Source: Spirochaeta thermophila DSM 6192 (GTDB lineage: Bacteria; Spirochaetota; Spirochaetia; Winmispirales; Winmispiraceae). From it: a stretch of 64,000 bases of DNA. The notes beneath the pieces were generated by a model. That model worked only from the letters and a program-made list of their open reading frames with translations, did not search any database and was not told the origin of the DNA. Below, piece after piece: positions 1-64,000 of this stretch. Made by a program: the position numbers and the translations under genes. The stretch covers positions 186,001 to 250,000 of the forward strand of contig NC_014484.1 in NCBI RefSeq assembly GCF_000147075.1, given 5' to 3'. The stretch's first letter is position 1, and every line of letters begins with the position of its first letter.

Positions 1-445
1 CGATGGAACCGAGGCCGATCACCCCCAGCTTCTTGCCCTTGATCTCGGGCCCCGTGAACCGTGATTTCTCCTTCTCCACCAGCTCGGACACCCTGTCGCC
101 CTCATCCGCGATCGAGCGCACCCACTCCACGGCCCTGATGATCTTGCGGGAGGCGATGAGCAGGCCCGCGATCACGAGCTCCTTCACGCTGTTCGCATTG
201 GCGCCCGGTGTGTTGAAGACCACGATTCCCCGTTCGGTACACCTTTCCACAGGAATGTTGTTCACCCCAGCCCCTGCCCGTGCGATGGCGAGCACCGAAG
301 AGGGGATCTCCATCTGGTGCATGTCAGCACTCCGCACGAGGATGGCGTCCGGGTGGGTGAACTCGGAAGCCACCTCATAGAGGTCGCGCGGAAAGATCTC
401 GAGCCCCTTGGGAGAGATCTTGTTGAGCGTCTGGATCTTGAACAT
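1..445 (-). CDS. serA: D-3-phosphoglycerate dehydrogenase (N-terminal part, cut by window edge)
   Basis: The first 148 residues are visible; the rest lies left of the window. The enzyme oxidises 3-phosphoglycerate with NAD+ in the first step of serine synthesis. The N-terminal substrate-domain segment (IQTLNKISPKGLEIF, ILVRSADMH, RAGAGVNNIP, VVFNTPGANANSVKEL) is followed by the start of the Rossmann fold (KKLGVIGLGSI), typical of the D-2-hydroxyacid dehydrogenase family. Its ATG overlaps the serC stop by one base (TGATG), so the two are translationally coupled in a rex-serC-serA operon. Because the gene is truncated, I cannot see whether a C-terminal ACT domain is present. Confidence 0.93.
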   Translation of the reverse strand, partial: MFKIQTLNKISPKGLEIFPRDLYEVASEFTHPDAILVRSADMHQMEIPSSVLAIARAGAGVNNIPVERCTERGIVVFNTPGANANSVKELVIAGLLIASRKIIRAVEWVRSIADEGDRVSELVEKEKSRFTGPEIKGKKLGVIGLGSI

Positions 446-1536
446 CACCGCCTCCTTCCATACCGTCGTTCGAAGTCCTTCATGAAGGCCACCAGTGCCT
501 CCACTCCTTCTTTGGGCATGGCATTGTAGATGCTCGCCCTCAGTCCTCCCACGCTCCTGTGCCCTTTGAGGTTCACCAGCCCTCGCTCCTCGGCCTCCTC
601 GAGGAAGGTGGCGGTGAGCTCCTCGGTGGGGAGGAAGAAGGGGACGTTCATGAGCGAGCGGTAGGCAGGCTCCACCTTGGTGGTGAACAGATCGGACTCG
701 TCGAGGAAGCGGTAGAGGAGCTCCGCCTTCTCAAGGTTCCGCTCGTACATGGCCTGGACACCCCCCTGGCGTTCCACCCACTCGAGCACGAGACCCACCA
801 TGTAGATGGCGTAGCACGGCGGGGTGTTGTAGAGGGACCGCTTCTCCACGTGGATGTCGTACCGGAGCATGGTGGGTGTGTGCGGGAGGTGTCCGCCCAC
901 CAGGTCCTTCCGGATGATCACCACGGTCACCCCGGCCGGCCCCAGGTTCTTCTGCGCCCCTGCGTAGTAGATCCCGAAGGACCGGATGTCCACCGGCTCG
1001 GAGAGGATGTGGGATGAGGCGTCGGCCACGAGGGGCGCATCCCCTGTCGCCGGCAGCGAGGTGTAACGGGTGCCGTAGATCGTGTTGTTGGTGGTGATGT
1101 GGAGATAGGAGAGCCCTTCGGGAAGGGGCGGGATCTCGGGGATAGTGGTGTAGCCCCTGTCGGCCGAGGAGGCGACCACCTCTACCTCGCCGAACAGCCC
1201 CGCCTCCTTGATCGCGCGGCTCGACCAGTGTCCTGTGTCCACGTACCCCCCCTTCCCCGTGCGCCCCATGAGGTTCATGGGCACCATGGCGAACTGGAGC
1301 GAGGCGCCGCCCTGCAGGAAGAGGACCGCGTAGTCGTCCGGGATGTCCAAGAGCCTGCGGAGCCGCTCCTCGGTCCCGCCTATGATCCGCTCGAAGGCCT
1401 TTGAGCGGTGTGACATCTCCATCACCGACATCCCCGCGTCGCGGTAGACGAGCATCTCGTCGGCTGCCTTCTTGAGCACCTCCTCGGGAAGGACCGAGGG
1501 GCCCGCAGAGAAGTTGTACACGCGTTCGAGTCTCAT
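445..1536 (-). CDS. serC: Phosphoserine aminotransferase
   Basis: A 363-residue PLP enzyme that converts 3-phosphohydroxypyruvate plus glutamate to phosphoserine; normal length for the family. It starts MRLERVYNFSAGPS, the hallmark SerC N-terminus. It carries LFLQGGASLQFAMVPMNLM (phosphate and cofactor loop) and YYAGAQKNLGPAG, where the Lys should form the PLP Schiff base. The ATG at 1536 has AAAGGAG nearby and overlaps the Rex stop (ATGA); a longer frame continuing upstream only shadows rex. It sits between rex and serA and must depend on the rex promoter. Confidence 0.96.
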   Translation of the reverse strand: MRLERVYNFSAGPSVLPEEVLKKAADEMLVYRDAGMSVMEMSHRSKAFERIIGGTEERLRRLLDIPDDYAVLFLQGGASLQFAMVPMNLMGRTGKGGYVDTGHWSSRAIKEAGLFGEVEVVASSADRGYTTIPEIPPLPEGLSYLHITTNNTIYGTRYTSLPATGDAPLVADASSHILSEPVDIRSFGIYYAGAQKNLGPAGVTVVIIRKDLVGGHLPHTPTMLRYDIHVEKRSLYNTPPCYAIYMVGLVLEWVERQGGVQAMYERNLEKAELLYRFLDESDLFTTKVEPAYRSLMNVPFFLPTEELTATFLEEAEERGLVNLKGHRSVGGLRASIYNAMPKEGVEALVAFMKDFERRYGRRR

Positions 1537-2222
1537 CGGAGTGCTCCTTTCGTGGGATGGTCGCCCGCCATAAGGAGGGCGGAGAGCACGCGCATCTCTG
1601 CGCGCAGCGATATGGCACGCACCCATACCCCTTCCTCCCGGGGGATGGGCCGTGAGGTGAAATTGACGATCCCGCGTATCCCGCCCGCCCTGAGGCGCTC
1701 CACCGAGGTGTCCACCGACTCGGGAGGCACGGCGAGGATACCCACCTCTATCCCTTCGCGGCGCACCACCTCGGGGATGCGGAAGGCGGGATAGAGCGGG
1801 ATGGGGGTGGAGATGAGCTCGAGCCGGTTGGTGTTGCTGTCGAAGCCCGCGATAAGCTCGTACTCGGGAAGGGCCTGCTCGCTGTAGTGGAGGAGGGCGC
1901 TCCCGAGCCGGCCGAGGCCCACGATGCACGCCCTTCTGCGGGTCTGAAGACCAAAGGCCGTGGTGAGGAGGGAGAGGAGGGCCTCCACCGGATACCCGCG
2001 GGGACCCTCACCCAGGTTTCCCCCCGGCTGGGTGGCCTTGAGGAGTGTGCTTATGTCCTTGCGCACCAGGTGGGGAGGGTAGCCCAGCATACTGCCGAGG
2101 TCGCGCGAAGAGAGGTGTGTGGTTCCCCTCTCTCCCGCCTCTTCGAGAGCGCTGTAGAGGGATGCGAGCCGCTCGAGGGAGGGGAGGGGGATGTGGGGCG
2201 TCTTATCTGTGATTTTTTTCAC
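1533..2222 (-). CDS. rex: Redox-sensing transcriptional repressor Rex
   Basis: A 229-residue NADH/NAD+-sensing repressor. An N-terminal winged helix (SLERLASLYSALEEA, SSRDLGSMLGYPPHLVRKDI) is followed by a Rossmann domain with IVGLGRLGSALLHY and a FDSN segment that binds dinucleotide. The longest frame would begin at TTG 2258, but that TTG is the -35 box of the promoter. The GTG at 2222 lies one base from the predicted transcription start, and it is the only usable start codon until a Met some 40 codons in. I therefore call a leaderless GTG start. An 18-bp Rex-type palindrome covers the start, so autoregulation is likely, with serC and serA under the same control. Confidence 0.9.
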   Translation of the reverse strand: MKKITDKTPHIPLPSLERLASLYSALEEAGERGTTHLSSRDLGSMLGYPPHLVRKDISTLLKATQPGGNLGEGPRGYPVEALLSLLTTAFGLQTRRRACIVGLGRLGSALLHYSEQALPEYELIAGFDSNTNRLELISTPIPLYPAFRIPEVVRREGIEVGILAVPPESVDTSVERLRAGGIRGIVNFTSRPIPREEGVWVRAISLRAEMRVLSALLMAGDHPTKGALR

Positions 2223-2224
2223 AG
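2207..2224. promoter_or_regulatory. Rex-type operator overlapping the rex start
   Basis: The sequence CTGTGATTTTTTTCACAG is a perfect 6-bp inverted repeat (CTGTGA/TCACAG) separated by six T residues. The published Rex operator is TTGTGA-6-TCACAA, so only the outermost base pair differs. It covers the predicted +1 and the GTG start of rex itself, the expected place for autorepression. Binding is inferred, not shown. Confidence 0.72.
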
Positions 2225-2229
2225 AGAGG

Positions 2230-2258
2230 AGTGTAGCATGTGTCAGGACTTCTGTCAA
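2230..2258 (-). promoter_or_regulatory. Promoter of rex-serC-serA
   Basis: On the minus strand TTGACA (2258-2253), a 17-bp spacer and TACACT (2235-2230) form a near-consensus sigma-70 promoter. The predicted start of transcription is about 2223, one base before GTG 2222. Confidence 0.75.
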
Positions 2259-2529
2259 TGGATCGTGAGGGGCCTATGAAAATGTCATAGGGTTTTATGC
2301 GTTTTGCATGATCCTCGCACATCGAATGGGACCCTTGAAGCAGGATGTGCAAATCTGGTGTTAAATCAAACGAATAGAGATCCAGTTCCTTGAGAATGCT
2401 CTGAATAGGGGGGGTAAGATGGCACGCTTATTGAATTTATATGTTCAGGAAAACTACCGTGCGAGAGGAGTAGACATGCCTCGGTGTGAAGACCGAAGAA
2501 ATATATCGCTTTCCCGGAAGGAGGGGGTT
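2259..2529. other. Divergent intergenic region between rex and the giant lipoprotein
   Basis: About 270 bases (some 300 counting the rex promoter) lie between the two divergent genes. I see no RNA gene or convincing reading frame. For the plus-strand gene the best promoter guess is TTGAGA (2390-2395) and TAAGAT (2415-2420), but the 19-bp spacer is long. An ATG at 2419 is in frame with the lipoprotein, but it would bury the signal peptide about 37 residues in. Confidence 0.4.
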
Positions 2530-5500
2530 ATGAAACACATATCTTTTGTAGGTATTGTGCTTGGAGCGCTCGCCGTCCTTGTGGTGAGCCTCACAGGGTG
2601 TGACGTGGGACTCGGTGAGCAGGTGGACGTGGCCCGTCCCAGAGTGGCCCTCACCAGCCACGAGTCGGGCGAGTACGTGAAAGGGGTGGTCATCCTCTCC
2701 GGTACGGCTACAGACGATAGCGGCGTTTCCCAAGTGCAGATATCGTTTGATAGAGGGAAGACATTTGAGCCCGTCGATTCGTTGAAGAAGAAAGGCGACG
2801 GCTATGAATGGACGTATGTGTGGGATACACAGCAGATCCCCGATGGGCGCTACTATGTAGTACTTAAAGTATTCGACGAGGCTGGCCATTCCTACGAGAC
2901 CGAAGAGCTGGTATTCATCGTGGACAACCATGCTCCGGTCCTCCTCATCTCTTCCCCTGATAAGGCGGCTGATCCGGTTCAGAATCCTTTCAACCAGGAA
3001 GTGACGCTCAGTATCCATGCCGCCGACTATTCTCCTCTCGTGGCCTTCACAGTGGATGTGTGGAGGAGTTCTGATGGTACCTCATGGGAGCACCTTTCTG
3101 ATTATCCAAAGAACTTCTCTCAGACAGCCTCTCCTTTTACCTATACCTTTATTCCAGAGTATCCTTCGGGAGAGGCACAGCAGTATTTCCGGTTTGTATT
3201 CACTGCCGAGGACAAGGCAGGAAACACGAACACCTTTTTCTTCCACTCAGATGACGTATTCAGTGTGGCGGGGAAGCACCTCACAGTAGAGCAGGTGAAG
3301 ACGATCATAGAGGGTGGAACCGTCGAGGGAGTAACCAATGAGCAGTTGCTGCAGAAGGCGATCCAAACGTTTGTGGTGTACTTCGATGAGGATGGCGACA
3401 GGCCTCTTGTGAGGTTTCTTGAGACTGGATCAGAGCTCTATCAGTCAGGAAAGCTTACGATAGAGGTAGAAGATGATGATGCCATCGATCCGGCGTCACT
3501 CACACTTCGATGGTATAGCTCTACCGATCCTGATAATTTCCCTTCGACCGCAGACCTCACCCTCTCAGGATGGGACGTGATTTCCCAAGACCCACATGTG
3601 ACCGTCCTCAAGGAAACCCCTACCTTGTACCAATTTGCATATAGCCTTTCTGATTTTGAGGTAGACAGGTTTTACAAAGCAGAGATCGAAGTGCACGATG
3701 CAGGTGGTGTCTCTCCCTCTCAGACACCTACGAAAGTCTTTAAGGTGATCGCCTCTGACAGCCAGCCGCCTGAGATTACCCAAATCAGTATCGATGGACT
3801 TAGTAACATTCCAGACTCAGGGATGTACTACATTACGGAAGGTGACTATACCATCTCGTTTGCCGCGAGCGATAATGCAGAGCTCTCCTCAGTGTGGATA
3901 AAGGAGAACTCTCAAGAGATCTACAGCCAAACGGTGAACCAGAGCACCTTTAATGCGTCTCTGGACCTCACAGGGAAGCCTGATGGGACCTACACCTATG
4001 AAATAGGAGCACAGGATGCCAGTGGAATCGTCACCACGAAGGTATGCCAAGTCGTGGTGGATACCACCCCTCCTGCCCTCGAATTCACCACTGTTGCTCC
4101 TGTCTCCAATCCTGTGCCTGCCTTTAACGGGGTGGTAGAGCTGTCGGCCCTTATTTCGGATGGCATCGCTGTAGAATTCCTCTACTACTACATTGGACCA
4201 GATAACACACCCCCTGGTTACACAGTAGAACGAGATATCTTTGGAAGAGCTACTGGCGTGACAGGACTTCCTCCTGCGTGGACACCATATACCGACAACA
4301 AGAATGCCTGGAATCTCGAGTACGATACCACTCAGCTTTCAGATGGGACGAACTATGTAGGACTCTTAGCAGTCGATAGGAACGGGAATGTAGCTGTAGA
4401 CTTCTACACTATGAACGTAGACCAGAGTACCGATGAGCCGGTGATCACGATCTCAAGCCCCAGTGACGGTGGGTTTGCCGGCGCAGGACAGGTACTGAGC
4501 GGCACAGTGGCGGACGACGACAAGGTGGATGTGACGAGCATCCAGGTGCGGTACTCCACCGATGGAGGGACTACGTGGAGTTCATGGGTCTCGCCCGATT
4601 CGGTGACCGGTACTGGAAAAAATGTGAGCTTCACCTACATCCTTCCCGACCTCGGTGCCGATGGGTTGAAGCAGATCGAGGTGAGGGGGAGCGACGACCC
4701 TTCCGCCAAGCTTGGGAGCAACCCCACTGCAGTGACGGCCACTGAAGGACCTCTCAGCTTTACCTATGATACCACCAGCCCCGTGGTGAGTGTGAGCGAA
4801 CCTACGGAAGGCGACACATTTGACAGTACTTTTGTTGCCTCAGGTTCGGTGACAGAAGCGCACCTGCAGATCGTTCGGGTGAAGATGGATACCGACTCTT
4901 GGCAGGAGCTCACGCCCACAGGGAGTGCGCCTGACTACTCATGGACGTACGATCTAGGGGCGAGCTTTGATGGCCTTTCTGAGGGAGCTCACTCCTTCAC
5001 GGTAGAGGCGGTGGATGTGGTGGGTCAGACTTCCGCGGTCCAGGTCACGTTTTACAAGGATACCACAGGTCCGGCTGTCATCTTCACGAGCATCCAGGAG
5101 GGAGGGAATACTATCCTCACCTCCATGAACCCGGTAGTCGCAGGGAGCATCTCTGACGATTACTCGAACATCGCTTCTCAGATAGAGTACCGTATCGACG
5201 GAGCCGATCCTGATCCTTGGCAGCAGGCCGGTGTGACCGGGTCGGGTAAGACGGTCACCTTCAGCATCGATGTGAGCAGCCTCTCCGATGGTCAGCACGA
5301 TATCGATATAAGGGCAACTGATGTCCTCGGTAACCAGACCGAGGTATTGGATGTACAGTTCAGGATAGATCGTGCCGCTCCCTCCCTCTCCATTACAGCT
5401 CCTCCAGAGGGAACGGTCTACGGCACGGTGAGCTCTGGTGAGGTCTTCACCCTCACCGGCACGGCCTCCGACGCCCTCCTCGATGCCGTGAGCGCCGATC

Positions 5501-8500
5501 TCGAGGGCACACCTCTGAGCAACGGTGGTTCCTCCACGGTCTGGTCGTTCGATGTCGACAAGACCCTCTTTGATGCTCTCTCGGAAGGTCCTCACACCAT
5601 CCAGGTGACGGCCACGGATCTCGCCGGGAGGAGTACGCTCCTCACTTGGCAGTTCGTGAAAGACGCTCAGGCGCCTGTCATCTCGTTCAGCAACATCAAC
5701 GAGGATGGGAGCACGGTGCTTCAGGACGCCTCGCCTGTGATAAACGGTGCTGTCTCTGACACGTATGGGGTGGGCTCCATCGAGACGAGGATAGAACGGT
5801 ACGACTACTCCGCCTCGTCCTGGAGTCTCGTGGAGGACTGGACGAGTGCAGGTGATCCGGCCGGGGCCACGGTGTATGTGTGGAGCAAGGACCTCGGCCC
5901 CTCCGGGCTTAACCTTGGTGCAGGGCGGTATCGCATCTCGGTGAGGGCCACCGACATGGCCCAGAATACCGCGAACCAGGCCGAAAAGTCCGATATAGAG
6001 TTCGCTATAGACCAGCAGGCTCCTCAGCTCAGCATAGATGCGCTTGACATGTATCAGAACGGCGACTTCCTCCTCACGGGGACGGCTTCCGACGATGGGG
6101 CCGTGGCGAGTGTGAAGATAAAAGTGGACGATACCGACTTCTCCACCGGTGCTGTGGATGCCACCTATGACAACGGCACGGGTACGTGGCAGGTTACGGT
6201 CCCCACTACCGGCCTCTCCTCCGGGGATCACACCGTGTACGTGCAGGTGGAGGACAGTGCAGGCAAGACAGTGATGCTCAACAAGCCCTTTGTGTTCGAC
6301 AGCGATCCGCCTGCGGTCACCATTCTTGAGCCTGCCTCTCAGACCAGGGTGAACGGCGAGGTGACGATACGGGGCACGGCCTCGGACAACGTGGCGGTCT
6401 CCACGGTGGAGTACCGATTCGGCAAGAACGCCACCACCTGGCAGACGAGCGGGCTCTCGGGGCTCTACAGCTGGAGCTACACCTTCGCTCAGATCGAGTC
6501 CTATGCCAATGATACCTATGCTACAGAGATCGATCCTGCCACAGGGAATCCCCAGAGCGGTACCAATGTGTGGGCCCTCCCCTTCCAGGTGAGGGTCACC
6601 GACGTGGCGGGGAATGCCTATGAGGAGCTCTCCTACGAGCTCTGGATCGATCCTGACATGGACACCCCTCTGGTCTACATCACGAGCCACAGCAACAACC
6701 AGACCGTGGGCGGCACGGTGCGGCTTGCAGGGTATGCTACCGACGACGACTGGGTCTACGATGTGGAGTATCGTGTGGATCCCACGGGCACGGGCTCTGG
6801 CTTTGGCTCATGGACCAGTGCGAACAGGATAGGGGCGGGCACCCAGGTGAACTGGTATGTGAACCTCAATGAGGACGGGTCCCTCAATCCTCCTCCGGGC
6901 GAGATAAACGAGGTCCTGGTAGAGGTGAGGGCTGTAGACAGCAAAGACAACGGGCTTAGTCGCGGTATAGAAGGAGATGTGGCGAGCATTCGCCTCAGAT
7001 TCGACAGCAACGTGCCGGTGATTGAGGATGTGGAGGTGCTCAAGGCCGATAGCACGAGGGTGCCGTACACCGCAGGCGAGCGTGTGGCGGGGACCTTCAC
7101 CGTGGAGGCGGTGATGAGGGACGAGGGCGGTCTCTCCAAGATCGAGTGGAGGGGTGAGGGGACTACGCTCTTCACCGATGTGCTCTCGGATCCCACGGTG
7201 GTGACCACCCCGCCCGAGGTGGGCGCCTCCGAGATACGGGCCGGGGTGAAGTACCTCATCACCTCGGTGGGTACCACTGATTTCACGGCCATAGGGGCGA
7301 GCTCCAACGAGGTGGGGATCACCTTCACCGCCACAGGATCTGGAACCGGTACCGGCACGGCCTACATGGCCGTCACCCCGCCCCTCGTGCCTGCAACCGA
7401 GCTGGTGGCCGGTGAAGCCTACGCCATCTTCGATCCCGGCACCACCGACTGGACCGCAGCGGGTGCGCCCGACAACAGCATAGGCACACCGTTCGTTGCA
7501 ACCGGTGCGGGTACAGGCGACGGCATCGCCTTCCGGATTGTGGCAGCTACGGAGCTCGCGGTAGGCGAGATCTACCGGATCTATGAGCCCGGTGCCACCG
7601 ACTGGACGGCAGTAGGGGCACCCGACAACAACGCAGGCACCACCTTTACGGCCACAGGTGCTGGTAGTGGTGATGGCTTTGCCATAGAGCCGGAGAAGCT
7701 TAGCTTCGTGTATCGCTTCCACCTCCAGCTTGACTCTACCACCCTCAATAGCGGGGCCTACGACGCTACGAGCGGGTTCTACCAGCTCGACCTCAGGGTG
7801 ACCGACAACGCCTCGCCCACGCCCTACATGAGCCAGCAGAGCCTCAACCTCCAGATCGACAACTACTATCCTGCGGGTGAGTACCTGGCCTCTCCCAATG
7901 CTGCCACCGCCGAGTACTACATCCAGGGGAGGGCCTGGGACAGCGGTACCGGGTCGGGACCCATCCAAGGGATTGGGGCAGTGGTCCTCTACTTCGAACG
8001 AGACGGCTCCTTCATCGACCTCGCAGGGGGGGCTGGTTCCTGGACAACCCGCTACGTGAAGGATGAGTCCGCAGGAGGGACGTACCAGGACGTGACCTTC
8101 CCGGCCGATACGGCGAGCGGTATCTGGGTGGATACGAACGAGATCGGTGTGGACATAGACGGTGACGGCTACGTGGAAGGATTCTCCACGGATGGCATCT
8201 ACAAGAACTGGTATGCGATCTACGATACCACGGTGCTCGCTGATGGGCCTGTCACCCTCCACTACGTGGTCATCGATGGGGCAGGCAACGCCACGCACTA
8301 CACCCAGGACCTCTACATCCAGAACAACATCCCGCAGATAGACGGTGTAGTGATAGGGACCGACCTCGACAACAGTGGCACCATCGATCCCAGCGAGACC
8401 AAGCTCTACAACACCAACTACGAGACCACCGGGTTCACGGTGCGCAACAACTACCTCCAGTTCCAGATCAACGCCTCCTCCGGTAACGGGCAGCTCCACT

Positions 8501-11037
8501 ACCGCGTGGGCTACGTCACCGGGACGACGAGCGTGCCGGCCTCGAGCCTCGTGAGGGGTGGTGTGTACACCATAGAGACCGTAGGGGATACCGACTGGAC
8601 CAAGCTCGGGGCCCCTGCGAACCAGGCGGGTATCACCTTTGTGGCTACAGGTCCGGGCACAGGCTCAGGTACGGCCATCTCCTACACCACCACCGAGCTC
8701 AACGCCACCCTCACCAGCAACGTGGTGGACGTCACTGACTTCACGAGCATCCCGGACTCGAGCGCTCCCAACGACCGGCAGTTCATCATCAAGGTGTACG
8801 ACTCTACCGTACCGGCAGGTGGAGAGGACGAGCAGCTCGCAAGCGCCGTGCTCGTAGGCCTCACGGTGGACAACACCGATGAAGCGGCCCCGGAGATCGC
8901 GGTGGCAGATATGGGTCAGACCTACACCATCGCCGAGGCCTATGCCGACAGGGTGCTCCAGGCTGTGGACGCCTACGAAGACAACATCGTCACCTCGGCC
9001 GACGGTACGCGCCACGGCTACGTGCAGTACGCCGCTGCGAGCAGCGATACCGATGCGGATGTGAGCGGTAAGGTGATCTTCATGGGCAAGGCCTACGACA
9101 ACCAGAACATGAACCGCATCCGGGTCCAGATCACAGGATATGATGGCGGAAACGGTGTGGGACAACCCTTTGACATCGCAGTAGCCTCCGGTGGCACCCT
9201 CGTCTCGGCCAACGGTGCGACCATTGCCGACGTGGAAGCGGGGACCGCTGCCTGGGCCTTTGAGATTGCCCCGGGGAGCGAGTCCCTCACCGTGGACAAC
9301 GGACACGTGATCAACTGGAGGTTCGCATGGAACACCGCGACCGTGCAGAACGTGGCACAGGATGACGTGACGCTCACCTTCAACGTAGAGGATAGCGCGG
9401 GGAATACAGGCACGGCTGTGAGCTACACGGTGGATGTACGACCCTACATCACCGATGTGCAGCGCGATCCCGCCAACTTCAACACCTATCGATCAAGGTA
9501 CGGGTGGTACTCCCTGCGGAGAGGCGAGACCGTGGTGGTGAGAGGATTCAACCTCTACAACTCCACTGCCGATACCGTGAGCTTTGGCGGTGCGAGCGTG
9601 AACCTCCCCTCGAGTGCCACCACCACCTCCTTCTCGGTGACCGTGCCCACGAGCGCCGTCTCCGGTGCCATCACCCTTACGGTGAACGGGCTTGAGGCCC
9701 TCAACAACATCAACGACAACACCGAGCCCTACAACCAGGAGTACGATCCTGCGGACCCGCGCTCGGCCCTTTGGACCGACGACCGCTATGCTCACATCTG
9801 GCAGTCCAACGATACCACGGGGACTTTCGATAGTGGTTACTTCCCGGAGAGCGATACCCCGGTGCATCCTGCCATGACCATAGATCCTTCAACAGGAACT
9901 CTGTATGCAAGTTGGTCTCACTATGCCTCTTGCCGGGTCTACCGAGCGGCGATAGATGATGGAGCGCGAACCACCGTATTCCGTATCTACGACCCTTCTG
10001 AGCACACCGACATCGACTACGGTGTACGACCGGTCATCGCCTACAATGCGAACTACTATGACGGCGCCTCTACCTACGGTGGACTCTACGTCTGGGATCC
10101 TCAGGCTCCGTATCAGTTCACTTCTGGAGGAGTAAATGATTACTTCTATGAAGGAGAGAACATGGGGCACGACCACTACCTCATGCAGTTCATCAATGAG
10201 CGAGTGGTGACGGTTGGGGATAACATCCACGTCAGCTACTACGATACGGAGACCAAGGCCCTCAAGTACATGTACATCCAGAGCGGCGACACAAGCACCG
10301 CAGAGCACTCCTGGGTCAATCTCGACGGAGGATCCGATGGTGATGATACCCAAGTGGTCTCCACCGGTCGGGTCTCTGCTGCAGGTGAGTTCAGCGCCAT
10401 CGACGTGACGCCGGCAGGGTATCCGGTGATCGCCTACTACGACATATCCCGCCAGACCGTGCGGATCGCCAGGGCCACGAGCACCACGCCCACCACTGCG
10501 GCCGACTGGGTGCTCCAGGACGTCATCGGCACCTCCGATCCCAACTACCGCTATTCCGGGAAGTACATCTCCATGCGGATCGACAGTCAGGGCTATGTGC
10601 ACCTCGCCTTCTTCAGGGTGAGCACAGGCGACCTCATCTACATGAAGTCCACCAACAACCCGCAGGACGGGACCACGGCCTACACCTTCGGTCCTACCGT
10701 GGTGGTCGACAGCGAGGGCTCGGTGGGGATCTGGGCCGACATCTCCCTCACGGACGACGACAGGCCGGTGATCACCTACCTCGACTTCTCCCTGGTGAAC
10801 ACCTTCGATGGGCTCAAGATGGCCTTCTACGATCCTGCACTCGAACGAGAGAGCGGGGATGTGGCAGGTGAGCCGGATACCTCTGACGGGTGGGAGACCA
10901 TGTACGCAGCCCTCGGGTACGACATCGACAACAAGCGGCTGAGCATGGAGTACGACACGAACGACCACAACGCCTGGTGGGCTGCGATAGGGTATGCCTC
11001 GAGTGACTACTACCGGGTGGCCTACTACGTAAAGTAA
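2530..11037 (+). CDS. Giant Ig-like repeat lipoprotein with TIG and propeller-like C-terminus
   Basis: A 2835-residue predicted surface lipoprotein. ATG 2530 follows AAGGAGGGGG, and the signal peptide ends in the lipobox SLTGC (Cys about 24). Residues about 35-1560 are repeated bacterial Ig-like units ending in phrases such as DTTPPALEF or DTTSPVVSV, with GTASDD and DGTYTYEI motifs between. Three 43-residue TTDWTAxGAP repeats follow (about 1572-1718) and a fourth lies near 2008-2051. A TIG-like domain (ETVVVRGFNLYN) is at about 2307-2388. The last 420 residues alternate strand-like segments (PVIAYYDIS, IDSQGYVHLAFFR) resembling BNR/sialidase-type propeller repeats. The N-terminus (CDVGLGEQVDVARP) resembles the lipoproteins at 33393 and 37925. 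Adhesion or a structural surface role is inferred; no catalytic motif was seen. Confidence 0.88.
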   Translation: MKHISFVGIVLGALAVLVVSLTGCDVGLGEQVDVARPRVALTSHESGEYVKGVVILSGTATDDSGVSQVQISFDRGKTFEPVDSLKKKGDGYEWTYVWDTQQIPDGRYYVVLKVFDEAGHSYETEELVFIVDNHAPVLLISSPDKAADPVQNPFNQEVTLSIHAADYSPLVAFTVDVWRSSDGTSWEHLSDYPKNFSQTASPFTYTFIPEYPSGEAQQYFRFVFTAEDKAGNTNTFFFHSDDVFSVAGKHLTVEQVKTIIEGGTVEGVTNEQLLQKAIQTFVVYFDEDGDRPLVRFLETGSELYQSGKLTIEVEDDDAIDPASLTLRWYSSTDPDNFPSTADLTLSGWDVISQDPHVTVLKETPTLYQFAYSLSDFEVDRFYKAEIEVHDAGGVSPSQTPTKVFKVIASDSQPPEITQISIDGLSNIPDSGMYYITEGDYTISFAASDNAELSSVWIKENSQEIYSQTVNQSTFNASLDLTGKPDGTYTYEIGAQDASGIVTTKVCQVVVDTTPPALEFTTVAPVSNPVPAFNGVVELSALISDGIAVEFLYYYIGPDNTPPGYTVERDIFGRATGVTGLPPAWTPYTDNKNAWNLEYDTTQLSDGTNYVGLLAVDRNGNVAVDFYTMNVDQSTDEPVITISSPSDGGFAGAGQVLSGTVADDDKVDVTSIQVRYSTDGGTTWSSWVSPDSVTGTGKNVSFTYILPDLGADGLKQIEVRGSDDPSAKLGSNPTAVTATEGPLSFTYDTTSPVVSVSEPTEGDTFDSTFVASGSVTEAHLQIVRVKMDTDSWQELTPTGSAPDYSWTYDLGASFDGLSEGAHSFTVEAVDVVGQTSAVQVTFYKDTTGPAVIFTSIQEGGNTILTSMNPVVAGSISDDYSNIASQIEYRIDGADPDPWQQAGVTGSGKTVTFSIDVSSLSDGQHDIDIRATDVLGNQTEVLDVQFRIDRAAPSLSITAPPEGTVYGTVSSGEVFTLTGTASDALLDAVSADLEGTPLSNGGSSTVWSFDVDKTLFDALSEGPHTIQVTATDLAGRSTLLTWQFVKDAQAPVISFSNINEDGSTVLQDASPVINGAVSDTYGVGSIETRIERYDYSASSWSLVEDWTSAGDPAGATVYVWSKDLGPSGLNLGAGRYRISVRATDMAQNTANQAEKSDIEFAIDQQAPQLSIDALDMYQNGDFLLTGTASDDGAVASVKIKVDDTDFSTGAVDATYDNGTGTWQVTVPTTGLSSGDHTVYVQVEDSAGKTVMLNKPFVFDSDPPAVTILEPASQTRVNGEVTIRGTASDNVAVSTVEYRFGKNATTWQTSGLSGLYSWSYTFAQIESYANDTYATEIDPATGNPQSGTNVWALPFQVRVTDVAGNAYEELSYELWIDPDMDTPLVYITSHSNNQTVGGTVRLAGYATDDDWVYDVEYRVDPTGTGSGFGSWTSANRIGAGTQVNWYVNLNEDGSLNPPPGEINEVLVEVRAVDSKDNGLSRGIEGDVASIRLRFDSNVPVIEDVEVLKADSTRVPYTAGERVAGTFTVEAVMRDEGGLSKIEWRGEGTTLFTDVLSDPTVVTTPPEVGASEIRAGVKYLITSVGTTDFTAIGASSNEVGITFTATGSGTGTGTAYMAVTPPLVPATELVAGEAYAIFDPGTTDWTAAGAPDNSIGTPFVATGAGTGDGIAFRIVAATELAVGEIYRIYEPGATDWTAVGAPDNNAGTTFTATGAGSGDGFAIEPEKLSFVYRFHLQLDSTTLNSGAYDATSGFYQLDLRVTDNASPTPYMSQQSLNLQIDNYYPAGEYLASPNAATAEYYIQGRAWDSGTGSGPIQGIGAVVLYFERDGSFIDLAGGAGSWTTRYVKDESAGGTYQDVTFPADTASGIWVDTNEIGVDIDGDGYVEGFSTDGIYKNWYAIYDTTVLADGPVTLHYVVIDGAGNATHYTQDLYIQNNIPQIDGVVIGTDLDNSGTIDPSETKLYNTNYETTGFTVRNNYLQFQINASSGNGQLHYRVGYVTGTTSVPASSLVRGGVYTIETVGDTDWTKLGAPANQAGITFVATGPGTGSGTAISYTTTELNATLTSNVVDVTDFTSIPDSSAPNDRQFIIKVYDSTVPAGGEDEQLASAVLVGLTVDNTDEAAPEIAVADMGQTYTIAEAYADRVLQAVDAYEDNIVTSADGTRHGYVQYAAASSDTDADVSGKVIFMGKAYDNQNMNRIRVQITGYDGGNGVGQPFDIAVASGGTLVSANGATIADVEAGTAAWAFEIAPGSESLTVDNGHVINWRFAWNTATVQNVAQDDVTLTFNVEDSAGNTGTAVSYTVDVRPYITDVQRDPANFNTYRSRYGWYSLRRGETVVVRGFNLYNSTADTVSFGGASVNLPSSATTTSFSVTVPTSAVSGAITLTVNGLEALNNINDNTEPYNQEYDPADPRSALWTDDRYAHIWQSNDTTGTFDSGYFPESDTPVHPAMTIDPSTGTLYASWSHYASCRVYRAAIDDGARTTVFRIYDPSEHTDIDYGVRPVIAYNANYYDGASTYGGLYVWDPQAPYQFTSGGVNDYFYEGENMGHDHYLMQFINERVVTVGDNIHVSYYDTETKALKYMYIQSGDTSTAEHSWVNLDGGSDGDDTQVVSTGRVSAAGEFSAIDVTPAGYPVIAYYDISRQTVRIARATSTTPTTAADWVLQDVIGTSDPNYRYSGKYISMRIDSQGYVHLAFFRVSTGDLIYMKSTNNPQDGTTAYTFGPTVVVDSEGSVGIWADISLTDDDRPVITYLDFSLVNTFDGLKMAFYDPALERESGDVAGEPDTSDGWETMYAALGYDIDNKRLSMEYDTNDHNAWWAAIGYASSDYYRVAYYVK
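7243..7683 (+). repeat. Three tandem 43-residue TTDxTAxGA coding repeats
   Basis: The copies lie near 7243-7368, 7404-7530 and 7558-7683. Each follows the pattern Y-x-I, then G-x-TDW/FTA-x-GAP/S, then G-x-x-F-x-ATG-x-G-x-GDG. They interrupt an Ig-like unit of the giant lipoprotein. Protein similarity between copies is high while the nucleotides differ, so they are not very recent duplicates. Confidence 0.8.
8551..8683 (+). repeat. Fourth, isolated copy of the TTDxTAxGA coding repeat
   Basis: It encodes GGVYTIETVGDTDWTKLGAP, then QAGITFVATGPGTGSGTA, the same module as the array at 7243-7683 but about 900 bases downstream. It is again inserted in the middle of a strand-rich domain. Confidence 0.75.
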
Positions 11038-11057
11038 AGGCCTTTCGAGACAGAGAG

Positions 11058-11095
11058 AAGGGGGCTGCCTTCCGGCAGCCCCCTTTCCTTGTTTT
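11058..11095 (+). terminator. Intrinsic terminator of the giant lipoprotein
   Basis: A 12-bp perfect stem (AAGGGGGCTGCC/GGCAGCCCCCTT) with loop TTCC is followed by TCCTTGTTTTT. It begins 20 bases after the stop. Confidence 0.88.
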
Positions 11096-11122
11096 TCATC
11101 ACGTATCCGGATGGGGGCAGCC

Positions 11123-12121
11123 CTAGTGTAGTCCCTCCACCACCAGCCGGGTGGCCGCATCCCAGGCCGCCTTCGCTCGCCACGCGAGCGGGTTGGGCGC
11201 CTCCGCCCCCCTAAGAGCCGGCACGAGCCCCGTCCGCCGCGCGAGCCCCTCCTGCACCCGCCCCTCCCGCACCCATGCGAGCCCCGCCTCCACCGCCCTC
11301 CTGTTCCTCACCCCCACCGGCACCGCGCACAGCACCCTCACCGGCAGGTCGTACTCCGCCGCCTCTGACGGATCGGGGAACCGGTCGGCCTCCAGCAGCC
11401 CCACCTTCCCCGGCCCCAGCCTCACCGCCTCCGAGAGCGGCCCGTACACCCACAGCCCCTCCCCTTCGAAGAACCGCGCCCACACATCCTCCCACACCGC
11501 CGTCTCCGACCCCCTCGCCCACACCCCCTCATCCAGCCACACCCTCACCCCCTCCTCCGCCCCCACGCCGAACCGCGCCGCCTGCACCCCTGCCCCCCAC
11601 CGCCCCCGCGGCGTCCCCCCCGCCACCAGCACCCGGCCCCGGCCAGAGGCAAGCTCCCCGCGCGTCAGCCGCTCCTGCCGCACCCGCCTGAAGACCATCC
11701 ACACATCCACCACCAGCGGCACGCTCCCCTCCGGCACTTTCCCCTCCCCCAGCAGACGCCCCCACCCTTCGGGGAACAGGCGGCTTGTCCCCTCGAGGTC
11801 GAATCCGTGCGCCTCTCCCTCCGGGATCTCCCATGCGATGAGGATCCCCGGCGCCCTGCACGCCTCGTAGCTTCCCGGGAACCGCTCCACCCTCCTCCAC
11901 GGCGCCCCCTCCTCTTCCTCGAGGAAGCCTTGCCACAGCTCCTCGGTCTCCGGGGTCACGTACCACCGTGGGGCATAGTAGCCCCCGTACCACCACATCC
12001 CCAGGACCACCAGCACCACGACCAGCCCTCCCGCCACCCCCAGCCACCACGGTACTCCTCTTCTCGTGTGAGAATCCTTACCCCGTGGACCCTTTCTCCT
12101 CCGCGAACCCCGCTTGTTCAT
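11123..12121 (-). CDS. Membrane-anchored protein resembling family-1 solute-binding proteins
   Basis: A 332-residue protein. A basic cytoplasmic tail (residues 1-22) is followed by one membrane segment (about 25-45, WWLGVAGGLVVVLVVLGMWW) and a soluble extracytoplasmic domain. Phrases typical of extracellular solute-binding proteins appear in order: VPLVVDVWMVFRR, a W-rich centre (VWEDVWARFFEGEG) and a C-terminal VQEGLARRTGLVPAL. No permease or ATPase genes are adjacent, so a transport role is unproven. The ATG at 12121 follows AAGGAGG. The coding strand is strikingly G-rich, which makes several opposite-strand frames appear open. It could equally be an orphan sensor or binding protein. Confidence 0.7.
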   Translation of the reverse strand: MNKRGSRRRKGPRGKDSHTRRGVPWWLGVAGGLVVVLVVLGMWWYGGYYAPRWYVTPETEELWQGFLEEEEGAPWRRVERFPGSYEACRAPGILIAWEIPEGEAHGFDLEGTSRLFPEGWGRLLGEGKVPEGSVPLVVDVWMVFRRVRQERLTRGELASGRGRVLVAGGTPRGRWGAGVQAARFGVGAEEGVRVWLDEGVWARGSETAVWEDVWARFFEGEGLWVYGPLSEAVRLGPGKVGLLEADRFPDPSEAAEYDLPVRVLCAVPVGVRNRRAVEAGLAWVREGRVQEGLARRTGLVPALRGAEAPNPLAWRAKAAWDAATRLVVEGLH

Positions 12122-12176
12122 GGATCCTCCTTATGACTTCTCTTCCTGTATGCCTCGTCCGAGGATCTTTCTTCCT

Positions 12177-12205
12177 ATTGTAGTCTCTCCGTACGAAAAA
12201 GGCGA
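12177..12205 (-). promoter_or_regulatory. Possible promoter of the 11123-12121 gene
   Basis: TACAAT (12182-12177) is a good -10 box; the -35 (TCGCCT, 12205-12200) is poor, 17 bases away, and overlaps the upstream terminator stem. The predicted leader is about 48 bases. Confidence 0.4.
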
Positions 12206-12224
12206 GCTCCCGGGGGAGCCCGCC
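12196..12224 (-). terminator. Intrinsic terminator of the Ig-barrel gene
   Basis: On the minus strand GGCGGGCTCCC pairs with GGGAGCTCGCC (one G-T pair) around a CC loop, followed by TTTTT. It lies 24 bases after the stop at 12249. Confidence 0.82.
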
Positions 12225-12248
12225 TGTCGCATCCTTCGGCGCGCCGCT

Positions 12249-15200
12249 CTAGAACATCACCACATGCGTCCCGAAGGTGAGCTTGGGCACGATCTTCGGA
12301 TCCACGTCCGAGGGGATGAACCAGAGCTCCGGCTCCACGTAGAGGCTGTAGGTGTGGAAGGCCGGGAAGCGCTTCACCTCCACGATCGGGAACTCCAGCT
12401 GGGCGAGGATGGCGCTCAAGACCACGGAGGAGATCGTCCTGGTCTCCTGGGCCTCCTCCACCTCGATGGGATCGTAGAGGAGGATATAGCTGAAGTCCGC
12501 GCCAAGGGCGAGCTTCAACGAGAGCCAGTCCCAGTCGGGCCCCAGGAACGACTCGAACGGCACGTAGAGGAGGCTCGCGAGGAGCTTGCCGCTTATGAAC
12601 TGACCCGAGAGGCGCGCAGGCTTGCCGTCGGCGGTGGTCCGCGGGCCAAGCCCATAGCTCACCTGGAGCTTCACATTGTTGTCGAAGAAGGTGAGGCCGA
12701 GGCCCGCCTTCCAGTAGGTCATGCCGAGGAAGTGTGCATCGAGGTACATACCCTGGATGAACTCGGGTATCTCGTACCCGGCCTTATCACCGGCTCTGAG
12801 GCTTATCTGCACGTCCTCGAGCCCGAAGTTGTCGTCCGCGACACCAAACGCCACGAGCTTCTCGTTGACCCTGTCACCCTCGAGCGGGGCTATCACCTTC
12901 ACCTCGGGCGGGATCTTATCCACCACGAAGAGGGTGCGCAGGACAGCAGTCTCGCCGTTTCGGAAGGAGGCCTGCACCAGGACAGGGAGCGGACCATTGG
13001 GGAGGAAGCCCGTCTCCACCCGGTACTTCCACTGCGATCTCGCCGGGATCTCTTGGAAGGTCCGCCCGTTGTCGAGACTCACCTGTATGCGCACCACTTC
13101 GAACTCCCGTATCTTTTTCCTGTAGTCCGGATCTTCGGGATCGAGCGTGGTGAGGTAGGCGGCGGTCCCCCTGATCCAGGGCCTGTTGGCGAGCATATCG
13201 CCTATCATGTGGCTCTCGAGGGTGAGGTAGGGTCCTATCTTCTGGTAGATGAAGCTCCGCGGCTCGCTCTCCACCCGTGCCCCATCGTGGGAGAGCACGG
13301 CCTTCAGGGTGACCTCGCCGTCGGGGAGCTTGCCGGGATCGAGCACTGCCCTGAAGTATCCGCGGGGGTTCACGTCGGCCGAGGTGAGGAATCCGTCCTC
13401 GAGGAAGATCTGCACCTTCTCCACCGGCGAGGGAGCCGTCGCCACACCTTCGACCACCACGGGGCCGTGGACCACCTCACCCTCGGAGGGGAAGAGGATG
13501 CGGACCGAGGCGCCCTCGGTCCGTGCCACCACGAACAGGTTCCTGTCCACGAGGGCCACGTTGCCTGCCCCATCCCGGGCCTCGAGCCTCAGGTTGTACC
13601 ATCCGGGCGAGAGCTCACCCAACGGTATGCGGGTGGTGAGCACCCTCTCGAGCGGGAGCGTCACCTCCACCGGGTCCAGCTGGTTGTTGATGGGCTCGAG
13701 GATCCCCTTGAAGGAGGTGAGCTGTATGTTGTCGGAGACGCGGCCTGAGAGCCGGACCTCTCCTGAGACGGTGACCCCTTCTTCCGGGGTGGTGAGGGTG
13801 ATCTCGGGAGGCGTATTGTCCACGTTCACCAGCGCGGAGTAGGAGGCCTCTATCCCGTAGCCGTCGCGCACCACGAACTGCACCGCGTATGTACCGTCCG
13901 TGAGGATGGTGGTATCGAGCGGATAGGTCCACTCCGTGCCGTCTATGGTGAGGTGCGCGAAGTGGAAGGAGTTTCCGTTGTCGAAGGAGACCCGTACCGA
14001 GTCGATTCCGTTCGCATCGCTCGCCGTTCCCTTGAGGATCACCGTTCCCTTTACGGTCTCCTCGACCGTGGGTGAGACCATGGCCCCCTCCGGCTCGCTG
14101 AGACTCACCCTGAGGGTCTTCGAGGCGATCTCCCCCTGCAGCCCGAAGAGATCCACGGCGTAGATCTCCACGGTGTGTTCATTGTCGGAGAGGGAGGAGA
14201 GGGGAATGGTGAAGGAGAAGGTGTGCTGCGCAGGCACCTCCTGCCAGGTGCCGTCGTCGAGCTTCCACACGATCTTGGAGATGCCGTCGTCGTCGAAGGC
14301 CATGCCCGCAATCGTCACGTCCTTGGTGACCACGAAGTCGTCGGGCGGTGTCTGGATCTCCACGCGGGGTTTGTCGAGCGAAAGGTCCACGGAGGGTGAG
14401 AGGAGGGTCTCGGAGGTGTTGCCTGCCGCATCTTCCGCAATCAGCTTCATGGTCTTCCCCTCCTCGGCGAGGCGGGAGAAATCGACCGTGAACGAGAAGA
14501 TCCCGTCTTCCGGAGAGAGGGGGGTGAAGGAGGGTTCCGGGGTACTGGCGGCTGCTTCCTCGGACTCCCCTGGTGAGCCAGAGGGTTCAGGAGGGCCCTG
14601 TTCCAGCAGGTAGCCGAAACGGATCACCGGGGCCTCGGAGGCGATGGATCCTGCCACCAGGATGGTGCCGTTCACCGTCTTCCCCACCTCTGGGGTGGTG
14701 AAGGCGAGGGTAGGCGGGGTGGCATCGTAGAAGAGATGGATGCGTTGATACCTCACATGGCCTGCGCCGTCCTCTGCCTTGAGTTCCAGGAGGTGTGGGC
14801 CGGGGGTGAGCTGGGACACGGCCATCGTGGTGGAGAAGCGGAGCTCTGAGACGGATATGCTCACCCAGGGGGCGCCGTCGAGCCTGTAGGCGAGCCCTGG
14901 GAGGCCGGCGTCGTCCTGCACCTCCCCCTCGATGGTGAGCGACGTGTTGAGGTACGCGCCATCTGAGGGGGTCTGAAGCGTGAGCACAGGGGCCTCGAGA
15001 TCGATCTCGGCGGTGAAGCGAGATGAGCGGTAGGTGCGGCCGTCGGTCGAGGTCACCACCACCTGCACCCCCGAGGCCTTCCCCGCCTTCTGGGGCGTGA
15101 TGATGAGGTGGTTGCCCTCGTGTCTCACGGTGAGAAGGTCGCCGGCCCCTTCGAGGACCACCTCTCGCACCCCTTCCCCGGAGAAGAAGCCTATGAGTGG

Positions 15201-17114
15201 GGTGCGATCCGTCCAGATCATGGTCCCGTTGGAGAGGCGGTGGTCGAGGAGGAACACCTCATCGGGCTTGGTGGGCGGGGGGAGGGTCTCGCCTTCCTTC
15301 TTCGGCGGAGGTGCCTGGTAGGAGATCACCTGGGGAAAGAGATACCTCTTCCCGTCGCGCATGGTGAGCGCAAAGACCGCGGCGAGGGCCCCGTGGCCTG
15401 CCTTGGGATCGAGGGAGGCCTCGAAGACATAGCCGCCTTCTTCGGCAGGACTGATCTTGAGACTCGTCTTTCTCACCGTGTTCGGGAACTGCGGGAGGTT
15501 CTCGGGATCGAGAGGCATGAGTGCCCAGAGGTCCTCCCCTCCCACGTAGAGCACACCGGAAGAGGGCTTCTCCTGGCTCACAATCCTTCCCCGGAGCACG
15601 GCCTTGCGCGAGGCTTCGTAGGTGAGGCCGTTCTTCCACGTGAGGGATTCCCCGGTGTCGGTATAGACCAGCTCCTCGACCGTGAGGACCGGCGCGGTGG
15701 GGGCGATCTGGAACGAGACCTTCACCGGAGGGCTCTCCAGGCCATAGACGTCCACCCCTATGAGGGTGAGGGTGTGTCGGCCCGGAGGAAGTCCCTCGAG
15801 GGGCACGTAGAACCCCATGGAGGCGGGGATCTCCACTCCCTGTTTGGGATCGTCTCCCATGCCGAGCACCTTTACCTTCTCAGGCGGGTTGGGTCCCACG
15901 ATACGGCCCACGAGCACCTCATCCGGGGTGAGCACCGGTTCTCCCTCTTCCAGGGCGGGGAAGAGGAGTTCTACCTGAGGTTGGAAGGCCTTTCTGTCGT
16001 TTTTGAGCCTGATCTTCTGGGAGGAGCGATTGCCGCTCGCATCCTCGGCGTGCACGGTGAGTTCGAGGGTTCCGTCCTTTTCCTGCGAGGTGTCGAAGGT
16101 GAGGTGCCAGTACGGATTGCCTGGTATGAGCTCAAGGTCGTGCTCTTCGCCCTTGAAGGTGTACCAGAGCCGTTTCACCCCTATGGCATCCCTCACCGTG
16201 CCGGTGATGCCCACCTTCCCGAAGACTACGGCCTCGTCTTCAGGGCTGAGCACGTTGAGGGCCGCAGGTTCGTTGTCCACAAAGAGGAGGAAGGGGCTGC
16301 GGACCTCTGTGCCGGTGCCGTCGGTGGCGGTGAACCACCACACATAGGGACCGTCGGGGAAGGATCTAGTATCGACGGGGAGGGAGAATCGATAGACTCC
16401 TTCACCCTTGTCGTACTTAACACCAAGGGTAAGGGTCTTCTCCGGGATCTGTTCCTCCTCTCCCTTTTTGTTTACCGTGGTATAGGTGGGTATGGTCACG
16501 CTGAGGCCTCTTACGCCATTTTCATCCCTCACCACCCCCTCGAGCACGATCTTTCCCGACACAAGGACCCCGCTCTGATGAGAGGTCACCTCGATCACTG
16601 GTGGGGTGGTGTCGAGTGCGAAGGTGGAGGTGATCTCCGGTCCCTCGGTGCCGTTCACGTCGACCGCCTTCACCGAGATGGTGTGGGTTCCCTCGGTGAG
16701 TCGGGAGGCGGGTACTGCGACCCGCCAGTACTCGGTTCCCTCGGCCGTCTGGTAGGAGCCGTCGTCGAGCTTCACGAGGACCCGTGCCACGCCGTCGTCG
16801 TCGACCGCCACGCCCACGATGTTGAAGGCATTACGCACCACCTCGTGCTCCTGTGGGGAGACGATACGGACGACCGGGAGATCGGAGGCAGGATCCACCT
16901 TGATGTTGAACGGTCCGGCGATGGACTCGTTTCCTGCAAAATCGATGGCCTTTATGATCACGTTGTGGGTACCGGGTTTTTCGTCCTGGATGTTGAACTC
17001 TTTTTTCCAGTCCTCTTCCCCCTCTGCTTCCTGCCACTCAGTGGTACCACCGGCATACAGCCAGGTGGAGATGAGGAGAAAGAGGAAGAACATCGTGAGG
17101 CTGCGGAGCTTCAT
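12249..17114 (-). CDS. Secreted Ig-like repeat array with putative C-terminal outer-membrane barrel
   Basis: A 1621-residue exported protein. ATG 17114 follows AAGGAGG. The N-terminus MKLRSLTMFFLFLLISTWLY, then AGGT, is a signal peptide without a lipobox Cys. Residues about 50-1440 are tandem Ig-like units (PVVRIVSP, VVRNAFNIVGVAVDDDGV, DTTPPVIEVTS, SGKIVLEGVVRDENGV and many variants). The last unit breaks off after DNFGLEDVQISLRAG. The final ~175 residues then change to alternating amphipathic strands rich in aromatics (TYWKAGLGLTFFDNNVKLQV, LKLALGADFSYILLY, SLYVEPELWFIP) and end THVVMF. A terminal Phe after strand-like sequence is the usual outer-membrane insertion signal. I infer an outer-membrane-anchored Ig stalk; whether the barrel exports the array is unknown. 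Confidence 0.82.
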   Translation of the reverse strand: MKLRSLTMFFLFLLISTWLYAGGTTEWQEAEGEEDWKKEFNIQDEKPGTHNVIIKAIDFAGNESIAGPFNIKVDPASDLPVVRIVSPQEHEVVRNAFNIVGVAVDDDGVARVLVKLDDGSYQTAEGTEYWRVAVPASRLTEGTHTISVKAVDVNGTEGPEITSTFALDTTPPVIEVTSHQSGVLVSGKIVLEGVVRDENGVRGLSVTIPTYTTVNKKGEEEQIPEKTLTLGVKYDKGEGVYRFSLPVDTRSFPDGPYVWWFTATDGTGTEVRSPFLLFVDNEPAALNVLSPEDEAVVFGKVGITGTVRDAIGVKRLWYTFKGEEHDLELIPGNPYWHLTFDTSQEKDGTLELTVHAEDASGNRSSQKIRLKNDRKAFQPQVELLFPALEEGEPVLTPDEVLVGRIVGPNPPEKVKVLGMGDDPKQGVEIPASMGFYVPLEGLPPGRHTLTLIGVDVYGLESPPVKVSFQIAPTAPVLTVEELVYTDTGESLTWKNGLTYEASRKAVLRGRIVSQEKPSSGVLYVGGEDLWALMPLDPENLPQFPNTVRKTSLKISPAEEGGYVFEASLDPKAGHGALAAVFALTMRDGKRYLFPQVISYQAPPPKKEGETLPPPTKPDEVFLLDHRLSNGTMIWTDRTPLIGFFSGEGVREVVLEGAGDLLTVRHEGNHLIITPQKAGKASGVQVVVTSTDGRTYRSSRFTAEIDLEAPVLTLQTPSDGAYLNTSLTIEGEVQDDAGLPGLAYRLDGAPWVSISVSELRFSTTMAVSQLTPGPHLLELKAEDGAGHVRYQRIHLFYDATPPTLAFTTPEVGKTVNGTILVAGSIASEAPVIRFGYLLEQGPPEPSGSPGESEEAAASTPEPSFTPLSPEDGIFSFTVDFSRLAEEGKTMKLIAEDAAGNTSETLLSPSVDLSLDKPRVEIQTPPDDFVVTKDVTIAGMAFDDDGISKIVWKLDDGTWQEVPAQHTFSFTIPLSSLSDNEHTVEIYAVDLFGLQGEIASKTLRVSLSEPEGAMVSPTVEETVKGTVILKGTASDANGIDSVRVSFDNGNSFHFAHLTIDGTEWTYPLDTTILTDGTYAVQFVVRDGYGIEASYSALVNVDNTPPEITLTTPEEGVTVSGEVRLSGRVSDNIQLTSFKGILEPINNQLDPVEVTLPLERVLTTRIPLGELSPGWYNLRLEARDGAGNVALVDRNLFVVARTEGASVRILFPSEGEVVHGPVVVEGVATAPSPVEKVQIFLEDGFLTSADVNPRGYFRAVLDPGKLPDGEVTLKAVLSHDGARVESEPRSFIYQKIGPYLTLESHMIGDMLANRPWIRGTAAYLTTLDPEDPDYRKKIREFEVVRIQVSLDNGRTFQEIPARSQWKYRVETGFLPNGPLPVLVQASFRNGETAVLRTLFVVDKIPPEVKVIAPLEGDRVNEKLVAFGVADDNFGLEDVQISLRAGDKAGYEIPEFIQGMYLDAHFLGMTYWKAGLGLTFFDNNVKLQVSYGLGPRTTADGKPARLSGQFISGKLLASLLYVPFESFLGPDWDWLSLKLALGADFSYILLYDPIEVEEAQETRTISSVVLSAILAQLEFPIVEVKRFPAFHTYSLYVEPELWFIPSDVDPKIVPKLTFGTHVVMF

Positions 17115-17328
17115 ATAAGGCCCTCCTTACTGGGTATAGTTGTCGCATGCCCTTGTGACGCACATCTTTCAATGCAAATAACATACCAAAAGCGCATCGC
17201 GCTTCATCTGTGTTCAGACATGTTGGGGAAGGTATCTCGCATTCATACAGGAGAATACACCCTTCCATCAGGGGAGGGAGGAGAGGCTCTTCTCCCCAAG
17301 GAGGAGTTCTATGCGAAATGCATAGGTT

Positions 17329-18312
17329 TTACTCCTGCGGCCTGATGTGCGGGATCCTGAGGGGCCTTCCCGCATAGATGAGGTCCGGATTGGCGATGCG
17401 GTTCTCCTCGGCGATGATGGGATAGAGCCATGGGTTGTTGTAGAACGAGTCGGCAAGGTCCCAGAGGGTATCCCCCCACGTGGGGGTGTAGATGATGGTG
17501 AACTCGGAGGGTGCAGGTCGTGCTGCCTCGGGTGCCTGGGTGGGGGCGGGGGTCGAAGTTACGGCGGGGGTGGGCCGGGGTGCGGTGGAGACCTGGGGAG
17601 CCGGCACCTCTCCGAGGACACGGGGGAGGAACAGGTAGGAGAGTACTCCCCCTACGAGCACGCCCAGGATGAAGCCGAGGATGAAGGGGACCCACATGGA
17701 GGGCCTTCTCTCGACGGGAAGGGCGGCCGACCGTTCTTCTTCCTCCCGCTCGAATCCCGACTGCAGCAGGTTCTGTTCCTCCTCGCTCATGAGGCTGGAG
17801 GAGGCACGTCGCTCTTCTTCGAACGAAAACCCTTCCTCTTCCTCGCCCTCCTCGTATGAGAGGGAAGCCTCCTCATCGAACGGGGTGCCGAAGTCCTCGT
17901 CGTAGGAACGTTCCGGGAGGGATGCCTCCTCCTCGTATTCCCCTTCTTCGTGCATTCGGGTGAGCATGGAGAAGTCTGTGTCGGGAGAGGGCTCCTCCAT
18001 GGTGAGCTCGAGGTGCCGAGTCTCCCCCGAGGTCCTCTCCCGGGCGGTGGCGGAGAGGTGCTCGTGTTCGTCCATCTCCAGGACGAGTTCCACCTCGGGC
18101 TTCTCGCCGTTGTAGTCGGGGAGGTCGACGGTGAGGGTCCCGAGGTATTCCCCTCCTTCCTCGTCGAGGGTGCGATAGAGGTCTATGTGGACCGCTCGTT
18201 GATGGGTGTGGGCAGGCTCAAGCACCACGCGCTTCCGCGAAGGGGTCCCCTCTTCCAGGACGGGAAAGAGGCTGTTGTCGGCGAGCCTTATGGCGATACG
18301 GGGTCGTGCCAT
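17329..18312 (-). CDS. Hsp70-substrate-domain-like / membrane / LysM protein
   Basis: A 327-residue protein of three parts. Residues 1-105 (LFPVLEEGTPSRKRVV, HQRAVHIDLYR, LGTLTVDLPD, VELVLEMDEHEHLSATARER) follow the order of the DnaK beta-sandwich substrate-binding domain, without an ATPase domain. A strongly acidic linker (about 110-195) leads to one membrane segment (about 205-229, VPFILGFILGVLVGGVLSYL), then a Pro/Ala/Thr-rich spacer. A C-terminal LysM domain (about 275-322, GDTLWDLADSFYNNPWLYP, IYAGRPLRIP) should bind peptidoglycan. The topology would place the Hsp70-like part in the cytoplasm and LysM in the periplasm. ATG 18312 follows AGAGAGGA. Function is unknown to me. Confidence 0.85.
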   Translation of the reverse strand: MARPRIAIRLADNSLFPVLEEGTPSRKRVVLEPAHTHQRAVHIDLYRTLDEEGGEYLGTLTVDLPDYNGEKPEVELVLEMDEHEHLSATARERTSGETRHLELTMEEPSPDTDFSMLTRMHEEGEYEEEASLPERSYDEDFGTPFDEEASLSYEEGEEEEGFSFEEERRASSSLMSEEEQNLLQSGFEREEEERSAALPVERRPSMWVPFILGFILGVLVGGVLSYLFLPRVLGEVPAPQVSTAPRPTPAVTSTPAPTQAPEAARPAPSEFTIIYTPTWGDTLWDLADSFYNNPWLYPIIAEENRIANPDLIYAGRPLRIPHIRPQE

Positions 18313-18342
18313 GGGGATCCTCTCTACTGACTGTCTATGTTA

Positions 18343-18371
18343 ATTATCGTCACTCCAAGGTATAAAAACAA
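18343..18371 (-). promoter_or_regulatory. Possible promoter of the LysM-protein gene
   Basis: TTGTTT (18371-18366), 17 bp, GATAAT (18348-18343) on the minus strand. A TATAAA at 18361-18366 on the plus strand could serve the divergent trmJ gene, though its -35 is poor. Confidence 0.45.
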
Positions 18372-18414
18372 GGGGTCCCTTGCACGGCGTACGATCTTGT
18401 GGTGAGATAGGGCC

Positions 18415-19121
18415 ATGGTCCGCGTGATACTGGTTGAGCCTGAAGGAGCGGAGAACGTGGGGATGGTGGCCCGTGCCATGGCGAACATGGGACACGAAAG
18501 ACTCGTCCTGGTGCGGCCTGCGTGTGACCACCTCTCTCCACCGGCCCGGCGCTATGCGGTGCACGCCGAATCCATCCTGGAAGGGGCGAGGGTGTGTGAG
18601 ACCCTGGCGGAAGCCCTGGATGGTGTGGATCTCAGGGTGGCGGTCACCCGCCGGCACGGCCAGTACCGGATGCCCGATCTCTACCTCCCGGAGTTCCCCG
18701 CCTTTCTCGCGGAGTTCACGGGGAGGGACGTGGCGCTCGTCTTCGGAAGGGAACGGACAGGCCTCACCTCAGAAGAAGTGCAGGCGTGCGACCTCATCCT
18801 CACCATTCCCTCGTCGGGGGCGTGTCCTTCGCTCAATCTCGCCCAGGCGGTGATGGTGGTGCTCTACGAGCTCATGCGGGCGAGTTTCCTCTCGCTCGCG
18901 CCCAGGCGGGAGGAGGATCTGCGGCCCTATCTCGACGAGGCGGTTGTCAGGGCCAGGGAGGTGCTCGAAAAACTGGGCTACTACCGGAACATCCCCGAGG
19001 AAAAGGTGGCCTTCGCGGTGAGGAAGGTGATCGCCCGCATGGTGAGGGACAGGGAGACCGCCGTGAGGGTCTCCCGCTTCTTCTCGCACGTGGCGGCCAG
19101 GCTCGACCTCCACGGGAAGGA

Positions 19122-19125
<4 letters not shown>
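18415..19125 (+). CDS. trmJ: tRNA 2'-O-methyltransferase, TrmJ/SPOUT family
   Basis: A 236-residue SPOUT methylase expected to methylate the ribose at position 32 of tRNAs. The motifs are in order: ILVEPEGAENVGMVARAMAN (motif 1), ALVFGRERTGLTSEEV (motif 2) and LTIPSSGACPSLNLAQAVMV (motif 3, knotted SAM site), then a helical C-terminal extension typical of TrmJ. ATG 18415 is preceded by GGTGAGATAGGG, a modest ribosome site. The gene ends TAG at 19123-19125 inside a CTAG shared with the convergent aspS stop. Confidence 0.88.
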
Positions 19126-20915
<1,790 letters not shown>

Positions 20916-20922
20916 GGGTGCA

Positions 20923-20951
20923 ACTCTAACACAGTGAGAGGGCAAAGGCAA
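20923..20951 (-). promoter_or_regulatory. Promoter of aspS, predicting a leaderless transcript
   Basis: TTGCCT (20951-20946), 17 bp, TAGAGT (20928-20923) on the minus strand. Seven bases follow before the ATG at 20915, so +1 falls at about 20916. The promoter sits just past the end of the upstream CDF gene. Confidence 0.65.
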
Positions 20952-20961
20952 GGAAGAGCTC

Positions 20962-21933
20962 TCATGCACCCGGATCCGCGGGGGGCTCATTACTCCTCGA
21001 TCGCCGACGGAGCTGGCGATCCTTCCATGTCTCGAAGGGTTCCACGTGGATGGTAGCCTCGAGCCCCAGCTCCCTCCTCAGATCCTGCTCGATGACCGAG
21101 ACGATCTCGTGGGCCTTCCTCAGCGAGGTCTCCCCATCGAGGACCACGTGGAAGGTGACCTCGGTGTGCCGCCCGTAGTGGTGGACGTGGAGGTGGTGGA
21201 TATCAGGGCCTTCTGGCTGGGTTCGCCGCACCACATCCTGTATCCGGGTCTCCAGCTCCTCAGGGGGAGCCTCACCGAGAAGGGGAGAGAAGGCCTCCTT
21301 CAGGATGCTGTACGAGGTGTAGCCCAGAAACACGCTCACGCCCAGGGCGAGGGCGCTGTCCATCCACCAGAACCTGCCGCCTGCGAGGATACCCACGAGG
21401 AGGAGGAGCGAGGAGAGGGCGTCGCTCCTGTGGTGCCAGCCGTCGGCCTTTACCGAAGAGTAGCCGGTCTTCCGGGCCACCGCAAAGGCGTACTGGGCCA
21501 TGGCCTCTTTGGCGAGGATGGAGAACCCCACCACCCAGAGGGTGAAGTCGGTGTAGTGGGCCCCCTCATGGTGGAAGAGGCGTTCCACGGCGTCGAGGGC
21601 GAAGGTGATGCCGATCATCCCCAGGATGGTGCCGATCATCACCGTGCTTATGAGTTCGGCCCGCCCATGGCCGAAAGGGTGGTCGTCGTCGGCGGGTTTG
21701 CGGGCGGTACGGGCTCCCACCAGCAGGACGATCGACGAGATGCTGTCCGAGAGGGTGTGCCAGGCATCGGCCACCACGGCGATGGATCCGCTGGTGAGTC
21801 CTGCGGCGAGTTTTATGCCGAAGAGGACCACGTTTCCCACGATGGAGAGGAAGCCTGCCCTCTGAATCGTCCGCATCTCGTGGCCGGTCGTTCCGCTAGT
21901 CCCTGCACCTTGAGCATCCGAGGATCCGTACAT
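20962..21933 (-). CDS. Cation diffusion facilitator (metal exporter)
   Basis: A 323-residue inner-membrane antiporter that should export divalent metal against protons. The N-terminal half has six hydrophobic segments; TM2 carries ADAWHTLSDS and TM5 ADGWHHRSDA. The two HxxxD motifs form the transport site and are the His-Asp type common in zinc carriers. The intervening loop has HPFGHGRAE, a family signature. The C-terminal ~90 residues are the cytoplasmic metal-sensing domain (HHLHVHHYGRHTEVTFHVVL). ATG 21933 follows GGGAGGAAAC and lies inside the end of the upstream zinc-ribbon gene, so the two are co-transcribed. Zinc specificity is inferred. Confidence 0.93.
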   Translation of the reverse strand: MYGSSDAQGAGTSGTTGHEMRTIQRAGFLSIVGNVVLFGIKLAAGLTSGSIAVVADAWHTLSDSISSIVLLVGARTARKPADDDHPFGHGRAELISTVMIGTILGMIGITFALDAVERLFHHEGAHYTDFTLWVVGFSILAKEAMAQYAFAVARKTGYSSVKADGWHHRSDALSSLLLLVGILAGGRFWWMDSALALGVSVFLGYTSYSILKEAFSPLLGEAPPEELETRIQDVVRRTQPEGPDIHHLHVHHYGRHTEVTFHVVLDGETSLRKAHEIVSVIEQDLRRELGLEATIHVEPFETWKDRQLRRRSRSNEPPADPGA

Positions 21934-22309
21934 GTTTCCTCCCTGTTCTGGTGTTCTCGAACATGCGGGCCACGAGCACGTCCGTGACCAGCAGGTCTTT
22001 CCCGCACACCGGGCACCTCCGTCTCACCTCCCGGGGGGCGGGGTAGCAGTGGGGACATCCAAGGATGTGGGCCATGCTCTCCACGATGCCCAGATGGTTC
22101 GCCTGTTTCCCTCTGGAGAAGACGCGGGATGAGACCCGCTCGCCCGGGGCGAGGGGCGTCCTGCAGACCGGACAGCGGGGAAGGGCAGAGGAATCTCTCC
22201 CGGAGATCCGGGCCCGTTCCCTGCTCAGCACGTCCTTCACCATCCCGGCGGCGAGCAGGCCTATGAGGATCACGGTGACCGTCCCCAGTATCAGGATGAC
22301 AGGGTCCAC
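21896..22309 (-). CDS. Small membrane protein with double zinc ribbon
   Basis: A 137-residue protein with one N-terminal membrane helix (VILILGTVTVILIGLLAAGM) and four CxxC pairs (CPVC, CPHC, CPVC, CSRC) in a soluble tail, consistent with two zinc ribbons. The start is GTG 22309. There is no Shine-Dalgarno, and a TATAGT -10 box ends seven bases upstream of the GTG, so the mRNA may be leaderless. It overlaps the CDF exporter start by 38 bases, so it may have a role in metal handling, but I do not recognise the family. Confidence 0.75.
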   Translation of the reverse strand: MDPVILILGTVTVILIGLLAAGMVKDVLSRERARISGRDSSALPRCPVCRTPLAPGERVSSRVFSRGKQANHLGIVESMAHILGCPHCYPAPREVRRRCPVCGKDLLVTDVLVARMFENTRTGRKHVRILGCSRCRD

Positions 22310-22324
22310 GAGGTGTACTATACT
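22296..22324 (+). promoter_or_regulatory. rsmI promoter overlapping a divergent -10 box
   Basis: ATGACA (22296-22301), 17 bp, TATACT (22319-22324) on the plus strand. The same bases read on the minus strand give TATAGT (22322-22317), the -10 of the zinc-ribbon gene. Only one polymerase could occupy the site at a time. Confidence 0.6.
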
Positions 22325-22360
22325 GGAACCCGCGCATTTTTACCACACGAGGGAGGATAC

Positions 22361-23041
22361 GTGGCGAGTCTCTTCGTGGTCGCGACCCCCATAGGCAACC
22401 TCGAGGACATCACCCTGAGGGCACTCAGGGTGCTCAAGGAGGTGTCGCTCATCGCCTGCGAGGACACCCGACGGACCCGCATCCTCCTCTCACACTACGG
22501 CATCGCGACCCGCACCATAAGCTATCACAGCCACAAGCGGGAGGAAGGCGTGCCCCCCATACTCTCGGCCCTCGAGGAAGGCAAGGACGTGGCCTACGTG
22601 ACCGATGCGGGCACACCGGCCTTGAGCGATCCCGGCGCCTTTCTCGTGGCGAAGGTGAGGGAGGCGGGGTTCAGGGTGGTTCCGGTGCCCGGTCCATCGG
22701 CCTTCACCACCCTCGTGAGCGCGAGCGGCATAGAGGAGAAGACCATCACGTTCGAGGGCTTTCTCTCGCCCAAACAGGGGAGGAGGAGACGCCGGCTCGC
22801 CGAGCTCCTGGACCGGGGCGAGGCCTTCTTCCTCTACGAGGCGCCCCACCGCATCCTCAAGCTCCTCGACGATCTCTCGGTCCTCTCCCCCGACAGGACC
22901 ATCGTAGTGGGACGCGAGCTCACCAAGATACACGAGGAGATACTCAGCGGCACCCCTGAAGAGGTCGCAACCTCGCTCAAGGAGGGAAATTCCGTTCGAG
23001 GAGAGTTTTCTGTGCTTGTCTGTGGGACCAAAAAGGGGTAA
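22361..23041 (+). CDS. rsmI: 16S rRNA (cytidine-1402 2'-O)-methyltransferase
   Basis: A 226-residue SAM-dependent methylase of the tetrapyrrole-methylase fold acting on C1402 in the ribosomal decoding centre. Motifs: FVVATPIGNLEDITLRAL, ACEDTRRTRILL, YVTDAGTPALSDPGA, PVPGPSAFTTLVSASG and FYEAPHRI-like FLYEAPHRILKLL. The start is GTG 22361 after GGGAGGATAC; an in-frame upstream ATG at 22313 lies between the -35 and -10 of the promoter and is rejected. The stop TAA forms part of the -10 box of the downstream flgM promoter. Confidence 0.95.
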   Translation: MASLFVVATPIGNLEDITLRALRVLKEVSLIACEDTRRTRILLSHYGIATRTISYHSHKREEGVPPILSALEEGKDVAYVTDAGTPALSDPGAFLVAKVREAGFRVVPVPGPSAFTTLVSASGIEEKTITFEGFLSPKQGRRRRRLAELLDRGEAFFLYEAPHRILKLLDDLSVLSPDRTIVVGRELTKIHEEILSGTPEEVATSLKEGNSVRGEFSVLVCGTKKG

Positions 23042-23044
23042 AAT
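23016..23044 (+). promoter_or_regulatory. Promoter of the flgM-like gene inside the rsmI 3' end
   Basis: TTGTCT (23016-23021), 17 bp, TAAAAT (23039-23044). It resembles sigma-70 rather than sigma-28 spacing, so the anti-sigma factor would be made independently of sigma-28. Confidence 0.6.
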
Positions 23045-23087
23045 TGAAGGGAGCGGGTGACGATACTGCTAGTGAAAGGACGGAGCC

Positions 23088-23372
23088 ATGACAGTCGAAC
23101 GAACCGGACCTGTCGATCCCATCGGTCGGTACCTCAAGACCCAGAAGACCGAAAAGGTGGTGAAGAAACAGGAAGGCGACAGCATCACCCTCTCGGAAGA
23201 GGCGAAGTTTCGCGCAGAACTGCACAAGTCGATCGAACTGGTGAAGCAGGCTCCGGACATTCGACAGGACCGCGTCGAGGAGATCAGGAAGAAGCTCGAA
23301 GACCCCTCCTATATCGACGACAAGGTGATCGAGGTGGTGGCCGACAGGGTCCTCAAGATGTTCGGCCTCTAG
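23088..23372 (+). CDS. flgM: FlgM-type anti-sigma-28 factor
   Basis: A 94-residue protein. The N-terminus is polar and probably disordered (MTVERTGPVDPIGRYLK). The C-terminal half has the FlgM helices (ITLSEEAKFRAELHKSIELV, DIRQDRVEEIRKKLEDPSY, KVIEVVADRVLKMF). FlgM binds FliA and holds back late flagellar genes until the hook is complete. ATG 23088 follows GGACGGAG. No flagellar structural genes adjoin it here. The match is to the overall helix pattern, not to a single invariant residue. Confidence 0.78.
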   Translation: MTVERTGPVDPIGRYLKTQKTEKVVKKQEGDSITLSEEAKFRAELHKSIELVKQAPDIRQDRVEEIRKKLEDPSYIDDKVIEVVADRVLKMFGL

Positions 23373-23394
23373 GCCCTCCTCCCCGGGGCATACC

Positions 23395-24534
23395 GTGGCC
23401 TATCGAGAACTCGAATTTCCCTTCACCATCGTAGAAGGAACGGATGCACTCTCGCGGCTGGGACCCCTCGTCGCAGGGATGGGGGACCGTGCCTTTGTGC
23501 TCGCCGACCCCGTGGCGGTGGAGCACGACCTGCATACCCCTGTACTCCAGCTGCTCAAGGCCTCCCGCGTCGAGGCCGTGCTCTTCCACGAGATCTCGCA
23601 CACGACCTCTCTCCACGACCTGGTGCGCATCGGCCGCATCCTCTCGGCTTCCCGCGCCCAGGTGGTGGTCGCCCTCGGCGGGCCCACCGCCCTCCGCACC
23701 GCCCGTCTCCTCTCCGCCACCCGCGGCGACCTCGACCTCCTCCAGTCCCTTCCCCGGTCCGTCCCCCTCCACCCCCTCCCCCTCGTCGCCCTCCCCACCA
23801 CCCCCCGCATCCCCCACCTCTTCGCCCCCCGCGTCCTCCTCGTCCAGGACCCCCCCGACCCCCACCTCCTCGTCCCCCTTCCCCACGTCCCCTCGCTCCT
23901 CCTCGCCGACCCTGTCCTCACCCGCACCCTCCCCCCCCGAGCCACCGCCTCCACCCTCCTCGCCCTCCTCGCCGACGCCGCCGAGACCCTCCTCGTCTCG
24001 CCCCCCGGCCTTGCCGCTGCCTGCGCCTCCCACACCCTCGCCATCCTCTCCCGCACCGCCGAACCCACCGTGCTCCGGCCCGACCCATCCCCCCTCCGTC
24101 CCGCCCTCCTCCAGGCAGGCCTCCTCTCCGCCCTCGCCCGTCGCTTCACCCCCGACGGCCCTCTCACCCTCCTCTCCCTCGCCCTCTCGTGCCGCGGTCT
24201 CCCCGGTTCCTGGACCACCGCCCTCCTCTTCGTCCACGCCGCCCCGCGGCTCGCCGAACTCGCGCCCGAAGTCCTCGAGGAAGTCGCCGCCTCCCTCGGA
24301 ATCACCGGCGTAGCGGCAGAAGTCGCCGCCGCCGAGACCGCCTCGTTCGTGCGCCGCCTCCTCGCCCGCGCAGGCCTTCCCACCCGCCTCACCGACCTCG
24401 AACTCCCCCGCGCCGCCCTCCCCGAGATCGCCCGTACCGCCTGGGACCTCGACCACCCCCTCCGCCAGCTCGCCGCCTTCCCCTCCTCGCCCGACCAGGC
24501 CTTCCTCCTCAATCTCCTCGAAGCCGCCTGCTAG
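23395..24534 (+). CDS. Iron-alcohol-dehydrogenase-like protein lacking the metal site
   Basis: A 379-residue protein laid out like the iron-ADH/dehydroquinate-synthase superfamily: FTIVEGTDALSRLGPL, nucleotide loop VVVALGGPTALRTARLL (canonical GGGSxxDTAK), VALPTTPRIPHL (canonical PTTAGTGSE) and LLADPVLTRTLPP (canonical DPxLTxTLPP). The metal ligands normally in GMDALxHAxE and in two later His motifs are absent (here LLALLADAAETLL). The nucleotide-loop Asp and Lys are also changed. It is therefore probably not an ADH; a non-catalytic or changed role is likely. The coding strand is extremely C-rich, unlike most neighbours. GTG 23395 is a weak start. It is followed two bases later by a SpoU methylase. 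Confidence 0.72.
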   Translation: MAYRELEFPFTIVEGTDALSRLGPLVAGMGDRAFVLADPVAVEHDLHTPVLQLLKASRVEAVLFHEISHTTSLHDLVRIGRILSASRAQVVVALGGPTALRTARLLSATRGDLDLLQSLPRSVPLHPLPLVALPTTPRIPHLFAPRVLLVQDPPDPHLLVPLPHVPSLLLADPVLTRTLPPRATASTLLALLADAAETLLVSPPGLAAACASHTLAILSRTAEPTVLRPDPSPLRPALLQAGLLSALARRFTPDGPLTLLSLALSCRGLPGSWTTALLFVHAAPRLAELAPEVLEEVAASLGITGVAAEVAAAETASFVRRLLARAGLPTRLTDLELPRAALPEIARTAWDLDHPLRQLAAFPSSPDQAFLLNLLEAAC

Positions 24535-24536
24535 CC

Positions 24537-25334
24537 ATGATCACTCCCCGCAAGTTCGCGCGTCTTACCCCCTCGGCCCGGCTGCGGAAACTCCGCACCC
24601 TGCTGCGCGCCTGGCGCACCCTCTCCCCCCCCGAATGGGAGACCGTGCGGCCCATGGTACGCGACATCCTCTTCTTCGTGGCACGGGACGAGGAGGCCCC
24701 AGCGTCGCTCCGCGAAGCCTGCGCCGGGCTCCTCCCCTACATCTCCCAGACCACCGACCCCGAAGCTCTCGCCCGGCCCTTCCTCAGGGCCGAGATCCTC
24801 CTCGACGAACTCCTCGGCACCTGGACCGCCGACTGGGACCTCTCACTCGAGCCCCGGGGAGCGCTCCCTCCCCGCACCTCGCTCCCCATCTGGGTCTACC
24901 TCGAAGATCTGCGTTCCCCCTACAACGTGGGCGCCATCTTCCGGAGCGCCGAGGCCTTCGGCGCCTCTGGCATCTACCTCTCGCCCGCCACCCCGACACC
25001 CGACCATCCCCGTGCCGCGCGCACCGCCCGCGGCACCCAGCACGTGCTCCCCTGGGAGCGCCTCCCGGCCGAACGACTCGGCGGGCTCGGTCTCCCCATC
25101 CTTGCCCTGGAGACAGGAGGGACCCCCATCGATACCTATCCATTTCCTCCTGAGGGAATTGTCGTGGTGGGAAACGAAGAACTCGGCGTGAGCCCCGAAC
25201 TCCTCGCCCTCGCCGAGTCCTCGCAGGGAAGGGTGAGCATCCCCCTCGTGGGGACCAAGGGATCGCTCAACGTGAGCGTGGCCGCAGGGATCCTCCTCTG
25301 CTACTGGAGCAGGGCCCTCACCCGTCGAGCCTGA
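24537..25334 (+). CDS. TrmH/SpoU-family RNA 2'-O-methyltransferase
   Basis: A 265-residue RNA methylase with a helical N-terminal extension (about 1-110) and a C-terminal SPOUT domain. Motif 1 is VYLEDLRSPYNVGAIFRSAE, motif 2 VVVGNEELGVSPELL and motif 3 VSIPLVGTKGSLNVSVAAGI. The exact rRNA or tRNA target cannot be read from sequence. ATG 24537 is two bases after the stop of the preceding gene; an in-frame reading further upstream is shadow sequence. The stop lies 17 bases inside the convergent osmC-like gene. Confidence 0.88.
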   Translation: MITPRKFARLTPSARLRKLRTLLRAWRTLSPPEWETVRPMVRDILFFVARDEEAPASLREACAGLLPYISQTTDPEALARPFLRAEILLDELLGTWTADWDLSLEPRGALPPRTSLPIWVYLEDLRSPYNVGAIFRSAEAFGASGIYLSPATPTPDHPRAARTARGTQHVLPWERLPAERLGGLGLPILALETGGTPIDTYPFPPEGIVVVGNEELGVSPELLALAESSQGRVSIPLVGTKGSLNVSVAAGILLCYWSRALTRRA

Positions 25335-25734
25335 TCTCGTAGGTGATCCGGGCCGTCTTCCCCAGCATCGCCGAGACCCCGCAGTACTTCTCCTGGGAGA
25401 GACGCACCGCCTTCTCGATCTTCTCCCTGTCGAGCGCATCCCCGGTGAAGGCGTACACGAGGTGGATCCGGGTGAAGACCTTGGGATGCTCCTCGCTGAG
25501 GTCCGCCTCGATGTGCAGGGTGAACGAGTCGTACGGCATGCGCATCTTGCCGAGGATGGAGACCACGTCCATCCCCGTGCATCCCGCGAGCCCGGCGAGC
25601 AGGAGGTTCTTGGGCCGGGGGCCCGCATCCTTTCCCCCGAACTCCGGGTGGGCGTCCACCGTGAGGGTGTGACCGTCCACCTCCACGTCGAAGGCCATAT
25701 CCCCGGTATGGCGGGCTGTGACCTTAGCCGCCAT
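25318..25734 (-). CDS. OsmC/Ohr-family thiol peroxidase-like protein
   Basis: A 138-residue OsmC-like protein. The two redox cysteines are in family context: LLAGLAGCTGMDVVSIL and SQEKYCGVSAMLGKT. Members reduce organic or fatty-acid hydroperoxides. It starts one base inside the glutaredoxin stop (TGATG), so both are translated from one mRNA, and the glutaredoxin may recycle its disulfide. It overlaps the convergent SpoU gene by 17 bases. Confidence 0.9.
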   Translation of the reverse strand: MAAKVTARHTGDMAFDVEVDGHTLTVDAHPEFGGKDAGPRPKNLLLAGLAGCTGMDVVSILGKMRMPYDSFTLHIEADLSEEHPKVFTRIHLVYAFTGDALDREKIEKAVRLSQEKYCGVSAMLGKTARITYEIRLDG

Positions 25735-25967
25735 CACGCGCTCCTCAAGGCACGTTCGATCTCGGGCAGGTTGAAACCCACGATGACCTTGCCGTTGATG
25801 TCGATGACCGGCACGCCCATCTGCCCCGACTTGCGCACCATCTCCTCGGCCCTGCGCATGTCCTGGGCCACGTTGTACTCCACGAAGGGGATCCTGTTCT
25901 TCCGGAAGTAGTCCTTGGCCATCTTGCAGTAGGCACACGTGGGAGTCGTATAGAGCACGACCTTCAT
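25734..25967 (-). CDS. Glutaredoxin-like / NrdH-type redoxin
   Basis: A 77-residue redoxin. It begins MKVVLYTTPTCAYCKMAKDY, where CAYC is the active site in place of the usual CPYC. The cis-Pro motif MGVPVIDINGKVIVGF follows. ATG 25967 follows GGAGGAG at good spacing; an in-frame ATG at 25979 would give four extra residues and has no ribosome site. A TAATAC -10 box just upstream of 25979 also favours the shorter form. It is coupled to the OsmC-like gene. Confidence 0.88.
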   Translation of the reverse strand: MKVVLYTTPTCAYCKMAKDYFRKNRIPFVEYNVAQDMRRAEEMVRKSGQMGVPVIDINGKVIVGFNLPEIERALRSA

Positions 25968-26007
25968 CGTCTCCTCCATGTTGTATTAGATTTTCTTAAT
26001 ATAAGAT

Positions 26008-26021
26008 GATGCATTTGCATC
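26008..26021. repeat. 14-bp perfect palindrome upstream of the glutaredoxin-osmC operon
   Basis: GATGCA-TT-TGCATC lies about 40 bases upstream of the glutaredoxin start and just after the end of the HDOD gene. It could be an operator or a weak transcript-end hairpin; there is no T run. Confidence 0.5.
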
Positions 26022-26039
26022 GTGCCGTCAAGAGGCGGT

Positions 26040-27533
26040 TCAGGACCGACGCTTCATCTCCCGCTCGAAGCTCCTTCTCAGGGAACGTCTGAGCTGATCG
26101 AGGCCCTCCTTGTCCGTGATCTGGAACCGGGAGAGGATTCCGTGGTCCATCTGTTCCCAGGTGAGCCGTCCTTCCTCGAACATGGCGATGGCATTCGCCG
26201 CGTATACCGTCTGGACGATCCGATCCATCTCACCCGGTGCGCCCTCCGGAGTGTGGTGGAAGCGTATCGCGGCGACGAGAAGGTCGGGGAAGTTCCACTT
26301 CTCGGCGAGAAGCGCCCCTATCTCGGCGTGGTGGAGCCCTCCGTAGAGTTCCTCCAGGAGGTTCTGAGGAATGTCCCTTTCCCTGCGGAGCATCTCTATC
26401 TTCTCGAGGAGGGTGGGGTGCACCCGGGAGAAGACGATCTTTCCCATGTCGTGGAGGATGCCCCCCACGTACACGTCCTCCATGAGCTCCTTGTCCCTGA
26501 AGACGGTCTGTGCGAGGTTGTAGGCATAGTAGGCAGTCCGGAGCGAGTGGTCCCACAGGTGCTGCTGCTCCTCGGTGCCGAGGCCCAGGATCTTCTGGGT
26601 CCCGTAGGTATAGAGGAGGTTCTTGAGTCCCCTGAGACCCAGTATCTTCACCCCCTCGAGGATGGAGTCCACTTTCTTCGGCAGCATGAACTGGGCGGAG
26701 TTCACCACCTTGAGGAGGTCGGCGGTGAGCGAGGGATCCGTGGAGATCTGCCGGGCGATGTCCTGTACCGTGCTGTTCGGGTCGTCGATGAGCTTCTGCA
26801 GATAGAGGACGTTCTCCGGAAACTGGGGGAGGGACTCGATCTCGTCCACCACCCGTTCCGTGAGTTCCGTGAGCCGTGAGAGGTGTATCCGGTCCATGGG
26901 GATGGTGAGCCGGGCCACGGTCTCTTCCCCCACCACGTCGATGTCGAAGGCCTCCTCGGAGAGGCCTAGTCGCTTGAGGATCATGATGAGGGTCACGATA
27001 CCCAGGCCCGCTCCCTCGGTGACGTCGTAGGCGGTGCTGAGGGCCTCCTCCAGGGTCTCGAAGAGCCGTGCCCTCGCCACCCTGTCGAAGATACGAATCT
27101 GCTCTTCCTTAAGAAGGGGGGAGTTGTTCGCCACAATAAGGTAGAGGATGTCGTTCTTGAGCTGGAAGGTGATGCGGGTGTAGAGCCCCAGCTCCTTGAG
27201 GAGCTCGAAGTAGTGGCGGGGGTCCTCCGAGAGGACTTCGTGGAAAACCCGCATGCCCTCTTCGTACTCCTCCTCGTCCTCTATGTCGAGACCCCGCTCG
27301 TGGAAGAAGGCCCGTTTGGCATTGGCCTTCTGTGCGTTGGCGACGAGTTCCTTGAGACAGTAGAGGAGGGCGTCCCGCATCTTCTCCCTGCCTATGTCGG
27401 TGAGGACGAGGTCGAGGATCTCCTCCACACGCTCTTCGATCTCGGGTGTCATCGCGTGGATCTTGATGGTGACAGGCAGGTTGTGGCGGATCGCCTGAAG
27501 TACCTTGGAGTTGTCCACGACTGCCTTCTTCAC
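26040..27533 (-). CDS. HDOD-domain signalling protein with ATPase-like N-terminus
   Basis: A 497-residue cytoplasmic regulator. Residues about 1-215 look like a GHKL/anti-sigma-type ATPase fold: LLYCLKELVANAQKANAKRA resembles the N box, and DVTEGAGLGIVTLIMILKRL a G box. Residues about 220-420 form an HDOD domain (ESLPQFPENVLYLQKLIDD, LKVVNSAQFMLPKKV, GILHDMGKIVFSRVHP). The HD pair of a true phosphohydrolase is retained in LHDMGK. GTG 27533 follows AAGGAGAG. A strong promoter lies upstream. Roles in second-messenger or phosphorelay signalling are inferred. Confidence 0.85.
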   Translation of the reverse strand: MKKAVVDNSKVLQAIRHNLPVTIKIHAMTPEIEERVEEILDLVLTDIGREKMRDALLYCLKELVANAQKANAKRAFFHERGLDIEDEEEYEEGMRVFHEVLSEDPRHYFELLKELGLYTRITFQLKNDILYLIVANNSPLLKEEQIRIFDRVARARLFETLEEALSTAYDVTEGAGLGIVTLIMILKRLGLSEEAFDIDVVGEETVARLTIPMDRIHLSRLTELTERVVDEIESLPQFPENVLYLQKLIDDPNSTVQDIARQISTDPSLTADLLKVVNSAQFMLPKKVDSILEGVKILGLRGLKNLLYTYGTQKILGLGTEEQQHLWDHSLRTAYYAYNLAQTVFRDKELMEDVYVGGILHDMGKIVFSRVHPTLLEKIEMLRRERDIPQNLLEELYGGLHHAEIGALLAEKWNFPDLLVAAIRFHHTPEGAPGEMDRIVQTVYAANAIAMFEEGRLTWEQMDHGILSRFQITDKEGLDQLRRSLRRSFEREMKRRS

Positions 27534-27570
27534 GAGTCTCTCCTTGTCATGACAGAACCCCCTCCTTTTC

Positions 27571-27599
27571 AGTATGGGTTCTCGAGGTCACGGTGTCAA
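27571..27599 (-). promoter_or_regulatory. Promoter of the HDOD gene
   Basis: TTGACA (27599-27594), 17 bp, CATACT (27576-27571) on the minus strand, giving a leader of about 30 bases that contains the AAGGAGAG ribosome site. Confidence 0.72.
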
Positions 27600-27637
27600 G
27601 AAAATTTCGGAGCGGTTTGAGCGTACCTTTCCCGGAA

Positions 27638-30031
27638 TCAGCTCCCGAACTCCTTCACCACACGGGCCATCTCCCTGAGCCTGGTCTCGATGCGCTCGTT
27701 GATGGTACCCGGAGGAAACATCCCCTTGCTCGTGCGAGTGCCCGCCTCCATCCCGGTGAGCACCTCCATGGCCTGATCGATGGTCTCCACCGCATAGATG
27801 TGAAAGAGGCCCTCGCGCGCTGCCTCCTGGACCTCCTTTTCGAGGATGAGGTTCTTGAGGTTGAGTCGCGGGATGATGACCCCCTGGGTGCCGGAGAGTC
27901 CCTTCTTCCTGCACACCTTGAAGAAGCCCTCCACCTTCTCGCTGATCCCTCCCACGGGTTGCACCTGGCCCATCTGGTTGATGGACCCGGTGACCGCGAT
28001 CTCCTGCCTAAGGGGGATCCCTGCGATGTCGGAAAGCAAGGCGCACATCTCGGCGAGCGAGGCCGAATCGCCGTCGATCTCCACGTACGATTGTTCGAAG
28101 GCGATGCTCGCCTTGATGGAGAGGGGGAAGCGACGCGCATACCGGCTCTGGAGGTAGCCCTGGATGATGTAGACCCCTTTGTCGTGGAGCTCGCCCGAGA
28201 GCCCGGACTCGCGCTCGATGTTCACGATGCCCTCGGTGCCGGGGGCCGTGCGCGCCGTGATGAGCACTGGTCTGGCGAAGGAGTGGAATCCCCGGTCGAG
28301 GATGACCAGGCCGTTGATCTTTCCCACGGCCGTGCCTTCGAGCTGGATGAGGAGCTCTCCCGAGAGGATCTGTTCGTCGATCTTCTCCTCGAGGAGCCCG
28401 AAGAGGTGGTTCCTGTGGCGCTGGACCGCCTCGACCACGTGGCGGTCGATGTGGTCGCTCCCCATGGTACGCGCCCAATGGTCCGCCTCCCTGAGGATGT
28501 CGGTCACGAGGGAAAAGCGGGCCGTGAGTTTGTCACGCTCCTCGCTGAGACGTACACCGTACTCGAGGAGGGCGGCGATCCCCGAGGTGTCCACGGGCAG
28601 GAGGTGCTTGCGTTCGCACGTGGCGCGTATGAAGCCGATGTACTCGCGTATCGTCTGGTCGTTTAAGGGGATGGTGGTGTCGAACTCCGCGGGGATCTTG
28701 AAGAGCTTGCCGAAGTCCTCGTCCTGGAGGAAGAGGTACTCGTACTGGAACTCGTTGCCTATGAGGATGGCCTTTACGTCCACCTGGATGGGTTCGGGTT
28801 TGAGGGCGCTCGGTGCACTGAAGGGGCCGGGAGGGGTGCGGATCTCGAGTCGGCCGTCGAGGAGCACGCGCTTGAGGGTGGCCCACAGCTCCTCGTGACG
28901 GAGCAGGTCCTCCACCCTGAGGATGATGAAGCCGCCGTTGGCCTTGAGGATGGATCCGGGCCTTATCATGAGGAAGTTGGCCCGCTCCTCGCCGGCCTTC
29001 TCGGGTATGCTCTCGATGGTGCCGAAGAGGGTGGTGTAGTCGGGTTGGGACTCGAAGACCACAGGGGCCCGGTCCGGATCCTCCACTTCGTGCATGATGT
29101 GGATGGTGTAGCGGAGGGAGATGGGCATGCCGTCCTCTTCGCCGGCCGTGTCCTCTTCGAGGAAGGCGGCAAGATGCTCGAGGATGTCTCGTTCCATCTC
29201 CTTGAGGTGCTGGAGGAGGGGCCCTTCGGCGTGGAAGGAGGCGGCGAGGCGCTGGATCTCTGCCCTCACGTCGGGTGCCACGTGTGTGCGCTGGATCTCG
29301 GCGAGTCGTTCCTCTGCGGCGAGGCGCTTGAGATCGAAGGTGGCGAAGAGGTCCTGGAGTTTCTCGAGGAGGGGGAAGTACTTCTGCCTTCGCTCCTCGA
29401 CGAGTTCGTGGGGCACCTCGCCCCGTGAGGCCTTCTGGGCGAGCTCGTCGAACTCGATGGGTTGTCCGTGCCACAGAGGAACGAGGTCGGTGAAGGTCTG
29501 GCTGTCACCGGGCCGCTCGAGCATGGTGAAGCCCTCGCGGCGCAGTTCCTCCTGGAACTGTTCGAGGAGTCTGCGTTCCTCCGCTTCCACCTCCCGCATG
29601 AGGGCAGTCTTCTTCCTGAGGTAGCTCTCGCTCGTGAGCCTGTGGCGGATGCCCTTGGTGAGCTTCTCCAAGGTGCGCCTGAGGGCGCGCTTGAACCGTG
29701 CGGCGGTCCGTGCAGGGAAGTAGAGCACGCGGGGGGTTTGCGGGTTCTGGAAGTTGTAGGCGTAGGCGATGTCCTTCCCCCAGCGGTTGGGGGGCGAGAG
29801 GGATTCGAGGATACGGCGTATGGCGGTGTGCCGGCCCGTGCCCGGGGGTCCTGCCACGAAGATGTTGTAGCCCTTGCCTGAGAGCTGTATGCCGAGGGTG
29901 AGGGCCTCCACGGCCCGGGGTTGACCGATGATGGTGCCGGGCTGGACGCCCTCCTGCAGGGCCTGGATGTGTTCCTCGGGAATGGAGAATCCCACCTCTT
30001 CCGGGGAGAGTCTGTATGGTTCGTGCTGCAT
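27638..30031 (-). CDS. Lon-family (LonB/YcbZ-like) ATP-dependent protease
   Basis: A 797-residue protein without the Lon N-terminal substrate domain. A Walker A-like loop (VAGPPGTGRHTAIRR, about 60-72) lies near the N-terminus, followed by a long coiled-coil insertion (about 120-290) and an AAA core (FLMIRPGSILKANGGFIILR). The C-terminal Lon protease domain has the catalytic Ser in EIDGDSASLAEMCALL (about 655) and the Lys in VGGISEKVEGFFKVC (about 697). The Walker lysine is replaced by Arg, so ATP turnover may be unusual. The chosen ATG 30031 starts MQHEPYRLSPEEVGF. TTTACT-17-TACCAT upstream would give a leader of only about six bases. Confidence 0.9.
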   Translation of the reverse strand: MQHEPYRLSPEEVGFSIPEEHIQALQEGVQPGTIIGQPRAVEALTLGIQLSGKGYNIFVAGPPGTGRHTAIRRILESLSPPNRWGKDIAYAYNFQNPQTPRVLYFPARTAARFKRALRRTLEKLTKGIRHRLTSESYLRKKTALMREVEAEERRLLEQFQEELRREGFTMLERPGDSQTFTDLVPLWHGQPIEFDELAQKASRGEVPHELVEERRQKYFPLLEKLQDLFATFDLKRLAAEERLAEIQRTHVAPDVRAEIQRLAASFHAEGPLLQHLKEMERDILEHLAAFLEEDTAGEEDGMPISLRYTIHIMHEVEDPDRAPVVFESQPDYTTLFGTIESIPEKAGEERANFLMIRPGSILKANGGFIILRVEDLLRHEELWATLKRVLLDGRLEIRTPPGPFSAPSALKPEPIQVDVKAILIGNEFQYEYLFLQDEDFGKLFKIPAEFDTTIPLNDQTIREYIGFIRATCERKHLLPVDTSGIAALLEYGVRLSEERDKLTARFSLVTDILREADHWARTMGSDHIDRHVVEAVQRHRNHLFGLLEEKIDEQILSGELLIQLEGTAVGKINGLVILDRGFHSFARPVLITARTAPGTEGIVNIERESGLSGELHDKGVYIIQGYLQSRYARRFPLSIKASIAFEQSYVEIDGDSASLAEMCALLSDIAGIPLRQEIAVTGSINQMGQVQPVGGISEKVEGFFKVCRKKGLSGTQGVIIPRLNLKNLILEKEVQEAAREGLFHIYAVETIDQAMEVLTGMEAGTRTSKGMFPPGTINERIETRLREMARVVKEFGS

Positions 30032-30072
30032 GGTGTGGCCTCTATGGTAGCGAAGTGGGGTCCGAGAGTAAA

Positions 30073-30717
30073 TCACCCTCTGGAAGGGTGGAGGAGGTGG
30101 TAGAGGATGCCGGCGGTGATGCCCCAGAGCGGACCGTGGGGGGTGTGCCAGAGGTAGATGGGCCTGAGGGGGCCTTTCCAGGGGGTGTGGTAGAGGGAGG
30201 GGAGGCCGAGCCTAGAGGCGGGGAGGAGCTCGGTCTCGCCTTCGCGTGGGTGAAGGGTGAGGCGGACGTGGTGGATGCGGGGAGGGGTGGTGCGGAGCCA
30301 GGAGAGGGGGAGGGTGAAGAGGTGGGAGACTTCGTCCGGGGAGGGGTGCGCTTCGTCCCACGAGGGGACGAGGGCAGGGAAGACGTGGATGAGCCTTCCA
30401 CTCGCCGAGAGGAAGGCGCCTGCGTACCGGATGTGGGGGATGCGGGAACCGGGGATACCGAGTTCCTCATGGGTCTCCCTGAGGGCGGTGTGGAGGGGGG
30501 AGGGGTCGTGGGGCTCGACGAGGCCTCCGGGGAAGCAGATCTCCCCTTCCTGGGGGATGCCGTGCGCCCGGACCTCGAAGCCGATGTGCCAGCCGGTGGG
30601 GGTGGGGATGCAGGGGACGAGGACGGCGGCCTGGGTGAACTCGGGGGCGTTGAGGATGAGGGGGGAGGGAGGGGCGTCGGGGGTGCAGGGGATGCCGGGA
30701 AGGGGGAAGTCCTCCAT
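30073..30717 (-). CDS. Nudix hydrolase, CoA-pyrophosphatase-like
   Basis: A 214-residue Nudix protein. The Nudix box is FPGGLVEPHDPSPLHTALRE, continuing THEELGI; Asp replaces the first Glu, as in CoA-diphosphatase relatives. The upstream phrase AAVLVPCIPTPTGWHIGFEV is the first beta strand pair. Substrate is not certain. The coding strand is C-rich, giving a Pro/Leu/His-heavy protein. ATG 30717 lacks a Shine-Dalgarno, and the predicted leader is only about five bases. Confidence 0.85.
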   Translation of the reverse strand: MEDFPLPGIPCTPDAPPSPLILNAPEFTQAAVLVPCIPTPTGWHIGFEVRAHGIPQEGEICFPGGLVEPHDPSPLHTALRETHEELGIPGSRIPHIRYAGAFLSASGRLIHVFPALVPSWDEAHPSPDEVSHLFTLPLSWLRTTPPRIHHVRLTLHPREGETELLPASRLGLPSLYHTPWKGPLRPIYLWHTPHGPLWGITAGILYHLLHPSRG

Positions 30718-30728
30718 ATTCGGGGAAA

Positions 30729-30757
30729 ACTATGGTACAATCCTGGAAAACAGGCAA
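30729..30757. promoter_or_regulatory. Overlapping divergent promoters of the Nudix and nitroreductase genes
   Basis: Minus strand: TTGCCT (30757-30752), 17 bp, CATAGT (30734-30729) for the Nudix gene. Plus strand: an extended -10 TGGTACAAT (30733-30741) for the nitroreductase, whose -35 is poor. The two sets of elements interlock. Confidence 0.5.
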
Positions 30758-30768
30758 GGAGGTGCGCG

Positions 30769-31296
30769 ATGCTCGATGCGATATTCGCGAGGAGGAGTAT
30801 CCGAAGGTACCGGTCCGATCCCGTGCCGGATGGGGTTCTGAAGGAGGTCCTGAGGGCGGGGATGGCGGCTCCCAGCTCGTGGAACGGCAGACCGTGGGCC
30901 TTCGTGGTGATCGATGATCCTGCGGCCCTGGAGGAGATCGCGCGGCGGCATGGGTATGCGGCGATGTGCAGGGAGGCGCCGGTGGCGGTGCTGGTGTGCG
31001 GGCTCCCGGAGGGGATGAAGGAGCCGGACTTCCTGCCGCAGGACCTCTCTGCGGCCACGGAGAACGTGCTCATCGCTGCCACGGAGCTGGGGTTGGGGAG
31101 TGTGTGGGTGGGGCTCTTCCCGCACGAGGACAGGATGGGGGTGCTTCGCGAGGTGTGCGGCCTGCCGCCCGAGGTGGTGCCGTTCTCCCTGGTGGTGTTG
31201 GGCTACCCTGCGGAGACGAAGCGGCCTCACGAGGGGTGGATGGAGGGGCGGGTCTTCCACGGGCGGTGGGGGAGGGTATGGCGGCCGACCGGGTAG
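30769..31296 (+). CDS. Nitroreductase-family flavoprotein
   Basis: A 175-residue FMN oxidoreductase of the short nitroreductase type. MLDAIFARRSIRRYRSDPVP is the FMN-binding N-terminus (RRSIRRY), then AAPSSWNGRPWAFVVI, LSAATENVLIAATELGLGSV and LPPEVVPFSLVVLGYPAE. NAD(P)H-dependent reduction of nitro compounds or quinones is the family activity; the natural substrate is unknown. ATG 30769 follows AAGGAGGTG. It converges on glyA with a palindromic hairpin between the two ends. Confidence 0.92.
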   Translation: MLDAIFARRSIRRYRSDPVPDGVLKEVLRAGMAAPSSWNGRPWAFVVIDDPAALEEIARRHGYAAMCREAPVAVLVCGLPEGMKEPDFLPQDLSAATENVLIAATELGLGSVWVGLFPHEDRMGVLREVCGLPPEVVPFSLVVLGYPAETKRPHEGWMEGRVFHGRWGRVWRPTG

Positions 31297-31297
31297 G

Positions 31298-31324
31298 GGC
31301 CTGCAGGGGTCAGCCCTGCAGGCC
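31298..31324. terminator. Hairpin at the convergent nitroreductase/glyA ends
   Basis: An 11-bp perfect stem (GGCCTGCAGGG/CCCTGCAGGCC) with a five-base loop spans the glyA stop codon. There is no T run on either strand, so it may act as a block to convergent read-through or as a 3'-end protecting hairpin rather than a classical terminator. Confidence 0.5.
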
Positions 31325-32818
31325 GAGGGCCTCCTCCAGGAAGGCGAGGTCGAGCCGGGGGTAGAGGGGGAAGCGGGAGAGGAGGGCCTCCACCCGGGCG
31401 CGGGCCTCTTCCTTGGCCGAAGGGTCGAGGCGGTAGCGGGCCTTGCTGGGGGAGCCGTCCTTCACCTCGGGCCTCACGTGGGTGAGGATGAGCTTGAAGA
31501 TACGGGCGATCTCCCTCATTTCTTCTCTGCCCATCCCGAGGGTGGTGACCGCGGGGGTGCCTATGCGGAGCCCGCTCGTGTACCAGGGGCCGTTGGGATC
31601 GTAGGGGAGCGCGTTGCGGTTGAGGGTGATGCTGCACTCCCTCACCGCCGCCTCTGCCTGGCGGCCGGTGATCCCGAAGGGCCGCACGTCGATGAGCATG
31701 AGGTGGTTGTCCGTGCCACCTGTGGCCACGGTGATCCCCTCTTCCTGGAGGAAGGCGGCGAGGGCCTGGGCGTTCTCGACGATCTTATGCGCATACTCCC
31801 GGAAGGCCGGGCTCCGCGCCTCCCTCAGGGCCACGGCCTTGGCCGCGATCACGTGGGGGAGCGGGCCGCCGAGGACCATGGGGCACCCCTTGTCCACGAA
31901 CTCGGCGAGCTCCTTCACGCAGAGGACGATGCCCCCCCGAGGCCCGCGGAGGGTCTTGTGGGTGGTGGAGGTGACGATGTGGGCGTGGGGCACGGGGTTG
32001 TAGGGGCCTTCGAAGACCCCGCCCGCCACGAGGCCTGCGAAGTGGGCCATGTCCACCATGAGGACGGCCCCCACCTCGTCGGCGATCTCGCGTAGCCGGG
32101 CGAAGTCGATCTTTCGGGGATAGGCGCTGTACCCGGCGAGGAGGATGAGGGGACGTATCTCCCGTGCGAGGCGGGCGATCTCGTCGTAGTCGAGGAGCCC
32201 GGTCTCCGGGTTCACGCCGTACGAGTAGGCCTCAAACATCTGGGCCGAGACGTTGTAGCGGTAGCCGTGGGTGAGGTGGCCTCCCGAGTAGTAGTCGAGT
32301 CCCAGGAGCCGCTGGTTGCCGAGCTCCTTCCGCAGGGCCTCCCACTCCTCGCGTGAGAGGTCGTAGAGGTTTTTCTTCCCCAGCTTCTCCAGGGCCGGGG
32401 CCTGAACCTTCCACTGGAGTACGGCCCAGAAGGCCACCAGATTGGCGTCTGCCCCGCTGTGGGGCTGGACATAGGCGTGCTGGGCACCGAAGAGGGCCTT
32501 TGCCTCCTCGCAGGCGAGGCTTTCCACCTCGTCCACGTTGTCGCAACCGGCATAGAACCTGTGACCGGGGTAGCCTTCGGCGTACTTGTCGGTGAAGAGG
32601 TTCGCCATGGCGAACTGCGTGGCGAGCGAGGAGTAGTTCTCGCTCGCGATGAGCTTGATGTTCCGCCGCTGATCCCGCAGTTCCTTCACGATCGCCCGGG
32701 CCACGTCCGGCGCAGTCCGGGCGATCACCTCGAGCTGGGCCACGAAACCCACCATCTCGGGGTTGGACGCAGCCTGCGGAGTGCGCGCGAGGTACGAACC
32801 AAGGAGTGTAGAGGCCAT
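31310..32818 (-). CDS. glyA: Serine hydroxymethyltransferase, long form
   Basis: A 502-residue PLP enzyme interconverting serine and glycine with tetrahydrofolate. Key motifs: [50 protein letters not shown] and [17 protein letters not shown] with the PLP lysine. It is about 80 residues longer than the usual ~417. Much of the excess is an insertion after [10 protein letters not shown] ([20 protein letters not shown] and following); similar long forms occur in chlamydiae and some spirochaetes, as I recall. ATG 32818 follows GGAGGAAAGG; the in-frame ATG at 32830 has no ribosome site. Confidence 0.96.
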
Positions 32819-32924
32819 CCTTTCCTCCATGCGTGTGGTATCTCCCCCTGCCCAGGCGCGCGACAGGTGAGGAAAAGACTCCCCGGCGGTCGATTCCGCC
32901 TCGGAGGGCGCCAGTCGTCGTCCC

Positions 32925-32954
32925 ATTATCGCGGGAAGTGCAGGGGGGTGTCAA
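32925..32954 (-). promoter_or_regulatory. Promoter of glyA with a ~100-base leader
   Basis: TTGACA (32954-32949), 18 bp, GATAAT (32930-32925) on the minus strand. The leader (about 32918-32819) is GC-rich and contains CCTG/CAGG-type pairings, but I could not match it to a known glycine, THF or SAM riboswitch. Confidence 0.7.
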
Positions 32955-33019
32955 TGAAGGCAGACGGCGCCTCTGATCCTGAGTATATTAGTAAAAGACT
33001 ATATCTTGAGGAGCGAGGC

Positions 33020-33241
33020 ATGAAAGGAAACGTCGGAACGATCGACAGGATCATCAGGGTGGTCCTGGGACTGGTGCTCATCGGCCTGGGGGTCTTCGTC
33101 CGGGGTGGGGCCTACTGGTGGCTCACCGTGATCGGGGCTATCTCCCTCGTCACGGGAGCGGTGGGCTTCTGCGGGCTCTACACCCTCTTCGGGATCTCCA
33201 CTTGCCCCCGCAAGGAGGGGACAGACTCCTCGAAGACCTGA
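33020..33241 (+). CDS. Small membrane protein, DUF2892 family
   Basis: A 73-residue protein. MKGNVGTIDRIIRVVLGLVL is the typical DUF2892 start, followed by two membrane helices (VVLGLVLIGLGVFV and WLTVIGAISLVTGAVGFCGL) and the characteristic GLYTLFGISTCP end. DUF2892 is also found as the membrane part of YgaP-type rhodanese proteins; function alone is unknown. ATG 33020 follows GAGGAGCGAGG. An intrinsic terminator follows 25 bases after the stop. Confidence 0.88.
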   Translation: MKGNVGTIDRIIRVVLGLVLIGLGVFVRGGAYWWLTVIGAISLVTGAVGFCGLYTLFGISTCPRKEGTDSSKT

Positions 33242-33265
33242 AGGCGCTCACGGGCATCTGAAACA

Positions 33266-33296
33266 GCCCCTCCCTCTCGGGAGGGGCGTTCTTTTT
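33266..33296 (+). terminator. Intrinsic terminator after the DUF2892 gene
   Basis: A nine-bp stem GCCCCTCCC/GGGAGGGGC with loop TCTC, followed by GTTCTTTTT. Confidence 0.88.
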
Positions 33297-33392
33297 GTGC
33301 ATGGCAACAGGTTGATTGACTGTATAAGTGAAGCGAGGTGAGCGATCCTCCTGTTATCCAGAAAGAGAGGGCATAGGGAGGGAGGTGTGTCT

Positions 33393-36300
33393 ATGAACAA
33401 GAGGAGAGTCTTCTGGTCGGTATGTCTCACATACGCGGTGCTCTTCTTCTCCTGTGAGGTGGGATTGGGGCCCGAGACCGATCTCCAGGGGCCTGTCATC
33501 ACCATAGAGAGCCACTCGAACATGGACTATGTCCCCCGGGAGTGTGAGCTGCGTGGTTCATGGTATGACGAGTCAGGGATCTCAAGAATCCTGGTCTCCT
33601 TACCTGAGACAGGGGAGACCGTGGGGAAGGCGCGTATCCAGGGGAAGGAGTGGTCCATATGGCTCACGCTCCCCGAGGGTGAGCAGACGGTTCGGGTCAC
33701 GGGGTATGATGTGTGGAACAACAGCTCCGACCAATCAATGGATCAGATCACCCTGCTTGTAGATGCAACGCCGCCCTTTCTGGAAGGGCTCTCCCTTGAG
33801 AGGGGCCCTGGCTACACGGTTCCGCTCAAGAGCAGAGAGGAGCTTCAGGGGTATGATCCAGAGGATATCCAGTTCCTTGACTACTTTCAAAACGGCACCT
33901 TCAGGATAAAGGGTGAGATTAGAGAGAACTTCACAGTGCACGATGTCACGCTCCACCTCCTGGATGAGCAGGGGAGAGAGGTGCTCACCAAACCGGTGGA
34001 TGATGATGCGCCTCCTCTCTCTCCGGTCTTCACGCTCTCTGCCTCTGATTTTGAAGGTACGGGATACGTGAGTGGACGGGCATACTTCAGGGTCACGGTC
34101 TCCTCCACGGACATAGGAGGCAACGAGAATACCGATCAGGGAGGATGGTTCTGTTATTATCCTGAGGCCGATCTCCCCCGTATTATCCAGGGTGATGCCA
34201 GGGAGGGGGTGATTACCGTAGGACAGGGCGCTGAGGTTCCCTTCTCGTTTGTCGATGATGACGGGCTGGATCTCATATATGTAGGTGTGCTCTCGCAGTC
34301 GGCGTGGGAGAGTATCCAGGGAGAGACCGATGGTGAGAAGCTCGCCACCCTTGAAGAGGATGATGATATGCGAGAGGCGCTCCTCGGTCCTGCTCTTCAG
34401 GGGAATGGGGCACGCTCGTACAACCACACCCTCTCTGCCCCTCAGGATGCAGGATCCTACGTCCTGGTGGCGCTGGTGCGGGATACCAAGCCCTACGATG
34501 ATCCCCCGGTGTGGTCTGGGGCAGCCTATCGCCTCACGGTCACGGATCCTGATCAACCCCTTGGGGTGATCACCTCACCGGAGGAGAATACCTTTCCTGC
34601 GGTGGATCCTGCAGGAAGGTGGGTACTCCAGGGTGCTTGCATTGATAACAGTGCGGTGGAAGAGGCGAGGCTCGCGTGGGTGCCGGAGGGGCTTCCCGGA
34701 GGGGCCGAGGCTCATCTCGAAGAGACACGGCAGCTCCTCTCCTCTGTTTCCGTGGGACCGGGCGATAAGGTGGTGGATGACGCCGGTATGGTCGTGTGGG
34801 GGCTTTCCCTCTCTGGACCGGAGGAGATCACGATAGGGGGAAGGACCTACAAGCGGTATCCCTTCGCACAAGAGGTGGATGTGCTTCAGGACTTTATGTA
34901 TGAAGGAGTACTCGAGAATACGACCAAGCTCTTCCTCCTCTATGTGAAGGATGACAGTGGGAACGAGGCATACACGGCCTTCCGGCTCGTCGGGGACACC
35001 TCCTTGCCCGTTATTGGTATCTCCCAGCCGGAAGAGGACTATCAGCTCTACACATCAGATGAGGAGCTCACCCTCTCCTTCTCGGCCTCTAAGGAGAACG
35101 GGATACCCATTCACACACTCGCACTGTATGAGGTGACCTCAGGAGATCCGGTGCTTCTTACTACAGGGAGCACCTCCCCGCTCTCATACACTTTCTCTCC
35201 TCCCTTGGAAGAGGGGCTAAGGAGCTTTCGGTTTGTTGCCACGGATGTGTTTGGGAACATATGCGAGGAAGAACGTACGGTCCGCATCACTTCCCGTCCT
35301 GTACTTCAGTACATAGGTACCCCACTCGCCGATGGTGTGTACAAGGCTGGCGATGAGCTCCTCTTTGAGGCGGTCTTTTCCTCTCCGGTGGAGGTCTCGG
35401 GAACACCCAGACTCAAGCTCTACTACGACGCCACACTGGACTCACCAGATGCCTACGCCACGTACCATAGTGGTGCTGGATCGTCCACCCTGCTCTTCTC
35501 GTTCACCGTGCCCTCCGGGGTGCAGGTAGATAAGCTCTACACCGCGTATGAGGAACCATTTGACCTTTCAGGGGGAAGCATCGTCGGTGCAGAAGGGGGA
35601 GAGGTAGAGATCCCTCTACTGGAGGAGCAGGATACCCTCCAGGGGAGGAGCAGTATAGGATGTGACGGTATCGCCCCCCGAGCTACCGGGCTCACAGGGA
35701 GTGGGACGTACCGCGCAGCTCAGACAGTGGAGCTCTCCCTCTCGGTGGAGGATGATGTCCTGGTGAGTGGGGATGTGAGGTTGGTCTGTGCTGCAGGTGC
35801 GGATACGATCGAGGGCCAGTTCGACAGGGTTGAGAATGGGGATCTCATCTTTGTGTATCTCGTTGAGGACGGGATCAACGCCGCCTCCCTCTCCTATACA
35901 GTGGCCACGCTGGTGAACGATCCTTCACGTATTACCGATGCGGCGGGGAATCCCCTCGACCTCTCTTCCCTCACCGACGGCACACTCCCCATAACGATCG
36001 ACACCACATCCCCGGATCCACCGGTGATTACCCTTGGTGAGGGTATCTATAACACACCCCAGACCCTCACGATAGAGGGGATAGAACAGGGGGCTGTGGT
36101 GGAGTACTCCCTTGATGGGGGGCTCAGCTGGTTCCAGTATGATCAGGATAATCCTCCTCAGATAACCGGGGATGGGGTGTACCAGGTATGCGCCCGCCAG
36201 ATCGATGAGGCGGGTAATGTCTCTGAGGTCTCTCCTGTGAAGGAGATAGGGATCGATACAGGAGCTCCTCAGGTAGTGGAGGTCGCCTGCGTCAACCCTG

Positions 36301-37910
36301 ACGGAGTGTACGGCGCAGGGGCTACGCTCACCTTCAAGGTGGTATTCTCCGAGAAGGTCCGTACCACAGGCGGAGACGCGGCACTTGAACTCAACAACGC
36401 CTATACAGCCGGGGTGGAGGAGGATCCCGACGGGGCGTATGTCCTCTACTTTGCGTTCACCGTGCCTGATGGGGCGTTCCTCAACCCTGTAGAGGCTACT
36501 CGACTTACCCTTTCCCATGTGGAGGACCTCTGTGGGAATCTTGCGCCTCCTGTGCTCGAGGGGGACACCCTCCCGGATCTCGGAAGGCCGAATCTCCGCG
36601 TTGATGCAGTACCTCCTGCGCTCCAGAGTACCTCTCCGACTGAGGGAGGTATCCTCACGGGAGGTAATCTCACGCTGACCTTCGACGAGCCTGTATTCAA
36701 GGAATCGGGAGCGGTAGTGGTGAGGCGCCATCAGGGATGGCTCATCCCACCTGTGATGAGTGAAGAGGAGTTCACCGCGGTCTACTATGCTTCTGCACTC
36801 ACCTCAGAGGACAGACAGGTCCTGATGGAGACAGATGATCAGGGTGCTCCTCTCCTCGATCAGACGGGTCAGCCTGTAGGCCCGTATCGAAAGCTTACCC
36901 ATGGGCTCCTGCAGGAGGGCGGTGAGTATGTGCCGGATCTCAGCACAAAGTATGTCCTGGCGTTTGAACGAGGCCTTGCTGATGAGCAGATTCGCACAGT
37001 CCTGGAGAAGGCCGGATATCACATCTTCCTTGATGTCAATGTGACCTCCTCACGGATACAGATCCAGGGTGAGGTGGTCACCATATCCCTTCCTGAAGGG
37101 ATTCCCCCGGGGATCCAGTGGGATCTCGTGATAGATGCAGGGGCTTTTCGGGATAGCGCAGGCAATCCCTCACCAGAGATCACGTGTAGCTTTTGGTCGG
37201 ACGGGGTCTCTCCTCCTATCATAAGGATAGACAGGTACAGCCATGGGGAAGGGGCGAGGGAACCCGAGGCTACTCCCGCGGGAGATGGCCTTACGGGTAC
37301 CATCACAGGATACAGGGACGTAGGACCTGGGGATACGACTACCGAGCCCACGGGGTTTGTCCGGGTAAGGATAGACTCCCAGACCCCGGGTGTCACCATC
37401 AGGTACCTCGTGACGGATGATCCCCAAGTGCCTGGTGAGCCTTCCACCGTCTATGGCTTTACACACGCCTCCTACACCGATTTTCTCGCAGCTGGAAAGC
37501 CCCTCACCCCGGGTACCAGCCAGGCAGCGAACGAAGACGATCCCCAGCGCATCTACATAAAGGCAGTGGCCGAACATCCCCAGCTGGGTAGCTCGTATGG
37601 CTACGCAGGGGCCTTCAAGACCGTGGTGGTCCTAGTAGATCCGCAAGGGGGATCGGCTCCTGTCCAGATTCAGGGAACCGAGGAGGCTGGTGCGCCTCCT
37701 ACCACGCCGGGATTCCCCTTACGGGATGCGGATCCCGACCCACGCTACAGCAAGTACATGTACCAATTCGGGAACAACGACTGGGTGTGGATCTCGTGGG
37801 AGATCGTGACCTCCTGGATGCAGACCAGCTATCGCAGCAATTGGCAGCAGAATTACAATCCAGGAGACTATGGGGCGCTCACTTATAGAGAAAACCAGCC
37901 CTACTGGTAA
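33393..37910 (+). CDS. Ig-like repeat lipoprotein, first of a tandem pair
   Basis: A 1505-residue predicted surface lipoprotein. ATG 33393 follows GGGAGGGAGG; a GTG two codons upstream is possible. The signal peptide ends in the lipobox LFFSC, then EVGLGPETDLQGP, as in the giant protein at 2530. Repeated Ig-like units follow. Some are of the type LKLYYDATLDSPDAYATYH, then STLLFSFTVPSG, as in large bacterial adhesins. An SbsA-like unit (QSTSPTEGGILTGGNLTLTF) is near residue 1070. The C-terminus is Trp-rich (NDWVWISWEIVTSWMQTSYR). It shares domain order with the next gene, 14 bases downstream, so the two are tandem paralogues in one operon. Confidence 0.87.
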   Translation: MNKRRVFWSVCLTYAVLFFSCEVGLGPETDLQGPVITIESHSNMDYVPRECELRGSWYDESGISRILVSLPETGETVGKARIQGKEWSIWLTLPEGEQTVRVTGYDVWNNSSDQSMDQITLLVDATPPFLEGLSLERGPGYTVPLKSREELQGYDPEDIQFLDYFQNGTFRIKGEIRENFTVHDVTLHLLDEQGREVLTKPVDDDAPPLSPVFTLSASDFEGTGYVSGRAYFRVTVSSTDIGGNENTDQGGWFCYYPEADLPRIIQGDAREGVITVGQGAEVPFSFVDDDGLDLIYVGVLSQSAWESIQGETDGEKLATLEEDDDMREALLGPALQGNGARSYNHTLSAPQDAGSYVLVALVRDTKPYDDPPVWSGAAYRLTVTDPDQPLGVITSPEENTFPAVDPAGRWVLQGACIDNSAVEEARLAWVPEGLPGGAEAHLEETRQLLSSVSVGPGDKVVDDAGMVVWGLSLSGPEEITIGGRTYKRYPFAQEVDVLQDFMYEGVLENTTKLFLLYVKDDSGNEAYTAFRLVGDTSLPVIGISQPEEDYQLYTSDEELTLSFSASKENGIPIHTLALYEVTSGDPVLLTTGSTSPLSYTFSPPLEEGLRSFRFVATDVFGNICEEERTVRITSRPVLQYIGTPLADGVYKAGDELLFEAVFSSPVEVSGTPRLKLYYDATLDSPDAYATYHSGAGSSTLLFSFTVPSGVQVDKLYTAYEEPFDLSGGSIVGAEGGEVEIPLLEEQDTLQGRSSIGCDGIAPRATGLTGSGTYRAAQTVELSLSVEDDVLVSGDVRLVCAAGADTIEGQFDRVENGDLIFVYLVEDGINAASLSYTVATLVNDPSRITDAAGNPLDLSSLTDGTLPITIDTTSPDPPVITLGEGIYNTPQTLTIEGIEQGAVVEYSLDGGLSWFQYDQDNPPQITGDGVYQVCARQIDEAGNVSEVSPVKEIGIDTGAPQVVEVACVNPDGVYGAGATLTFKVVFSEKVRTTGGDAALELNNAYTAGVEEDPDGAYVLYFAFTVPDGAFLNPVEATRLTLSHVEDLCGNLAPPVLEGDTLPDLGRPNLRVDAVPPALQSTSPTEGGILTGGNLTLTFDEPVFKESGAVVVRRHQGWLIPPVMSEEEFTAVYYASALTSEDRQVLMETDDQGAPLLDQTGQPVGPYRKLTHGLLQEGGEYVPDLSTKYVLAFERGLADEQIRTVLEKAGYHIFLDVNVTSSRIQIQGEVVTISLPEGIPPGIQWDLVIDAGAFRDSAGNPSPEITCSFWSDGVSPPIIRIDRYSHGEGAREPEATPAGDGLTGTITGYRDVGPGDTTTEPTGFVRVRIDSQTPGVTIRYLVTDDPQVPGEPSTVYGFTHASYTDFLAAGKPLTPGTSQAANEDDPQRIYIKAVAEHPQLGSSYGYAGAFKTVVVLVDPQGGSAPVQIQGTEEAGAPPTTPGFPLRDADPDPRYSKYMYQFGNNDWVWISWEIVTSWMQTSYRSNWQQNYNPGDYGALTYRENQPYW

Positions 37911-37924
37911 TAAGGAGGGATGAA

Positions 37925-40900
37925 ATGACACGGCATATCACGCGCTGGATGGGACTTATAGGCATACTCCTCGTGATGGGAGGATGTGATCTCCTCACGC
38001 CGGGACTGGGTCCCGATGTAGATCTGAGCCCTCCTGTGCTGAGGGTAGTACGCCCCGACTACATGGAGAACGTGCAGTCCACCTTCACCCTGGAAGGTAC
38101 GGTGAAAGACGACTCAGAGGTGAGGGTGCTGGTAGTGAACCTGGTGGGAAGCGCGTATCAGTGGAAACACCAGGATGGTCGGTGGAGGTACACCCAGAAC
38201 GGAAGGGAGTGGGCCCCGGCCAGCGGGACATGGGAGACTCAAAAGGATGGAACCATCCGTTGGTCGGTGGAGATCGTACTTCCCCCGGACCACACAGGGG
38301 AGATCGTGCTCGAGATTCGCTGCGAGGACGCCTTTGGGAATGTGGGATCCCTCTCTATAGAGCGGCGTACCGTGGTGGTAGACGTCATCCCCCCCAAGGT
38401 CCACCTCACCAAGCCGATACTTTTTGTAGGGAGCTACGATGAGGCCCAGACGAAGTACGCATCGTACCAGCTCGAAGATCATACCGTGCTCTCTGAGCTT
38501 CTCAATGGGGATGTGGAGATACGCGGGTATCAGGAGGAGAACGCGAAGCTCTCTTCCCTCGAGATCAGACTTACCGATCATGAAGGGACTGTGCTATGGA
38601 GTAAGGTCCTGGAAGACGGATCCATGCTGCGGAATTTCTCCCTCACCGTTCCCCAGGAGGAGCTCCAGGGGATACAGGGAAAGACCCTCATCCAGGTGGT
38701 GGTAAAGAGCACGGACGCCGCAGGGAATGTAGATGAGAGAGCACATGGGTGGTTCTGTTATTGGCCAGAGGCCGATATCCCATGGGTGGAGATGCCCGGT
38801 GAGGCGGGATACCCCCCTGTGGAGACCACCTATCCCGGACAGCGCCTCGAGGGATATGCCTACGACGATGACGGGCTGGGATCGCTTCAGGTAGTGGTGG
38901 AAAGGGAGACAGGAGCAGGGTGGGAGGAGGTGAGTTCCCTCAGCGTAAGGAGTGATGAGTTTGGAGGGGTTACCTCCTACGCATGGTACGTGAACGCACC
39001 CCAGGAAAGCGGTATCTATCGAATTAAGGCCACCGTCTCTGATATCAATGGACAGGCCGGGGAGGAGAGGACTTCTTACATAGATGTGGCGGATGTCAAT
39101 ACCCCTCGAGTGATAGTAGAGTCTCCTCCAGAAGGGGAACTCGCCCTCGGGGATGAACAAGGGAATCTTGTGTTCTCAGGGTATGCCGATGATGATTCAG
39201 GCGTGGAGAGTGTGAAGCTCGTGTGGATTCACCCCTCCCACTACGATGAGAGTCTCCTCTCGTATCTTAACAGGGACTATGAAGGATGGGAGTCTACTGG
39301 ACCGGACGGTAGTGGCAACATCGTGTTCTCTGTCTCCCTGGGGAATCAGACCTACAATCCCGGTACTGGCCGGTATGAGCGTCCCTTCTCTCGTACGATC
39401 AATCTCTTCGATGATCTCGGGATATCCCTTTCTCTTCCCCTTAGTACTCAGACCTTTGTCTTCAGGGTGGAAGATACGAACGGGAGGGCCTCCACCGTGA
39501 AGCACACCCTCCAGGGCGATACCACCCCTCCGGAGGTGAGCATTGACGCTGTTATTGTGCGGCATGCTGATCTTCAGGAAGAGACCTATACGATTGACGA
39601 CAACCTTATCCTTCCCCCTCCTCAGGATGGCGATGAGATCCGATTCAGAGGATCCTGGAGTGACAATACCACCACCCACTGGCAGGATGCTTCCCGGATT
39701 GGAGAGGTGGAGCTTTCCTGTAATGGGGTCCCGGTATCCACCACACGCAACTCCGATGCCACATGGGAGAGCGACCACATCCCATTTGAGAGTGTAGCCG
39801 TCCTTACCCTTGAGGCCCGGATTCGGGATATCGGAGGGAATGAGGCCTCGAGTGTTCGCTCAGTACGTGTTGAGACTCATCTCCCCTTCCTCGTGAGGAT
39901 TACGAGTCTCCTCCCCAACGGGTACTACAGTGTGGGAGATGAAGTGCCTATCTATCTCGAGTTCAACAAGCCGGTGAGCTTTGGGGGAACACCGCCTTCC
40001 ATTACCCTCAACAACAGCGCCACGGCCTCGTACGTGGGAGGGGAGGGAAGCGCCAGGCTTGAGTTCTCCTACACAGTCGCCAGCGGGGAGGATGTGGACG
40101 ACCTCGATGTGGTAGAGGTGGTGTGCGAGGGCCCGGTGATCGATGAGAGTGGCGCAGAGGTGGATTTCTCCACTCTTCCCACAGGGGTAAACAGCCTCGC
40201 AGGAGGGAAGGATATTATCATAGATACCACGCCTCCTGAGTTCACACAGTTTGTGGTGCTTTCCCATGCGGATGCCTATCGCGCAGGTGCTACCGTGGTG
40301 ATCGCAGCCTATGTCTCGGAAGAGGTGGTGGTGAATGAGGCCCCGCGCCTCGCCCTCTCCTCCGGGGACGGTGCCTATGCCCTCTATGAGGGGAATATGG
40401 GAGACTATCTCCGCTTTTCCTACACCGTGGCAGCTGGGGAGAATGCCTCACCTCTTGCGGTGGAGGGGATCGATCTCCAGAGTGGGACGATCTCTGATCG
40501 AGCCGGGAATCCTCTCAGCACGGCCCTTCCCGATAGCGGAGCCCTCGACAGAGAGGTAAGGGTGGATACGGTGCCTCCACAGGCCCCGGAGATTGCGGGC
40601 ATCTCGGATGGGGCTACCTACTACGGAGAAGTCTCCTTTACTGTGGAAGGTGTTGAAGATGGGGCATGGGTGCAGTACTCCACAAATGGCGGGCAAACGT
40701 GGCTTACAGGGACAGGGGCCTCTCTCACGACAAGTGGCACGTACACCATTGTGGCGCGCCAGATCGATGAGGCGGGAAACACCTCTCCTAAAAGTACTCC
40801 TGTACAGATCAGGGTGGACAATGGCAGTCTTCTTACACGCATCTCCTCTCAAGAACCCGACGGTATCTACAAGGAAGGCCAGACCCTCCACATCGTCCTC

Positions 40901-42613
40901 ACCTTTAGGAAGCCTCTCATCGTAGAGAGTGGAACACCGTCGCTGGTGCTCAACACCGAGCCACAGCGTACTGCGGGTTACGAGAGTGGCTCCGGCACCA
41001 CTGCCTTTGTGTTCTCTTATACCATACAGGAGGGGGATGCGATAGCGAACGACGGTGTGCTCGATGTGGTGGGGATCGACCTTACCGGAGTAGAGATTAC
41101 CGATGAGAGCGGCACGGATGTGACCCAGTGGATATCGCTTGATGACCTTGATCAGGAGAACCGTCTCTCGGGACAGCGGAGCATCCGTCTCATTACCACT
41201 CCTCCTGAGGTCGTCTCTATCGAGATTTCACCTTCGGGGGAGGAGCTCTGGATCGAGTTTGATAGAGCCGTCTATAGGGGTGTGGGAGAGCTCACGATCA
41301 CCCAACATGAGGAGGGCCTTAAGGTCCCTGTAGTCCTCAGTGAGAGGGAGTATGAGATCGTATCCCAGGAGGCGCCAGACCTCGCAGCACACTACAGGTA
41401 TATGACCAACGGGGCTACCTCCTCTGGAGAGCCTCTCCTCGATCCTGTGTATGTGCTAGAGTTCGATAAGGACCCCGATGATCCTGCCCTTGTATCCTCC
41501 TATACCGCAGCCTCGCTCCATGAGAGACGCATCCCTGTGGAGTCCTCGTTTGTCACGATCTCCGGAAAGGTGGTGCGTGTCTCTCTCAGTGGGAGCTACG
41601 CCCTCCCTGTACGAGGGGCCTCTTACACAGTGAGCATTCCTTCCGCGTTTATGGTTGATACAGTGGGTCACCCGAGCCTCTCATCGGAAAGGAATATCTC
41701 TCTCCCCGGTGTGGATCCTCCCGTGATTCGGATAGACCGGCGTTCGGAGACTCTTACTGAACGGAATGGAAGGGTGGTGGCAGTCCAGCCGCTTACCGTG
41801 TGGCTAAAGATGAATTCCCCTACTCCCGGGGTGGAGATCTACTACACCATCTCAGAGGCGCTCTTCGATCCAGATCCGGTGGCGAATCCGGAGGGCAATC
41901 CGCCTACTCCTGATCCTGGCCCCTCTGAGCCGGCTGATCCTGCGAGCGCTTCTACTCAGTATACGGCTCCGTTTGAGATTGGGGGCGCTGCGGATACCCT
42001 CCAGGGATATAAGTGCTGGATCAAGGCCCGCGCCTATAAGGGGAGTGAGCCTTCAGAGATAGCCAACGAGGTAGCCTTTAAGTCGGTAGTAAGCTTCATC
42101 TATGACGGGGGGAGGGGGGATGCGATTCCCGACTATCCAGGCGGCCCGCTCTACGATAGGAATACCAATGAGCTTGTGGTGAATGACAGCACTCTCCCGG
42201 AGTCGATGTGGGTACGGGGGAGCGACGATAAGGCAGGTCCCCCCACCATCCCCGGACTCCCCCTCTCGTGGAATCACTACGACTACTCGGGTGTAAGACT
42301 CATGACCCAACTCTCCTCAGATCCTCAGGAGTGGTACTGGGTGACGTGGGAGGTGGTCTCCACCACCTACATCGGACTCCTCTGGGGCACCACACCCTCC
42401 ACCGTAGAGGAGGCGGCGAGGGGGCCGTGGCGATGGGGGTGGAGCAAGAACGCCTTTGTGCCCTTCAGAGAGTACTATCCCCTCTTTCCAGGTGAGAGCA
42501 GGCGTATCCAGACCAGCCTCTATGCGACTATCAATGGGCAGTATAGAGGTGAGTTCATCTTCGCCCGTGAGGGTGATGGAGAGGTGTTCATCCGTGACTA
42601 TTTGCGTGAATGA
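37925..42613 (+). CDS. Ig-like repeat lipoprotein, second of a tandem pair
   Basis: A 1562-residue lipoprotein. ATG 37925 follows AAGGAGGG. Signal peptide MTRHITRWMGLIGILLVMGG ends at Cys 21 (MGGC), then DLLTPGLGPDVDLSPP. Ig-like units include PSITLNNSATASYVGGEG with LEFSYTVASGEDVDDL, and VSFTVEGVEDGAWVQYSTNG. An SbsA-like unit starts at EVVSIEISPSGEELWIEFDR. A chitobiase-C-terminal-like stretch (LKMNSPTPGVEIYYTISEAL) precedes a Trp-rich end (WYWVTWEVVSTTYIGLLWG) that matches the C-terminus of its upstream paralogue. It extends about 100 residues beyond the shared end. No enzyme motifs; an adhesive or structural role is inferred. Confidence 0.87.
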   Translation: MTRHITRWMGLIGILLVMGGCDLLTPGLGPDVDLSPPVLRVVRPDYMENVQSTFTLEGTVKDDSEVRVLVVNLVGSAYQWKHQDGRWRYTQNGREWAPASGTWETQKDGTIRWSVEIVLPPDHTGEIVLEIRCEDAFGNVGSLSIERRTVVVDVIPPKVHLTKPILFVGSYDEAQTKYASYQLEDHTVLSELLNGDVEIRGYQEENAKLSSLEIRLTDHEGTVLWSKVLEDGSMLRNFSLTVPQEELQGIQGKTLIQVVVKSTDAAGNVDERAHGWFCYWPEADIPWVEMPGEAGYPPVETTYPGQRLEGYAYDDDGLGSLQVVVERETGAGWEEVSSLSVRSDEFGGVTSYAWYVNAPQESGIYRIKATVSDINGQAGEERTSYIDVADVNTPRVIVESPPEGELALGDEQGNLVFSGYADDDSGVESVKLVWIHPSHYDESLLSYLNRDYEGWESTGPDGSGNIVFSVSLGNQTYNPGTGRYERPFSRTINLFDDLGISLSLPLSTQTFVFRVEDTNGRASTVKHTLQGDTTPPEVSIDAVIVRHADLQEETYTIDDNLILPPPQDGDEIRFRGSWSDNTTTHWQDASRIGEVELSCNGVPVSTTRNSDATWESDHIPFESVAVLTLEARIRDIGGNEASSVRSVRVETHLPFLVRITSLLPNGYYSVGDEVPIYLEFNKPVSFGGTPPSITLNNSATASYVGGEGSARLEFSYTVASGEDVDDLDVVEVVCEGPVIDESGAEVDFSTLPTGVNSLAGGKDIIIDTTPPEFTQFVVLSHADAYRAGATVVIAAYVSEEVVVNEAPRLALSSGDGAYALYEGNMGDYLRFSYTVAAGENASPLAVEGIDLQSGTISDRAGNPLSTALPDSGALDREVRVDTVPPQAPEIAGISDGATYYGEVSFTVEGVEDGAWVQYSTNGGQTWLTGTGASLTTSGTYTIVARQIDEAGNTSPKSTPVQIRVDNGSLLTRISSQEPDGIYKEGQTLHIVLTFRKPLIVESGTPSLVLNTEPQRTAGYESGSGTTAFVFSYTIQEGDAIANDGVLDVVGIDLTGVEITDESGTDVTQWISLDDLDQENRLSGQRSIRLITTPPEVVSIEISPSGEELWIEFDRAVYRGVGELTITQHEEGLKVPVVLSEREYEIVSQEAPDLAAHYRYMTNGATSSGEPLLDPVYVLEFDKDPDDPALVSSYTAASLHERRIPVESSFVTISGKVVRVSLSGSYALPVRGASYTVSIPSAFMVDTVGHPSLSSERNISLPGVDPPVIRIDRRSETLTERNGRVVAVQPLTVWLKMNSPTPGVEIYYTISEALFDPDPVANPEGNPPTPDPGPSEPADPASASTQYTAPFEIGGAADTLQGYKCWIKARAYKGSEPSEIANEVAFKSVVSFIYDGGRGDAIPDYPGGPLYDRNTNELVVNDSTLPESMWVRGSDDKAGPPTIPGLPLSWNHYDYSGVRLMTQLSSDPQEWYWVTWEVVSTTYIGLLWGTTPSTVEEAARGPWRWGWSKNAFVPFREYYPLFPGESRRIQTSLYATINGQYRGEFIFAREGDGEVFIRDYLRE

Positions 42614-42646
42614 GGGGCCCTACCTTCTTAGTTGAGGTGGCAGAGA

Positions 42647-42680
42647 AAAGGCGGGGATGCTGGGCACCCCCGCCTTTCAC
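42647..42680. terminator. Shared terminator between the lipoprotein operon and the tRNA-Arg genes
   Basis: A ten-bp stem AAAGGCGGGG/CCCCGCCTTT with an 11-base loop. On the minus strand it continues TTTTCTCT, so it should end the tRNA transcript; on the plus strand the T run is only three bases. Confidence 0.7.
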
Positions 42681-42681
42681 A

Positions 42682-42755
42682 TACCCCGGAGACGACTCGA
42701 ACGTCCGACCTACTGCTCCGGAGGCAGTCGCTCTATCCACCTGAGCTACCGGGGC
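42682..42755 (-). tRNA. tRNA-Arg (anticodon CCG)
   Basis: A 74-base cloverleaf. The acceptor stem is GCCCCGG/CCGGGGT, with a G-U first pair. It has the D arm GCTC/GAGC and the anticodon stem ACTGC/GCAGT with loop CTCCGGA, so the anticodon is CCG reading CGG. The T arm is GGACG/CGTCT with loop TTCGAGT. The CCA end is not encoded. Confidence 0.95.
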
Positions 42756-42768
42756 ATGTCTTTGCTCC

Positions 42769-42842
42769 TACCCCGGATGCGATTCGAACGCATGACCTAC
42801 TCCTTAGGAGGGAGTCGCTCTATCCGACTGAGCTACCGGGGC
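42769..42842 (-). tRNA. tRNA-Arg (anticodon CCT)
   Basis: A 74-base cloverleaf with the same acceptor (GCCCCGG/CCGGGGT) and D stem as its neighbour. The anticodon stem is ACTCC/GGAGT with loop CTCCTAA, so the anticodon is CCT reading AGG. The CCA is not encoded. It lies 13 bases from the CCG gene and is co-transcribed with it, this one first. Confidence 0.95.
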
Positions 42843-42855
42843 ATTCCGTCTCTAT

Positions 42856-42885
42856 ATAGTATCCATATCGAAGGGGTTGTGTCAA
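42856..42885 (-). promoter_or_regulatory. Promoter of the two tRNA-Arg genes
   Basis: TTGACA (42885-42880), 18 bp, TACTAT (42861-42856) on the minus strand, with +1 near 42849, seven bases before the tRNA. It overlaps the 3' end of the CBM48-type gene. Confidence 0.82.
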
Positions 42886-43604
42886 TCTTGCAGCCGGGCC
42901 GAGATGCGGGGCGGTACCTCCACGAGCGACACCGGGATCGCGTCCAGATACACCCGACGCGGGTTCTCGGGATCGGCGATGCGCTTCCCGTCGGCCAGGA
43001 AGTAGTAGGCATAGGTCCCTGCAGGGAGGGAGAGGGTCTTCCGGTAGAGTCCGGGCTCCACCTCTTCCATGGGGAGGAGGAAGGGGTCCCAGTTGCAGAA
43101 CTCGCCCACCAGGAAGACCTGTCTACCCGGTGTGTACCTGAAGAGGAATGCGACCTCCCCTTCCAACGGGACCGGCCCTGCCTCCTCCGCAGGAAGGGGC
43201 GTCAGGGATACGAGTGAGAGGCGCACGCCGTCTTCGTCCTCCACGACCAGGGGGTTGGAAGGGTCCGCCATCCACACGCCGTCGACCACGAGACGGTAGG
43301 TGAATCGGTCCTCCGGTGGATCGAGTACATAGAAGAAGATGCGGGAGGGATTGCGGGCCATGAGGTGGACGGTTCGGAAACGTTCGAAGGAAAAGGCGAT
43401 GCCCACGCTCCTCGTCCGCGGGCTCCCCTGGAAGGTGAAGACGAGGCGGTTCTTCTTCGTGTGTGGAGGCCTCGCCTCCTTGAGATCGAGGAGGTAGAGG
43501 TGGAGGTCCTTGTCCTCGACGATGAATCCGAGGTCCTGGGAGGAGAGGGAAAGACCGAAGCAGAGGAGCCACACACCCGCAAGGACGAATTTGCTTTTTT
43601 CCAT
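42882..43604 (-). CDS. Exported protein with CBM48/isoamylase-N-like domains
   Basis: A 240-residue exported protein. Signal peptide MEKSKFVLAGVWLLCFGLSL, then SSQD. The C-terminal part (about 150-225) is a glycogen-binding E-set: EVAFLFRYTPGRQVFLVGEF, then CNWDPFLLPM and YAYYFLADGKRIADPENPR. The preceding part (about 75-135, FSFERFRTVHLMARNPSRIF, TYRLVVDGVWMADPSNP) looks like a second, diverged copy of the same fold. There is no amylase catalytic domain. ATG 43604 is chosen because the frame upstream of it is only a shadow of the divergent gene. It may recognise a carbohydrate or, as in AMPK-beta relatives, act as a structural module. Confidence 0.82.
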   Translation of the reverse strand: MEKSKFVLAGVWLLCFGLSLSSQDLGFIVEDKDLHLYLLDLKEARPPHTKKNRLVFTFQGSPRTRSVGIAFSFERFRTVHLMARNPSRIFFYVLDPPEDRFTYRLVVDGVWMADPSNPLVVEDEDGVRLSLVSLTPLPAEEAGPVPLEGEVAFLFRYTPGRQVFLVGEFCNWDPFLLPMEEVEPGLYRKTLSLPAGTYAYYFLADGKRIADPENPRRVYLDAIPVSLVEVPPRISARLQD

Positions 43605-43692
43605 CTTTCTGCTACAGTATTCGGAAGATGGGCCGGCGAAGTAAAGGGTTTTATCCCAGGCCCATAACGGCCGACTCATATACAGAGGGACG

Positions 43693-46587
43693 ATGCCTGA
43701 AGAGCGCGACATAGAACGGCTGGGCCGGGAACTCCTCAAGCTCAGGGAAGAGCCCCGTGTGCTCGACGAATGGGGGGAGACGGTGGAGATCCCTCCCCCG
43801 GTGGAGCCCGAGGTCCACCCGCGGGTCCCGCACACGGAGGAGGAAGGGGCGCGTGCCGATGAAGGGGACGAGTCGATAGAGGGGCTCCTCTCGAGGTTCG
43901 GGGACGAGCAGGCCGAGGAGGAGGCGCCCGAGGGGGATGCCTTCGAGGCGCTCGGGTTCGAGCCTCTCGAGGAGGAGGTCGAGGGCGAGATGCCGCAGGC
44001 GGAGCTCCCGGAGGAGCTCCCCGAGGGTCTCTTCGACCTCGAGGAGGAGGCGGCTTCCGCCGGTGAGGACCTGGGAGTGCTCGAGGAGCTTCCGGAACCC
44101 GGAGGAGAAGGGCCGGAGGAGGCGGTCCCGCCGCTCGAAGGCCCGGAAGGGGTGTCGCCGGAGGACGCCGGGGTGACTTCAGCGGTGGAGGGGGTGGGGA
44201 GCGAGGAACCGGCCGGGGAGGGGACGGAGGAATTCGTACTCCCCGATTTCCATGACCTCGAGGAGGAGTCAGGGGAGGCGGTTCCGGGGCCTGACGAGGA
44301 TCTCGGCCTTTCCCTCGATTTCACCGAAGAGGAGGGAGAGGCCGCACCGGCGCCTCCGGAAGAAGAGATCCCTTCGGTCCCATCCCCTGAGGATCTCGCC
44401 CTGGAGGAGGAGGCCCTCCTCGCCGAGGAATTCCCCGAGGACATAGAGGTCGAAGAGTTCAGCCTCAGGGATCTGGGTGAGGAATTCGGCGTGGTGGAGG
44501 AGGAGCCCGGACTCATCGCCGAGGAGGAATCCCTCAACCCCGCCATGGCCATCACCCCCGAGGCGGTGGAAGAGCTTCCCGAGACGGGGTTCGGCCTCAC
44601 CGAGCAGGAGTTCAGACGCCTGCAGGAGCACCTCTTCTCCCTGCCCCGGAACCTGAAGATGGAGATCGAGTCCCTGGTGGCCGAGGCGAAGGTGGGGGGG
44701 GAGGACCTGGAGCGGCTCGTGAGGATGCTCGTCGAGGGGGAGTCCCCCCGGGCGCTCGCGGCCTTCGTGGGCCGCCTCACGGGCAAGCGCATACGGATAC
44801 CGGCCCGTTACGAGCGGGGTACGGGGGCCGAATTCGAGAAGGCGAAGGGCGGACTCTGGTATCTCGTGAGGTACCGCCTGCTCCCCGTGGTGAGGGCCGT
44901 GCTGGTGGGTACCCTCATCCTCGCAGGTCTCACGGCCGCGGTATTCCAGTTCATCTATCGTCCGGTCAGGGCCCACCTCCTCTATACCGAGGGCTACCGT
45001 CAGATCTTCCAGGAAGAGTATGACGCTTCGCTGCTCAGGTTCGAGCAGGGACTGAGGCTGTGGCGCATGAAGGGGTGGTTCTTCAGATACGCACGGGCCT
45101 ATACCGAGATGCGCCAGTATCCTCTCGCCGAGGAGAAGTACGAGCAGCTCCTCGCTCATTATCCGCTGGACAAGGAGGCCACGCTCGAGTACGCGGACTT
45201 CGAGAGCAGGGTGCTCGCCAACTACGAGAAGGCCGACCAGCCCCTCGAGCGGTACCTCCGGCTCGAGAACCTGAAGGATCTCGACGTGCTCCTCGCCCGT
45301 GGGGACAATTTCCTCAGATGGGCCGACGAGGGAGGAGCCGAGGACTTCGACAGGTTCGAAGAGGCCCGCAAGATGTATGCCCGCGCCATGGAGTATCACG
45401 GAAGCAGGGCCCCGATCGTCCAGCGCATGTTGATGTACTTCGTGCACCAGGAGGAGAAGGCGCTGGAACTGGGGAGGACCGATGTGGACAACCTCTCCCA
45501 CGTGGAGCAACTGGTGGAGTACATCCTGGAGCGTCCGAAGCTGGCCGTCGATGCGGGAGAGCTCGCCCGGGCGGGGGGATATCTCATCGACAGGAACCGT
45601 ATCGACAGGGTCCGGGACGTCCTCTTCAGGGCGAGAGAGATCCAGGACCCCCATCCGGAGGTCCACTACCAGCTCGCCCGGTACTTCCGGATAGTGGAGC
45701 GCCCGGCTGACGAGGCCAAGGCCCTCCAGGCTGCACGCCTTCTCCTCGAAGAGCTCCCGATGCGTACGCGCCGTCAGACCGCCCAACTCGTCGATACCTA
45801 CCGGCGGCAGGGGGATCTCTTTTACGCTCAAGGGGAACTCCTGTCGGCGGAGGACGCCTACCGGGAGGCCATCCGGCTCTACGAGCAGGCCCTTTCCTCG
45901 AGGCTCCTCAAGCGCTCCGCCCGCTTCGGGAGCATCTACGCCTCCCTCGCCGATATCTACTATTACCACTCAGCCGAAGAGGAGACCGCGCTCACCCTCT
46001 ACGAGACGGCCGAATCGCATGGCTACGTGACGCCGGAGAACGCGTACAAGAAAGGGCGGCTGCTCTACCGCAAGGGGCTCTACGACAGGGCGCTCACGGA
46101 GTTCGCGAAGTCCGAGGAAGCCTTCAGAAACAACCGGGTGGTGCTCTTCGCCCTGGCCAATGCGCTCTATTTCAAGGCCAGTTACACGGCCGCCGAAGGC
46201 TACTACCGGCGTCTCCTCGACATGCTGGAGCGGGAGAAGGCCGCCCTTCCGGCCGTCAGGGTGGACGAGAACCCCGACCACCGGGCTCTGGTCGAAGGTA
46301 TCATCAGGGTGGAGAACAACCTGGGGGTGACGCTCTTCAAGAGATCCGGAGGGAGAGAAGGGCACCCCGCCTATCCTGAGGCCCTCACCTTCCTCACCGA
46401 CGCCCAGGAGCTCTTTGTCAACCTCTACCGTGATCCCGAGACCATGGAGCGAGCTGGAGCGGTGAACCTCGCCTACCTCAACATGGACGCCATCCTCCAT
46501 CCCACCGTGCCGTTCGATCAGCTTCCCCTCGCCATCTACCGGAGCCTTCCCGTGGATGTGAAGGCTCGGGGGCTCTCGGGGCCGTAG
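43693..46587 (+). CDS. flcA: Acidic, membrane-anchored TPR protein; candidate flagellar collar protein FlcA
   Basis: A 964-residue protein. Residues 1-300 are extremely Glu/Asp/Pro-rich and probably disordered. A helical bundle (about 300-370, LTEQEFRRLQEHLFSLPRNL) leads to a membrane helix (about 400-423, AVLVGTLILAGLTAAVFQFI). The remaining ~540 residues are TPR helices (FQEEYDASLLRFEQGLRLW, YPLAEEKYEQLLAHYPLDKE, NAYKKGRLLYRKGLYDRALT), predicted periplasmic. Spirochaetes have a periplasmic-flagellar collar built around FlcA, a membrane-anchored TPR protein of this plan; I give the symbol on architecture only. It could instead be an unrelated TPR envelope protein. ATG 43693 follows GAGGGACG. 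Confidence 0.6.
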   Translation: MPEERDIERLGRELLKLREEPRVLDEWGETVEIPPPVEPEVHPRVPHTEEEGARADEGDESIEGLLSRFGDEQAEEEAPEGDAFEALGFEPLEEEVEGEMPQAELPEELPEGLFDLEEEAASAGEDLGVLEELPEPGGEGPEEAVPPLEGPEGVSPEDAGVTSAVEGVGSEEPAGEGTEEFVLPDFHDLEEESGEAVPGPDEDLGLSLDFTEEEGEAAPAPPEEEIPSVPSPEDLALEEEALLAEEFPEDIEVEEFSLRDLGEEFGVVEEEPGLIAEEESLNPAMAITPEAVEELPETGFGLTEQEFRRLQEHLFSLPRNLKMEIESLVAEAKVGGEDLERLVRMLVEGESPRALAAFVGRLTGKRIRIPARYERGTGAEFEKAKGGLWYLVRYRLLPVVRAVLVGTLILAGLTAAVFQFIYRPVRAHLLYTEGYRQIFQEEYDASLLRFEQGLRLWRMKGWFFRYARAYTEMRQYPLAEEKYEQLLAHYPLDKEATLEYADFESRVLANYEKADQPLERYLRLENLKDLDVLLARGDNFLRWADEGGAEDFDRFEEARKMYARAMEYHGSRAPIVQRMLMYFVHQEEKALELGRTDVDNLSHVEQLVEYILERPKLAVDAGELARAGGYLIDRNRIDRVRDVLFRAREIQDPHPEVHYQLARYFRIVERPADEAKALQAARLLLEELPMRTRRQTAQLVDTYRRQGDLFYAQGELLSAEDAYREAIRLYEQALSSRLLKRSARFGSIYASLADIYYYHSAEEETALTLYETAESHGYVTPENAYKKGRLLYRKGLYDRALTEFAKSEEAFRNNRVVLFALANALYFKASYTAAEGYYRRLLDMLEREKAALPAVRVDENPDHRALVEGIIRVENNLGVTLFKRSGGREGHPAYPEALTFLTDAQELFVNLYRDPETMERAGAVNLAYLNMDAILHPTVPFDQLPLAIYRSLPVDVKARGLSGP

Positions 46588-46656
46588 GGGGGAGAGCCAT
46601 GAACACACTGGAGACTCGCCCCGGTGTCGGTTTCGGGAATCGGATGTATGGCCCGA

Positions 46657-47751
46657 TCACTCCACGGGGATCATCCAGCCGAAGGGATCCTCCTTCGCTC
46701 CGTACTGGATCCCCTTCAAGGTGAGGAGCAGGGTCCGGGTCACTTCCCCCATCTTCCCGTTGTTGAAGACCACGGTCTTTCCTTTGTGGGTGATCGACTC
46801 GATGTAGGAGATGCCCGCAGCCGTACCCGTGACGAAGACCTCCTTTGCCTCGGAGAGGACCTCGTCTATGGAGATCTTGCGCTCCTCGGTGGGGATGCCC
46901 ACGTGGGCGGCGAGGGCGAGCACGCTCTTTCTCGTGATGCCGGGGAGGATGGTGTCGCCCAGCTCAGGGGTGACGAGGGTGCCGTTCTTCAGATAGAAGA
47001 AGATGTTGCAGGAGGAGCCTTCCTCCACGTACCGCTGCTCGCGGGCATCGAGGAAGATCGCTTCCATGTAGCCCTGTTCGTTCGCTTCCTTCTTGACGAG
47101 CGTGGGGATCACGTAGTTCGCGGAACACTTGATCCAGCCAGTACCCTTGGGGGTGGCGCGTATCCTGTCGGTGGTGACGGCCTTGTTGTTGGGGCCCTCG
47201 AAGTAGGGGCCCACCGGTGTGGTGATGATGACCACCCAGGGGTGGTGCGAGAGGTCGAGCCCGATTCCCGGCTCGGTGTAGGAGAAGGGGCGTACGTAGA
47301 CCGCATGGCCTGAGAGGAAACCGTCTTTCTCCCACTCGGGGTTGTAGCGGGGATAGAACCCCAGCTCCTTGTTGCGGCGCACTACCTCCTTTACCGCACG
47401 TACGAAGAGCTCTTCTGGAAACCCGGGCATCTTGAGTCCTTCCATGGACCGGCGCATGCGCCTCGCGTTCTCCTCGGGACGGAAGAGCTTGAGCGAGCCG
47501 TCCTTCTGAGGAAAGGCCTTGAGCCCCTCGAAGACCGAGAACCCGTACTGGGTGCTGTAGTTGACGAGCGGGAGGTCGGGGAAGGAGTTGCGCCTCGCGA
47601 GGAGGGCCATCCTCGCCTCGTGGGGGAGGGTCGCCTCGGCCTCGGGGGCGAGGTGCACCTTCGCCTCGAACGCTTCCTGCCACGAGCCGTCGGGCTGGTG
47701 TTGGGCCTTGTACACCCAGGGGTAGAGGGAGAGGCTGAAGCTCTTTGCCAT
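46657..47751 (-). CDS. ilvE: Branched-chain amino-acid aminotransferase
   Basis: A 364-residue class IV PLP transaminase for the last step of Leu, Ile and Val synthesis. Motifs: LVNYSTQYGFSVFEGLKAF, FRPEENARRMRRSMEGLKMP, GTGWIKCSANYVIPTLVKKE with the PLP lysine, and EEGSSCNIFFYLKNGTLVTP. Its length fits the longer, fungal-type BCAT subgroup. ATG 47751 has AAGGAG upstream; an in-frame start further upstream lies beyond the promoter and is rejected. Confidence 0.95.
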   Translation of the reverse strand: MAKSFSLSLYPWVYKAQHQPDGSWQEAFEAKVHLAPEAEATLPHEARMALLARRNSFPDLPLVNYSTQYGFSVFEGLKAFPQKDGSLKLFRPEENARRMRRSMEGLKMPGFPEELFVRAVKEVVRRNKELGFYPRYNPEWEKDGFLSGHAVYVRPFSYTEPGIGLDLSHHPWVVIITTPVGPYFEGPNNKAVTTDRIRATPKGTGWIKCSANYVIPTLVKKEANEQGYMEAIFLDAREQRYVEEGSSCNIFFYLKNGTLVTPELGDTILPGITRKSVLALAAHVGIPTEERKISIDEVLSEAKEVFVTGTAAGISYIESITHKGKTVVFNNGKMGEVTRTLLLTLKGIQYGAKEDPFGWMIPVE

Positions 47752-47787
47752 GGACTCCGTGCTCCTTGCTGATGGAAGATAGCATGA

Positions 47788-47816
47788 ATTGTATGCCGGA
47801 GAAGGGGATGCGTCAA
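47788..47816 (-). promoter_or_regulatory. Promoter of ilvE
   Basis: TTGACG (47816-47811), 17 bp, TACAAT (47793-47788) on the minus strand, giving a leader of about 30 bases with the AAGGAG ribosome site. Confidence 0.8.
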
Positions 47817-47906
47817 GGAGAATCCTCCTCCGGGGTGGTCTCGACTCCGAAAAAAAGGTAGTCTTGAGGTGAGAGAACATGAGCGACGATAGAGAGGAGG
47901 TGTCGT

Positions 47907-48965
47907 ATGGTGGACGTGGTGGTCGTACTCGCCGGGGGCAAGGGCACGAGGCTCTGGCCTGCCTCTACCGAGGCCCATCCCAAGCAGTTCCTTACGGTGG
48001 AGGGAGGGAGGACGCTCCTCGAGGAGGCCCTCCTGCGGGCCTGGGCCCTTGCCCCGGGAGAGGGTGTGATCGTGGTGACAGGCGATCGGTACCTGGAGGC
48101 CACGGAGGAGATCGTAGACCGGCTCCCCCGGGAGCAGAGGGAGGCCACGCGCCTGGTGGGGGAACCAGAGGGGAAGAACACCGCCCCGGCCGTGATGTGT
48201 GCCGCAACTCTCATGAGAGAGAGGGAGGGGGTGATGGTGGTGCTCACCGCGGACCACCTGGTGAGGCCGCTCGAGACCTTTGTGGAGGATGTAGGGAAGG
48301 CGGCCCAGATCGCCCGCGATGGCTACCATGTGACCTTCGGGATACCCCCCGTACGTCCCGAGACAGGATACGGGTACATCCACGTGGGCGCCCCTTATAA
48401 AGGAGGGTTTATCGTGGAGTCGTTCACCGAGAAGCCGGATGAGGCCACTGCCCGGCGTTACGTGGAAGAGGGGACCTACTACTGGAACTCGGGGATGTTC
48501 CTCTTCAGGCGGGACGTGTTCCTCGAGGAGATGGAGCGCTACGCCCCCCGGATCGCCCGGCCCTTCCTCGAGGCGGGGCTCGGGGGACTCGCCTCTGCAG
48601 GGGGACCTGTGAGGGGGGATGTCCTCGAGGAGCTCTACGCCCGGATCCCCGCCGACTCCATAGACTACGCCCTCATGGAGCACACCGAGCGTGCCGCCAT
48701 GGTGCCGGCGAGGTTCTCCTGGAGCGATATAGGGAGCTGGGAGGAGTATACGGCCTGGTTGGGCGATCACCTGGGCGAGGTGCTCGAGGTGGAGTCGGAA
48801 GGGTGTACCGTGGTGAGCGACCTACCGGTGGTGCTCTGCGGGGTGGAGGACCTGGTGGTCTCCTGCCGGAACGGCCGGATACTGGTGCTCAGGAAGGGGA
48901 GGGGACAGCTCGTGAAGAAGGCGGTGGAGCGGATGAGATGGGAGGGAAAAGGATGGGAAGCGTGA
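47907..48965 (+). CDS. manC: Mannose-1-phosphate guanylyltransferase
   Basis: A 352-residue nucleotidyltransferase making GDP-mannose for glycans. The signature VVLAGGKGTRLWPASTEAHP with KQF is at the N-terminus. PEGKNTAPAVMCAATLM, VLTADHLVRP, RPETGYGYI, VESFTEKPD and YWNSGMFLF follow in family order. It lacks the C-terminal phosphomannose-isomerase half of bifunctional versions, though the last ~60 residues start that beta helix-like region. ATG 47907 follows GAGGAGGTG. The transcript probably ends before the strong promoter at 49027. Confidence 0.94.
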   Translation: MVDVVVVLAGGKGTRLWPASTEAHPKQFLTVEGGRTLLEEALLRAWALAPGEGVIVVTGDRYLEATEEIVDRLPREQREATRLVGEPEGKNTAPAVMCAATLMREREGVMVVLTADHLVRPLETFVEDVGKAAQIARDGYHVTFGIPPVRPETGYGYIHVGAPYKGGFIVESFTEKPDEATARRYVEEGTYYWNSGMFLFRRDVFLEEMERYAPRIARPFLEAGLGGLASAGGPVRGDVLEELYARIPADSIDYALMEHTERAAMVPARFSWSDIGSWEEYTAWLGDHLGEVLEVESEGCTVVSDLPVVLCGVEDLVVSCRNGRILVLRKGRGQLVKKAVERMRWEGKGWEA

Positions 48966-49026
48966 AGGACGGCCCTTTCCTGGATGTGACAGATCGAAAA
49001 AGATTTGTTTTCGCAGCGAAAAAACC

Positions 49027-49056
49027 TTGACAACTATAAGAGGGGACGGATATAAT
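49027..49056 (+). promoter_or_regulatory. Perfect-consensus promoter of the outer-membrane protein gene
   Basis: TTGACA (49027-49032), 18 bp, TATAAT (49051-49056): both hexamers match consensus exactly. Just upstream is an A/T-rich stretch with the near-palindrome GTTTTCGCAGCGAAAA (49009-49024), which could be an UP element or operator. The leader is about 70 bases. Confidence 0.9.
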
Positions 49057-49132
49057 GACCGCTAAAGAGGATAAGGATGATCTTCGATCATCCCCCTCGG
49101 AACTCCAATCTTGTGCAAGGAGGGAACTTGCT

Positions 49133-50509
49133 ATGAAGAGAGGGTTGATGCTCTTGCTGGCGTTGACCGTGGTGGCCTCCCTTGCCTTTGCCGAGACCTC
49201 GGCTCAGGTTGAATATTCGATAAGTGGGAGCGCAACCTCCACGGTAGGGTACGATCTCGATGGAAAGACCTTCGGGATCAAGAATGAGACCTCTGCTGAT
49301 CTCACCATCACCTTTGTGGAGGGCACAGAGGAAAAGGGCGGTGACGGCCCGGTCTACGGCTGGATCAAGCTCGAAGGCTTCTCCGCAAAGGCCGGGAACA
49401 ACATCGTTGAAGAGGATGTGGTCCTCTACGATGCAGATGGCAACGACATCACAGAGGATGTGAAGAGTGTACTTGCAAGCAGCGGGGTTAATGTGGACTC
49501 CATCAAGGCGAAGAGTGACTTCGTGATCACTCCTCCCAGCATCACCGCCAAGCTCATGATGGGTCCTGCCTACCTCCTTATCACCACCAAGGATACCGAT
49601 GTGAACAAGGCGAGCCTTGAGCCTGACTACATCAAGGAAGAGGCCTTTGGTGGGAGCGATGTCTCGGCAGTGAGCCTCGATGAGGATGACAACACCCTCA
49701 CCTTCGGCGTGGATGTGGACATGGTGAGTGCATCCGTCACCCTTGGGTCGAACGACGACTGGAACGGAAGCAATGAGAATGCCGGTCTCATCTCCGGTGA
49801 GGTGAGCGTGAATGTGGCTCCCGTGTCCCTTGGTGTGAAGACCACTGGTGTGTTTGGTAAGGGTGGAAAGAGTATCGGCGAGGATGCGAACAATCCTCTC
49901 ATCCTTGGTGCTGATCTCGCGGTGAGCGTGGATGCCTCCGGTATCTCTATCACCCCCGCTGTGGCCTATGACTTCATCAAGAAGGGTGATGAGAGTGCCC
50001 AGGAGGTGAAGGGTGGTGTCTCTGTGAGCTACAGCGGCCTCTCTGCCGGCGTGGATACCATCTACGTGCTCCCTGCCGAGAAGGAGAGCCGCCTGCTTGT
50101 GAAGGGTAGCGTCTCCGAGCCTGCCGATGGTGGCGTGGTGCCTGTTGCCGGTTTCGGGCTCAAGGCTGAGTACGGTATGTCCAAGAACGATAACACCAAG
50201 GCTGAAGACTCCGCTATGGCCCTTACCGTTGATCTGGATGCGGCTCTTGGTGTAGCCCGTCCCTATGCTGGGGTTATCTACGAGCAGGATCTTGGTGATG
50301 ATGCAACCACCGACGATGCAAAGACCGACCTCATGATCAAGGTGGGTACTGATATCACTGTGGTGCCCAACACCACCTTCACCCTGCAGTATGCCTCGGG
50401 TGACCTCACCCATGAGGAGTCTGTGGCTAATTACACCGCTGATGTGTACACCAACGACAGCGGTGCCCGCCTCGGTGAGATCACCTTCGCCATCAAGATC
50501 AGTTACTAA
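49133..50509 (+). CDS. Abundant beta-rich outer-membrane protein (porin-like)
   Basis: A 458-residue exported protein. Signal peptide MKRGLMLLLALTVVASLAFA, then ETSAQ. The mature part alternates short amphipathic strands and acidic turns (VEYSISGSATSTVGYDLDG, ISAGVDTIYV-like LSAGVDTIYVLPAEK, TTFTLQYASGDLTHEES) and ends RLGEITFAIKISY, with a terminal aromatic as in barrel proteins. Codon use is simple and it has a perfect promoter, AAGGAGGG ribosome site and strong terminator, all suggesting very high expression. It resembles major outer-membrane proteins of spirochaetes in plan, but I cannot name a family. Confidence 0.82.
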   Translation: MKRGLMLLLALTVVASLAFAETSAQVEYSISGSATSTVGYDLDGKTFGIKNETSADLTITFVEGTEEKGGDGPVYGWIKLEGFSAKAGNNIVEEDVVLYDADGNDITEDVKSVLASSGVNVDSIKAKSDFVITPPSITAKLMMGPAYLLITTKDTDVNKASLEPDYIKEEAFGGSDVSAVSLDEDDNTLTFGVDVDMVSASVTLGSNDDWNGSNENAGLISGEVSVNVAPVSLGVKTTGVFGKGGKSIGEDANNPLILGADLAVSVDASGISITPAVAYDFIKKGDESAQEVKGGVSVSYSGLSAGVDTIYVLPAEKESRLLVKGSVSEPADGGVVPVAGFGLKAEYGMSKNDNTKAEDSAMALTVDLDAALGVARPYAGVIYEQDLGDDATTDDAKTDLMIKVGTDITVVPNTTFTLQYASGDLTHEESVANYTADVYTNDSGARLGEITFAIKISY

Positions 50510-50529
50510 ACCATACCTGGTGACGAGTC

Positions 50530-50563
50530 CGCGCCCTGCCTTAAGGTAGGGCGCGTTTTTTTT
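50530..50563 (+). terminator. Intrinsic terminator of the outer-membrane protein gene
   Basis: A ten-bp stem GCGCCCTGCC/GGTAGGGCGC with loop TTAA, followed by CGC and an uninterrupted run of eight T. Confidence 0.92.
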
Positions 50564-50613
50564 GTGTAGACCACTCCTCGTTAGGAAAGGCCCCACTTCC
50601 TCGTAAAAGTGCC

Positions 50614-50642
50614 TTGACAGGGGGTATAAGGTGTGGTATAGT
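50614..50642 (+). promoter_or_regulatory. Promoter of the trp operon
   Basis: TTGACA (50614-50619), 17 bp, TATAGT (50637-50642). Transcription should start at about 50648-50649. The leader holds a small hairpin GTTTCT-ATTTAA-AGAAAC (50652-50669). Confidence 0.85.
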
Positions 50643-50647
50643 GCTGC

Positions 50648-50683
50648 ATGTGTTTCTATTTAAAGAAACGAAAGATCCCTTGA
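50648..50683 (+). CDS. Possible leaderless 11-residue leader peptide before trpE
   Basis: ATG 50648 sits at the predicted transcription start. It opens an 11-codon frame (MCFYLKKRKIP) that ends in TGA two bases before the trpE ribosome site AAAAGGAG. It has no Trp codon, so it is not a classical trp attenuator. It may be chance, or it may couple ribosome delivery to trpE. Confidence 0.3.
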   Translation: MCFYLKKRKIP

Positions 50684-50696
50684 AAAGGAGCGCGCT

Positions 50697-52115
50697 GTGG
50701 AGCGACCAGATATCCGGGTGCGGATGCTCCCCGCGGAGAGGTTCACGCCGTTCAGCCTCGCGAGAAAGCTTGGGGCCAGGGTGTTGCTGGAGTCGGCCTC
50801 GCTCCAGCAGGGGAGGGGACGGTACTCCCTGCTTCTAGTGGACGAGGCCTTCAGGGTCTCTCAGACCAGGGAGGGCGTCTTCCTCTCTCGGGGGGAAAAG
50901 ACCTTCAGGGTAAGGCATCAGGGGCGCGACCTCCTCGACGTGCTCTCCTACTTCGCACGACAACACGCGCCACTCGACGGCGGGCTTCCGTTCCCCGCAG
51001 GGGGGGTGGGGTTCCTTTCCTACGAGTTCTGCACCTACTGCGATACCATCCGCCTCGAGGAGAGGCCCGATCCGATCGGTCTTCCGCTGGGGGCCTTCCT
51101 CTTCGGCCACGTGTGGGTGGTGATGGACCACTATACCGACAGGATGTACTTGGTGGGGATGAACTACCGCGAGGCCGAGGTGGATCTTGAGCGTGCGCTC
51201 GATGCCGTGGAGAGGAGACTGGAGAACCTGGACTTTTCCTTCTTGGAGGCCCCTGAGGAGGGTCGGTATCCCGTGGAGGATCTCTCAGGGGATCAGCAGT
51301 GGTTTCTCGACGCGGTGACCGTGATAAAGGACCATATCGTGCGGGGCAACCTGCTCCAGGCCGTGCCCTCCCGCAGGAAGACACTCAGGACCGCGGTGCC
51401 TGCCTTCGAGGCCTACCGGATCCTCAGGTCGGTGAACCCCTCGCCTTATCTCTTCTTCCTCGACTTCGGGTCGTTCCAGCTCTTCGGCTCCTCTCCCGAG
51501 GTGCACGTGAAGGTGAAGGACGGCGAGGCGGTCATCAGGCCCATCGCAGGGACGAGGAGGAGGGGGCGCGATCAGGAGGAGGACAGGGCCCTCGAGGCCG
51601 AGCTCCTGGCCGACGAGAAGGAACGGGCCGAGCACCTCATGCTCGTGGATCTCGCGCGGAACGACCTGGGGAGGGTCTGCGAGCCTGCGAGCGTACACGT
51701 CGCCGACCTCATGGTGGTGGAGCGCTACTCCCACGTGATGCACATCGTCTCTGAGGTGCGGGGGAGGCTTAGGGAAGGAAAGACCGGGATCGATGCCCTG
51801 CGCGCGAGCTTCCCCGCGGGGACGGTGACCGGGGCCCCCAAGATCAAGGCCATGGAGGTGGTGAGCGGGCTCGAGCCGGTGGCGAGGAGCTTCTATGCCG
51901 GGGTGGTGGGGTATCTCGAGCCGGACGGGAGCCTCGATACGTGCATTACCATACGGAGCGGGCTCAAGAAGGGCGATATGCTCTTCCTCCAGGCGGGCGC
52001 TGGTGTGGTCTACGACTCGCGGCCCGAACGGGAGTTCGAAGAGACCGAGGAGAAGCTCGCTGCCCTCATGCATGCCATAGGACTGGAGGATGCCCATGTA
52101 CCTTCTCATCGATAA
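50697..52115 (+). CDS. trpE: Anthranilate synthase component I
   Basis: A 472-residue enzyme converting chorismate to anthranilate with ammonia from TrpG. The N-terminal [18 protein letters not shown] contains the LLES tryptophan-feedback motif. The C-terminal chorismate-binding core has [39 protein letters not shown] and [18 protein letters not shown]. The start is GTG 50697 after AAAAGGAG. Its last 20 bases overlap trpG, ensuring balanced synthesis of the two subunits. Confidence 0.96.
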
Positions 52116-53694
52116 CTACGATTCGTTCACCTACAACATCTATCAGTACCTCTGTGAGCTCACGGGCGAGCCGGTGAGGGTGGTGCGGAACGACGAGATC
52201 ACGGTGGAAGAGGTGGAGGAGTTTCGGCCCGAGGGGATCATCATCTCGCCCGGTCCGGGGCGGCCCGAGGATGCGGGGATCTCCCTGGAGGTGATCCGCC
52301 GGTTCGCCGGGAGGGTGCCCATCCTGGGGGTGTGCCTGGGGCACCAGTGCATCGGCCAGGCCTTCGGTGCGCGGATCGTGCAGGCAAAACGCATCATGCA
52401 CGGCAAGACCGACACCGTGCACCTGGACGGGAGGGGGATCTTCAGGATGCTTCCCAGGACGCTCACCTGTGTCCGCTATCACTCTCTGGTGATCGACGAG
52501 GAGAGTCTCCCCCCCGAGTTCGAGGTGACGGCCCGAAGCTCCGACGGCGAGATCATGGGGATTCGGCACAAGGAGTGGGTCCTGGAGGGGGTGCAGTTCC
52601 ATCCCGAGTCGATCGCCACCGAGGAGGGAAAGCGTATGCTCGCCAATTTCCTCTCCTACAAGCGCGAGCCGTTCGACTACCGTGGGTTTCTGGGCAGGCT
52701 CCTCGAGGGTGAGGATGCCTCCCGGGAGGAGGCCGAGGAGTTCATGGATGAGCTCACGAGCGGGAATCTCACGCCTGCGCAGATCGCAGGGGTGCTGGTG
52801 GCCCTCAATGCCAAGGGATTTGCCCCGCAGGAGGTGGCGGGCTGTGCGGCGGTGCTGAGGCGAAAGGCGGTCCCGTTTCCTGCGCGGGGCGAGTTCCTCG
52901 ATACGTGCGGTACGGGGGGGGATGGGCTCGGTACGTTCAATATCTCCTCGTGTGCGGCTCTGGTGGCGGCTGCGTGTGGGGTGCCGGTGGCGAAACACGG
53001 GAACCGGGCGGTGAGCTCGAAGTCTGGGAGTGCGGATTTCTATGGAGCGCTGGGGATCCCGGTAGACCTCGGCCCCGATGAGGCGGCCAGGATGCTTAGA
53101 GAGGAGGGGTTTGTCTTCCTCTTTGCCCCGCGGTACCACGGCGCCATGAAGTATGCGGCAGGGCCCAGGAGGGATCTGGGAATCAAGACCATCATGAACT
53201 TCGTGGGTCCGCTTTCGAATCCGGCGGGCGCGAAGTACCAGCTGGTGGGCGTGTTCTCGCGGGACTACCTCGAGCTCATGGCCGAGGCGGCGCTCCAGCT
53301 GGGGGTGAGGCGGGTGATGGCGGTGCACGGGGAGGACGGGCAGGACGAGGTCTCGGTGACCGGTCGCACGTTCTATGTGTACCTGGATGCGGAGGGGAGG
53401 AGGGAGGAGGGGGTCTTCGAGCCGGAGGAGCTTGGGGTGGGGCGCCACCCGCTCGAGGAGGTGCTCGGCGGGACGCCTGAGGAGAACGTGGAGGAGGCGC
53501 GGCGGCTCTTTGCGGGTGAGGGGAGGCCTGCGATCCGGGATGCAGTGGCGGCGAATGCGGGCGTGGCCCTCTACGTGGCAGGGGCGGCGGGGAGTCCGCA
53601 GGAGGGGGTGCGGATGGCGCTCGATGTGCTCTCCTCGGGGAGGGTGAGGGAGCTGGTGGAGCGGCTCGCCTCCTACGGGAAGGAGCGGGTATGA
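52096..53694 (+). CDS. trpGD: TrpG-TrpD fusion: glutamine amidotransferase plus anthranilate phosphoribosyltransferase
   Basis: A 532-residue fusion. Residues 1-190 are the class I glutamine amidotransferase ([19 protein letters not shown]) with nucleophile Cys in [16 protein letters not shown] and the His-Glu pair in [11 protein letters not shown] short linker leads to TrpD (about 200-532) with [37 protein letters not shown] and [20 protein letters not shown]. The start is ATG 52096, with GGAGG six bases away; ATG 52090 would overlap its own ribosome site. The fusion matches that in enterobacteria. Confidence 0.95.
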
Positions 53695-55133
53695 GGAGCG
53701 GGGTCTCAGGGGATATCCTCGATAGGATCGTGGAGGAGCGGCGGAGGCGTGTGGCGGAGGAGGGGCCTGCCCAGGGGGTTCGCATTCCTGCGTGGAGGGA
53801 GGTGCCGCTGGTGCCCCTCGTGCAGGAGCCCTGTGTGATTGCGGAGTTCAAGCGCCGTTCCCCCTCCCGCGGGGCGATCTGCGACGAGGCGGATCCCGTG
53901 GTCCAGGTGGGTGCCTACGTGGCGCAGGGGGTGCGGGCGGTCTCGGTGCTCACCGAGGAGGCGTATTTCGGTGGGTCGCTCGCTGATCTCATGCGGGTGA
54001 AGGAGCGGTTCCCGCATCTTGCAGTGCTCCGGAAAGATTTTCTCCTCTCGGAGGAGGATGTGGAGGTCTCCTATCGGGCCGGGGCGGATGCGGTGTTGCT
54101 CATCGCCCGCGTGTTGCCGCAGGATCGTCTCGGGAGGATGCTCGATCTGACGGGGAGGTGTGGGATGACGGCCCTGGTGGAGGTGCACACGCCTGAGGAT
54201 GTGGAGAAGGTGCGGAGGTTCGAGCCGCCGTTGGTGGGGATCAATGCACGGGATCTCGCGACGTTCAGGGTGGATCTCCTTCATCCCGTGAGGCTGCGGG
54301 GCCTCGTGGACTGGGATGCGAGGGTGGTCTTCGAGTCGGGGCTTTGGACGAGGGCGCATGGGTATGTGGCGGGGAGCAGCGGGGCGTGGGGGGTGCTGGT
54401 GGGAGAGGCGGTGATGCGAGAGCAGGGGAGGGTGCGGGAGATCATGGAGGGGCTTGCCGCCGGTAAGCGGGATTGGGTGCGGGGGAGGCGGTTCTGGAGC
54501 GGGCTCCCAGCCGGGAGGACGCTCGTGAAGGTGTGCGGCCTCACGCGTGAGGAGGATGTGGCGTTGGCGGATAGGCTGGGGGCCGATCTTCTGGGCTTCA
54601 TCCTCGCCCCCTCTCCCCGGCAGGTGGATCGCTCGTTCCTCGAGCGGATAGGGCCGGTGCGGGCGAGGAGGGTGGGGGTGGTGGTCGGAGAGCAGGGGGG
54701 TGGGCTGGAGGAGGCGGTGCGTTTGGTGGAGGAAGGTCTCCTGGACGGGATCCAGTGCCACGGTGAGGAGGATCCGGAGGTGGTGGGATCGCTGTGTGTG
54801 CCGTGGTACAAGGCGGTGCGGGTGAGGGAGCGGGGGGATCTGGAGGGGGGGGAGCGCTACGGGGCGGTGCGGGTGCTGCTGGATGCGCGGGTCGAGGGGG
54901 TGTGTGGGGGCACGGGGGTGCGGGTGCCGGAGGAGGTGGTGGAGGAGGCGGCGAGGAGGGGGCCGGTGTGGCTGGCGGGGGGGCTAGGGCCGGGGAATGT
55001 GGGGGAGGTGGTGCGGCGGTTCAGGCCTGAACTGGTGGATGCCTCCTCCGGGCTCGAGGCGGCGCCGGGGGTGAAGGACAGGGAGAAGCTCGAACGATTC
55101 TTCAGGGAGATCCGCGATGCAGAAGGTGTATAA
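53691..55133 (+). CDS. trpCF: TrpC-TrpF fusion: indole-glycerol-phosphate synthase plus phosphoribosylanthranilate isomerase
   Basis: A 480-residue fusion of two TIM barrels catalysing consecutive steps. TrpC (1-255) has [44 protein letters not shown] and [11 protein letters not shown]. TrpF (about 277-480) has [39 protein letters not shown] and [19 protein letters not shown] 53691 overlaps the trpD stop (ATGA). The TrpF-coding part is markedly G-rich with many GTG and GGG triplets. Confidence 0.95.
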
Positions 55134-56340
55134 CGACTTTTTCGGGACGTTCGGAGGCAGGTATGTGGCGGAGGTCCTCAGGTGCCCCCTCGACGAGCTG
55201 GAACAGGCGTTTCTGGAGGCTATGGCTGATCCTTCCTTCCATGCAGAACTCGCCGAGGCCCAGCGCCATTTTGTGGGACGTCCCACGCCTCTCATGTATG
55301 CGGAGAATGCCACCAGGGCGCTGGGGGGGAGCAGGATCTACATAAAGCTCGAAGGCCTGGCCAACACAGGGGCCCACAAGATCAACAACGCCCTCGGGCA
55401 GGCCCTGCTCGCGAAGCGGATGGGGAAGCGCAGGATCATCGCAGAGACCGGGGCCGGGCAGCACGGGGTTGCGACGGCGAGCGTGTGCGCGAGACTGGGG
55501 CTTGAGTGTACGGTGTACATGGGCGAGGTGGACATGGCGAGACAGCGGCCCAATGTCTACCTCATGGAGCTCTTCGGCGCAAAGGTGGTGCCGGTGCGCA
55601 GCGGGTCTCGCACCCTCAAGGATGCGGTGAACGAGGCCCTGCGCGACTGGGCCGCCTCCTGGGAGGACACCCACTACCTGCTCGGTTCGGCCCTGGGGCC
55701 GAGTCCCTTCCCCGACATGGTGCGTGAGTTCCAGTCGGTGGTGGGAAGGGAGGTGGTGGAGCAGATCCGGGAGCAGGTGGGTGAGGAGGTGGAGGCCCTC
55801 GTGGCATGCGTGGGGGGAGGGTCGAACGCCATCGGGTTCTTCGCCCCGTTCATCGAGGCCGACCGGCCGAAACTCATAGGGGTGGAAGCCGGGGGGAGGG
55901 GGAACGGTCCGGGGGAGCATGCCGCCCGGATGAGCGGGGCAGGGGTGGAGGGGGTGGTCCACGGCTACAAGAGCCTCTTCCTCCTCGATGAGGACGGGCA
56001 GGTGCTCCCTACCCACTCGATCTCGGCCGGGCTCGACTACCCCGGCATAGGTCCCCAACTCGCCTACCTCGGGAGGATTGGGCGGATCAGGTTCACCACG
56101 GCCTCGGACGCGGAGGCCCTCGAGGCCCTGAAGTTCTTCGCCCGGCACGAAGGGGTGGTCTTCGCCCTCGAGAGCGCACATGCAGGGGCGGTGGCCATGA
56201 AGATGGCGAGGGAGGGCTCTCCCGACAAGGCGATCATCGTGAACATGTCCGGGAGGGGGGACAAGGACATCTTTATCACCGCCAAGGCGATCGACGGGGA
56301 GAAGTGGCGGGAATTCCTGCTGAGAGAGGCTTCCTCATGA
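55117..56340 (+). CDS. trpB: Tryptophan synthase beta chain
   Basis: A 407-residue PLP enzyme joining indole and serine. It begins [20 protein letters not shown]. Also visible are IYIKLEGLANTGAHKINNAL (the His-Lys of the PLP site), AETGAGQHGVATASVCARLG, VACVGGGSNAIGFF and SGRGDKD. It is the standard TrpB1 type that pairs with TrpA. Its start lies 17 bases inside trpCF and has AGGGAG upstream. Confidence 0.97.
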   Translation: MQKVYNDFFGTFGGRYVAEVLRCPLDELEQAFLEAMADPSFHAELAEAQRHFVGRPTPLMYAENATRALGGSRIYIKLEGLANTGAHKINNALGQALLAKRMGKRRIIAETGAGQHGVATASVCARLGLECTVYMGEVDMARQRPNVYLMELFGAKVVPVRSGSRTLKDAVNEALRDWAASWEDTHYLLGSALGPSPFPDMVREFQSVVGREVVEQIREQVGEEVEALVACVGGGSNAIGFFAPFIEADRPKLIGVEAGGRGNGPGEHAARMSGAGVEGVVHGYKSLFLLDEDGQVLPTHSISAGLDYPGIGPQLAYLGRIGRIRFTTASDAEALEALKFFARHEGVVFALESAHAGAVAMKMAREGSPDKAIIVNMSGRGDKDIFITAKAIDGEKWREFLLREASS

Positions 56341-57110
56341 GTGCACGCATCATGGCCCACATGGTCTCGTTCTTCCCGGACGAGGCACGTTCCAGGGAGG
56401 TGGCACAGGCTCTCGTGGAGGGCGGTGCCTGGGCCCTCGAGGTCCAGTTCCCTTTCTCGGATCCCACGGCAGATGGACCGGCCATCCAGGAGGCCTGCAC
56501 GCGGGCTTTGGAGGCGGGTTTCACCGTGGAGAAGGGGTTCCGGTTCCTCGAATGGCTGAAGGGACGGTGGCCCGATCTCCCGGTCTTCCTCATGTGTTAT
56601 GGGAGTATCCCGGTGCGAAAGGGGGTAGAGGCGTTTGTAGCCCGGTGTGCAGATCTCGGACTCGAGGGCCTCATCGTTCCCGACCTTCCTCCTGACTACG
56701 ACGAAGGCCTCTACGGTGCCGGAGCCCGTCATGGGGTCCCGGTGGTGCCGGTGGTGATTCCGCAGATTCGAGGTGAACGACTTTCCCGTATCCTCTCCCT
56801 TTCCCCTGCCTATGTGTATGCGGCCCTCAGGAAGGGCATCACCGGGTATCACACCGAGATCGGCGAGGAGAACCTCTCCTTGCTCGGCACGCTCGAGGCC
56901 GCAGGGACGAGGACGCTCGCTGGGTTCGGCATCGATTCGCCCGAGCAGGTGGCCCTCCTCGCACCCCACGTCCACGCGGTGGTGGTGGGATCGGCGTTTG
57001 TCCGGGTGATCGCCTCATGCAGCGGGAGCCCTGCGGCTCCCCTCAAGGCGAAGATACGGGAACTCCTCTGCTCAGAGGAGGGGGAACCGTCGAGAGTAGA
57101 CGGTATATAA
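56337..57110 (+). CDS. trpA: Tryptophan synthase alpha chain
   Basis: A 257-residue TIM barrel releasing indole from indole-glycerol phosphate. The active-site Glu and Asp are in ALEVQFPFSDPTADGPAIQ. The active loop is VPDLPPDYDEGLYGAG, and AGFGIDSPEQVALLAPHVHA and VVVGSAFVRVI form the phosphate site. The N-terminus MSARIMAHMVSFFPDEARSR replaces the more usual P-x-L-T-A-G-x-P opening. ATG 56337 overlaps the trpB stop (ATGA). A small hairpin overlaps its 3' end. Confidence 0.94.
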   Translation: MSARIMAHMVSFFPDEARSREVAQALVEGGAWALEVQFPFSDPTADGPAIQEACTRALEAGFTVEKGFRFLEWLKGRWPDLPVFLMCYGSIPVRKGVEAFVARCADLGLEGLIVPDLPPDYDEGLYGAGARHGVPVVPVVIPQIRGERLSRILSLSPAYVYAALRKGITGYHTEIGEENLSLLGTLEAAGTRTLAGFGIDSPEQVALLAPHVHAVVVGSAFVRVIASCSGSPAAPLKAKIRELLCSEEGEPSRVDGI

Positions 57111-57117
57111 ATTTTTT
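57086..57117 (+). terminator. Weak terminator-like hairpin at the end of the trp operon
   Basis: A six-bp stem ACCGTC/GACGGT with a seven-base loop spans the trpA 3' end and is followed by ATATAAA and six T. Partial read-through into the thioredoxin gene 48 bases on is likely. TTGTGA (57116-57121) could be a -35 box for a separate, weak promoter. Confidence 0.4.
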
Positions 57118-57158
57118 GTGATATTTTTCCTGACAACCATAGCAGGCAGGAGGTCGTC

Positions 57159-57479
57159 ATGTCGCTTCATGTGAAGACAGCCGACTTTGAAAAGGAAGTC
57201 TTGCAGGCCGATATCCCCGTGCTGGTGGACTTCTGGGCGGAGTGGTGCATGCCGTGCCGGATGGTCTCGCCCATCCTCGACGAGCTTGCCGAGGAGTATG
57301 CTGGGAAACTCAAAGTGGTGAAGGTGAACGTGGACGAGGAGCCGGACCTTGCGAGCAGGTTCGGCATCGTGAGTATTCCCACCATCCTTCTCTTCAAGAA
57401 TGGTCAGGTGGCAGCCCAGCAGATAGGGGCCGCTCCCCGCCAGGTCTTCGAGCAGATGATCCAGCCCCATCTCGGCTAG
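57159..57479 (+). CDS. trxA: Thioredoxin with a WCMPC active site
   Basis: A 106-residue thioredoxin. VLVDFWAEWCMPCRMVSPIL holds the active site, with Met replacing the common Gly of WCGPC. VKVNVDEEPDLASRFGIVSI ends in PTILLFKNG, which has the cis-Pro loop. The protein has no signal peptide, so it is cytoplasmic. ATG 57159 follows AGGAGG. Its stop is inside a CTAG shared with the convergent lipoprotein gene. Confidence 0.95.
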   Translation: MSLHVKTADFEKEVLQADIPVLVDFWAEWCMPCRMVSPILDELAEEYAGKLKVVKVNVDEEPDLASRFGIVSIPTILLFKNGQVAAQQIGAAPRQVFEQMIQPHLG

Positions 57480-58480
57480 GGGGTGTAGACCTCGTCCGAG
57501 TTGGGCCCGCCGAACGTGGCCCCTCCCGTGGTGACGATGTGCCAGTCCTCCTTGGTGTCGGTGTCTTGAGGAACAGAGGCCCTGCAGATGGACCGCGTGG
57601 CAGTGGAGGGGTCCGGGTCGATACAGTCGTCGGGAGTGAGGGGAGAGGATGCCCCCTTCCACCCGCCGAGATCCTCCACCTCTCTCACCCGATCGAGGAC
57701 TTTTTTCTGGGCGAACCCTTCGTATCTCTCAGAGGTCCCAGTACTGTAGACCACCGCATCGAGGAGGCGGCCCCCTGGGCGTGTATAGAGGGTGAGGACC
57801 CCGTTGTTGCCGGAAAGTCCCTTCCCGTCGGGAAGCCAGAAGTCCCAGGCGGAAGGGTGACTGTCCTTTCCTCCCGAGGCGGCGGGGTCGGTGGTCTCAT
57901 CGATCTCTCCCGGGATCCCGTCGGGTTTGGTGTGGAGGATCACGAAGCTTCCCGCAGGAAGGTCGAGAGGGGGGAAGACGAACATCTGATCCCAGTCCGT
58001 GTCTGTGCCCTCGTAGAAGACGAGGCCGCCTATGTTCCCCTCGGTGACCAGGTAGAGTTCCACGCAATCGGGGTGCGAGGAGCTCCCCTGTGTGGTGAAC
58101 TCGTTGATGAGCACCTCGGGGACCCTTTCGTTGTACCCGTAGACCACGAGGAAGAAGGTGAGGGAGTTGCCGACCCTGTCCCTCACTCTCCCCTCGAGGG
58201 GGAGAGGTTCCCCCGGTAAGGAGGGGGGGGAGATGGTGAGCCGCAGGTCCTCACCTTCCACGGTGAGGGAGGTGAGCGTTTTCCCTTGTGGAAGGAAGAA
58301 GTCATCCGGTGAGGCCTTCACCTCTTCTGTGAAGGTGATGAGGATCTCCTCTTCGGAGACCGCCTCCCATGAGACGAGTTCCGGAGGTGAAAGGTCGAAG
58401 GCCTCTTCTATCCCCTCCTCGAGGCATGCACTCGCTATCACGCAAGAGATGACGACAAGGAGTATTTGCACTTCTCTCAT
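57476..58480 (-). CDS. Lamin-tail-domain-like lipoprotein
   Basis: A 334-residue lipoprotein. MREVQILLVVISCVIASAC is the signal peptide and lipobox. An Ig-like N-terminal part follows (about 30-105, SPPELVSWEAVSEEEILITF). The next ~170 residues carry VLINEFTTQGSSSHPDCVEL, GLVFYEGTDTDWDQMFVFPP and GSFVILHTKPDG, the pattern of bacterial lamin-tail (LTD) domains. ATG 58480 is preferred over ATG 58483: there is no Shine-Dalgarno, and the -10 box TATAGC (58492-58487) places +1 exactly at 58480, implying a leaderless mRNA. Other LTD proteins are often cell-surface or nuclease-associated; no nuclease motif is seen. Confidence 0.82.
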   Translation of the reverse strand: MREVQILLVVISCVIASACLEEGIEEAFDLSPPELVSWEAVSEEEILITFTEEVKASPDDFFLPQGKTLTSLTVEGEDLRLTISPPSLPGEPLPLEGRVRDRVGNSLTFFLVVYGYNERVPEVLINEFTTQGSSSHPDCVELYLVTEGNIGGLVFYEGTDTDWDQMFVFPPLDLPAGSFVILHTKPDGIPGEIDETTDPAASGGKDSHPSAWDFWLPDGKGLSGNNGVLTLYTRPGGRLLDAVVYSTGTSERYEGFAQKKVLDRVREVEDLGGWKGASSPLTPDDCIDPDPSTATRSICRASVPQDTDTKEDWHIVTTGGATFGGPNSDEVYTP

Positions 58481-58494
58481 CATAGGGCTATACT
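58466..58494 (+). promoter_or_regulatory. Promoter of the cyclic-nucleotide-binding gene, overlapping a divergent -10
   Basis: TTGCAC (58466-58471), 17 bp, TATACT (58489-58494) on the plus strand. The bases 58487-58492 read TATAGC on the minus strand and serve the lipoprotein gene, the same arrangement as at 22317-22324. Confidence 0.72.
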
Positions 58495-58531
58495 GGATAT
58501 TCGGTGAATCTGCTTCAAGAAAGGAGCATGC

Positions 58532-59155
58532 ATGGCAGGAAACCCCCTCGTGGAGAAGTACGGACAGCTGTTTCCCGCGGGTAGGATCATCTTCAAGGAA
58601 GGAGATCCCGGCGATAAGATGTACATCATCCAGGAAGGCAAGGTACGGATCTCGAAGCAAGTGGGAGGGAAGGACCATACGCTCGCGATACTCGAGAAAG
58701 GGGACTTTTTCGGAGAGATGGCCCTGGTGATGAGATCGCCTCGCACCGCCACGGCCACGGCGGTCACCGATGTGCTCGCCCTGGGTTTCACCCGCGAGGG
58801 GTTTCAGAGCATGGTGGAGAAGAACGCGCGTATCGCCCTCGCCATCATCGACAAGCTCTGCCGCAGGCTCAATCAGACCAACCTCCAGCTCCAGTATCTG
58901 GTCCGACGCAACCTCAAGAACCTCATCCTCCTGGATCTCTACTTCGTCTTCAAGGGGACGCAGGGGCTCGTCCGGACCGTCCCCTACAACCAGACCGTGC
59001 ACGAGATCGCCCTCAACAAGGAAGTGGATGCGGCTGAGGTGGAGCGCGCGATACAGGATCTCATCGCGCGGGGGATCCTGGAACGATCGGGGAACGACCT
59101 CGTGCTCATGGACATGGACGGCCTCAAGGCCATGGTCGACGGGGCCGAAAGATAA
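58532..59155 (+). CDS. Cyclic-nucleotide-binding (Crp/Fnr-like) protein
   Basis: A 207-residue protein. Residues about 10-125 are a cNMP-binding fold (RIIFKEGDPGDKMYIIQEGK), and FFGEMALVMRSPRTATATAV is the phosphate-binding cassette, intact with Glu and Arg. A long dimer helix follows (ALAIIDKLCRRLNQTNLQLQ). The C-terminal ~70 residues resemble a winged helix (VHEIALNKEVDAAEVERAIQ, DLIARGILERSGND) but lack the usual Crp recognition-helix signature. ATG 58532 follows AAAGGAG. Whether it binds DNA is uncertain. Confidence 0.85.
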   Translation: MAGNPLVEKYGQLFPAGRIIFKEGDPGDKMYIIQEGKVRISKQVGGKDHTLAILEKGDFFGEMALVMRSPRTATATAVTDVLALGFTREGFQSMVEKNARIALAIIDKLCRRLNQTNLQLQYLVRRNLKNLILLDLYFVFKGTQGLVRTVPYNQTVHEIALNKEVDAAEVERAIQDLIARGILERSGNDLVLMDMDGLKAMVDGAER

Positions 59156-59164
59156 CGTGGGAAA

Positions 59165-59193
59165 TTGAAGAGAGCGTTCCCATGTGGTATGTT
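59165..59193 (+). promoter_or_regulatory. Probable glmS promoter
   Basis: TTGAAG (59165-59170), 17 bp, TATGTT (59188-59193). The leader is only about 26 bases, too short for a glmS ribozyme. Confidence 0.55.
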
Positions 59194-59225
59194 GATGTAT
59201 AGAACTTCGTGAAGGGGGCCCTTCC

Positions 59226-61049
59226 ATGTGTGGAATCATCGGCTATTGTGGTCCAAAACCCACCGCTCGGGTCCTGCTCGAGGGGCTCAAACGACTCGAG
59301 TATCGGGGCTATGACTCCGCGGGGATCGCCACCGTGCGGGACGGCGCGCTCACGGTGATCAAACGGGCGGGCAAGATCAAGGACCTCGAGGGGATCGTCC
59401 CGCAGGATCTCGACGGCGAGTATGGGATAGGGCATACCAGGTGGGCCACGCACGGGGGGGTCACCGACACCAATGCCCATCCGCATGTTTCCCAAAACGG
59501 AAAGATCGCCGTGGTCCACAACGGGATCATCGAGAACTTCCAGTCGCTCAAGGAGACCCTGGAGGAGCGAGGATATCGGTTCGTATCCGAGACCGATTCC
59601 GAGGTGCTCGCCCACCTCATCGAGGATTTCTATGAGGGATCGCTCGAAGAGGCGGTGAAACGCGCCCTCTCCCTGGTGAAGGGTACGTACGGTCTCCTGT
59701 GTGTGCACGCGGACGAGCCTCAGGTGATCGTCGGTGCGCGGAACGGCTCCCCTCTCGTGTTGGGAGTGGGGGAACACGAGATGTTCCTCGCCTCCGATGT
59801 CTCCGCCCTCCTGGGGCATACCCGACAGGTGGTCTACCTGGAGGACAACGAGGTGGTGAGGGTCACCCCTGAGGAGTTCCTCACCACGGACCTGAGGAAC
59901 ACCGTCATCGACAAGAAGGTAGAACTCATCACGTGGGAGCTGGAGGAAATAGAGAAGGGACCCTACCAGCACTACATGCTCAAGGAGATTTTCGAACAGC
60001 CTGAGTCGATCAAGCGTGCCATGCAGGGGAGGATCGACGAGGAGTATGCCACCGCCCACCTGGGAGGGCTCAACATGACCAGTCGCGAGCTCCTCGAGGT
60101 GGAGCAGGTGGTGATCATCGGTGCAGGCACCTCCTACTACGCAGGAATGCTCGGGGCGTATGTGATCGAGCAGCTCGCGAGGATCCCTTCGGTGGCGGAG
60201 CTCTCTTCCGAGATCCGCTATCGAAATCCAGTGGTGAGGAAGAACACCCTCTATTTCGCGGTCTCGCAGTCGGGTGAGACGGCTGACACCCTCTACGCCC
60301 TTCGAGAGCTCAAGCGGAAGGGGGCCCGCATCCTCGGGATCTGCAACGTGGTGGGCTCCTCCATCCCCAGGGAGTCCGACGGCGGGGTCTACATCCACTC
60401 GGGACCGGAGATCGCGGTGGCATCCACCAAGGCCTTCACTTCGCAGGTGACGGCCTTCTACCTCTTCGCGCTCCTCATGGCGAGGATGCGCCATCTCTCC
60501 TACGAGGAGGGCCTCCTGTTCATACGGGCTCTCCGCGAGGTTCCGGAAAGACTGCGGGAGGTGCTCGAGAAGGCTCCGGAGATCAAGGCCCTTGCCCGGA
60601 AGTACGCATGGGCGAAGAACTTCCTCTTCCTCGGAAGAGGTCTCAACTATCCGGTGGCCCTCGAGGGGGCGCTCAAGCTCAAGGAGGTCTCGTACATCCA
60701 CGCCGAGGGCTACAGTGCGGCGGAGATCAAGCATGGCCCCATCGCGCTCATCAATCCCGAGACGCCGAGCGTGTTTCTGGTGCCCCATGATGAGCTACGT
60801 GAGAAGGTCCTGAGCAACATGAAGGAGGTCAAGTCACGAGGGGGGAAGGTGGTCGCCCTGTGCACCGAGGGAGATCCGGACGTGAGGGAGATCGCCGATG
60901 ATGTGATCGAGATTCCGGCGGTCTACCGGTACATGTATCCCTACCTCATGGTGGTTCCTCTCCAGCTCTTCGCCTACTACATGGCCCTCGAACTGGGACG
61001 CGATGTGGATCAGCCGCGGAACCTCGCGAAGAGCGTCACGGTGGAATGA
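59226..61049 (+). CDS. glmS: Glucosamine-6-phosphate synthase (isomerizing)
   Basis: A 607-residue enzyme making GlcN-6-P from fructose-6-P and glutamine for peptidoglycan. The N-terminal nucleophile Cys2 is in MCGIIGYCG. The glutaminase domain has YRGYDSAGIA and GIGHTRWATHGGV. Two SIS isomerase domains follow: VVIIGAGTSYYAGMLGAYVI with FAVSQSGETADTL, and FLFLGRGLNYPVALEGALKL with EGYSAAEIKHGPIALI. It ends KSVTVE, the standard C-terminus that covers the active site. It lies downstream of the Crp-like gene but has its own promoter. Confidence 0.97.
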   Translation: MCGIIGYCGPKPTARVLLEGLKRLEYRGYDSAGIATVRDGALTVIKRAGKIKDLEGIVPQDLDGEYGIGHTRWATHGGVTDTNAHPHVSQNGKIAVVHNGIIENFQSLKETLEERGYRFVSETDSEVLAHLIEDFYEGSLEEAVKRALSLVKGTYGLLCVHADEPQVIVGARNGSPLVLGVGEHEMFLASDVSALLGHTRQVVYLEDNEVVRVTPEEFLTTDLRNTVIDKKVELITWELEEIEKGPYQHYMLKEIFEQPESIKRAMQGRIDEEYATAHLGGLNMTSRELLEVEQVVIIGAGTSYYAGMLGAYVIEQLARIPSVAELSSEIRYRNPVVRKNTLYFAVSQSGETADTLYALRELKRKGARILGICNVVGSSIPRESDGGVYIHSGPEIAVASTKAFTSQVTAFYLFALLMARMRHLSYEEGLLFIRALREVPERLREVLEKAPEIKALARKYAWAKNFLFLGRGLNYPVALEGALKLKEVSYIHAEGYSAAEIKHGPIALINPETPSVFLVPHDELREKVLSNMKEVKSRGGKVVALCTEGDPDVREIADDVIEIPAVYRYMYPYLMVVPLQLFAYYMALELGRDVDQPRNLAKSVTVE

Positions 61050-61093
61050 CGGGATAAACCACCTCCCCATGGGTGCCGATCCTGTATAGTGGG

Positions 61094-62197
61094 ATGAAAG
61101 GCAGTGGTGTCTTGGCGTGTCTCCTCCTCTCCGTCGGCGCGCTCGGAGGACTCGATCTCTCTCTTTCCTCGGACGACCTTCTCGTCGAACAGGCCCTGGA
61201 GGGGGGGTATCACCTCTGGATCAGGAAGAAACCGGACATCGCCTCGGTCCTGCTCACGGAGTCCACGGAGGACCCAGCGAGAAAGGTGGCATCCTACGCC
61301 TTCCGCACCACGGTGTACAATCCCGTGAACGGGGACGAGCGGCGGATCCTCGACGGTGAGTTCCTCGATACCTCGAGGGGCTACCACCTGGTGGATTCAA
61401 CCCCGGAATCCCACCCTGTCTTTGGCGAGGCCTTTCACATCTTTATCCCGTACGTGGTGATCTACGGCTATCCATGGTCGCGTTCGGGTGAGCTCCTCGT
61501 GGTGGACGGGACCTACCTCAATGTGCGCACCTTCGAGAAGCGCTATGCCGACTACACCGGGGCCTTCCAGGACAATCCCTTCATCCTCAGGGTGATACAG
61601 AAGCCGTTCGAGGGCCCCCCTGAGGAGAACTACATGCCCGCGGCCGTGGAGAGTTTCAGGAAGCTCGCCGAGGAGAGCCGGACTCCCCTCCTCTATTCCA
61701 CGGGACAGGAGGATGTGCTCAAGAGGATAGAGGAGGTGCTCTCGGAGAGGGAGGGGGACACCCTCGACCTGGTGGTCGTGCTCGATACCACACAGAGCAT
61801 GGAAGACGATATTCCATACGTGAAACGGGAGCTCGGGCCGCTCGTCCGACGTGTGTGTGCCCCCTACCGGAGCGTGAGGATAGGTGTGGTGCTCTACAAG
61901 GATTACATGGAGGAATATCTCAACAAGGTGATACCGTTCGAGAGGGATATGGGGGAGTTCCAGCGCCTCGTCCAGGGCATAAGGGTCTCAGGCGGGCGGG
62001 ATCTCCCCGAGGCGGTCCATGAGGCCTTGTATGCGGCCCTCGTCCGATTCGACTGGCAGGCCGAGGACAGGAAGATCATACTGGTGGGAGACGCACCTCC
62101 TCATCCCAGACCCCGTGGGGCGGTCACCGAGGAGATGGTACGCCGGGAGGCGGAGAGGAAGAAGGTGCGGATCTACCCCGTGCTCCTCCCCCAGTAG
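61094..62197 (+). CDS. Exported von Willebrand factor A-domain protein
   Basis: A 367-residue exported protein. MKGSGVLACLLLSVGALGG is a signal peptide. Residues about 30-210 are a beta-rich domain of no known family. The C-terminal VWA domain has a MIDAS-like LVVVLDTTQSMEDDIPYV (DxTxS in place of DxSxS), a conserved Thr/Gly region at RVSGGRDLPEAVHEALYAAL and the last strand KIILVGDAPPH. The start is uncertain: a GTG at 61073 is in frame but lacks a ribosome site and would bury the signal peptide, so ATG 61094 is preferred. It converges with a TPR lipoprotein one base away. Confidence 0.82.
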   Translation: MKGSGVLACLLLSVGALGGLDLSLSSDDLLVEQALEGGYHLWIRKKPDIASVLLTESTEDPARKVASYAFRTTVYNPVNGDERRILDGEFLDTSRGYHLVDSTPESHPVFGEAFHIFIPYVVIYGYPWSRSGELLVVDGTYLNVRTFEKRYADYTGAFQDNPFILRVIQKPFEGPPEENYMPAAVESFRKLAEESRTPLLYSTGQEDVLKRIEEVLSEREGDTLDLVVVLDTTQSMEDDIPYVKRELGPLVRRVCAPYRSVRIGVVLYKDYMEEYLNKVIPFERDMGEFQRLVQGIRVSGGRDLPEAVHEALYAALVRFDWQAEDRKIILVGDAPPHPRPRGAVTEEMVRREAERKKVRIYPVLLPQ

Positions 62198-62198
62198 G

Positions 62199-62612
62199 TC
62201 AGGAACCCTGTGCCTCCTGTTCGGCTTCCTTCTCCTGGATCCAGGAGAGGTGTTTCTCGGAGAGGACCTTGATCCAGAGGGGAAGCGAGGTTCCCTCCTG
62301 CGTGTCATAGTAGGACAGGATGGTGAGGAAGAGGTCCTTCGCTTCTCCGTAGAGCCCCTGTTTGTAGTAGATGTGGGCGATCTCGTACTCCGCGGCGGCC
62401 CGTCCCTCGAGATCGTCGGGATAGCGTTCGAGGACCGTCTGATAGTAGAGGAGCGCCGTCTGTTCGTCCCCCCGATCGACGGCCTCCTGTGCCCGCTGGA
62501 AGAGCTCTTCCCGGGAAAGACCCTCGGGGATCTCGGGCGGGGTGCTCTTGCATGCACCTGTCGAGAGGATCGTGATCACAAGGACGCCGACCAGAAACGC
62601 TGTACGCCGCAT
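62199..62612 (-). CDS. Small TPR lipoprotein
   Basis: A 137-residue lipoprotein. MRRTAFLVGVLVITILSTGA is the signal peptide, with Cys 21 as lipidation site. Residues about 35-115 are TPR helices (LFQRAQEAVDRGDEQTALLY, AEYEIAHIYYKQGLYGEAKD). The plan resembles BamD or YbgF-type periplasmic scaffolds but it is too short for either. ATG 62612 follows GGAGG. It lies 20 bases downstream of a cysteine-rich protein gene and is probably co-transcribed. Confidence 0.8.
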   Translation of the reverse strand: MRRTAFLVGVLVITILSTGACKSTPPEIPEGLSREELFQRAQEAVDRGDEQTALLYYQTVLERYPDDLEGRAAAEYEIAHIYYKQGLYGEAKDLFLTILSYYDTQEGTSLPLWIKVLSEKHLSWIQEKEAEQEAQGS

Positions 62613-62632
62613 CGCATGCCTCCACCTGATGG

Positions 62633-62938
62633 TTAGGATGAAATCTCGTAGGGGTCGTCCTGCACGGGAAGGGTCTTCTTGAGTTCCCTGAGAAACTCCT
62701 CCTCGTCTCCCATCGGTTCATAGGCCTCACATTCCGTCATCACCCTTCTCATGACGGTGGAGAGGCGGTAGAGCTTCTCGGCACCCATCTTCTTCCTCCA
62801 TTTGCCCGCAGCACAACGTACCCTGAGCAGGTACCCCCCTCCGGTTGGTTCTGCAGACACCTTGCAGTGAATGCAGTTTGCACAGTAGATCTTCTTCTTT
62901 TTCTCTCTGGATGAGAGAGTGGAACCCGACTTTCCCAT
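62633..62938 (-). CDS. Small cysteine-rich, probably zinc-binding protein
   Basis: A 101-residue basic protein. KKKKIYCANCIHCKVSAE gives a C-x2-C-x2-C cluster. Two more Cys follow in LRVRCAAGKW and MTECEAYEPMG. The spacing suggests a zinc site. ATG 62938 is immediately preceded by AAGGGGGGAGG; an ATG at 62971 lies between the -35 and -10 boxes and is rejected. I do not recognise the family. Confidence 0.72.
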   Translation of the reverse strand: MGKSGSTLSSREKKKKIYCANCIHCKVSAEPTGGGYLLRVRCAAGKWRKKMGAEKLYRLSTVMRRVMTECEAYEPMGDEEEFLRELKKTLPVQDDPYEISS

Positions 62939-62958
62939 CCTCCCCCCTTGGCACCGGT

Positions 62959-62988
62959 ATACTACTATCATCGTGGTTTACCGGTCAA
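62959..62988 (-). promoter_or_regulatory. Promoter of the cysteine-rich and TPR genes
   Basis: TTGACC (62988-62983), 18 bp, TAGTAT (62964-62959) on the minus strand. The leader of about 14 bases consists mainly of the ribosome site. Confidence 0.68.
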
Positions 62989-63006
62989 TAGTTTAGATAT
63001 ATCTCT

Positions 63007-63034
63007 TTTACATGTAACGAGCTTCTGATATACT
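63007..63034 (+). promoter_or_regulatory. Promoter of the DUF554 gene, predicting a leaderless transcript
   Basis: TTTACA (63007-63012), 16 bp, TATACT (63029-63034). Seven bases (ACGCTTC) separate the -10 from the ATG, so +1 should fall at about 63041 and no Shine-Dalgarno exists. Confidence 0.75.
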
Positions 63035-63041
63035 ACGCTTC

Positions 63042-63728
63042 ATGATAGCGACGTTCGTGAACATGGTGACGGTGATCGTGGGATCCCTGCTGGGGCTTCT
63101 GTTCCATGCGAGGATCTCGGAGGACTTCAAAAAGGTGGTCTACCAGGGGGTGGGGATCTTCACCCTGGTGATCGGGTTGAGCATGGCCCTCGAGAGCCAG
63201 CGGGTGCTCTGGATGGCCCTTTCCCTCGTCGCGGGAGGGATCCTCGGCACGTGGTGGGACATAGAGGGAGGGATCTACCGCTTCGGGGAGTTCCTCAAGC
63301 GCAGGGTGGCGCGGGCGGAGGGTGAGAGTACCTTCGCCTCGGGGTTCCTCGACGCCTCCATCCTGTTCTGCGTGGGTGCCATGACCCTGGTGGGGGCCTT
63401 CAAGGCCGGGACCGAGGGGGATTACACCCTCCTCCTCACCAAGTCGGTGATGGACGGCTTCATGGCCATCCTCCTCACCGCGGCCCTGGGGATGGGGGTG
63501 GCCTTCTCCGCCCTCACCATACTGGTGTATCAGGGGGGGCTCACCCTGCTCTCGGGGTTCCTCCAGCCTCTCGTCACGGAGACGATCCTCAATGAGGTGA
63601 CAGGGGTGGGAGGGGCCATGGTGATGATGATAGGTCTCAACCTCCTGGGAGTGACCAGGATCAAGACCGGCAACTTCTTTCCCGCCCTCATCCTGGTGGT
63701 CCCCCTCTGTTTCGTGCCCTGGTTTTGA
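63042..63728 (+). CDS. DUF554 (YqgA-like) membrane protein
   Basis: A 228-residue protein with about seven membrane helices. MIATFVNMVTVIVGSLLGLL is the typical family start. GVGIFTLVIGLSMAL, FVGAMTLVGA-like FCVGAMTLVGAFKAGTEGDY and KSVMDGFMAILLTAALGMGV follow. The family's function is unknown; it occurs as stand-alone genes in many bacteria. There is no Shine-Dalgarno upstream. Confidence 0.93.
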   Translation: MIATFVNMVTVIVGSLLGLLFHARISEDFKKVVYQGVGIFTLVIGLSMALESQRVLWMALSLVAGGILGTWWDIEGGIYRFGEFLKRRVARAEGESTFASGFLDASILFCVGAMTLVGAFKAGTEGDYTLLLTKSVMDGFMAILLTAALGMGVAFSALTILVYQGGLTLLSGFLQPLVTETILNEVTGVGGAMVMMIGLNLLGVTRIKTGNFFPALILVVPLCFVPWF

Positions 63729-63742
63729 TGGTTGTATGTGGA

Positions 63743-63769
63743 AGGGGGCGAGGGGTTCCCTCGCCCCCT
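63743..63769. terminator. Convergent hairpin between DUF554 and hom
   Basis: A 12-bp perfect stem AGGGGGCGAGGG/CCCTCGCCCCCT with a three-base loop (GTT). No T run follows on either strand. It overlaps the hom stop codon by two bases. Confidence 0.6.
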
Positions 63770-64000
63770 ATCCTATGGACTCTTCGTGTTCGTCCACGAT
63801 GGGGATGATGACGGGTCGCTCGTGTACCGTGGGAAGGTTCCCTATGCGGTCCGCCGCCTCCTGAACACGGGCTTCTCCCACCGTGTGGGTGATGATCACG
63901 ATGGGCACGTGGTTCGTGCTCCTGCCCTCGGGGACTTCCTTCTGGAGCACGGAGGAGATGCTGATGTCGTGCTCTCCCAGGATACCGGTGATCCGGGCGA
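63768..64000 (-). CDS. hom: Homoserine dehydrogenase (C-terminal ACT part, cut by window edge)
   Basis: The last ~76 residues are visible. RITGILGEHDISISSVLQKE, then VPIVIITHTVGEARVQEAAD, is the ACT regulatory domain that ends bacterial homoserine dehydrogenases of the Thr-inhibited type. The enzyme makes homoserine for Thr, Met and Ile synthesis. The catalytic domain lies outside the window, so the name depends on this domain only. Confidence 0.82.
   Translation of the reverse strand, partial: ARITGILGEHDISISSVLQKEVPEGRSTNHVPIVIITHTVGEARVQEAADRIGNLPTVHERPVIIPIVDEHEESIG

Follow-up and report, generated by a model that had tools for sequence, protein, structure and literature searches.

The locus analyzed here raises the question of how a very long array of Ig-like domains is held in the spirochaete envelope when the array breaks off in the middle of a domain and gives way to an aromatic-rich C-terminal tail. 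The gene lies in a 64,000 nucleotide stretch of the Spirochaeta thermophila DSM 6192 genome (NC_014484.1, positions 186,001 to 250,000; hereafter the window), which is a single contig of 2,472,645 bases. The focal open reading frame begins with an ATG preceded by a strong Shine-Dalgarno sequence (AAGGAGG) and by an in-frame stop four codons upstream, and the start was therefore considered secure. By curated Pfam cut-offs the product is a bacterial Ig-like (Big_7) repeat protein: Big_7 matched seven stretches at 3.8e-57 (191 bits against a cut-off of 24.1) and Big_13 matched at 5e-25 (88 bits against a cut-off of 27). At least 11 Ig units were detected, and no unit was assigned to residues 472-708, which include a Pro-rich linker. 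The last complete Ig domain is membrane-proximal and was highly conserved in an alignment of relatives. The layout of the gene and its neighbors is given in Table 1.

Table 1. Coordinates of the focal gene, its parts and its neighbors in the window
Feature	Position	Strand	Residues	Description	Basis
Partner gene	2419..11037	+		Ig-array lipoprotein of ~2.9 kaa, lipobox LTGC	Big_7 1e-44
332-aa protein	11123..12121	-		Membrane-anchored, probable divergent solute-binding-protein relative; downstream of focal gene, same strand
Focal gene	12249..17114	-	1621 aa	Ig-array protein with predicted C-terminal outer membrane barrel
Signal peptide	17052..17114	-	1-21	MKLRSLTMFFLFLLISTWLYA; putative cleavage site	Read from sequence
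N-terminal half-Ig	16893..17051	-	~22-74	Second half of an Ig unit, profile ~34-89	Internal-repeat HMM and covariation
Ig array	13281..16877	-	80-1278	Ten detected units	Pfam Big_7/Big_13 and internal-repeat HMM
Last complete Ig domain	12921..13235	-	1294-1398	pLDDT mostly 90-98	AlphaFold2
C-terminal half-Ig	12786..12911	-	1402-1443	First half of an Ig unit, profile 1-42	HMM
Outer membrane beta-barrel	12252..12764	-	~1451-1621	Predicted eight strands, terminal Phe	AlphaFold2, fold match, conservation

To assess the nature of the tail, its structure was predicted with AlphaFold2 using an alignment of 79 relatives recovered from a scan of genome contigs. The model had a mean pLDDT of 90 (about 90-98 over most of the tail) and contained eight tail strands, the first at model positions 162-170 and the last at 314-326. 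A model made without the alignment was uninformative (pLDDT 31) and was set aside. The top fold match of the tail was NspA (1p4t; VIA-align Z 14.2, rmsd 3.3, 144 aligned residues), along with OprF (4rlc; Z 14.2) and the OmpA barrel (Z 12.9). Searches with the tail sequence returned no match in Pfam at E up to 10, outer membrane protein families included, nothing in NCBIfam and no meaningful match among PDB sequences. A soluble or known periplasmic fold was rejected, as no sequence match pointed to one and the fold matches were membrane barrels. On the strength of the model, the tail is predicted to be an eight-stranded outer membrane barrel of the OmpA/NspA fold. The preliminary description had read the Ig array as turning into a C-terminal outer membrane barrel of 8-10 strands that ends in Phe and had suggested structure prediction of the tail; the prediction bore this reading out, with a barrel of eight strands and no soluble fold.

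The tail was then used to survey related genomes. A profile search, also suggested in the preliminary description, found the family in 67 of 296 sampled spirochaete genomes. With a single tail sequence as query, 66 of the 296 genomes sampled from the phylum gave a match, and a search across the class recovered the tail in 139 of 395. Nearly all carrying genomes had one copy, tail identity across the class was 35-82% and the homologues were 1305-2443 aa long. Homologous reading frames ended exactly at the tail match in 115 of 133 cases and in Phe in 124 of 133, and a terminal Phe was present in 151 of 164 unique full-length reading frames. All recovered homologues have the barrel at their C-terminus, among them a short one that lacks Ig units. 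This 262-aa coiled-coil and barrel protein (locus L052, 4444-5229, minus strand) sits beside a giant Ig protein (3-4451, minus strand) whose C-terminal part resembles the partner in the window, and the pair indicates that barrel and Ig modules also exist as separate genes. At loci L054 and L109 the barrel gene was found in two tandem copies. A literature search, with many subscription journals outside its coverage, returned no description of such an architecture or barrel family; the barrel sequence family, the order of modules and the presence of complementary half-domains at either end (see below) appear to be undescribed, in line with the earlier suggestion of an undescribed class in spirochaetes, where the family is widespread.

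The barrel family was absent from a 1.1 Mb genome (G049) of the same family as the Treponema-like genomes and from the small Borrelia-like genomes (f4). It was present in two larger genomes of the G049 genus (G275 and G287), and its absence from these small genomes is a probable loss during genome reduction. FlaA was present in every barrel-carrying genome and the barrel was found in none of 19 FlaA-less genomes. A link between barrel and flagella was set aside as weak, since ancestry was uncorrected and FlaA-bearing groups, the Borrelia-like genomes among them, also lack the barrel.

To examine how the array ends, an Ig profile of 91 positions was trained without the two ends of the protein, on internal units alone. 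In the window protein the last unit halts at profile position 42, at ...VQISLRAG, and the first unit covers positions 34-89. The earlier remark that the array stops mid-domain was thus correct for the C-terminal break and incomplete, as the missing half sits at the N-terminus of the same protein. In the set of 164 unique full-length relatives, profile positions 40-43 are the typical start of the first unit and also the typical end of the last. The split was clean in 148 of the 164; the remaining 16 mostly look like artifacts of parsing, for instance at L054, where the barrel start was misplaced. The half-Ig follows a hydrophobic N-terminus in most homologues; in distant relatives (L036-L043) a predicted coiled coil lies between the signal peptide and the N-terminal half, and the split is retained even there. 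When the C-terminal half was joined to the N-terminal half, a single full-length Ig match was obtained in 76 of 81 proteins, with a median of 56.4 bits against 62.0 for internal units. The C-terminal half alone was modeled with low confidence (AlphaFold2 pLDDT about 51-73) beside a confident complete domain, which fits a missing partner. By profile phase, the two terminal halves together correspond to one predicted Ig domain.

Phase agreement alone is weak proof, because two break points placed at random would fall within 5 of 91 positions of each other in about 12% of cases and the complementarity counts as one ancestral event. Circularly permuted unit boundaries, by which the ends would hold whole domains, were rejected because AlphaFold2 placed a confident domain in canonical register right before the half-domain. 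The largest non-Ig gap lay mostly at 0.3-0.6 of the array, with eight detected units following it in 106 of 148 proteins. A conserved mid-array hinge was not used as fold-back evidence, as this gap may merely hold divergent Ig units.

Contact between the halves was assessed by covariation. Mean-field direct coupling analysis of 1286 internal units was used to learn contact pairs between the two halves of a unit, and these pairs were then tested on the terminal halves across 148 proteins. Coupling between the terminal C-half and N-half at the learned pairs gave an AUC of 0.725 for the top 20 pairs and 0.688 for the top 40. Positive controls from the same unit gave 0.69-0.91 (top 20), and mismatched pairings drawn from the same proteins, which preserves phylogeny, averaged 0.575 (top 20) and 0.538 (top 40). 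None of 72 mismatched pairings reached the terminal values on the main score. The covariation stayed when the ten most distant loci were dropped, with 0 to 2 of 72 mismatched pairings reaching the terminal value. Permuting partners inside tight clusters gave p of about 0.03-0.07, suggesting that part of the covariation lies between clades. The two strongest terminal pairs were also the two strongest internal pairs, and each depends on very few changed sequences. We take the covariation as good but not decisive evidence that the halves touch.

Covariation fits contact within a chain and contact between chains alike. In the latter case the N-terminal half-Ig of each molecule would complete the half next to the barrel in its neighbor, and the product would be a domain-swapped dimer or a head-to-tail chain along the outer membrane, similar to strand-complemented pilus subunits. 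The split domain and the covariation suit such a homotypic contact equally well, and some genomes carry two copies, in tandem at the two loci named above. However, most genomes carry a single copy, and with its own barrel on every subunit a free fiber is unlikely. We consider closure between molecules somewhat unlikely on balance. Closure within one chain is slightly favored, by analogy with the 'velcro' closure of N- to C-terminus in beta-propellers; a rigid linear array might, however, be unable to bend back.

A more doubtful alternative is that the halves never meet and the protein is an open linear stalk. The N-terminal half would then pack on the next Ig unit, the C-terminal half would serve as an adapter on the barrel, and the phases would match because tandem repeats were fused at a single point. 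The frequency of chance phase agreement, the loose positioning of the half-Ig by AlphaFold2 and the between-clade share of the covariation are compatible with this reading. However, an Ig half on its own would not be expected to fold, and still both halves retain Ig signatures throughout the class and outside it. In addition, the terminal pair covaried above every one of the mismatched pairings on the main score. We regard an open stalk as unlikely.

The placement of the array was judged from the barrel. Loops of variable length lie on the side of the model opposite the N-terminus, as seen from the model and from conservation. With the N-terminal side in the periplasm, the conserved turns (FFDDN and GPDW) would be on the inner side and the variable loops on the outer, the same arrangement as in ordinary outer membrane barrels. 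Because an even number of strands brings both barrel ends to the periplasmic side, the simplest placement of the Ig array is there, with no surface stalk, and even strand number and loop variability together suggest that it is probably periplasmic. The secondary structure of the model showed no helix through the barrel. An eight-stranded barrel of NspA/OmpA size has no passenger pore, making self-export unlikely. The preliminary description had offered a surface anchor or a self-exporting protein: a predicted outer membrane anchor was retained from this, the surface placement of the array was not, and self-export was judged unlikely from the strand number and the lack of a passenger pore. A surface adhesin or autotransporter, with the Ig array exported or displayed by the barrel as in type V secretion, is highly improbable: the kinds of module are shared with intimin and invasin and Ig arrays are common in adhesins, but type V translocators have 12 or more strands against the predicted eight with no helix inside, and the variable loops lie opposite the N-terminal side.

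Neighboring genes were examined for candidate partners. The focal protein and the partner encoded beside it are the only Big_7 proteins in the host genome. The partner contains a C-terminal IPT/TIG-like segment (TIG just under its cut-off) and a C-terminal region that appeared beta-propeller-like when judged by eye. Among 120 barrel-gene loci with enough flanking sequence, a giant Ig-rich gene lay no more than 1.6 kb away in 69. In 64 of these the two genes share a strand, and they often overlap or are separated by a few bases; 48 of the 69 neighbors were recognizable relatives of the partner in the window. A profile of the 332-aa family matched 22 further reading frames at barrel-gene loci, and the family recurred at 21 of these loci; some of the matches on the opposite strand were weak (3e-34 at L058 and 4e-5 at L093). 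The window copy had no match in Pfam and two relatives matched SBP_bac_1; judging from these two, the 332-aa protein is probably a degenerate solute-binding protein. The window also contains a second tandem pair of Ig lipoproteins, encoded by giant plus-strand reading frames of 1507 and 1562 aa (33387-37910 and 37925-42613) that lie 14 bases apart and have N-terminal lipobox-like signals and Big_13 matches. Elsewhere in the window, reading frames for a TPR protein (43693-46587, plus strand) and an AMPK1_CBM glycogen-binding-module protein (42882-44792, minus strand) overlap on opposite strands.

Together these data suggest the following architecture. The signal peptide would direct the protein to the periplasm, the C-terminal 171 residues would insert into the outer membrane as a barrel of NspA/OmpA size, and the Ig array would remain periplasmic with both barrel ends on that side. 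The mature N-terminus would then supply the missing half of the Ig domain seated on the barrel, and that domain would be complete once both halves meet, as phase, conservation and covariation support. Within one molecule this would close an array of 12-20 units as a loop, or as a hairpin folded back on itself, with the barrel as its tether; between molecules it would join barrels into dimers or chains. We think it reasonably likely that the protein is an outer membrane-anchored, probably periplasmic Ig chain whose two ends together make up one Ig domain, in either of these two ways. From its anatomy and gene linkage it would likely serve to scaffold or tether the envelope, together with the adjoining giant Ig lipoprotein and sometimes with the membrane-anchored binding-protein relative. 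Against partnership with the giant Ig neighbor, none was detected in 51 of the 120 testable loci. The most specific version is put forward tentatively: in flagellated spirochaetes, a loop of roughly 12-20 Ig domains, with the split domain as its closure, would hang from the barrel, pair with the giant Ig lipoprotein and act in the periplasm as a scaffold between the outer membrane and the cell body.

The modules and the barrel fold were known already. If the proposed architecture is correct, a very long repeat protein is closed or linked without covalent chemistry, and spirochaetes have a scaffold from outer membrane to periplasm that is unnamed in the family databases used. Ig-rich spirochaete proteins may then be periplasmic rather than surface adhesins.

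Compared with known systems, the tail resembles NspA, OmpA and OprF in its predicted eight strands, similar size, C-terminal Phe and fold, with no sequence relation found in Pfam or NCBIfam. The soluble part of the focal protein is N-terminal and consists of Ig units rather than a C-terminal peptidoglycan-binding OmpA domain. Classical (type Va) autotransporters require a 12-stranded barrel with a central helix, and membership was rejected for a tail with eight predicted strands, no helix and no Pfam match. Intimin and invasin (type Ve) also combine a barrel and an Ig array in one chain; there a 12-stranded N-terminal barrel is followed by the Ig passenger, whereas the predicted eight-stranded barrel of this family is C-terminal in all recovered homologues, the opposite order as noted earlier, which rules out membership among inverse autotransporters, and its array is probably periplasmic with split terminal Ig halves. 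The leptospiral proteins OmpL47 and LigA/LigB are likewise spirochaete Ig arrays, and we know of no C-terminal barrel of the focal family in them. The NCBIfam OmpL47-type repeat matched the N-terminal half of the focal protein at 66.4 bits, far under the equivalog cut-off of 250, and identity with OmpL47 was rejected. In beta-propeller 'velcro' closure and in chaperone-usher donor-strand complementation a repeat or domain is likewise completed by a segment that comes from the opposite chain terminus or a second subunit; here the completing piece would be half an Ig domain rather than one strand, and it would join the ends of an array of 1300-2400 residues.

Follow-up and report, generated by a model that had tools for sequence, protein, structure and literature searches.

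A membrane-anchored LysM protein of Spirochaeta thermophila carries an Hsp70 substrate-binding domain without ATPase or lid and belongs to a spirochaete family associated in gene order with MltS-type lytic transglycosylases

The described systems closest to the gene considered here are the Hsp70 chaperones, the LysM proteins and a lytic transglycosylase of spirochaetes. In the substrate-binding domain (SBD) of Hsp70, residue P419 is a contact for the J-domain (PMC8215388) and its mutation impairs allostery (PMC4664246). The protein BB0259 of Borrelia burgdorferi is required for periplasmic flagella (PMC8517470); it releases anhydro-peptidoglycan and, because of its role in turning over the wall, now bears the name MltS (PMC12279116). 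In published work bb0258 is the gene adjoining bb0259. The gene that we compare with these systems lies in a stretch of 64,000 nucleotides from Spirochaeta thermophila DSM 6192 (contig NC_014484.1, positions 186,001 to 250,000), which we call the window and whose first letter is position 1 of all coordinates given here. Its open reading frame (17329-18312) is read from the minus strand, a point on which the original prediction was silent; on the plus strand this frame contains a stop. The gene, its parts and its two neighbors are the following.

17329..18312, minus strand: whole gene, 327 aa and a stop, encoding an SBD-beta domain, an acidic linker, a membrane helix, a Pro/Ala spacer and a LysM domain
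17998..18312, minus strand: Hsp70 SBD-beta domain, residues 1-105, of eight strands (profile, AlphaFold, Foldseek)
17704..17997, minus strand: acidic, probably cytosolic linker, residues 106-203, mostly disordered, with pLDDT <50 over much of it
17617..17703, minus strand: predicted membrane helix, residues 204-232, preceded by basic residues and probably oriented N-in, C-out (AlphaFold and charge asymmetry)
17500..17616, minus strand: Pro/Ala/Thr-rich, probably periplasmic spacer, residues 233-271 (sequence; low pLDDT)
17344..17499, minus strand: LysM domain, residues 272-323 (Pfam PF01476, AlphaFold, match to TsaP in the PDB)
18415..19125, plus strand: SpoU-family RNA methylase, divergent neighbor, which we take to be TrmJ-like (Pfam; context only)
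12249..17114, minus strand: 1621 aa protein of repeated bacterial Ig domains, downstream neighbor (Pfam; context only)

Pfam, NCBIfam and phmmer did not suffice to identify the N-terminal domain, and the SBD claim is not decidable from the window sequence alone, because the N-terminus by itself matches no Pfam family and its phmmer matches to Ssb1 (E 0.028) and DnaK (E 0.5) are weak. The identification comes from relatives and from structure. Sixty related genomes were searched with the window protein and 46 of them matched at E<=0.01, some through the LysM only; the N-terminal domains of the window protein and 38 relatives make up an alignment of 39 sequences (A1). The profile of this alignment finds Hsp70s in the PDB, 3h0x being the best match (E 1.1e-15), and among the best 60 of its 72 matches all are named Hsp70 apart from two, which are entered as an "import motor subunit" and an "uncharacterized protein". 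Unaided, 31 of the 39 members of A1 match the Pfam HSP70 family, the best of them at 9.4e-16. AlphaFold builds eight strands from residues 1-105 of the window protein, with ten-residue pLDDT means of 81-97, and in a Foldseek search with this model the top matches are Hsp70 substrate domains (best E 3.3e-7). The best 50 rows of that search consist of Hsp70 substrate domains or of Hsp70 chains inside larger assemblies, the identity of the chain being deduced for four entries titled by their complex (6u42, 8glv, 7sqc and 7x3k). For L048, a typical relative, the modeled structure can be laid over the DnaK SBD 4r5l_A with 107 residues aligned at 1.6 A (Z 16.8). Residues 1-105 are thus firmly a true homologue of the Hsp70 SBD-beta.

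The rest of the Hsp70 is missing from this protein. The ORF begins at strand 1 of the SBD, which excludes the actin-fold ATPase domain and leaves no residues ahead of that strand to hold the interdomain linker (VLLLD); neither was there any sign of the helical lid (SBD-alpha) in residues 106-203, which are acidic, lie mostly under pLDDT 50-65 and form no confident helical bundle. A search of the organism's own genome with PF00012 returned DnaK and one partial match elsewhere, and nothing at the window gene. A complete DnaK is thus encoded at another place in the S. thermophila genome, and DnaK is found in 25 of 26 related genomes at E<=1e-150. The loop that bears P419 is also gone, I418-P419 being deleted in all of the 60 family sequences aligned. 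The original prediction had proposed, for the first ~105 residues, the strand order of the DnaK beta-sandwich without an ATPase, and had named an unrelated fold for these residues as the outcome that would speak against it; what profile, AlphaFold and Foldseek returned is the SBD-beta fold, and the absence of the ATPase is borne out by where the ORF starts.

Whether the groove of such a domain could still hold a peptide may be judged from the conservation of its residues. The family was reduced from 119 sequences to 60 non-redundant ones, and these were placed, together with 25 DnaKs of spirochaetes, on a DnaK numbering anchored at D393. The pocket residues are largely kept: Q433 in 60/60, I401 in 57/60, I438 in 53/60, V436 in 51/60 and I472 in 49/60, with F426 replaced by L in 52/60; the window copy carries the equivalents of I401, V436, I438 and Q433, all four, with V41 standing for V436 and Q38 for Q433. 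Nine pocket positions taken from PMC4664246 have a mean entropy of 0.71 bits, as against 1.80 over 101 columns, a difference reached in 0 of 20,000 permutations. Groove positions are also the more conserved within hydrophobic columns (4/20,000), for a residue set of our own that was picked after viewing the alignments. The arch of the family, with A404 in 56/60, V429 in 44/60 and T427 in 51/60, resembles the eukaryotic A404/Y429/T427 more than the M404/A429/S427 of DnaK. Pocket conservation is the single line of evidence suggesting that the domain may bind extended peptides. For the loss of coupling to an ATPase we rely solely on the deleted P419 loop, and not on the entropy of docking or allosteric positions: the seven allosteric positions of PMC4664246 show no significant excess of variability over the other columns (2,000/20,000), and a first "docking" set of 12 scorable positions, which did appear more variable (8/20,000), was set aside along with the published one.

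Beyond the N-terminal domain, the AlphaFold model of the window protein (built with 52 sequences) has a helix at 204-232 and LysM elements within 272-321, and pLDDT falls below 50 at residues 114-131, 135-151, 156-164 and 189-197. Pfam recognizes the LysM over residues 280-321 (E 1.3e-6, 28.7 bits with a cut-off of 20.9), and phmmer matches this region to TsaP in the PDB at E 5.3e-7. The three features by which we define the family, an N-terminal SBD-beta, an acidic linker and a single membrane helix, are all present in the window protein. The helix recurs in 80 of 81 family proteins (from 119, with near-duplicates removed), and the basic residues around it are more numerous on the N side in 72 of 80, on the C side in 2 and equal in 6, so that a cytosolic position of the SBD and a periplasmic one of the LysM are probable; a net acidic linker is found in 79 of the 80. 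In one relative (L041) an OmpA domain (Pfam E 1.2e-16) stands in place of the LysM. This swap hints that the C-terminus is there to anchor the protein to the wall, and it lends some help to the peptidoglycan binding that is expected of the LysM from its domain family. The original prediction had placed an acidic linker, a membrane helix and a LysM after a cytoplasmic N-terminus, and each of these elements has found support here, the cytoplasmic N-terminus by the charge rule. What has been added to it is the existence of a spirochaete family, its link to MltS and a second copy in the same genome.

A scan of genome contigs with a closer set of sequences than A1 (alignment A2) yielded 177 relatives, of which the best 80 were kept, and all of these 80 belong to records that name spirochaetes. 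Within the phylum, 113 of 294 genomes (>=90% complete) match A1 at E<=1e-17. Six of the 113 were dropped because their ORFs are of 589-662 aa, five having been opened and found to be full-length Hsp70s and the sixth (G128) being assigned by ORF length, so that at least 107 of the 294 genomes carry a family member; this is a lower bound because the copies of Borrelia-like and Treponema pallidum-sized genomes score below the threshold. These divergent members are L171 and L172, from the two Borrelia-like loci examined, and L173, from a genome of T. pallidum size. Among 35 genomes searched with a further profile (A7), three have a member (G020, G242 and G092), and in the other 32 (five each from families f8 and f45, and 22 others) matches were seen solely in ORFs of 489-688 aa, whose reading as Hsp70s is based on length except where the loci were opened. 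Some relatives in family f24 (L128-L132) join the same SBD and LysM by very long linkers, which brings the proteins to 591-869 aa. Certain divergent full-length Hsp70s of other spirochaete classes (L185, L186 and L187, of 589-609 aa) have SBDs that are nearer to the family (63-67 bits) than the SBD of the own DnaK is (52 bits); such Hsp70s are possible ancestors of the SBD family.

The gene company of the family was counted on the 80 loci just described (the best 80 of 177), and these counts are not phylogenetically independent. The LysM is present in 77 of the 77 complete proteins of this set. In 66 of the 72 loci with >=900 bp of sequence downstream, the next gene on the same strand encodes an SLT-domain lytic transglycosylase of the MltS type, and in two more of the 72 an SLT-domain gene lies further downstream. 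Upstream, a divergent gene for a membrane protein that we call TPR-Mrr is found in 55 of 73 loci, and where >=4.5 kb is available downstream, UppP occurs in 14 of 49 loci and FtsK in 31 of 49. Many individual loci show all or some of the order mnmG-rsmG-(TPR-Mrr)-SBD-Slt-UppP-FtsK, in which Pfam supplied the names of the SLT, TPR-Mrr and FtsK genes, and the UppP, MnmG and RsmG genes were assigned from their sequences. The TPR-Mrr protein, in which a hydrophobic stretch at the N-terminus is combined with an Mrr-like C-terminal domain of the restriction endonuclease fold, is itself encoded in 248 of the 294 phylum genomes at E<=1e-30 (for example at L045, 2549-3928, minus strand). In both Borrelia-like loci examined the family member stands between Slt and the TPR-Mrr gene, and in the T. 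pallidum-sized genome it stands directly before Slt. From the gene order of B. burgdorferi and the published adjacency of bb0259 and bb0258, we take the Borrelia-like locus to correspond to BB0257-BB0261, with BB0260 expected upstream of MltS. BB0260 has no occurrence in PMC8517470 and PMC12279116, nor in any relevant paper of the literature searched. Near the MltS cluster of a Borrelia-like genome there is also a short (505 aa), divergent Hsp70 that retains its ATPase (L194, 2578-4092, minus strand).

The S. thermophila genome has two family members. The second (L031, 202 aa) consists of the SBD, linker and helix, without a LysM, and lies directly before Slt and UppP. The LysM copy of the window is not beside MltS, slt, uppP or ftsK; its neighbors are the TrmJ-like and giant Ig-protein genes, and these also flank the gene in G001 and G002. 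Giant Ig-repeat proteins are encoded at 2419-11037 (plus strand) and 12249-17114 (minus strand) of the window, along with a 332-aa protein without a Pfam match at 11123-12121 (minus strand), and this set of two Ig proteins and the 332-aa protein also adjoins the gene in G002 and, within the stretch covered, in G001. The Slt-linked, LysM-less copy is present in G000, G001 and G002, and two more genomes (G267 and G029) likewise have one copy with a LysM and one without. A quick tree of 91 N-domains, not resolved overall, places the window copy with L003 (91) and L031 with L034 (97), a grouping by which the two copies would seem to be older than the split between G000 and G002. It appears that in S. 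thermophila the job has been divided, with the LysM-less copy in the MltS-UppP operon and the LysM copy elsewhere. LysM-less members also occur at the Slt locus in genomes in which no second copy was seen (e.g., L035, L036, L039 and L042). The SBD and helix are therefore the constant part of the family and the LysM is a frequent addition, and since several copies at the MltS locus have no LysM, wall binding is not needed everywhere.

The tie of MltS to flagella raises the question of whether the family serves these or the wall. FliG_C was detected in 268 of 294 genomes. Of the 26 negatives, the 20 listed are without exception members of family f8, and this family is missing from the listed positives for the SBD (at 1e-17), TPR-Mrr and Slt. 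Four genomes of f11 g12, in which flagellin is absent (0/4), nevertheless keep the SBD-LysM gene, and at the thresholds used no Slt or TPR-Mrr was found in them; in the two of their loci that were read (L038 and L040), FtsK follows the SBD-LysM gene. Neither flagella nor MltS is therefore obligatory. A purely flagellar role is weakened by these four non-flagellate genomes, and we therefore look for the function in the growth and remodeling of the wall and in division, with flagella as one user.

The domain identity is firm; the client and the function we infer. Our favored reading, a tentative one that falls just short of an even chance, is of an ATP-independent peptide clamp of the Hsp70 type fixed to the cell wall near MltS-type remodeling. 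In the cytosol, the SBD-beta would grip, with no ATP cycle, an extended stretch of one particular client that belongs to the envelope, to division or to flagellar assembly, and the helix and spacer would bring the LysM to peptidoglycan. With a clamp inside and a LysM at the wall, the protein would staple its client to a wall site, where cutting by MltS-type enzymes might be placed or limited during growth, division or the passage of periplasmic flagella. The protein may thus link some component of the cell interior to remodeling of the wall nearby, and it is a candidate for how spirochaetes aim MltS, an enzyme tied to periplasmic flagella (PMC8517470) and wall turnover (PMC12279116). Counting against this reading are the arch, which departs from that of DnaK, the loss of Q433 from the two Borrelia-like sequences, the unremarkable variability of the published allosteric positions, the place of the window copy away from MltS, the four non-flagellate genomes and the LysM-less copies at MltS loci. 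A stronger version, in which a fixed ATP-free clamp holds a division or flagellar-assembly peptide inside and peptidoglycan outside and tells MltS where to open the wall, as an ancient device still present in the Lyme (at the BB0260 position) and syphilis spirochaetes, is speculative and rather unlikely.

The strongest rival to the clamp is a role in docking without peptide binding, in which the SBD-beta would be a rigid domain for one folded partner, perhaps the TPR-Mrr protein or FtsK, and its groove would no longer take peptides. Residues conserved in the family and not in DnaK (K402 in 49/60, R423 in 46/60, D439 in 52/60, Y441 in 46/60 and Y453 in 50/60) agree with such a surface, as do the altered arch, the absence of Q433 from the two Borrelia-like sequences and the frequent divergent TPR-Mrr gene, but the pocket positions are more conserved than the rest of the domain, even among hydrophobic columns, and we regard docking as somewhat unlikely. 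A groove filled by the protein's own acidic linker, through a motif of the type Y-D-x-P-[DE]-F-[DE]-L that would act as a latch, to be released by pulling on the linker or by its modification, is considerably less probable. Matches to Y-[DE]-x-P-[DE]-F-[DE]-[LIF] do follow the domain in 44 of 80 relatives (e.g., L015, L022 and L018), as compared with a mean of 0.97 in shuffled linkers, for a motif chosen after viewing the sequences. Against this, the YDIPDFEL-like motif is not clearly kept in the window protein or in the Borrelia-like and T. pallidum-sized copies, AlphaFold has low confidence past residue 110 of a typical relative (ten-residue means of 55-63), and Hsp70 grooves disfavor acidic segments. 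A pairing of the motif with the TPR-Mrr protein was also considered and rejected, several genomes with TPR-Mrr having members that lack the motif. Slightly less probable again is a holdase at the membrane that would hand general unfolded clients to DnaK: Hsp70 ancestry and the near-universal DnaK of the related genomes would suit it, but the P419 loop is lost throughout, there is no lid, and the gene company is one of cell-wall and not of heat-shock genes. A decayed, functionless DnaK fragment in a chance fusion, which would suit a window copy that has little identity to DnaK and a Pfam-negative N-terminus, can be dismissed in view of an architecture and gene order shared across deep and numerous spirochaete lineages, a conserved pocket and a copy in a congener that is 93% identical and has no stops.

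Our literature search found no description of an Hsp70 SBD lacking ATPase and lid and anchored through the membrane to the wall, and we know of no natural family that uses an Hsp70 substrate domain in this manner. The family shares with DnaK and other Hsp70s the eight-strand fold and the pocket positions of SBD-beta, and differs from them in having no ATPase, interdomain linker, helical lid or I418-P419 and in being membrane-anchored. TsaP, SafA and Kbp have a LysM in common with the window protein, in which, unlike these, the LysM is C-terminal on a single-span membrane protein with a cytosolic (as predicted) Hsp70 SBD. MltS/BB0259 (LTase-Bb), the membrane lytic transglycosylase of spirochaetes, is an enzyme, whereas the SBD protein, its genomic partner, has no catalytic domain.
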